Source: a virus | Virus record (IMG/VR): IMGVR_UViG_3300033993_002409 | Location: 1-24,295 of that record | DNA: 24,295 bases | Direction: 5' to 3' (one strand) | Shown: piece by piece, positions 1-24,295 of the stretch | How the letters are laid out: every line of letters begins with the position of its first letter | How positions within the stretch are numbered: position 1 is the stretch's first letter | Made by a program: the position numbers and the translations under genes | The notes under the pieces: generated by a model | What the model was told of the DNA's origin: nothing | The model's database searches: none | What the model saw: only the letters and a program-made list of their open reading frames with translations

Positions 1-36
1 CCGCGCAACTTCGTGAAGTGGATGTCTTTCACCTGA
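1..36 (+). CDS. C-terminal end of an upstream gene, possibly major capsid protein (partial)
   Basis: The first 36 bases read as eleven sense codons followed by TGA, ending in the residues PRNFVKWMSFT. Ten of the eleven sense codons end in G or C, matching the codon habit of the genes downstream. The competing frame that stays open to position 56 has much poorer third-position GC. The next gene encodes a decoration-like protein, and a capsid gene commonly sits beside such a gene, so a major capsid protein is the natural guess. Eleven residues cannot prove it. The 5' end lies outside the window. Confidence 0.45.
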   Translation, partial: PRNFVKWMSFT

Positions 37-62
37 CCAACTCCTTAGGAGAGTGATACGAG

Positions 63-647
63 ATGAGTACGCTGACTGCTGATCCTGGATTTGCTCGTGG
101 GCAGGTGCTTGGCATCCTGTGGAAGGCCTATGACGCGGAGACCGGCGACGGCTCTCATGTCATCGGCGCCCGCAAGGTGTTCCGCGACGAAGACCCGAAG
201 TCCGGCAAGATCCTTAGCAACCGCACTGTCGAGTGCATTGCGGTGAAGAACGTGTCGGGCGGCGCCCTGCTGCCCGGATCGTTGGTGAAGTTCAAGGCTG
301 CGGCGACGACCGGTCAGTTCTCTGGCGGCATTCTCGGCGAAGTGGACGCTACGGCGACCACCACCAACGCCACTCCCGCCGCGAACGGCCTGATCGGCAT
401 TGTGGATGAGTACCTCCCCACCGCCGGCGTGGCCGACAAGGAAGTGTTCTGGCTCGTGATTCGTGGACCGTCGACTGTCACGAAAACGTCCACCAGTGTC
501 TCGGCCGGCGCCGCGTATGGCACCTCTGCTACGGCTGGTTCGGCTGCTGCCCACACGGCTGGCACCACCACCCTGATTGGCTATGCCATCGAAGACAGCG
601 CGACGACGTCTGGCCGTCTCCTGGTTCGGACCGCTGCAGGCTTCTGA
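63..647 (+). CDS. Capsid decoration / head-fibre-like protein (putative)
   Basis: This 194-residue protein has no cysteine-based or enzymatic motif. It is rich in Ala, Thr, Gly and Val and looks all-beta. The second half has the pattern of small phage decoration proteins of the DUF2190 type: a strand ending in a surface 'G(I)VDEY' turn, then 'VFWLVIRGP', a 'SAGAAYGTSATAGSAAA' stretch, 'IGYAIED', and a final 'GRLLVRTAAGF' strand. Such proteins bind the outside of the capsid shell and stabilise it. An AGGAG ribosome-binding site at 47-51 supports the ATG at 63. It lies just after what may be the capsid gene and ends 26 nt before a strong terminator, so it is probably the last gene of its transcription unit. 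The family assignment rests on pattern resemblance; another small virion protein is possible. Confidence 0.5.
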   Translation: MSTLTADPGFARGQVLGILWKAYDAETGDGSHVIGARKVFRDEDPKSGKILSNRTVECIAVKNVSGGALLPGSLVKFKAAATTGQFSGGILGEVDATATTTNATPAANGLIGIVDEYLPTAGVADKEVFWLVIRGPSTVTKTSTSVSAGAAYGTSATAGSAAAHTAGTTTLIGYAIEDSATTSGRLLVRTAAGF

Positions 648-672
648 TAAAGGCCCGCGATCTCGTGACGAT

Positions 673-717
673 ACGGCCGCTGGTAGGGTGGGACGCCTAC
701 CAGCGGCCGTTCTTTTT
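673..717 (+). terminator. Strong rho-independent terminator
   Basis: A perfect 14-bp inverted repeat occupies 674-687 and 696-709 (CGGCCGCTGGTAGG against CCTACCAGCGGCCG) around an 8-nt loop. An added A-T pair (673 with 710) extends the stem to 15 bp. It is followed by a T-rich tract (TTCTTTTT, 710-717). This is a textbook intrinsic terminator. It separates the capsid/decoration unit from the terminase unit and is the only obvious terminator in the window. Confidence 0.9.
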
Positions 718-725
718 GGTATAAC
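717..725 (+). promoter_or_regulatory. Candidate extended -10 promoter for the terminase/structural operon
   Basis: TGGTATAAC at 717-725 matches the sigma70 extended -10 consensus (TGnTATAAT) at all but the last base. It lies directly after the terminator tract and 11 nt before the ATG at 737. Initiation at the usual distance from a -10 box would fall near 731-734, leaving a leader of only a few bases. No convincing -35 box is visible, because the terminator stem occupies that position; extended -10 promoters can work without one. The site is inferred from sequence alone. Confidence 0.5.
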
Positions 726-736
726 TTTGTACACGT

Positions 737-1414
737 ATGAGCGACCAGGTCTGTACGGACTGCGGCGGATCCTTCCCGCTGTCGCAGGACCACTGGAAGA
801 AGCGCAAGGACGGCCGCTGGGACACTCGCTGCTTGATCTGCAGGGCGAAGGTCAATCGCGGCAAGCGCGCCAAGCGCAAGGAACTGGACTCCCGCGCCAT
901 TGAGCAGGGTGCGGTCAATACGTTCCTCGCAGCCGCCAGGCAGGGCGGGGAAAACATCCCGCACTCCAGCGAGCTCCTCGAGAGGCTCATGGAGTATTTC
1001 GGTGGAACGAGCGGATTCTCTGCCCTGCTCGTCAAACAGTATTTCGACTCCGCGCCAGGCGGAGCGACGCGCACCAAGATGCTGGACTCGTTGGTCCGGC
1101 TGGTTGTCAAGAACACCGACATGGGTGGGGCCAAGAAGCCTCTGGGTCAATGGACGGACGACGAGCTAGAGAAGGAGCTGGACAGCCGGCTTCTGGTTCT
1201 GGCGCAGCAGTTTCAAGGGAGGATCGTAGATGGGACGTTCGCGCAAGAAGCCGGTGGCCCCGCCGCCGCTGCCATCGGTCGCGAAGATGGGCGGGTTCGC
1301 GGCAGACCAGCTAAGAGAGATCCAGTCCGAGCTCGCCGACCGAAGAATCGAAGCACTAAAGCTCTACCAGCCAACGCCGACGCAGGCGGAGATGCACGCC
1401 TGCAAAGCAAGTGA
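737..1414 (+). CDS. Zinc-ribbon protein, candidate terminase small subunit
   Basis: This 225-residue protein begins with a four-cysteine zinc-ribbon-like motif: C6-x2-C9 and C32-x2-C35, with an aromatic/basic linker containing a 'KKRKDGRW' turn, as in small phage and HNH-associated zinc fingers. A basic 'RGKRAKRKE' stretch follows. Residues about 75-160 are helical and run into an acidic 'DDELEKELDSR' segment. Position directly upstream of the large terminase, small size and a predicted DNA-binding start fit the small subunit, which recognises the packaging site. No family signature proves this. No Shine-Dalgarno sequence precedes the ATG, consistent with a leaderless message. The last 60 or so residues (from about 165) are low-complexity Ala/Arg/Pro and overlap the large terminase by 185 nt, so the functional C-terminus may be shorter or the frame may contain an error. 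Confidence 0.55.
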   Translation: MSDQVCTDCGGSFPLSQDHWKKRKDGRWDTRCLICRAKVNRGKRAKRKELDSRAIEQGAVNTFLAAARQGGENIPHSSELLERLMEYFGGTSGFSALLVKQYFDSAPGGATRTKMLDSLVRLVVKNTDMGGAKKPLGQWTDDELEKELDSRLLVLAQQFQGRIVDGTFAQEAGGPAAAAIGREDGRVRGRPAKRDPVRARRPKNRSTKALPANADAGGDARLQSK

Positions 1415-2918
1415 AATTGTAGTTCTCGGCGGAAATCGCTCAGGCAAGTCTCTGTCTACGTTTGTCGAGGACGCCCGTGCCGTCTGCGGCGTGGATCCGC
1501 ATCAGAAGTACCCCGAGCGCGACGGGAACTTGGTGATTGTCGGCCGCGATTGGAAGCACATCGGGATGGTGGTGTACCCGATGCTGTTTAGAGCAGGCGC
1601 GTTCAAGATCATCCGGGATGAGAAGACGCAGCAGTGGCGCGCCTTCAATCCTGCCACCGATGCCGCCCGGCAGAGCGAGGCCAAGCCAGCCCCTCCGCTT
1701 ATTCCGCCGCGCATGGTCAAGAAGATCGCATGGCTCCTGAAGAGCGCGCGGTACATCCAGAGTGCGGAGCTGACGAACGGGTGGACGATCTACTTCTTCA
1801 GCTCTGAGGGCGAGCCACCGCAGGGTTTTCAGGCCAACAGGGTACACATCGACGAAGACTTGTCGTCGGAAGCCTGGCTTCCCGAAATGCAGGCGCGACT
1901 TGCCGACCGCAAGGGATGCCTCTGCTGGAGCGCTATGCCGCACAGCAAGAACGACTCGCTGGCGGGCCTCGCGGAGCGCGCCGACTCAGCAGCGCTGGCG
2001 AACAACCCCAATCCGGACATCGTCAAGTTCGTTCTGCGGTTCCTGGACAACCCGCACATCGACGCCGACGAGAAGCGCAAGAACATCGAGCGATGGGCCT
2101 CTCTTGGCGAGGACGTCCTGAGGATGCGCAGCGAGGGCGAGTTCGTCACAGACTCAATCCTCTGCTACCCCACGTACACCATGACGGTTCACGGCTACGA
2201 CCGATCGGAGCTTCCCAAGAACGTCGTGCCGGACGACTGGACCAGGTACGCCATAGTCGATCCCGGACACTCCGTAACGGCCGTCCTGTTCGGGGCTGTG
2301 CCGCCGGACGAGAGCATGCTTTTGGTGTACGACCAGTTGTATATACGCCAATGCAATGCCGTTATTTTCGGGGAGAAATTCGCAGAAAAGGTGAAAGGCC
2401 AGTCCTTCCATGCCTTCCTGATCGACATGCACGGTGGCCGCATCCGCGAGATCGGCTCGGGCCGCCTGCCGGTGGAGCTGTACTCCGAGCAGCTGCGCCA
2501 GAGAGGGGTTAGTAGCGCCGTAACCGGGTCCAGCTTTCTGGCCGGCTGCGACGACATCGCCGCCCGCATGGCAGCCACCCAGAACTATCTCCACATCCGG
2601 CCGGAGGGCACGCCAACCCTGCGCATTTTGCGCGGCGCATGCCCAGATCTGGAGCGCGAACTAAAGCGCTACAAGAAGAAGGTGAACTACCTGGCGGGCA
2701 CTTACATAGTTACCGACCAGCCCAACACGCGCGGGGAAGTCCACGCCTGCCAGTGCCTCGAATACCTGTGCGCCTACCGGCCGAAGTACCACAAGCCTAA
2801 GGTCGAGCTTGCCGAAGAGCCCTGGTACGTTGATTGGGTGCGCCGACGGAAGAAACGCGCCGGCGGCGAGGATTTTGTGTATCTCGGTCCCAAATCAGGA
2901 ATGCCACATGACAACTGA
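1230..2918 (+). CDS. terL: Terminase large subunit (packaging ATPase/nuclease)
   Basis: This 562-residue protein is the motor that pumps DNA into the prohead and cuts the concatemer. The N-terminal ATPase shows a Walker A motif GGNRSGKS at residues 67-74 and a Walker B-like VHIDED at 205-210, with D208/E209 as likely metal and catalytic acids. The C-terminal RNase H-like nuclease shows 'YAIVDPGH' with D344 and 'FLIDMHGG' with D399. The usual third acid is less clear: E503 or E511 in the 'GEVHACQCLEYL' segment are candidates. Length is normal for the family. An AAGGGAGG ribosome-binding site 7 nt upstream fixes the start at 1230, deep inside the preceding gene. The stop overlaps the next gene by 11 nt. 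Confidence 0.95.
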   Translation: MGRSRKKPVAPPPLPSVAKMGGFAADQLREIQSELADRRIEALKLYQPTPTQAEMHACKASEIVVLGGNRSGKSLSTFVEDARAVCGVDPHQKYPERDGNLVIVGRDWKHIGMVVYPMLFRAGAFKIIRDEKTQQWRAFNPATDAARQSEAKPAPPLIPPRMVKKIAWLLKSARYIQSAELTNGWTIYFFSSEGEPPQGFQANRVHIDEDLSSEAWLPEMQARLADRKGCLCWSAMPHSKNDSLAGLAERADSAALANNPNPDIVKFVLRFLDNPHIDADEKRKNIERWASLGEDVLRMRSEGEFVTDSILCYPTYTMTVHGYDRSELPKNVVPDDWTRYAIVDPGHSVTAVLFGAVPPDESMLLVYDQLYIRQCNAVIFGEKFAEKVKGQSFHAFLIDMHGGRIREIGSGRLPVELYSEQLRQRGVSSAVTGSSFLAGCDDIAARMAATQNYLHIRPEGTPTLRILRGACPDLERELKRYKKKVNYLAGTYIVTDQPNTRGEVHACQCLEYLCAYRPKYHKPKVELAEEPWYVDWVRRRKKRAGGEDFVYLGPKSGMPHDN

Positions 2919-3255
2919 CTTCTCGCCCCCAGCAGCCCGTCTCGGCGATACCGTCTATTGGTACAACGATCCGCTTTCTCCTCAGGATCCGCAGCTTGGC
3001 TGGATCAACGAGAGGCCCGGCTCGCTGACCGTTTCGATCCTCGTGTTCTCTCCTGGAGTGGGCTTCGTCGAGAAGTCCAGCGTGCGCCACAAGGACGATC
3101 CGGGCCTGCGCGAGAACCCTGCCTGGCGGCAGTGGGGCTGCTGGGATTTCAGCGATTCACACAAGGACATCCTCCGCGCTCAGCAGGTGTCCTCTGCGGT
3201 AGCCATCAATCACGAGCGCGAGTCGAAGAAGGCTGCACTCAATGGCGCAAAATGA
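2908..3255 (+). CDS. Hypothetical protein between terminase and portal
   Basis: The protein has 115 residues if started at the ATG at 2908. That ATG has a TCAGGA ribosome-binding site about 7 nt upstream and overlaps the terminase stop by only 11 nt. The open frame extends back to 2809, but that would add residues that simply shadow the terminase. The sequence contains 'RLGDTVYWYNDP', 'SVRHKDDPGLRENPAWRQWGCWDF' (in parts) and a Lys/Glu-rich C-terminus. It looks like a small compact beta-rich domain followed by a helix. I do not recognise the family. The gene is translationally coupled to the portal, overlapping it by 14 nt, so a head-completion or portal-associated role is plausible but unproven. 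Confidence 0.8.
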   Translation: MTTDFSPPAARLGDTVYWYNDPLSPQDPQLGWINERPGSLTVSILVFSPGVGFVEKSSVRHKDDPGLRENPAWRQWGCWDFSDSHKDILRAQQVSSAVAINHERESKKAALNGAK

Positions 3256-5263
3256 CACTGGCGAAGACGTCCTTCAGGGCATAGCCACCAGCTGGCTGAA
3301 GAAGATCGAGCTCGGCCTCAAGCACAAGCGTCCTTTTACTGAGGACGCGCGGGAGGCTATGGACTTCTTCGACGGCCCGCACAACTGGTTCTGGCGCGAC
3401 GAGTATTCCCGCAGCGAGTACGGCTACAACCGCTCCATCTCGCCGCCTGGATTTCGGATGCAGCTCAACCGCGTTTTCGAGGCGGTGAAGCTGTTTGCCA
3501 GCGTCATTTACCACCGCAATCCGGTGCGCCAGGTGAACCCCAAGAAGTTTCCGGAGATTCCTCCGGAGGCGCTCGGGATCGACCCGAACAACCCGGAGAT
3601 CATTCAGCAGTACGGGATGGCGCTGCAGGAAACGGCGATGCGCGACGCCATTCGCGACACGGTGTCGAAGCTGATGTCGGCGTACTTGAACTACACGCCC
3701 AACGAACTGGACCTCAAGACCCACAGCCGGCGCGTGGTGGACGAGGCCATCATCAAGGGCGCTGGCGCCTGGTGGACGGAGCTCGTAACAGATCCGGGCT
3801 CGGGCACGAACAGCGTCGGCAGCTTCGCGGACAGCATCGACAACTTGGTGCTGGACCCCGACGCCACAGAGATCGAAGACATCACGTGGTGCGCCCGTCG
3901 CTGCATCCACCCGATTGACGTCGTTGCCAGGCAGTACGGCATCGACAGAGAGCTGCTGCAGGCCAACCTCGAGGGCAAGCCGGGATACCGCCAAGACGAC
4001 AGCCAGGCCGGGTCGAGCCTCTCGGGCGACTACAAGGCCAACTCGCGGCGCGTCGGCAAGACGAACGACCTGATGACGTACTGGAAAATCTGGTCCAAGA
4101 CCGGCTTCGGCGACCGACTCAAGGACGCCCCGAAAGACCAGCGCGGGTTCTTCGACGCCATCGGCGACAACTGCTACATCGTCGTGGCCGACGGCGTGAA
4201 GTTCCCTATCAACGTCCCGCCCGAAATGCTCAACGAGCAGGTGGATCCACAGACTGGCCTTCCGCAGTCGATGTTCCGGGCAGTGCAGTGGCCTATTCCG
4301 TTTTGGGCTGAGAGCAACGGGTGGCCGTTCACCATGCTCGGTTTCCATCGCAAGCCGGGATACATCTGGCCCATTAGCCACATCAAGCCCGGCATTCCGG
4401 AGCTGAGGTTCCTGTGCTGGGCGTTCTCGTTCCTTGCGCAGCGCGTGGCCGTCAGCTGCGAGACTCTCATCGGGGTCTCGAAGGCCGCCGACCAGGACAT
4501 CAAGGACCAGATCCTCTCGCAGTCTCAGGGCGGATTCAAAATTGTTGAACTGTCGGAGATTCTCGGGCGCAGCGTGTCGGACGTCATCTCGGTGTTCCAG
4601 CTGCCCAACGCCACGAACGAGATCTGGTCGGTCATAAACGCCGTTACGGAGATGCTCGAGAAAAGACTCGGCCTCACGGAGCTCGTCTACGGCCTGAGCA
4701 ATAAGCAGATACGGTCGGCCACTGAGGCGTCTGTCCGCTCGGAGCAGATCAGCATCCGCCCGGACGACATGGCCGAGAACGTCGAGAACTCAATGACGCA
4801 GCTGGCCCGCAAGGAGGCTATGGCCGCCAGGTGGTTGCTGACGCCCCAAGACGTCGAGGCGATCGTTGGACCCATCGGGGCTGCCGCGTGGGGCCAGCAT
4901 GTGTCCCCGCTCGAGCCCATTCAGGTTGCGCGGGAGTACGACTATCGGATTGAGTCGGGGTCTGCCAGGAAACCCAACAAAGCCACAAGGCAGGAGCAAA
5001 TGCAGGCGGCCCTGCAGAATCTTGGGCCGGTCCTCAGCAACCTCATCGGCGCGGGTGTGGTCGAGCCCTTCAACGCCCTCATCAAGGACTGGGCCGAGTC
5101 GCTGGACCTGGACGCCACCCCGTACCTGGTCCCGCCCCCGCCGCCGCCTCCTGAGCCACCGCCCGGAATGGGAGGACCGACTCCAGAGCCCGGCGGTGGG
5201 AATGCCCCACCGGAGCCGGCCCCTGAGCAGCCTCCGCAGGTTCCGCAGGAGCTGTCGCCGTGA
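3242..5263 (+). CDS. Portal protein (head-to-tail connector)
   Basis: This 673-residue protein would form the ring at one capsid vertex through which DNA is packaged and ejected. Support comes from its position right after the terminase, its length, and a long mixed alpha/beta body. The helical 'IRSATEASVRSEQ' segment around residues 490-503 is followed by 'DDMAENVENSMTQLARKE'; a Thr/Ala-Thr-Glu helix start of this kind is typical of podovirus-type portals. Residues about 629-673 form a Pro/Gly/Glu-rich tail with a run of seven prolines, probably disordered and perhaps facing the capsid interior or a partner. The ATG at 3242 has an AAGAAGG ribosome-binding site 9 nt upstream. The TGA overlaps the next gene's GTG start. 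Confidence 0.85.
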   Translation: MAQNDTGEDVLQGIATSWLKKIELGLKHKRPFTEDAREAMDFFDGPHNWFWRDEYSRSEYGYNRSISPPGFRMQLNRVFEAVKLFASVIYHRNPVRQVNPKKFPEIPPEALGIDPNNPEIIQQYGMALQETAMRDAIRDTVSKLMSAYLNYTPNELDLKTHSRRVVDEAIIKGAGAWWTELVTDPGSGTNSVGSFADSIDNLVLDPDATEIEDITWCARRCIHPIDVVARQYGIDRELLQANLEGKPGYRQDDSQAGSSLSGDYKANSRRVGKTNDLMTYWKIWSKTGFGDRLKDAPKDQRGFFDAIGDNCYIVVADGVKFPINVPPEMLNEQVDPQTGLPQSMFRAVQWPIPFWAESNGWPFTMLGFHRKPGYIWPISHIKPGIPELRFLCWAFSFLAQRVAVSCETLIGVSKAADQDIKDQILSQSQGGFKIVELSEILGRSVSDVISVFQLPNATNEIWSVINAVTEMLEKRLGLTELVYGLSNKQIRSATEASVRSEQISIRPDDMAENVENSMTQLARKEAMAARWLLTPQDVEAIVGPIGAAAWGQHVSPLEPIQVAREYDYRIESGSARKPNKATRQEQMQAALQNLGPVLSNLIGAGVVEPFNALIKDWAESLDLDATPYLVPPPPPPPEPPPGMGGPTPEPGGGNAPPEPAPEQPPQVPQELSP

Positions 5264-5814
5264 AGAAGCGCACGACTCTTCCGTATGACATAGCCCGGTC
5301 CAGCCTGGAGGTGCAGAGGCACTACCTTCAGATGCTGTCAGACGGGCACGGGGAAAGATGGGCGGAGATGTGCGCCCTGCAGACCCCGCCAGGAACAAGA
5401 GGCACTGACAGGGCCCTGATGCAGGGCCGGTATGCCGGCGAGTGGATGGACGGGATGCCGCCAGCTATGGCCGCCCGGATGGTCAGGGAGGCCAAAAAAG
5501 CCGGAATAAACGTCTCTGGGAAGTTCTACATGGGCGGCCTAGCTGACAAGCGCGGACACATGGATCCGGCCGCATGGATCGACAGCGTGGCGGACATAAA
5601 GAAGGTGGCGCAACTCCGGGATCTTCACGTTTCCGGGATCGTCGACCACACCCCGCCGGAAAAGCCGCCCCCCAAGAGCAAGGACATAGCCCCCGACATC
5701 CTCCGCGAACACGTTCGCAAGGAGATGAAGGCGAACCCGAAACTCTCTCGCGGCGAGGCCATCGAGAAGGTGAAGGACCGAATCGTTCCGCACTGGAAAA
5801 GGAAGAAGAAGTAA
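5260..5814 (+). CDS. Hypothetical basic protein downstream of portal
   Basis: This 184-residue protein starts at a GTG (5260) that overlaps the portal stop as GTGA, with AGGAG at 5247-5251 at good spacing. It is charged and mostly helical. A basic start (KKRTT) is followed by a Met/Ala/Arg-rich helical section, a central 'GKFYMGGLADKRGHMDPAAW' segment, a proline-rich linker near residues 130-140 and a very basic end (HWKRKKK). No membrane segment or catalytic motif is visible. Its location between portal and fibre genes suggests a head-completion, scaffold or internal protein. The basic tail could bind DNA. I do not recognise the family. Confidence 0.75.
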   Translation: MKKRTTLPYDIARSSLEVQRHYLQMLSDGHGERWAEMCALQTPPGTRGTDRALMQGRYAGEWMDGMPPAMAARMVREAKKAGINVSGKFYMGGLADKRGHMDPAAWIDSVADIKKVAQLRDLHVSGIVDHTPPEKPPPKSKDIAPDILREHVRKEMKANPKLSRGEAIEKVKDRIVPHWKRKKK

Positions 5815-6146
5815 TGCCCAACAAGATCGAACGGCTCAGTTCAGTCACCAGCGAAATCACCTGCACGGCCTCCGCCTCCACCAGCCCGAAGATTCCGTTT
5901 GGCGCTTCTGCTGGCGGAGTGTTCATCGTGGACGCTCTTGCGGGCGGAGCCACCAGCATTGCTTGGCACGTGGCGTTCGGCCCGGAACTCACGCCGCGAC
6001 CCGTGAACGATGGCACCGCCGCCGTCACGACCACCGTGACAGCCAACACCGCCTACCCGATTCCGGACGCACTGTTCGCAGCCCCGTTCATCGTGGCCGT
6101 CACAAATGCGGGGACTGCGACCATCCGCCTCTGCGTGAAGGGGTAG
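5814..6146 (+). CDS. Small beta-rich hypothetical virion protein
   Basis: The protein has 110 residues with ATG at 5814 in a TAATG junction with the preceding stop and AAGGAAG upstream at a good distance. The same frame is open back to 5574, but the coupled start fits the operon. The sequence is Ala/Thr/Val/Gly-rich with alternating hydrophobic residues ('GGVFIVDALAGGATSIAWHV', 'FIVAVTNAGTATIRLCVKG'), indicating a small beta-sandwich. It has no visible enzymatic motif. Such proteins beside fibre genes are often fibre-base or capsid-surface components. This is inference from composition and location. Confidence 0.75.
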   Translation: MPNKIERLSSVTSEITCTASASTSPKIPFGASAGGVFIVDALAGGATSIAWHVAFGPELTPRPVNDGTAAVTTTVTANTAYPIPDALFAAPFIVAVTNAGTATIRLCVKG

Positions 6147-6149
6147 TGC

Positions 6150-9100
6150 ATGGCGCTCGTCAAACTCCAAGTCCGCAGGGACACTGCCGCCAACTGGACG
6201 GCCTCGAACCCCGTCTTGGCTGCCGGTGAGCCGGGACTGGAGACGGACACAGGGAAGGTCAAGTACGGCGACGGCGTGCGCAACTGGGCCACGCTGCCGT
6301 ACTCGTCTGGGGTCACGCTGGGGGATACCGCTCCGCCTACGGCCGGAAGCGCCAGCACGGGCGTCAGCACGCAGGCCGCCAGGGCGGATCACTCGCACGC
6401 CCTGCCGGAGTCGCTGTCCTCGAAGACCCTGAGCACTTCCGGCAACGCCACCGTAGGCGGGTCGCTCACTGTGAACGGCGCGCTAGTCGGCGGTTCCCAC
6501 AAGCACTCAACCGGCGACATCCAAGACTTTTCGTCCACCGTGTTCTCGCAGTTGGCTGCGGCCCTCAAGGCTGGGAGCAACATCACAGCCGCCGTCGATT
6601 CGGCCCGCCAGACGATCACGCTATCGGCGGCTGGCGCTGCGGCCACTCCGCTCGCCATCACCTCCGATCCGGTGGATGCCATGTCGACGGACGGGACGGC
6701 CCGCTTCCAAGCCCGCGCATCGGGCGGGTCGGGCACGATTGCGTACCAGTGGGAGCAGTCGAAGGACAATGGTGCCACGTGGACGCCGATCTCCAACGCC
6801 ACCGGAACCATGCTGGCGCTGGCGAGCCTCGTCACCGCAGACGACGGCAACCAGTATCGCATGAGGGCGACGGCTGGCGATCAGTCCGTGACGACGTTGC
6901 CAGCCACACTACGTACGGCCGCAGTCGCGATCACCTCCGAGCCGCCTGACATCACAACGACTATCGGGTCGATGGTTTCGCTGGCTGTGGCTGCAAGCGC
7001 TGGGTCGGCAGCGGTCACATATCAGTGGCAGAAGAGAGGCTCATCAAGCGACTCATGGGAAGACGTTCCTGGCGCGACGAACTCTACATACGCATACACG
7101 GCCACTGCCGCGTCCGACGCCGACGGCGACCAGTTCCGCGCCGTAGCGATTGCACTGGGAGCCTCCGTCTTCTCGCGGGCCGCGACCGTGAAGATCAACG
7201 GCCCTTCGCTGGCTCTCTTTAGCCAGCCCGCCAGCACGCCGGATTCCGGCGGCACTGCATCTTTTACCGTCGAGCCTATGGGCGGAACGCCGCCGTACAC
7301 CTACCAGTGGCAGCGCCTCAACGGCAGCAACAGCACGTGGGCCAGCACGGACGCATTTGCAGACATCGCCTCCGGTACGTCCGGCGTGTCTGGGGTCACC
7401 TCCAAGACTCTTTCTCTCACGAGCCAGAATGCCGCGCAGCATCTCCGCAAGTATCGCGTTGTCGTCACGGATGCTAACAGCGCGAGCGTTACGAGTGCAG
7501 AGGCCACGCTGAGTACGCTGTCGCTCCAGATAACCCTCCAGCCTTCGCGTGTGTCGGTGACAGACGGCACCGTCCTTCCCACAGATGCGTTCAAGTCGCT
7601 GGGTACGGCCGATGGTGGTGTGACGTATCAGTGGCAGACCTCCGCCGATGCGGGCACGACATGGACAAACATCGCTGGGGCTACCGGCGCGAACTACGGC
7701 AACTTCACCGCCACTCTGCCTGACAATAACAAACTCTATCGCGCAGCCATCACCGGAGACGGTCAGACGCTGAACACCGACGCGGCCACCTTGTCGGTGG
7801 CTCCGGGCGCAGGGCTTTCGCTTACGCAGCAGCCGCCCGCAACAGCCAACGTAGCCGGTTCCACCGGATTCGCTGTCACGCCATTCAACATCCAGTGGGC
7901 TGGTGTGCCGACGCTCGTCGCCGTGCCATCGTCGTACACGCGCAAAACCGAAACCTACGTGTACCTGGAGGTGCTCGTCAGGGGAGAATGGGGCATTCCC
8001 AGTTTTGCGCAGGACTCGTGGTTACGACGCAAGACGGCCTCCAGCGGCAGTGCAACGTGGGCCTACAACCTCCGTGACGGCTTGGTTGCTTCCGGCACTG
8101 AAACGGTATCGCCAGAGTTTTTAGATTTCGCGACATGGAACGGAGAGCGAGCCGCCTTAGTCCCTCCGGTCGACCCTCTCGGCAAGGCGTACCTCGATTT
8201 CCCGCCACCGCCGATGACGTCTGTGGGGCAGAGCGCGCTAGCCACAGCGCGATCCCCTTCCTTGAGCCCCCGCGAACTGGCTGCGGTAAGGTCGCGGCTT
8301 GTCGTGCAGGTGCGTGTATTCGACCAGCGTTCTGGTTTTCCGAACATCGTTCGGTACGACCAGTCGGTTACGTCCACCGAATTTGATATGCGGCTGGACT
8401 ACCCGGCGATTGCGCAACAGCAGTATCGGGTTGGGTCCGGAGCGTGGAGGACGGCCGGAAACGCAAACGACACCGGCACATGGAACAGCGGCGGGGTTTC
8501 TGTGATGGGTTCTGTCAACGGCGGATCAAATTCGCCGTCCATGCCGACCATCGGGCAGACGGTAGAACTGCGCATCGTGGACACGAATGGAATCGTGGGC
8601 CCACAGCCGACGAACTGCACTCCCACGATTCAGTGGTACAAGCAGGGCGGGTCTTTCTCTATATCCTCTTTTCGCAGTTTTACGCCTTCTGGAAGTCCGG
8701 TCGCCATCACTGGAGCCACCGGAAACACGCTCACCCTCAGCGCCGTCACGCTCTTAGATGCCGGGCAGTTTTACCCTGTGGCAACGTGTGGCAGCAGAAC
8801 CGCAGAGCCCGCGAATGGCCGGTTCCACCTTGCGCCACAAATCGCACCGCTGGTGATTACCACGCAACCGTCCGATGCGACGTCTGCTCTCGGGGTCGCC
8901 AACTTTGTGGTCGCATTCAGTGGCGGAGACGGCTCCACGCCCCTGATCTCGTGGCAGCGGCTTTTGCCGTCTGGAAACTGGAGCACCATCACGGGCGCTG
9001 TGTCTGCAACCCTGTCGTTGTCGAGCCTGACGGCCACCCTGAATGGCTCTCAGTATCGCGCCGTAATCAAAGTCGGAGAGCAGACCGTCACAAGCAGGGC

Positions 9101-10418
9101 CGCCACATTGACCGTGCCGGGCTCCGCCATTACGCTCAACCCGATTGACGTTGTGGCAGCCACCGACGGCACGGCTACGCTGGCGTTCGATTTCGTAACG
9201 GATTGCGCTACCCCTGTTATTGTCTGGGAGCGCAAGCGACCCGTCGACACGCTGTGGGTGCCAATCCCCAGCGCCGACACCAAAACACTGCGGCTCACTG
9301 GGCTGGCTCCGGACACATCTGGACTGAACGTCCGCGCGTCAGTGCGATGCAACGGAATCACCACTTACTCGTCGGTGGCGACTGTCGCAGTGGCTTCGTT
9401 CGAAATATTCACCAGCCATCCGGCCAGTCAACAAGTGTCGCCTGGACAGACAGTAACGCTGTCGTTCACGACTAGCCTGACCCCTGGCACGTTTTCGTTC
9501 CTCTGGCAGTATCGTCGCATGGGTTCCGGTTTCTGGAACACATGGACGGGGGCCGCGAGCGGTCAGTCGATTTCGTTTGAGGCTAAGTTTTTGGAGCACA
9601 ACGAGACGGAGTATCGCGTCGAGTTGTTTCCGTACTACGCGAACACGAGTCTCTACAGCCGAGTAGCCCGCGTGCAAGTAGGGCAAACGGGCGCGACCGT
9701 GCTTGTGGATGAAATGGTCGGGGCGCAGATTGTAGCGGTTGCCTACGCCAAAGGGGCATTTGTGGCCCTCAGCGATTACCAGACGCAAATCGCCCGCCGG
9801 TCCACAGACAATGGAGCCACGTGGAGGAACACGTTCCTTCCGGCGTCTAATTGGTGGGACGGCATCATATCCACTAACTCCGGGCGGCTGATTGCATACT
9901 CTTCTGGCAAGCCTGTTTATGGGTATGGCACCAGCATTCCGGCAATGCTGGTGCGAAGCGACGACGGAGGGCTTACGTGGGCTACGTTACCCACGCCTTC
10001 CATCATCAAAGATGAACTGAGGATGTTTTACCTGCCGTATCAAAACGCCATCCTTGCATTTTATCGCACGCAATACCCTACATATGGTGGTTTTGGTGGA
10101 TTTGCGGGCAACCTTGCGTCCTCAGCAATAACGATGGCCGTGTCCCTAAACGACGGGGCAACTTGGCAGGGAGGGTACACGTTGCCGTCGGCGGAGTCAG
10201 GCAACGGTCTTTATCACATCAGCGGCGTAGCGTCCAGCCCGTCTGGCAAGGTGGTAGCCTGCACGCAAGTCCGAAGCGTATTAGGCACGCTTCTGTTATA
10301 CCGCGACGTCGCCGCCTCCGGGTGGGGCCCGCTGCTCAAAGCAGACGATCTGTCATTGGTTGCCAGTTACGACTTGTATCCACGAGCCGTGCATGTTGGG
10401 GGCGTGAGAAGGCGTTAG
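6150..10418 (+). CDS. Giant tail-fibre/receptor-binding protein: Mtd-type N-terminus, Ig-like array, beta-propeller
   Basis: This 1422-residue protein opens with a motif typical of Mtd_N-type virion-anchoring domains (residues about 1-52: 'VRRDTAANWTASNPVLAAGE', then 'ETDTGKVKYGDG...W..LPY'). A linker with 'DHSHALPES' and 'HKHSTGD' follows. Eight Ig-like domains then start near residues 168, 258, 353, 459, 556, 901, 992 and 1083. Most carry the strand-C 'YQWQ/SWQ/QW' tryptophan and a 'Q(Y/F)RA' strand near the end. The fifth is interrupted by about 240 residues (580-820). Residues about 1180-1422 look like a sialidase/BNR-type beta-propeller, with Asp boxes at S1218-W1225, S1270-W1277 and S1332-W1339. 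AAGGGG at 6138-6143 supports the start. The likely role is binding cell-surface glycans or receptors. The propeller seems to stop mid-fold, and the next gene may complete it. Confidence 0.88.
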   Translation: MALVKLQVRRDTAANWTASNPVLAAGEPGLETDTGKVKYGDGVRNWATLPYSSGVTLGDTAPPTAGSASTGVSTQAARADHSHALPESLSSKTLSTSGNATVGGSLTVNGALVGGSHKHSTGDIQDFSSTVFSQLAAALKAGSNITAAVDSARQTITLSAAGAAATPLAITSDPVDAMSTDGTARFQARASGGSGTIAYQWEQSKDNGATWTPISNATGTMLALASLVTADDGNQYRMRATAGDQSVTTLPATLRTAAVAITSEPPDITTTIGSMVSLAVAASAGSAAVTYQWQKRGSSSDSWEDVPGATNSTYAYTATAASDADGDQFRAVAIALGASVFSRAATVKINGPSLALFSQPASTPDSGGTASFTVEPMGGTPPYTYQWQRLNGSNSTWASTDAFADIASGTSGVSGVTSKTLSLTSQNAAQHLRKYRVVVTDANSASVTSAEATLSTLSLQITLQPSRVSVTDGTVLPTDAFKSLGTADGGVTYQWQTSADAGTTWTNIAGATGANYGNFTATLPDNNKLYRAAITGDGQTLNTDAATLSVAPGAGLSLTQQPPATANVAGSTGFAVTPFNIQWAGVPTLVAVPSSYTRKTETYVYLEVLVRGEWGIPSFAQDSWLRRKTASSGSATWAYNLRDGLVASGTETVSPEFLDFATWNGERAALVPPVDPLGKAYLDFPPPPMTSVGQSALATARSPSLSPRELAAVRSRLVVQVRVFDQRSGFPNIVRYDQSVTSTEFDMRLDYPAIAQQQYRVGSGAWRTAGNANDTGTWNSGGVSVMGSVNGGSNSPSMPTIGQTVELRIVDTNGIVGPQPTNCTPTIQWYKQGGSFSISSFRSFTPSGSPVAITGATGNTLTLSAVTLLDAGQFYPVATCGSRTAEPANGRFHLAPQIAPLVITTQPSDATSALGVANFVVAFSGGDGSTPLISWQRLLPSGNWSTITGAVSATLSLSSLTATLNGSQYRAVIKVGEQTVTSRAATLTVPGSAITLNPIDVVAATDGTATLAFDFVTDCATPVIVWERKRPVDTLWVPIPSADTKTLRLTGLAPDTSGLNVRASVRCNGITTYSSVATVAVASFEIFTSHPASQQVSPGQTVTLSFTTSLTPGTFSFLWQYRRMGSGFWNTWTGAASGQSISFEAKFLEHNETEYRVELFPYYANTSLYSRVARVQVGQTGATVLVDEMVGAQIVAVAYAKGAFVALSDYQTQIARRSTDNGATWRNTFLPASNWWDGIISTNSGRLIAYSSGKPVYGYGTSIPAMLVRSDDGGLTWATLPTPSIIKDELRMFYLPYQNAILAFYRTQYPTYGGFGGFAGNLASSAITMAVSLNDGATWQGGYTLPSAESGNGLYHISGVASSPSGKVVACTQVRSVLGTLLLYRDVAASGWGPLLKADDLSLVASYDLYPRAVHVGGVRRR

Positions 10419-10442
10419 TCGATCATCACAGGGATTTACTAA

Positions 10443-11591
10443 ATGAGCATAAGCACCAGGCCAGGCCCTAACACATGGGACTTGGAATACTATCCAGCCA
10501 CGTGCGTCCAGACGACTATAACGGGTACACGGTGCGTGCGGTGGGACTCTCGCCCTCCGGCAGGCACTGTGCTCACGGAAGGCGTTGTTCAGAGAGTCGT
10601 TTGGGTTCCGGATGTCGGCTTCGTCGCGTCTGCGCCGGGCTTCGGGTTCTGCATACTTTCTCTCGGCGGCAAAACATGGTCCCCAATGCCGGGAGAACTC
10701 TCGTTTGGCATGGCACCGGCCATTACGCACAACGGGCGGGCGTACGTTGGCTCTTACGTCGGCGTGACGCAACTGGCTACAATAAACGCAGAAACATACC
10801 CACAGGCCTATTTGACCAGCAGCCAGATTGACCATCCTGTGCCGGTCACTAATGGCGTGGCGGCCGGTCCGACGACCTTGACGTACGTGGGCGTTGGCGG
10901 GCGGCTGTCGTCCGTCCGGCTACTGCCGGAGTACGAGCCTGAGGACTCGCTAAAACCCTCGACGGTTCCGGCGGTGGGCGTGGCAATCGCGACCTCCCAA
11001 GCAGCAACGGTCGAGTGGACCGCTCCCGACTCCGCAGGGACGTCCTCGATCACCTCCTACATCGTCCAGTACACCGACGACGGCGGCGAAAACTGGACGA
11101 CCATCACGGGGCTCACCACCTCGTCGCCTCTCCAGCGCCGCCTGACGGGGTTGACAAATGGCAAGCAATATATGTTCCGCGTTGCGGCCGTGAACGCCTC
11201 CGGGCGTGGCCCGTACTCACTTCCGTCCGCTCCGTACACGCCGACCCCAAGTTCTCCGTCTGCCCCTACTGCCGTCACTGCTACACCGGCCGGTCCGCTG
11301 GAGACGGCGTTCATTGGCGGTGTGTCGGGTCAATACAACACGCGGGTGCGCTTGTCGTGGTCCGCTGCCGCAGACGGCGGCTCGCCCGTGACGGGCTACA
11401 TCATCCGCCGGTTCCCGCACGAACTGGAGATCGCTCGCACAGGATCGGCGTCCACGACGTTCACAACCGATCCGGCGCAGACGCTCCGGATGTTCCAGCC
11501 AGGAGACTCGTTGCAGTTCGACGTAATTGCCGTGAATGCGTACGGCCCGAGTCCGCCTTCGCAGCCATGCACCGCCTTTGTCCTGCGCTAG
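10443..11591 (+). CDS. Propeller-continuation plus fibronectin type III fibre protein
   Basis: This 382-residue protein starts at ATG 10443 with a weak AGGGA about 10 nt upstream. Residues 1-150 resemble further beta-propeller blades: 'VVWVPDVGFVAS' is blade-like, and S73-L-G-G-K-T-W79 is a degenerate Asp box. Two fibronectin type III domains follow, at about 173-270 (with 'ITSYIVQYTDDGG' and 'YMFRVAAVNASGRGPYS') and about 274-382 ('VTGYIIRRF', 'FDVIAVNAYGPSPPS'). The gene lies in the same frame as the giant fibre, separated only by TAG, seven sense codons and TAA. The two proteins may therefore derive from one ancestral gene or assemble as one receptor-binding unit. FN3 modules in phage fibres are thought to mediate surface adhesion. 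The FN3 calls are firm; the propeller call is inference. Confidence 0.85.
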   Translation: MSISTRPGPNTWDLEYYPATCVQTTITGTRCVRWDSRPPAGTVLTEGVVQRVVWVPDVGFVASAPGFGFCILSLGGKTWSPMPGELSFGMAPAITHNGRAYVGSYVGVTQLATINAETYPQAYLTSSQIDHPVPVTNGVAAGPTTLTYVGVGGRLSSVRLLPEYEPEDSLKPSTVPAVGVAIATSQAATVEWTAPDSAGTSSITSYIVQYTDDGGENWTTITGLTTSSPLQRRLTGLTNGKQYMFRVAAVNASGRGPYSLPSAPYTPTPSSPSAPTAVTATPAGPLETAFIGGVSGQYNTRVRLSWSAAADGGSPVTGYIIRRFPHELEIARTGSASTTFTTDPAQTLRMFQPGDSLQFDVIAVNAYGPSPPSQPCTAFVLR

Positions 11592-11600
11592 GAGGCGCTC

Positions 11601-12491
11601 GTGTACTACGCCGCACAGGACATCCTCGAATACCTGATGAACTCCGTCGGCGGCGGGGCGCAGGATAGCGAGCATCGCTTGCTGCGTGCCGCCGTGCATC
11701 ACGCCTACCGGGATGTGATGAACGCCCGCGACTGGAACTTCCATGTCGCCACCGGGACGCTTGATGGCGCTGGGGGCGGGAGCGGCAACGGCGTGACGTC
11801 GTTCACGCTCCCTGAGAACGTCAAGAACATCGACGCCCTCATCCCGCCACTGTCGCACCCCACAATCACGACCTACGTGACGCCATCGGAGTGGCAGCGA
11901 ATCAATGTCATGCTGCCCACACTCAACGCCCCGATCTACTGGACGGTGATGAAAGACCCGTCACTTCCGGATCGCTGGCAGATTCGCATGGCCGGGAGTC
12001 CACCCGACATCGTGTTCAACTATATCTACCGCCGGAAGCCTGTTCCGCTGCGGTATCTGGGCTACGAGCCTGACGCCCGCCAGCCGAACTTCTCCGTGAC
12101 GGGCGCTGTGCGGAGGTACGGCACCGCCGCCAACTTCCCGGAGGGCCTGTCGGGTCTGTATCCGTTCACGGCCCAAGAGATCATCGGGCTGTCGGGCAGC
12201 CTCGTCGGCACACCTCCGACGGGGGCCAAGACGGTCGTGTCGGATTACATCGACGCCAGCGACTCCATGTTCACCGCCATCCTTTCGGGGTGCGAGGTGT
12301 GGCTCGCCCGGATGAACGGCAAGAACGTCGAGGGTGCGCTCACCATCTACAACCGTGACCTGCGGCTGGCCTTCGAGGCCGACTCAGTTGTGCCTATCAG
12401 CGGACAGCGCACTGGCGGCGCCCGCCTCAGTCCGGCACGTGCGCTTGGATACTACTCCCCACCCGGTGCTGACACTGGGGTGCTGCCATGA
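11601..12491 (+). CDS. Head-to-tail adaptor, T7 gp11-like (tail tubular protein A-like)
   Basis: This 296-residue protein starts at GTG 11601 behind a perfect AGGAGG at 11590-11595. The N-terminal segment at residues 28-47 ('LRAAVHHAYRDVMNARDWNF') has the pattern seen in podovirus adaptor proteins: a helix with Ala/Tyr/Arg, then Asp-Trp-(Asn/Asp)-Phe/Tyr. A 'FTLPENVKNIDALI' strand and a 'YVTPSEWQRI' segment follow, comparable to the LPxD and wrapping motifs of that family. Such proteins form a ring under the portal. It sits immediately upstream of the nozzle genes, the same order as gp11-gp12 in T7-like phages. The stop overlaps the next start as ATGA. The family assignment is by motif resemblance. 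Confidence 0.7.
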   Translation: MYYAAQDILEYLMNSVGGGAQDSEHRLLRAAVHHAYRDVMNARDWNFHVATGTLDGAGGGSGNGVTSFTLPENVKNIDALIPPLSHPTITTYVTPSEWQRINVMLPTLNAPIYWTVMKDPSLPDRWQIRMAGSPPDIVFNYIYRRKPVPLRYLGYEPDARQPNFSVTGAVRRYGTAANFPEGLSGLYPFTAQEIIGLSGSLVGTPPTGAKTVVSDYIDASDSMFTAILSGCEVWLARMNGKNVEGALTIYNRDLRLAFEADSVVPISGQRTGGARLSPARALGYYSPPGADTGVLP

Positions 12492-13051
12492 AGGCCGACC
12501 AGTGGCCGGGACTCGTCACCAACGCCAGTCCGTACGCCATCCCTCTTGGGGCGGCCGTCGAGCAGACGAACCTCGTCTGCACTACGCCAGGACAAATCGT
12601 TTCTCGGGACGGAATGCGGAAGGTGGCCTGCGTCGGTGCCACCCCAGCACTGCTGGACTGCTACCCGTACGAGGCCAACGGCAAGACCTATCTCATCTCG
12701 CTTACGGCCGCCGGGCAGTTGGTGGCCTTCGAGAGCCCTGCGTACGGCGTCGAAACCTCCCGGCCCACAGACCCCTCCCTGTCTGCCACAGGCTCTCAGG
12801 TCGCGACCAGTTACACCTACCGCTACGCCACCTCGTCCACGCCTGCGGACCAGCCAGAGCCACCCCCGCCTGTGGACATGATCGACTCGCTGGACGGCGG
12901 GAACTCAACGCTTCTCGTGGCCCCGCTGTACGTCGCAGACGCCATGAACCTGTGTAGCGGCAGCGGGAAACTGGCCGAGATCGACGGAGGTTCCGCAGCC
13001 GATTCGTTCGTCACGCCCACCGTACCCGTCACGAGTCTGTGCAGCCTGTGA
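12488..13051 (+). CDS. Tail nozzle N-terminal protein (gp12-like, first part)
   Basis: This 187-residue protein shows the start typical of podovirus nozzle proteins: 'WPGLVTNASPYAIPLGAA', then 'TTPGQIVSRDGMRKV' at residues 32-46 (a beta-turn 'RDGMRK' close to the 'RDGmr' seen at this position), followed by 'TYLISLTAAGQLVAFESPAY'. The protein ends after 187 residues, far short of the 600-1000 residues usual for such proteins. The following gene in the -1 frame looks like the rest. A weak GGGGTG precedes the ATG, which overlaps the adaptor stop as ATGA, implying coupling. It is either a genuinely separate polypeptide of a two-part nozzle or the front half of a gene broken by a frameshift. Confidence 0.65.
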   Translation: MKADQWPGLVTNASPYAIPLGAAVEQTNLVCTTPGQIVSRDGMRKVACVGATPALLDCYPYEANGKTYLISLTAAGQLVAFESPAYGVETSRPTDPSLSATGSQVATSYTYRYATSSTPADQPEPPPPVDMIDSLDGGNSTLLVAPLYVADAMNLCSGSGKLAEIDGGSAADSFVTPTVPVTSLCSL

Positions 13052-16041
13052 TTACGACACGCTTCTCCAAAGACGCTCCGGTCAGCATGACGCAAGGGCG
13101 GCATGGCGAACTCATCGTCGCGCAGGGGAACGGCGTGCGACCAGCCCGCTGGTCCGGCTCCGGAGCAGCAGTGGACGCAGGCATGGACGCCCCGCAGAGT
13201 GCGCCCGGCGTGACGGTCGATAGCGGCGTCAAGTATTACATCGCCCGCGTGGATGTGACCAAGCCCGGTGCGTGCTACTACGCACCCCCTGTGGTGGAGT
13301 TCGACACGGGAGATGCGCCCCCAGAGCCGGAGCCGATCTATCGCGTTATCGACGGCTACGTGCCGCCGCCTGCTGTGCCACAAACCAAGCGCACGGCGAC
13401 AGCGGCCTCCTACCTCAACCAGTCCACCGTAGGCGAGATTCGTGTTCTCGACAGCGGCAAGGGGTACTCGACTCAGCCGACTGTCACCCTGAGCGATACG
13501 CATGGCAAGGGGGCCGTCATAGAGGCGGTGCTCGATGTGCCGGATACCGGCCCTGTGGACCCCACGAACAATCCAATAACTGGCCTTTCGCAATGGGAAA
13601 TCACGCAGGCCCCTCCTGCGGATAGTCCGGCGCGGTTTGCTTGCCTGGAGGGCGTGAGCCTAGACCTTCCCGTCAACGGCAATGGGACGTTCACGGTACC
13701 CAGCGGCACGTGGTACATCCGCGTGAACGGCGGAAGTCCGCGCATTGGCTGCGACCCCGCATTGCTGCCGGGCTGGACGAAATCCATTACCTACACGATT
13801 GCGGGCTGGACATCGGGAAGCGGTGCCGTTCTTCGTATCCGGTGGCTCGGAGGCCAGTGGGTTGCCACCATCGCAGGGTTTCTCAACTGCGCCTTTTGGC
13901 TTGGGGCTACGCAGCCGCGAGATGTCTCTGCGCGCCGGTTTGGCGCAAACTACGCCGACGAATCCACTATTACAGTCACGATTCATGCCATTGACGGCGA
14001 CCTTTCGGAAAAAGTGGTGTTTCAAGGCTACACAGCCGGGAACGTCAACAACACCGATGCTCCGCGCTACCCTGTCAAGTCGCTCACGCTCGTGAATGGC
14101 GGCAGCGGATACCTTGTAACGCCGCAGATCAAGATTACCTCGAACTCAGGATTTGGGGCGTATGCCACCTGCACCGTCAAGGATGGCAAGGTTGCAAACG
14201 TAACGCTGGAGAACAGCGGCGGCGGATACAAAAAGCCGCCAACTGTCGAGGTGGTGGCTGGTGGAGCAGAGGCGTTCGCCGTCTCTCGCCCGCACCTGCG
14301 TGGCAAGTACCAGTGCTACTACCGATACGTTGATGACACGCCGGAGGACAGGGGCGGCCCCATCCCAAGCAACCTCTCGCCGCTCAAAGAGATCGACGCT
14401 GGGGAGGGCTCGTCGGGCTGTACGTGGACATTCGCTGCCGCAGCGGGCCGAGCGAAGAAGGTGGAGTTGTGGCGCAGCACCGCCAACCAAGCCACGACGC
14501 TCTACCGCGTGGCAACGATTGAGGGCTCCGCCTACCCCGACACGTTGACAGACGAAGAACTGCGTGACCCGGATCGCGAAGGGTACGCCGCCATGCCCAT
14601 TGTCTTGCCGAACGGAGAACTGAACGCCAACCGATTCGGCGTACCTCCCAGCGACAAGGCTGTGGTCGTGCGGTTCCAAGACCGTTTCTGGTACGGCGTG
14701 GATACCGGCGGCAAGGGGCCGAACACGCTCTACTACTCAGAGGTGGACGAGCCGGAGAGCGTGCCGGACGCCAACGAGATTATCCTCCAGCAGAACGCCC
14801 GAGACGGCGATAGCCTGCGGGCTATGATCCCATTCGGCTCCACGCTCCTGCTCATGCAGCAGCGGCACGCCTATTCGCTTACGTTTGCCAAGAATCCGAT
14901 CCTCGACGCACAGGTCACGCCCATCGCGTTTCGCGGTTGCTTGACGCAGCGGTGCTGGGACATCCACGACGGCGTGTGTTATGTGGCCGACCAGCAGGGC
15001 GTGTACGCAATCACCCCGACCGGGCAGATTGAGAGCATCTCGGACGCCATCGCGAACGTGTTTCGCGAGGAGATCGACTTTGCCAAGCGCACGTGGGCCT
15101 TCCTCCTCGTTGACCCGAAGACGAAAGTGCTCCGGTTCTTTGCGGCGTTCAAACGAGACTCGTCTGGTGGCCTGCCGTCCCGAACTCTGTGCTACTCCAT
15201 CGACGCGAAAACATGGTGGTACGAGAAGCATCCGCAGGCGATCACTGGCGGCTCGCAGGCAAAACTCTCGAACGGCGACTTCCGTTGCGTGTACGGCGGA
15301 CAAAGCGGCCCGCTGCTGCTGAGTGAGGGAGCATACGACATTTCTCGCGGCGCTGTGCGATCCGTCACCTTGACGAACGCTGGCACAGGCTACCGAACGC
15401 CTCCGAAGGTGACGGCCTCCGGCGGCTGCGGTGCAGAGTTCCAGGCGTCCATAAACGGCTCTGGAAGCGTAACCGCCATTTGGATCGTGTCTCCCGGCTA
15501 CGGATACACGAGCGGCAACCTGACCATTTCGCCACCAGACGATCCGACTATCACCTCCCCCGTGACGGCCACAGCAACATTTGTGGCAACGTCCCTCACG
15601 CAGGACACGACGCTGTTCCCGACGTACCGTTTCAAGGGCGGCAACGCCGAATACGTCACCGATGCAATGGACCCGAAGGCCGCTGGCGTGCAGCCTCGCA
15701 ACATCCGCCTGTCGTACCAGCCGCAACTCCAGCCGTGCCCAGTATCGCTCCGGACGTACTACAACGGCTCGCAGCATCCTCGCGGCAACGTGGCCGTTCG
15801 CAATCGCGGGACAGGGTTTACGAACGACGGCGTGGACAATGCCGCCCGCCTCGACATGGCCGCCCAGAAGACCGCCACTGGCTACGACACCGGTACGGCA
15901 GTGGCGATGTTCTCTGGCCGCTCGCTGGACGACATTCGCTCGTCAGACAGGCACGTGTCCGTCGAGGTGGTGGGGCCACGAACTGGGTCGGAGCCGGTCA
16001 CTTTCTACCAGATTGAAGTAGATGGAACGGCAGGCAAGTAA
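13048..16041 (+). CDS. Tail nozzle protein (gp12-like main part) with GxGY beta-hairpin repeats
   Basis: This is about a 997-residue protein. I chose the GTG at 13048, which overlaps the preceding stop as GTGA like its neighbours; the frame also offers a GTG at 13039. Neither has a Shine-Dalgarno. Residues about 545-680 are nozzle-like: 'VVRFQDRFWYG', 'NTLYYSEVDEPESVPDANE', 'LLLMQQRHAYSLTF', 'GCLTQRCWDIHDGVCYVADQ' near residue 630. Five or six short 'GxGYxxxPxV' repeat units flank it. These repeats are common in phage fibre and tip proteins and fold as beta-hairpins. The protein likely forms the narrow tail tip and carries surface-exposed inserts. It lies in the -1 frame relative to the preceding gene. 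Confidence 0.7.
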   Translation: MITTRFSKDAPVSMTQGRHGELIVAQGNGVRPARWSGSGAAVDAGMDAPQSAPGVTVDSGVKYYIARVDVTKPGACYYAPPVVEFDTGDAPPEPEPIYRVIDGYVPPPAVPQTKRTATAASYLNQSTVGEIRVLDSGKGYSTQPTVTLSDTHGKGAVIEAVLDVPDTGPVDPTNNPITGLSQWEITQAPPADSPARFACLEGVSLDLPVNGNGTFTVPSGTWYIRVNGGSPRIGCDPALLPGWTKSITYTIAGWTSGSGAVLRIRWLGGQWVATIAGFLNCAFWLGATQPRDVSARRFGANYADESTITVTIHAIDGDLSEKVVFQGYTAGNVNNTDAPRYPVKSLTLVNGGSGYLVTPQIKITSNSGFGAYATCTVKDGKVANVTLENSGGGYKKPPTVEVVAGGAEAFAVSRPHLRGKYQCYYRYVDDTPEDRGGPIPSNLSPLKEIDAGEGSSGCTWTFAAAAGRAKKVELWRSTANQATTLYRVATIEGSAYPDTLTDEELRDPDREGYAAMPIVLPNGELNANRFGVPPSDKAVVVRFQDRFWYGVDTGGKGPNTLYYSEVDEPESVPDANEIILQQNARDGDSLRAMIPFGSTLLLMQQRHAYSLTFAKNPILDAQVTPIAFRGCLTQRCWDIHDGVCYVADQQGVYAITPTGQIESISDAIANVFREEIDFAKRTWAFLLVDPKTKVLRFFAAFKRDSSGGLPSRTLCYSIDAKTWWYEKHPQAITGGSQAKLSNGDFRCVYGGQSGPLLLSEGAYDISRGAVRSVTLTNAGTGYRTPPKVTASGGCGAEFQASINGSGSVTAIWIVSPGYGYTSGNLTISPPDDPTITSPVTATATFVATSLTQDTTLFPTYRFKGGNAEYVTDAMDPKAAGVQPRNIRLSYQPQLQPCPVSLRTYYNGSQHPRGNVAVRNRGTGFTNDGVDNAARLDMAAQKTATGYDTGTAVAMFSGRSLDDIRSSDRHVSVEVVGPRTGSEPVTFYQIEVDGTAGK

Positions 16042-16733
16042 TGTTCTCCGCACAGGCCGGGCAGATAGCCAACGCCCTCAAGTCGGCTGGCCTTGCGCCG
16101 GATGCCGCCCAGAAGATCGCCGCCATTCTGGGCAACGGCGTGCAGAACCTCACTCGCACGAACCCCGAGACGGTTGACCTCACGCCCGCAGCGATGCGGT
16201 ACGTGACGCCAGACAGACGGACGTACCAACTGCCGGGACTAGACTTCCGGCAGGGCGACCCAGACTACCGCTCCTATCAGTTCGAGACGAGCGAGGAGCG
16301 TCCGCGCCCCCAGCAGGCTGACACCCTGCGCCGCGAACCATCCCCGCAGCAGACCACCTCCACGTACCGCGTGAAGGGCGGGAAGTTCACGGAGGCCAAA
16401 GGCACCGGCGACTCCGTGCAGGTGGACGTACGGATCAACGGAAACGGTAGGGTCGCGCTTTTGGACCCGCAGAGCAACACTATTCTCGGGAAGAACGTCC
16501 GCTGCGAAGCAGACGATTCCGGCCTGCGTTTCTTCATCGAAGAGACTGGTACAGAATTAGTGTGGAAACTCCAACTCGGAGACTTCCTGTCCTCGCTAGG
16601 CACGGAGATGACGGTCGTGGAAGACGTTCGCCTCGTCGGGAACAGCATCGAGATCGTCAAGAAGCGCGTTCGCGTCTTGGCCTACGAAGACACCGCCAGC
16701 GGCTCGATTGAAACAACGTCCTGCCCCTCATAG
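16041..16733 (+). CDS. Hypothetical tail-region protein
   Basis: This 230-residue protein starts in a TAATG junction with the nozzle gene. The N-terminus (residues about 1-40) is an Ala/Gln-rich amphipathic helix pair ('AGQIANALKSAGLAPDAAQK', 'IAAILGNGVQNL'). The middle is a proline/arginine-rich linker. Residues about 110-210 look all-beta ('VQVDVRINGNGRVALLDPQS', 'LRFFIEETGTELVWKLQLGD', then 'VVEDVRLVGNSIEIVKKRVR'). No catalytic motif is visible and I do not recognise the family. Its place between nozzle and Cys-rich gene suggests a tail-tip or fibre-attachment role: helix for anchoring, beta domain for display. Confidence 0.75.
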   Translation: MFSAQAGQIANALKSAGLAPDAAQKIAAILGNGVQNLTRTNPETVDLTPAAMRYVTPDRRTYQLPGLDFRQGDPDYRSYQFETSEERPRPQQADTLRREPSPQQTTSTYRVKGGKFTEAKGTGDSVQVDVRINGNGRVALLDPQSNTILGKNVRCEADDSGLRFFIEETGTELVWKLQLGDFLSSLGTEMTVVEDVRLVGNSIEIVKKRVRVLAYEDTASGSIETTSCPS

Positions 16734-16735
16734 TC

Positions 16736-18532
16736 ATGGCACTTGCAACGCTAGGCGGAACACTTCTGCGGGTGGGCAACAGGCTGGCGCTGTCCATCGC
16801 CTGCTGCTGCAATCGGCTGTTCTGTCGTCAGGTGCGAGAAGACGAATGCGGCAACGCTGTCTACGACTGCGTGAGCGAGCAGGCTGAGTCAATCGGGCCA
16901 TGCACGGAATCATGCAGGCCGCCAGAAGACCCTTGTGAGTGCGGCCCAACGCTTCCGTGCGATGTGTGCTATGAGTGCATTGACCGCAAGTGCGAGCGGA
17001 TCGAGGACTGCTGCGCCGACGGCTCGCCCTGTCCAGAGTGCCAGAAGTGCGTCAACGGCGTATGCGTTCCCTGCGGCGCGTGCGAGAAGTGCGTGGAGGG
17101 CGTATGCGTGCCCTGCGGTCCCTGCGAGAAGTGCGAGGGCGGCGAGTGCGTTCCGTGCGATTCGGACGAGGACTGCGTGGAAGGGGAGTGCGTCCCGAAA
17201 CAGTATTACTGCTGCTGGGACGAGTGCCCGAACGACGAGTACGGCGACCCCAAAGACCCGCCGCCCTCGACGCACTGCCAGAACTCGCCGTGCGGCACTG
17301 GCTTGGACGACAACGACGAGCCCTGCGACCTGACGAAAAGCGGGCCGTATAACACGACGCAACTTTGTGCCGAGAACTGCCAGAAGTACGAGTGCGTGCC
17401 AGATGCGTGCGGCAATCGCGAGTGCCAGCCCGACCCCGACGGTGCCTACGACAGCAAGTCCGAGTGTTTGGCCGACTGCCCGGCAGACCCTTGTGCGGAG
17501 CCCTGCTCGTTCGCCGGAGCCAGCACTCCCGGAATCTACAGCATCGACGGGTGTGAACGCGACATCTGTGTGTCGTACGTCAGCCCGGATAGCCGCCCGA
17601 TCCGCGTGCAGATTTGGGGGCCGACGCTCGACAACAACTGCAACATTATCGCATCTCGTGTCATCAAGGCTGATTCCGACTGGCGGGGCGAAGAGTGCTG
17701 CGACTGCGACTCACGGCCAGCAGGAGACTTGGAAGGCGGACCGAAGGGGCAGATCACGTGGACTAAGCCACGTGGCGTGACATCCTTTGAGGTTGCCGTC
17801 CTGACTGCATGCGGGGCAACGGCCAACATCGACATCCGGTGCAGCGACGACTGCGGCGATCCGCCTGACCCTGACATGTGCCCGTGCGAGGATGACGACG
17901 ACTGCAACGACGGGTGCCACTGCTGTGACGGGGAATGTCAGGATGAGCCGTGCGAGGAGTGCGAGCCATGCGAGGATTGCGATGTAGTTGCTGCGGCCGC
18001 CGAACAGTCGGACGTTGACTGCACGCCCCCATTTGGGGGATGGCAATGGTACAAAACTCAACTCGTGTCGGAAATTGGTGGCGGCGACCCGGCGGTTGCG
18101 GATTCGTGGGCCGATGGATACCCGGAGGCGCTCGCTGATTGCAGGATGTTTTTAGTGCAGGACGTAAACAGAACGGAGGGCAGTTGCACGTGTGATATTT
18201 TCCTTGACGGCAACTTCGTGGAAAGCACATGCGCCTCTACGGGCTGGACGGAAGCAAGGAATCGCTTGATGGTGCTTCGGTGCCCCGATGGGGAGGAGGC
18301 GTACCTAGAGGACGTGACTGACGATGCCATAGTTACGGGCAGCGAACGAGCAGAGCCCGTCGAGCCCGGAGGAGACATTCCTTCCAAATGGGCGGGGTAC
18401 ACACTTAAAGACACGGACTGCTTGGTAGAGCAACCCGACCCGCCGCGACTTATCTGCGAGGGCGGCGAGCCGGATTGGTACGACACGCCAACGGACTGGT
18501 TGCCCGACCCCACAGTGGAGTGTGACCCATGA
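16736..18532 (+). CDS. Extremely cysteine-rich protein, probable virion surface component
   Basis: This 598-residue protein contains about 75 cysteines by my count (about 12%), mostly as C-x2-C, C-x3-C and CC. It begins with a Leu-rich helix ending in 'ACCCNRLFC'. Residues about 104-159 are a tandem 14-residue repeat of the type K-C-x-x-G-x-C-V-P-C-G-x-C-E. A region at about 260-370 is less Cys-dense and beta-like ('YSIDGCERDICVSYVSPDS', 'FEVAVLTACGATANIDIRC'). A second Cys/Asp/Glu-rich block spans about 378-425. The last 170 residues are a separate, more ordinary domain with 'GGWQWYKTQLVSEIGG'. The protein is strongly acidic and Asp-rich between cysteines. Possible roles are a disulfide-stabilised spike or fibre or a metal-binding protein. 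No Shine-Dalgarno is evident, so it is probably coupled to the gene before. I do not recognise a named family. Confidence 0.85.
   Translation: MALATLGGTLLRVGNRLALSIACCCNRLFCRQVREDECGNAVYDCVSEQAESIGPCTESCRPPEDPCECGPTLPCDVCYECIDRKCERIEDCCADGSPCPECQKCVNGVCVPCGACEKCVEGVCVPCGPCEKCEGGECVPCDSDEDCVEGECVPKQYYCCWDECPNDEYGDPKDPPPSTHCQNSPCGTGLDDNDEPCDLTKSGPYNTTQLCAENCQKYECVPDACGNRECQPDPDGAYDSKSECLADCPADPCAEPCSFAGASTPGIYSIDGCERDICVSYVSPDSRPIRVQIWGPTLDNNCNIIASRVIKADSDWRGEECCDCDSRPAGDLEGGPKGQITWTKPRGVTSFEVAVLTACGATANIDIRCSDDCGDPPDPDMCPCEDDDDCNDGCHCCDGECQDEPCEECEPCEDCDVVAAAAEQSDVDCTPPFGGWQWYKTQLVSEIGGGDPAVADSWADGYPEALADCRMFLVQDVNRTEGSCTCDIFLDGNFVESTCASTGWTEARNRLMVLRCPDGEEAYLEDVTDDAIVTGSERAEPVEPGGDIPSKWAGYTLKDTDCLVEQPDPPRLICEGGEPDWYDTPTDWLPDPTVECDP
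17045..17212 (+). repeat. 42-nt in-frame tandem repeat encoding 14-residue Cys motif
   Basis: Four consecutive 42-nt units start at 17045, 17087, 17129 and 17171, inside the Cys-rich gene. The first two units are close copies (KCVNGVCVPCGACE and KCVEGVCVPCGPCE). The third is more diverged (KCEGGECVPCDSDE), and the fourth keeps only the first half (DCVEGECVP). Synonymous third-position differences between units point to old duplication with selection on the protein, or to partial recombination between copies. Confidence 0.85.
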
Positions 18533-18996
18533 AAGTGCTGTCGCTTTCCTCTTTGCAGCGCACGGCCGCTCGTCGTCCTGAGGGATACCTGCAAGACGTT
18601 CTTTCGCACGCCTCAGTCGAAGGCGACGTCGTGACCATGCCGCGAGAGGCGTACCTGTCTCTTGTGCGGAAGTACCGTTCGCCCAATTCTGCAAAAAGGG
18701 TTGCTGTTCCGCCCAAGCCGACGCAGTTACCTCCCGCGCCTTCCGGTCCCGGCACAGAACTCAAAGCCCTCCTCAAGGACTGGCTGGGCATACAAGCCAG
18801 CCCTAACTGCTCGTGTAACGCCAGAGCCCGCCAGATGGACGAGTGGGGCCCGGACCTCTGCGAGCAGAACCTCCCGACCATCGTGGACTGGCTGGGAGAG
18901 CAGGCTGCGGCCCGGAAACTCCCGTTCGTGCGGTTTGCCGCAGAACAGGCCGTGAAACTGGCGATTCGGCGGGCACGGAAAAAGGCCGCTCGGTAG
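18529..18996 (+). CDS. Small protein with C-x-C...C motif, downstream partner of the Cys-rich protein
   Basis: This 155-residue protein starts at ATG 18529, overlapping the Cys-rich stop as ATGA, with GGAG 8 nt upstream. Residues 1-60 are basic and helical, and 61-75 form a Pro-rich linker. Residues 75-150 form the distinctive part: 'GTELKALLKDWLGI', C94-S-C96, 'NARARQMDEWGPDLC' with C111, then 'NLPTIVDWLGEQA' and a basic C-terminal helix. The C-x-C plus distant Cys could bind a metal or take part in disulfide exchange. I have a vague recollection of the same 'MDxWGPDxC' arrangement in planctomycete-like sequences, but cannot confirm it. Tight coupling suggests it works with the Cys-rich protein. 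Function unknown. Confidence 0.75.
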   Translation: MKVLSLSSLQRTAARRPEGYLQDVLSHASVEGDVVTMPREAYLSLVRKYRSPNSAKRVAVPPKPTQLPPAPSGPGTELKALLKDWLGIQASPNCSCNARARQMDEWGPDLCEQNLPTIVDWLGEQAAARKLPFVRFAAEQAVKLAIRRARKKAAR

Positions 18997-19034
18997 GCAG
19001 TCGGGGGACATAAATCAGCAGGAGATACTCCGGA

Positions 19035-19385
19035 ATGACTTCCTACAACACCACCAAGCGCACCTACTCAGAGCCCTCTGTCGGCGGGTCTAGCTCGGTG
19101 ACGTTTGATTACACAGGGTCCGACCTCATCGCCAAGCTCCTCGAGGAGGAGGGCGGCCTGGAGTCGGCCCGTCAAGGCGCCCTGTACGACGGCGACATCA
19201 AGACGTCGCTGCAGGCAGGAGACCGCATTCGTCGGTTGCGTGGCCTTCGGTCCGGAATCGCGCCCGTGCGCGTTCGCGGCATGGAGTCCAGCTCCAAGCG
19301 CGAGGGGGCCAGTCAAGGTTACGAAGAGCAGACCCCATATTCTCTCGGATTCACGCCAGAGGAAGAGAAAGGAAAGAAGGGCTAA
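19035..19385 (+). CDS. Small hypothetical protein, start of the putative internal-protein cluster
   Basis: The protein has 116 residues; ATG at 19035 follows AGGAG at 19020-19024. A 38-nt gap, the largest in this part of the operon, separates it from the previous gene and holds no clear terminator or promoter. The protein is polar: a Ser/Thr/Tyr-rich start, a helical 'LIAKLLEEEGGLESARQGAL' segment at about 31-50, an Arg-rich middle ('RIRRLRGLRSG') and a Lys/Glu end. It has no membrane segment or recognisable domain. By neighbourhood it may be a minor or internal virion protein. Confidence 0.7.
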   Translation: MTSYNTTKRTYSEPSVGGSSSVTFDYTGSDLIAKLLEEEGGLESARQGALYDGDIKTSLQAGDRIRRLRGLRSGIAPVRVRGMESSSKREGASQGYEEQTPYSLGFTPEEEKGKKG

Positions 19386-19388
19386 GCC

Positions 19389-19706
19389 ATGTATTACGGC
19401 CAGCGCAACGTGCGGATGTACGATCCGGGCGACATCAAGAAGATCTCGTGGGACGTCGGGTCGCATGGCGCAGACGTCGGCAAGGAGATGACGAAGGCCA
19501 GCAACACGCTGGACGAACAAGACGCTCGCGCCCAGCAGGAGCACGACATGGGCATGCAGCAGTCCATGTACCAGGCAGCCCACGAGCGAAACCTTCAGGC
19601 CGCTGAGCAGCAGCGCCGGGCGTATGACTCGCAGACTGCCCGCGACGCCCAGCAGCGCAAGTTCAGCGTTCTCGACGGCCTTCGTGGCGCCATGTTTCGA
19701 GGGTAG
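19389..19706 (+). CDS. Small Gln/Ala/Asp-rich helical protein
   Basis: This 105-residue protein has ATG at 19389 with an AAGAAGGG ribosome-binding site, directly after the preceding stop. Residues about 30-95 are almost continuous helix rich in Gln, Ala, Glu, Asp and Arg ('QDARAQQEHDMGMQQSMYQA', 'AAEQQRRAYDSQTARDAQQR'), likely an amphipathic or coiled-coil rod. Such composition is common among internal virion and ejection proteins of podoviruses. No homology is recognised; the function is inferred from composition and location only. Confidence 0.7.
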   Translation: MYYGQRNVRMYDPGDIKKISWDVGSHGADVGKEMTKASNTLDEQDARAQQEHDMGMQQSMYQAAHERNLQAAEQQRRAYDSQTARDAQQRKFSVLDGLRGAMFRG

Positions 19707-19708
19707 GA

Positions 19709-20083
19709 ATGTACGCCAACGCAGTCGGACACAAGCCTGGTAATTCGGTTCTCGCTGGCCTTCGGGGCAAGGGAGATGCTGGGGCGTTTGCTAAGGGTCA
19801 GGGCATGGCTGCAGCTGCCGGCCTGAACCTGGAGGCGGCCAATCAGAACCAGCAGTTCGGACTCCAGCAGATGCAGGACGAAAGCAGCCTGCGCCAGAAG
19901 GACAGCCAGAACAAGTCCCAGCGGGCGGAGAACGAGTCGCAAGGCCGCATGATGAAGGGCGCACTTGCCAGCAGAAAGAACGTGTTCGACACATCCATGA
20001 ACTTCGACTACGCCGGCCTGAGAAAGCGTCAGGGCCTTCAGATCCAGCAGGCGCTCCTCAATAACCTGGCTAGGGAGTTCTAA
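19709..20083 (+). CDS. Small Gln/Ala-rich helical protein
   Basis: This 124-residue protein has ATG at 19709, three nt after the previous stop, preceded by GAGGG. It shares the composition of the gene before it: Gly/Ala-rich N-terminus, then Gln/Asn/Ser-rich helix ('LEAANQNQQFGLQQMQDESS', 'RQKDSQNKSQRAENESQGR') and an end with 'FDYAGLRKRQGLQIQQALL'. No transmembrane segment is visible. The TAA overlaps the next ATG. It may be a paralogue or structural analogue of its neighbours, but the similarity I can see is compositional rather than aligned. Candidate internal virion protein. Confidence 0.7.
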   Translation: MYANAVGHKPGNSVLAGLRGKGDAGAFAKGQGMAAAAGLNLEAANQNQQFGLQQMQDESSLRQKDSQNKSQRAENESQGRMMKGALASRKNVFDTSMNFDYAGLRKRQGLQIQQALLNNLAREF

Positions 20084-20619
20084 TGGCTGTGTTCGCCGAC
20101 CGGTCTCTTCCGCAGCAGACTCCATCACCTTTGGCGCCAAAGCCGGCGGGCCAGAGACAGGGCGCCACGCCCTCGTACGGCTTCATGCCGCCGATGGTGT
20201 CGGACTCTGCGGTAAGCGACCAGAAGAACAACCTGTACGCCGCCTCCGCCGGAGCGGGCCAGGCCGCCATGCAGGGCATGGATCGCGCAGGGCTGTCTCG
20301 TGGCAGGGGGCAGCAGCTGCGAGCGGACATGACTCAGGCAGGCGCCGACGTTCAGTCCGCTTCTGCAGCAGCCAAAACGGACATGGACGCCGCCAACTCG
20401 AACGCCCGCACTCGCCAGGCTTTCGAGACCGCAATGAAAGGGGAGCAGCTTGGCAACCAGAGCCTGCTCGAAGGACTCCGAGCGTCGGGTGTTCGCGAGC
20501 GATTAGCCAAGCAGGGCTGGCAGCAGGACCTGATCGAAGCCATGCGGCGCGGCCAGTTCGGCCTGGACTCGATGCAGCTCGACCTGTCCCCGTTCGTTCA
20601 GGCCATGTTCCGAAACTAG
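20083..20619 (+). CDS. Ala/Gln-rich hypothetical protein, candidate ejection protein
   Basis: This 178-residue protein starts at ATG 20083 in a TAATG junction with AGGGAG at 20072-20077. A Pro/Gln-rich disordered start (about 1-40) is followed by a long Ala/Gln/Asp helix ('MTQAGADVQSASAAAKTDMD', 'AANSNARTRQAFETAMKGEQ') and a C-terminal amphipathic segment with 'GWQQDLIEAMRRGQFGLDSM'. This Ala/Gln-rich helical make-up resembles internal head proteins that leave the capsid with the DNA. The resemblance is one of composition only. Confidence 0.7.
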   Translation: MAVFADRSLPQQTPSPLAPKPAGQRQGATPSYGFMPPMVSDSAVSDQKNNLYAASAGAGQAAMQGMDRAGLSRGRGQQLRADMTQAGADVQSASAAAKTDMDAANSNARTRQAFETAMKGEQLGNQSLLEGLRASGVRERLAKQGWQQDLIEAMRRGQFGLDSMQLDLSPFVQAMFRN

Positions 20620-20628
20620 GAGTTATTG

Positions 20629-20931
20629 ATGTCCTCTCACGAAGACGACGATCGCGGCGAAGACGTAGGCAAGCTCAAGCGATCTGCGCTCGAGCAGCTC
20701 GTGATGAAGTACCGGGCCAAGCGGCTCAAGGATCGCGATCCAGACGACCAGAAGAAGGCCGACGACGAGGCCGAAGAAGAGCGCAACAAGCTCTCCGACC
20801 TACACGAAGAGCAGCACGGCTCCGCTCCTAAGCTGGCCGTCGAAAAAGACGACCTGCCTGAGGGTCTCGAGGACGCCCTCGAAGAGGACGACGAGGACGA
20901 AAAGAAGCCCGCCAAGAAGCAAAAGGCTTAG
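20629..20931 (+). CDS. Small highly charged acidic protein
   Basis: This 100-residue protein starts at ATG 20629, six nt after AGGAG at 20618-20622. An in-frame TTG three nt earlier is less likely. The sequence is dominated by Asp, Glu and Lys, with acidic blocks ('DDEAEEERNK', 'LEDALEEDDEDEKK') and a basic 'KYRAKRLKDRD' helix in the middle; it ends KKPAKKQKA. It is probably largely disordered or helical. Possible roles include a scaffold-like or charge-balancing internal protein. No family is recognised. Confidence 0.7.
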   Translation: MSSHEDDDRGEDVGKLKRSALEQLVMKYRAKRLKDRDPDDQKKADDEAEEERNKLSDLHEEQHGSAPKLAVEKDDLPEGLEDALEEDDEDEKKPAKKQKA

Positions 20932-20958
20932 GCCGCACTAGGAAGGTAGGTACGGCCT

Positions 20959-23900
20959 GTGGGCGCACTCGCAGATTTAGTCCGAAAGCGCATGGCCGAT
21001 GCGCAGCAGGCCGCCGACCAGGCCGCCATCGCCCGCGCAGCAGATGCAAGACGGGCGGCTATGGCTGGAGAGGCTGCAGATGCGCCGATCCCTCCTCGCC
21101 GCACCCCGTCCACTGGCAATCCGCTTCTCGAGGCCCTTGAAGTAACAGAGGTTCAGGCTCCGTCAGCCGGCGGCCCTGACCCCGCAGAGCTTGCTCGCCT
21201 CAGCCAGTCGCAGTTCTCGCCTATCACGGGAGCCGGAGGTGCGTTCCAGCAGATTCCTTACCAGCTGGACCCTGACGTCAGGCAGGAGATTCTGACTCGC
21301 TCCGCTGTAGATGCAGACGGCAACCCCGTCATGGCCGAAACCGGAACCCGGCCCACCCGCCTGGTGAAGCGGCGCAGTCGCGGCGAAGGAGGCTCGGACG
21401 CAGAGCGCATGTGGCTCACTCCTATCGGAGACGGCCGCTTCCAGATCTCTTCGGAAGGCGGTACCACTCTTGATACAGTCGCCACCGAAGACCAGGTCCG
21501 CGATCTGGTTCGGGTCGGTGGCTGGGAGTGGGACTCCGGACCGAAGATCGACGTCGCTGCGCCTCTACCTGACCCGCAGATGGTTGGGCGTGCGCTCGTT
21601 GAGTATTCAAAAGAAGCTGGCGCGGTCGGCAATCTGGCGCGTGCTGTGGCAGACCTGGAGGTCTTGCGTAAGGCGGACCCGCAGCTGTACGAGCAAGCCA
21701 TCGGCGTTGCGGGCGGTGGCACGGTAGACGAAGCCACTCCCGTAAATGTTCAGTCCGGGCTCAAGCTGGCCCAAGATGCCGCTCGCGCAACAGCCGTAGC
21801 TTCCGACCAGCCTGCTGGGGCCGCCCGAGTAGGTATCGGCGAGGCGGACATCCCGACCACCGCAGATCCCAGAAGCGCCGACCTGGCTGCCCGCGTTGCG
21901 GCCGCCAGGTCAGGAGCGTCTCCGCTTGGCGTGCGCCTGCCCACGAATGACCTGAGCACGCAGATCCAGGTAGGAGCCGGACAGGCACCAGTGGCGAATG
22001 CTGTGCAGGGCGGCAGCGAGCTTGTGCGCCCGCAAGAGTTCCCGCCCGAAGCATGGGGTAGCACTCCAAACGAACTGCCCGGCGGGGAGCCTGGTCGCGG
22101 AACTTACCAGCCGATTGTCAGGTACTCACTGCCGGAGGGCGAGCTTGGCCCAGAAGTTCCCATCGGAGTCAGCGGACAAGACGTCGGCGTTCTTGGCGGA
22201 CGCAGGCGCTCCAGCTCTATGGACGTTGGTGCGCAGGGCGAAGCCTTCGTTGTTCCGCAGGATGTGCCATCTGGCCCGCTCGAGCCTATGCCTGGCCCTC
22301 AGCCCATGCGGCCAGATTTCACAGTCGCCCCAGACGGCACCGTCTTTCCGACGATGGACGCCCGCTCTTCGTCTGTGCTTGACGACCTGCTTCCGAGCGA
22401 GTCGCCAGCCATGCAAGGCAGCATGGCTTTCCAGATCAATCCGGGAAGCTGGGCGTCCGATATGTTCGGCGGGCGGCGTGACGATCTCGCTGATCTGATC
22501 CGTTCCGCTCAGGGCATTGATCCGTTTATGGTCAGCACTGCCGATATGCCGGTGCAGTCTGCGTCTGATTTCATTTCGTCTCTGCCGCCTGATGTTCGCG
22601 CTGAATGGGGCCGTTCGGGAATGCCGCGAATGGGCGGAGCAGACACGGTACAGATGAACGCTACGCTGCGTCCAAGCGCAGTGCGCGATGCCGCTGGCCC
22701 GACTTATTCAGCAGATGGCCTTCCTACCGGCGGCGGAAACGCCACCATTCCGAGATTCATCACAGACGCGGAGCTGGAGCAGGCGTTCACCCGCCAGCAG
22801 CCAGTTCCCGGCGAGAGGTTTATCACCAACAACCAGCCGAGATTCTCGCCAGAGAACATCGCGGAGGTGGAGCGCCGCGTTGAGGAGCTGGTAGAGCTCC
22901 GGCAAGCCCTTGAAGCACGGGCCAACTTCGCAGAGCAGGCCGCCCAGCAGGGCCGCATGACGATCGAGGAGCTCAACCGGACCCGCACGGAGGTGATGAA
23001 CCAGATCGGCAACCTGAACCAGGAATACGACCAGCTGGTGAATAAGGTGACGCTCAGGCAGCAGCTGCGCAGCACTCGCCCCGAGCGCATGGCCGCCGAA
23101 GACGCAGCCCGCAAGCAGCGGAACGTGATGGACGATCGGTCCACCGAAATGCGATACGCCGCCTCCAACGTGCAGTCCGAGATCAACCGCCTGGAGGGAC
23201 GGCTCGACGAGGAGGGCCTGACATACGGCGAGCTGGATCAAGACGCACTTCGTCGCCAGGCCGGCCAGGATGTCGCTGAGCGGGGCCTGCAACAGCAGAC
23301 CGACGTCGCAGATATCAATCAGGCGCTCTCTCAGGGCAGCGGCTCGCCAGACGACTTGTCGGCTGACGAACTTGGTCAAATCGCCGACGACGTTCTTCAG
23401 CCCAAGCGCGACCCGAACGCTCGGGGCCGCAGCGAAGACACTGGCGTAACCTACTCTCGCCCCGCCGCGTTTGGCAGGTACGACTCCAGGACTCCAGACG
23501 GCCGGCCGAGCGAGGAGTTCCTGCGCGAGGTCGCCGAGAGGCAGCGAGAGATCGACGCTCTTATGCCCACAGACTCCGCACTTCTTTCAGAGAAGGAGCG
23601 GATTGCCATCGCAAAGAAGCAGGCGAAGTTGCAGAAGCAGCTCAATAAGGAGATGGCGCAGTGGTCGGGCGACGCGCAGGGCAGCGCTGGAGTCAACCTG
23701 CCGACGGTGAATTCTCGCAAGACTGCGGGCGCAGCGCAGGCAGCTATGGTCGACAAGCTTCTGACGGGTTCGCCCGAAGAGCGCATGCAGGCACTCAACG
23801 ATCTGTTCTCGTCGAAGGTGCGTGGAGAGTACACGGCCTTCAAGGATCCAGACACTGGCGACATCACAGCGCCAAAGCCTGGCGAGGCCATGCCGGACGC

Positions 23901-24295
23901 TGGCACCGAGATGATCCGCGACATGGACGAGGCGAACCAGCGCTGGGATACGCGCCTGCAGAAGTACGTCGGCACTGGCGAATGGCGGCCGTTCGATGCG
24001 GCGCGTGACGCTGGCCGCGAAGACGAGATTCGGCTGCAGAACTTCCAGCCTGTGCCGGTGAAGGTGCGGTCAAGCGAGGGGGCCTTCGACAACATCCAGA
24101 AGATGGCTGCGGATCCGCGAATCGGCTCTGTCGAAAACCTGATGTACCAGGTCCTGCGGCTGAACGCTGACGCATCTCGCAACATGGCTCCCGACGCCCT
24201 GCTGGGTGCGGCACAGCGACTGGCAGCCGACGTCGAGCGCGTGGCACCACGACCGGTATCGGCCGATGCTGGCGCGCGGGTCGGTACGCCGAGCT
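20959..24295 (+). CDS. Very large coiled-coil-rich protein, candidate internal virion/DNA-ejection protein (partial, runs off window)
   Basis: A frame opening at GTG 20959 stays open for 1112 codons to the end of the window, so the C-terminus is missing. AGGAAGG near 20940 lies rather far upstream, so an internal start such as the ATG at 20992 is also possible. Residues 1-45 are an Ala/Arg/Gln helix. Much of the first 600 residues is Gly/Pro/Ala-rich and low in predicted structure. Residues about 633-760 and 850-905 are heptad-like charged helices ('VERRVEELVELRQALEARAN', 'KERIAIAKKQAKLQKQLNKE'). No transglycosylase, protease or other enzyme motif is visible in the portion present. Size, helicity and the preceding small proteins fit the large internal proteins of podoviruses (T7 gp15/gp16, P22 gp16), but this is inference. 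Confidence 0.8.
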   Translation, partial: MGALADLVRKRMADAQQAADQAAIARAADARRAAMAGEAADAPIPPRRTPSTGNPLLEALEVTEVQAPSAGGPDPAELARLSQSQFSPITGAGGAFQQIPYQLDPDVRQEILTRSAVDADGNPVMAETGTRPTRLVKRRSRGEGGSDAERMWLTPIGDGRFQISSEGGTTLDTVATEDQVRDLVRVGGWEWDSGPKIDVAAPLPDPQMVGRALVEYSKEAGAVGNLARAVADLEVLRKADPQLYEQAIGVAGGGTVDEATPVNVQSGLKLAQDAARATAVASDQPAGAARVGIGEADIPTTADPRSADLAARVAAARSGASPLGVRLPTNDLSTQIQVGAGQAPVANAVQGGSELVRPQEFPPEAWGSTPNELPGGEPGRGTYQPIVRYSLPEGELGPEVPIGVSGQDVGVLGGRRRSSSMDVGAQGEAFVVPQDVPSGPLEPMPGPQPMRPDFTVAPDGTVFPTMDARSSSVLDDLLPSESPAMQGSMAFQINPGSWASDMFGGRRDDLADLIRSAQGIDPFMVSTADMPVQSASDFISSLPPDVRAEWGRSGMPRMGGADTVQMNATLRPSAVRDAAGPTYSADGLPTGGGNATIPRFITDAELEQAFTRQQPVPGERFITNNQPRFSPENIAEVERRVEELVELRQALEARANFAEQAAQQGRMTIEELNRTRTEVMNQIGNLNQEYDQLVNKVTLRQQLRSTRPERMAAEDAARKQRNVMDDRSTEMRYAASNVQSEINRLEGRLDEEGLTYGELDQDALRRQAGQDVAERGLQQQTDVADINQALSQGSGSPDDLSADELGQIADDVLQPKRDPNARGRSEDTGVTYSRPAAFGRYDSRTPDGRPSEEFLREVAERQREIDALMPTDSALLSEKERIAIAKKQAKLQKQLNKEMAQWSGDAQGSAGVNLPTVNSRKTAGAAQAAMVDKLLTGSPEERMQALNDLFSSKVRGEYTAFKDPDTGDITAPKPGEAMPDAGTEMIRDMDEANQRWDTRLQKYVGTGEWRPFDAARDAGREDEIRLQNFQPVPVKVRSSEGAFDNIQKMAADPRIGSVENLMYQVLRLNADASRNMAPDALLGAAQRLAADVERVAPRPVSADAGARVGTPS

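Follow-up and report, generated by a model that had tools for sequence, protein, structure and literature searches.

A cysteine-rich protein and its overlapping partner gene form a widespread two-gene cassette in tail modules of environmental phages

Phage virion proteins are expected to be cysteine-poor, and the question raised by IMG/VR record IMGVR_UViG_3300033993_002409, whose entire 24,295 bases constitute the window analysed here, is what a protein with 75 cysteines is doing in a phage tail module. The pair formed by this cysteine-rich protein (CRP) and the gene that overlaps its end is an instance of a two-gene cassette that is widespread and had not been described. The reading that we favour, to which we assign a probability of roughly 0.58, is that CRP would act as a fast-exchanging adhesin of the tail tip, stapled by disulfides and served by a dedicated assembly or thiol-handling partner.

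A cysteine-rich gene in the tail module

The CRP open reading frame (ORF; 16736..18532, + strand) begins with ATG and encodes 598 aa, of which exactly 75 (12.5%) are cysteine, matching the approximate figures (~75 cysteines, ~12%) of the first-pass annotation, and the product is acidic and proline-rich (70 Asp, 55 Glu, 56 Pro, 2 His). Nucleotide shuffling of the ORF gave a mean of 2.8% Cys and a maximum of 4.8% (500 shuffles), the median for background ORFs of ≥200 aa from related loci is 1.0% (95th percentile 3.4%), and the genes adjoining CRP in the window contain 0–2.7%. The spacings CC, CxxC and CxxxC, all claimed previously, were found together with CxC, and a regular C-x2-C-x4-C-x2-C array occupies residues 99–141. 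Against two orthologues, dN is about 0.43–0.45, dS about 1.8–1.9 and dN/dS ~0.25; among the window, L077 and L078 proteins dN spans about 0.43–0.56, and 69 of 72 aligned cysteines (96%) are kept, compared with 135 of 462 other residues (29%). The gene is therefore real, these substitution rates indicate purifying selection, and the conservation pattern is what would be expected of a disulfide- or metal-stapled, fast-changing adhesin.

Several regions can be distinguished along the + strand. The N-terminal segment (aa 1–25; 16736..16810), a predicted helix of the form GxLLRVGNxLAxSxxCCC, is a probable anchor, and a similar motif opens many unalignable CRPs of the same slot; the residues preceding the first cysteine (SIA in the window, GVQ in L077, SLQ in L078) do not, by eye, form a standard lipobox. 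It is followed by a CxxC array of predicted beta hairpins repeating C-x2-C-x4-C-x2-C (aa 67–154; 16934..17197) and by two four-Cys modules that end YxC..C...C....GxYxSxxxCxxxC (aa 157–248; 17204..17479). The cysteine pattern as a whole is one of tandem four-Cys modules of 25–40 aa each. The module of aa 157–248 recurs in the 745-aa CRP of L155 (L155:7767-10004; 87 Cys), which shows the modules most clearly, with at least 12 in tandem, each of 25–40 aa. The most conserved core (aa 265–370; 17528..17845) is a predicted beta-sandwich, and the variable C-terminal region (aa 430–598; 18023..18529) is unalignable between orthologues, no alignment of the C-terminal third being possible among the window, L077 and L078 proteins.

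No family match for CRP was found in Pfam, PHROGs or PDB sequences, which agrees with the earlier statement that no named family has this architecture, and a match to a metallothionein family was likewise sought in Pfam and PHROGs and not found. As a direct query CRP had no match in IMG/VR, INPHARED phages or PDB, a profile of the CRP alignment had none in GTDB genomes, and the four-Cys module consensus returned a single marginal match. The structure prediction advised in the first pass gave a poor AlphaFold model of the full protein (pLDDT 54.8) with no Foldseek match at E ≤ 0.001; a weak, non-significant likeness of the core to adhesin, lectin and CBM jelly rolls was dropped for this reason and is not claimed.

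The placement among tail and virion genes that was initially described is borne out by the window. Upstream lie genes for the terminase (1230-2918), the portal (3242-5263), a 1422-aa tail fibre (6150-10418) with Ig-like and BNR/sialidase-type repeats and an Mtd_N (major tropism determinant N-terminal) domain, and a protein that matches tail families (10443-11591). Between portal and adaptor, the gene set of several relatives is shorter. A 296-aa protein without a family match (11601..12491, +) appears adaptor-like by position and sequence style, and a 1000-aa virion protein (13039..16041, +) matches head-closure and baseplate families, its position suggesting a podovirus tail nozzle. Directly upstream of CRP is a conserved 230-aa protein (16041..16733, +), homologues of which also occur in relatives that lack CRP. 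Downstream (19035..24294, +) lie probable internal or ejection proteins, small ones that are Cys-free and mostly helical and one of >1100 aa.

The overlapping partner gene and its CxC domain

The CRP stop and the start of the next gene overlap as ATGA (18529..18532, +). The partner thus encoded (18529..18996, +; 155 aa) consists of a non-canonical N-domain and a conserved CxC domain (GPGTELKALL...PNCSCNARARQMDEWGPDLCE...). The family sharing the CxC motif is present on about 376 IMG/VR contigs. Of the loci retrieved by the partner alone, 79 had an ORF immediately upstream; with a CRP threshold of ≥4.5% Cys, this ORF was a CRP in 71, and CRP and partner overlapped by exactly 4 bp in 71 of the 79. 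In one relative (L094:5779-6149, G003) the partner gene is split over two frames, being either disrupted or affected by an assembly error. Comparison of the 62 partners of the family alignment (A4) with Pfam, PHROGs and NCBIfam gave no consistent or significant family. In the AlphaFold model of the L078 copy (pLDDT 92.2), the N-domain is small and runs beta-alpha-alpha-beta-beta, and the CxC domain is formed by four helices; no relative was found among PDB structures, and the fold search returned one uncharacterised viral match, A0A6J5QC46.

The CxC domain also occurs in other contexts. It is fused to a CRP in L104, and in L105 to an AhpC/TSA-type thioredoxin-like domain with CGYC, this fusion adjoining a Tat-type exported protein with 14 Cys. 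The two L105 genes (482-1390 and 1387-2715, in a Methylococcaceae MAG), encoding the thioredoxin-like CxC protein and the protein with the Tat-like signal, also share an ATGA overlap and are followed by a PqqD-like gene. Dedicated thioredoxin-like proteins of the MauD type serve the maturation of Cys-rich exported proteins, and L105 is similar in that an exported Cys-containing protein is encoded next to a thioredoxin-like protein that ends in a CxC domain, whereas the phage partners carry no thioredoxin domain and any enzymatic role is putative. Among ten related phage records, no phage-encoded thioredoxin or glutaredoxin was found. Glycosyltransferases with a C-terminal CxC domain are encoded at L106:8237-10315 and L107:8435-10369, as if, to judge by these fusions, the domain recruited enzymes to Cys-rich substrates; they adjoin Thr- and Cys-rich phage proteins with 52 and 64 Cys, respectively. 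At the Planctomycetia genome loci L284, L288 and L291, a CxC-domain protein with another N-terminus is followed by a glycosyltransferase-25-like gene, and in L288 it is preceded by a Ser-rich repetitive ORF. A Pirellulaceae MAG encodes a 310-aa CRP with 45 Cys and no NPLP end (L280:452-1384; see below), followed by a CxC partner (L280:1387-1770) whose N-domain is different again and resembles the one in L092.

CxC motifs occur in metallochaperones, and the cysteines could serve metal binding instead, the CxxC array holding Zn or another soft metal, the partner acting as metal loader and CRP being a metal-stapled tail protein or a scavenger. Although the CxxC spacing with CVPCG knuckle-like strings (aa 99–141) and the near invariance of the cysteines agree with this, as does the motif of the partner, we consider it unlikely: the protein has only two His and no metallothionein or zinc-ribbon family match, it consists mostly of spaced four-Cys modules and a beta-sandwich with aromatic residues, and the thioredoxin-like fusion of L105 points to thiol–disulfide chemistry. 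The metal-loading device first suggested is conceivable but gained nothing in its favour, given the His count and the absent metallothionein match. Metallothioneins resemble CRP in high cysteine content and CxC/CxxC spacing, but CRP is ~ten times longer, with aromatic residues, modules and a beta-sandwich, and the 598-aa chain shows neither a family match nor the short, Cys-dominated metal-cluster form.

A C-terminal tag that covaries with the partner N-domain

CRPs of unrelated sequence usually end in NPLP. An exact NPLP end is present in 38 of 52 dereplicated loci, most others being one change off, and this is the unbiased frequency, since a second set of 88 NPLP proteins, which differ in their last 40 residues, was selected by the tag itself. 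In these 88 proteins the sequence just before the tag is close to random and third codon positions vary freely, so that NPLP is conserved as protein; an explanation as a DNA-level or overlap artefact was dropped because third codon positions vary and the window has the overlap without NPLP. A scan of IMG/VR with the NPLP-stop/MITC-start DNA junction alone retrieved 98 stretches, and the upstream ORF had ≥4.5% Cys in 55 of 60 dereplicated junction loci. The scan also revealed three kinds of Cys module C-terminal to the partner N-domain (ERGYTLDEV..., hereafter ERGY). Besides CxC partners, there are partners with a CxxC...CxxCGC...CPxxKW module (L199, L205, L239, L246, L273) and with a CGC..R...LN module (L188, L190, L265), and these junctions indicate that the Cys modules are interchangeable on the ERGY N-domain.

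Tag and ERGY domain occur together in 52 loci, ERGY occurs without the tag in 3, the tag without ERGY in none, and 6 have neither (Fisher p = 1.5e-6, a value that is too small because the sequences are related). As immediate neighbours in the DNA, tag and domain could be swapped as a unit. The loci with neither are the window, L077, L082, L091, L092 and L103: the window CRP ends in ECDP, and its partner keeps the CxC half and lacks the ERGY domain. The window is thus an outlier with respect to the tag, and this part of the argument is not directly applicable to its CRP. Three NPLP ends located away from a partner were considered as independent support and dropped; they were left uncounted because relic-like partner starts come next. 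In L151 (8918 onward), a partner start that is truncated (MTTCHR*) comes after an NPLP stop and precedes a second CRP with the real partner behind it, an arrangement that looks like a relic of cassette insertion. Neither NPLP nor hypervariable Cys-rich tail proteins were covered by any paper in the literature searched.

A C-terminal proline adjoining the stop can slow termination, and NPLP could accordingly be a nascent-chain pausing signal that aids translation of the overlapping gene rather than a tag read by the partner. The frequent ATGA overlap (71/79 loci) would suit such a role, but the window and L077 have the identical overlap and no NPLP, and the tag goes with the ERGY domain and not with the overlap, making pausing quite unlikely. 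Tentatively, we regard the tag as part of a widespread, previously undescribed tag-addressed assembly system of tailed phages, in which NPLP would be an address on unrelated, fast-exchanging CRPs, read by a small ERGY adaptor with interchangeable Cys modules (CxC; CxxC..CxxCGC..CPxxKW; CGC..R..LN) that brings CRPs, their thiols protected, to the tail tip; this is possible, though short of probable.

Distribution, probable hosts and proposed function

Relatives were reached through 75 loci retrieved with the terminase and two with the 230-aa protein encoded upstream of CRP, and in these the CRP slot lies 3' of the tail-tube genes and 5' of the internal proteins. Orthologues with 40–52% identity are present in L077 (10693-12570; 625 aa, 81 C), L078 (10690-12432; 580 aa, 73 C) and L010/L094 (L094:4355-5782; 475 aa, 45 C). 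CRPs of L082, L083 and L084 are also orthologous, and the orthologues in G007, G009 and G006 are more distant. In G011, G017, G004 and G001 the slot is filled by proteins with 9–11% Cys that are alike mainly in an N-terminal segment ending CC or CCC. Of 15 podovirus-like records compared, 11 fill the slot with unalignable CRPs, 10 of them with the CxC partner and one (G001) with another Cys-motif partner; the other four have neither CRP nor partner, and this joint absence counts as one or two events because they form two close pairs. In podovirus-like relatives the slot comes after the tail-tube genes, and in siphovirus-like phages the cassette comes after the tape-measure and distal-tail genes. 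CRP is thereby encoded in a tail module and in a conserved slot, as is expected of a virion tail protein. That four relatives live without it would also fit a secreted or cytoplasmic factor (for host take-over, superinfection exclusion or thiol buffering) placed among tail genes by chance, but this is distinctly improbable given the same slot across virion types with tail genes directly 5', a conserved N-terminal segment with a variable body as is typical of adhesins, and no evident signal peptide.

Partner matches in GTDB comprise four Planctomycetes MAGs, one Methylococcaceae MAG and one archaeal MAG, mostly Pirellulales/Planctomycetaceae. In a sampled search, the CxC partner was found in 24 of 398 Planctomycetia genomes (the class of the Pirellulaceae MAG) and in 1 of 369 Gammaproteobacteria genomes (the class of the Methylococcaceae MAG, the one being the query itself). 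Planctomycetia are probably the host group of the cassette phages, including the window virus, and planctomycetes are probably the target of the adhesin. The planctomycete envelope is stabilised by disulfides and rich in Cys and Pro (PMC3035269), and Cys-rich YTV-domain cell-wall proteins occur in Planctomycetales (PMC8567305). The earlier idea of a host-surface mimic draws slight support from these envelopes via the probable hosts. YTV proteins and CRP are both Cys-rich, likely disulfide-rich and associated with the same probable host group, whereas CRP is a phage gene in a tail operon with different modules and no similarity in family searches (no Pfam match and no YTV string in the sequence). 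Despite the Planctomycetia bias of the partner and this wall chemistry, a covalent adhesin that exchanges thiols and disulfides with the crosslinked protein wall, or mimics it, is very improbable, as no YTV-like similarity was found in CRP, intramolecular disulfides would account for its cysteines without exchange, and many Cys-rich modules of relatives look autonomous.

The adhesin reading is the one with which we proceed. In a phage adhesin cassette, CRP would be the half that varies and would most likely belong to the tail tip; in it, an N-terminal anchor is followed by small four-Cys modules, a beta-sandwich and a fast-exchanging C-terminal region. Its cysteines would probably be reduced in the cytoplasm, the stapling disulfides probably forming after lysis, when the protein is outside the cell. 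The downstream gene that overlaps CRP would supply a dedicated partner that assembles or protects CRP, its CxC domain handling the Cys-rich chain and, in most members, its N-domain probably reading the NPLP tag; in the window both tag and tag-reading domain are absent and the partner N-domain is of another kind. Of the three functions initially put forward, a spike oxidising after lysis fared best, as the slot after tail genes and the tandem four-Cys modules suit it; the conserved two-gene cassette had been missed.

The closest analogy is with Tfa pairs, each a tail fibre with a tail-fibre assembly chaperone encoded downstream (Mu/lambda and Alteromonas phages V22 and A5; PMC7289586, PMC10579305). 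Here, too, a small, conserved partner gene comes after a variable adhesin gene, distant phages exchange the module and the partner is thought to act on the adhesin. The CRP cassette similarly combines a variable adhesin-like protein and a conserved partner that are gained and lost together, but its partner matches no Pfam family (none of the 62 partners resembled a known tail-fibre assembly family in Pfam, PHROGs or NCBIfam), its adhesin is built of Cys-rich modules, and neither the C-terminal NPLP tag nor interchangeable partner Cys modules have been described for Tfa pairs. Most likely, by this comparison, the cassette works like a fibre–chaperone pair without belonging to a fibre–chaperone family by sequence, and it has no counterpart in the family libraries or literature searched.

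Hundreds of environmental phages appear to encode disulfide-type modular proteins in their tail modules. The NPLP tag and the ERGY/CxC partner offer simple handles at the sequence level by which the whole class can be found and tested, and they give a candidate role to a large set of phage genes annotated as 'hypothetical'. If the proposed reading is true, the cassette would provide phages of little-studied bacteria, the planctomycetes, with an easily shuffled host-recognition scaffold, and the dedicated partner would overcome the difficulty that a disulfide-rich protein has to be made in a reducing cytoplasm.
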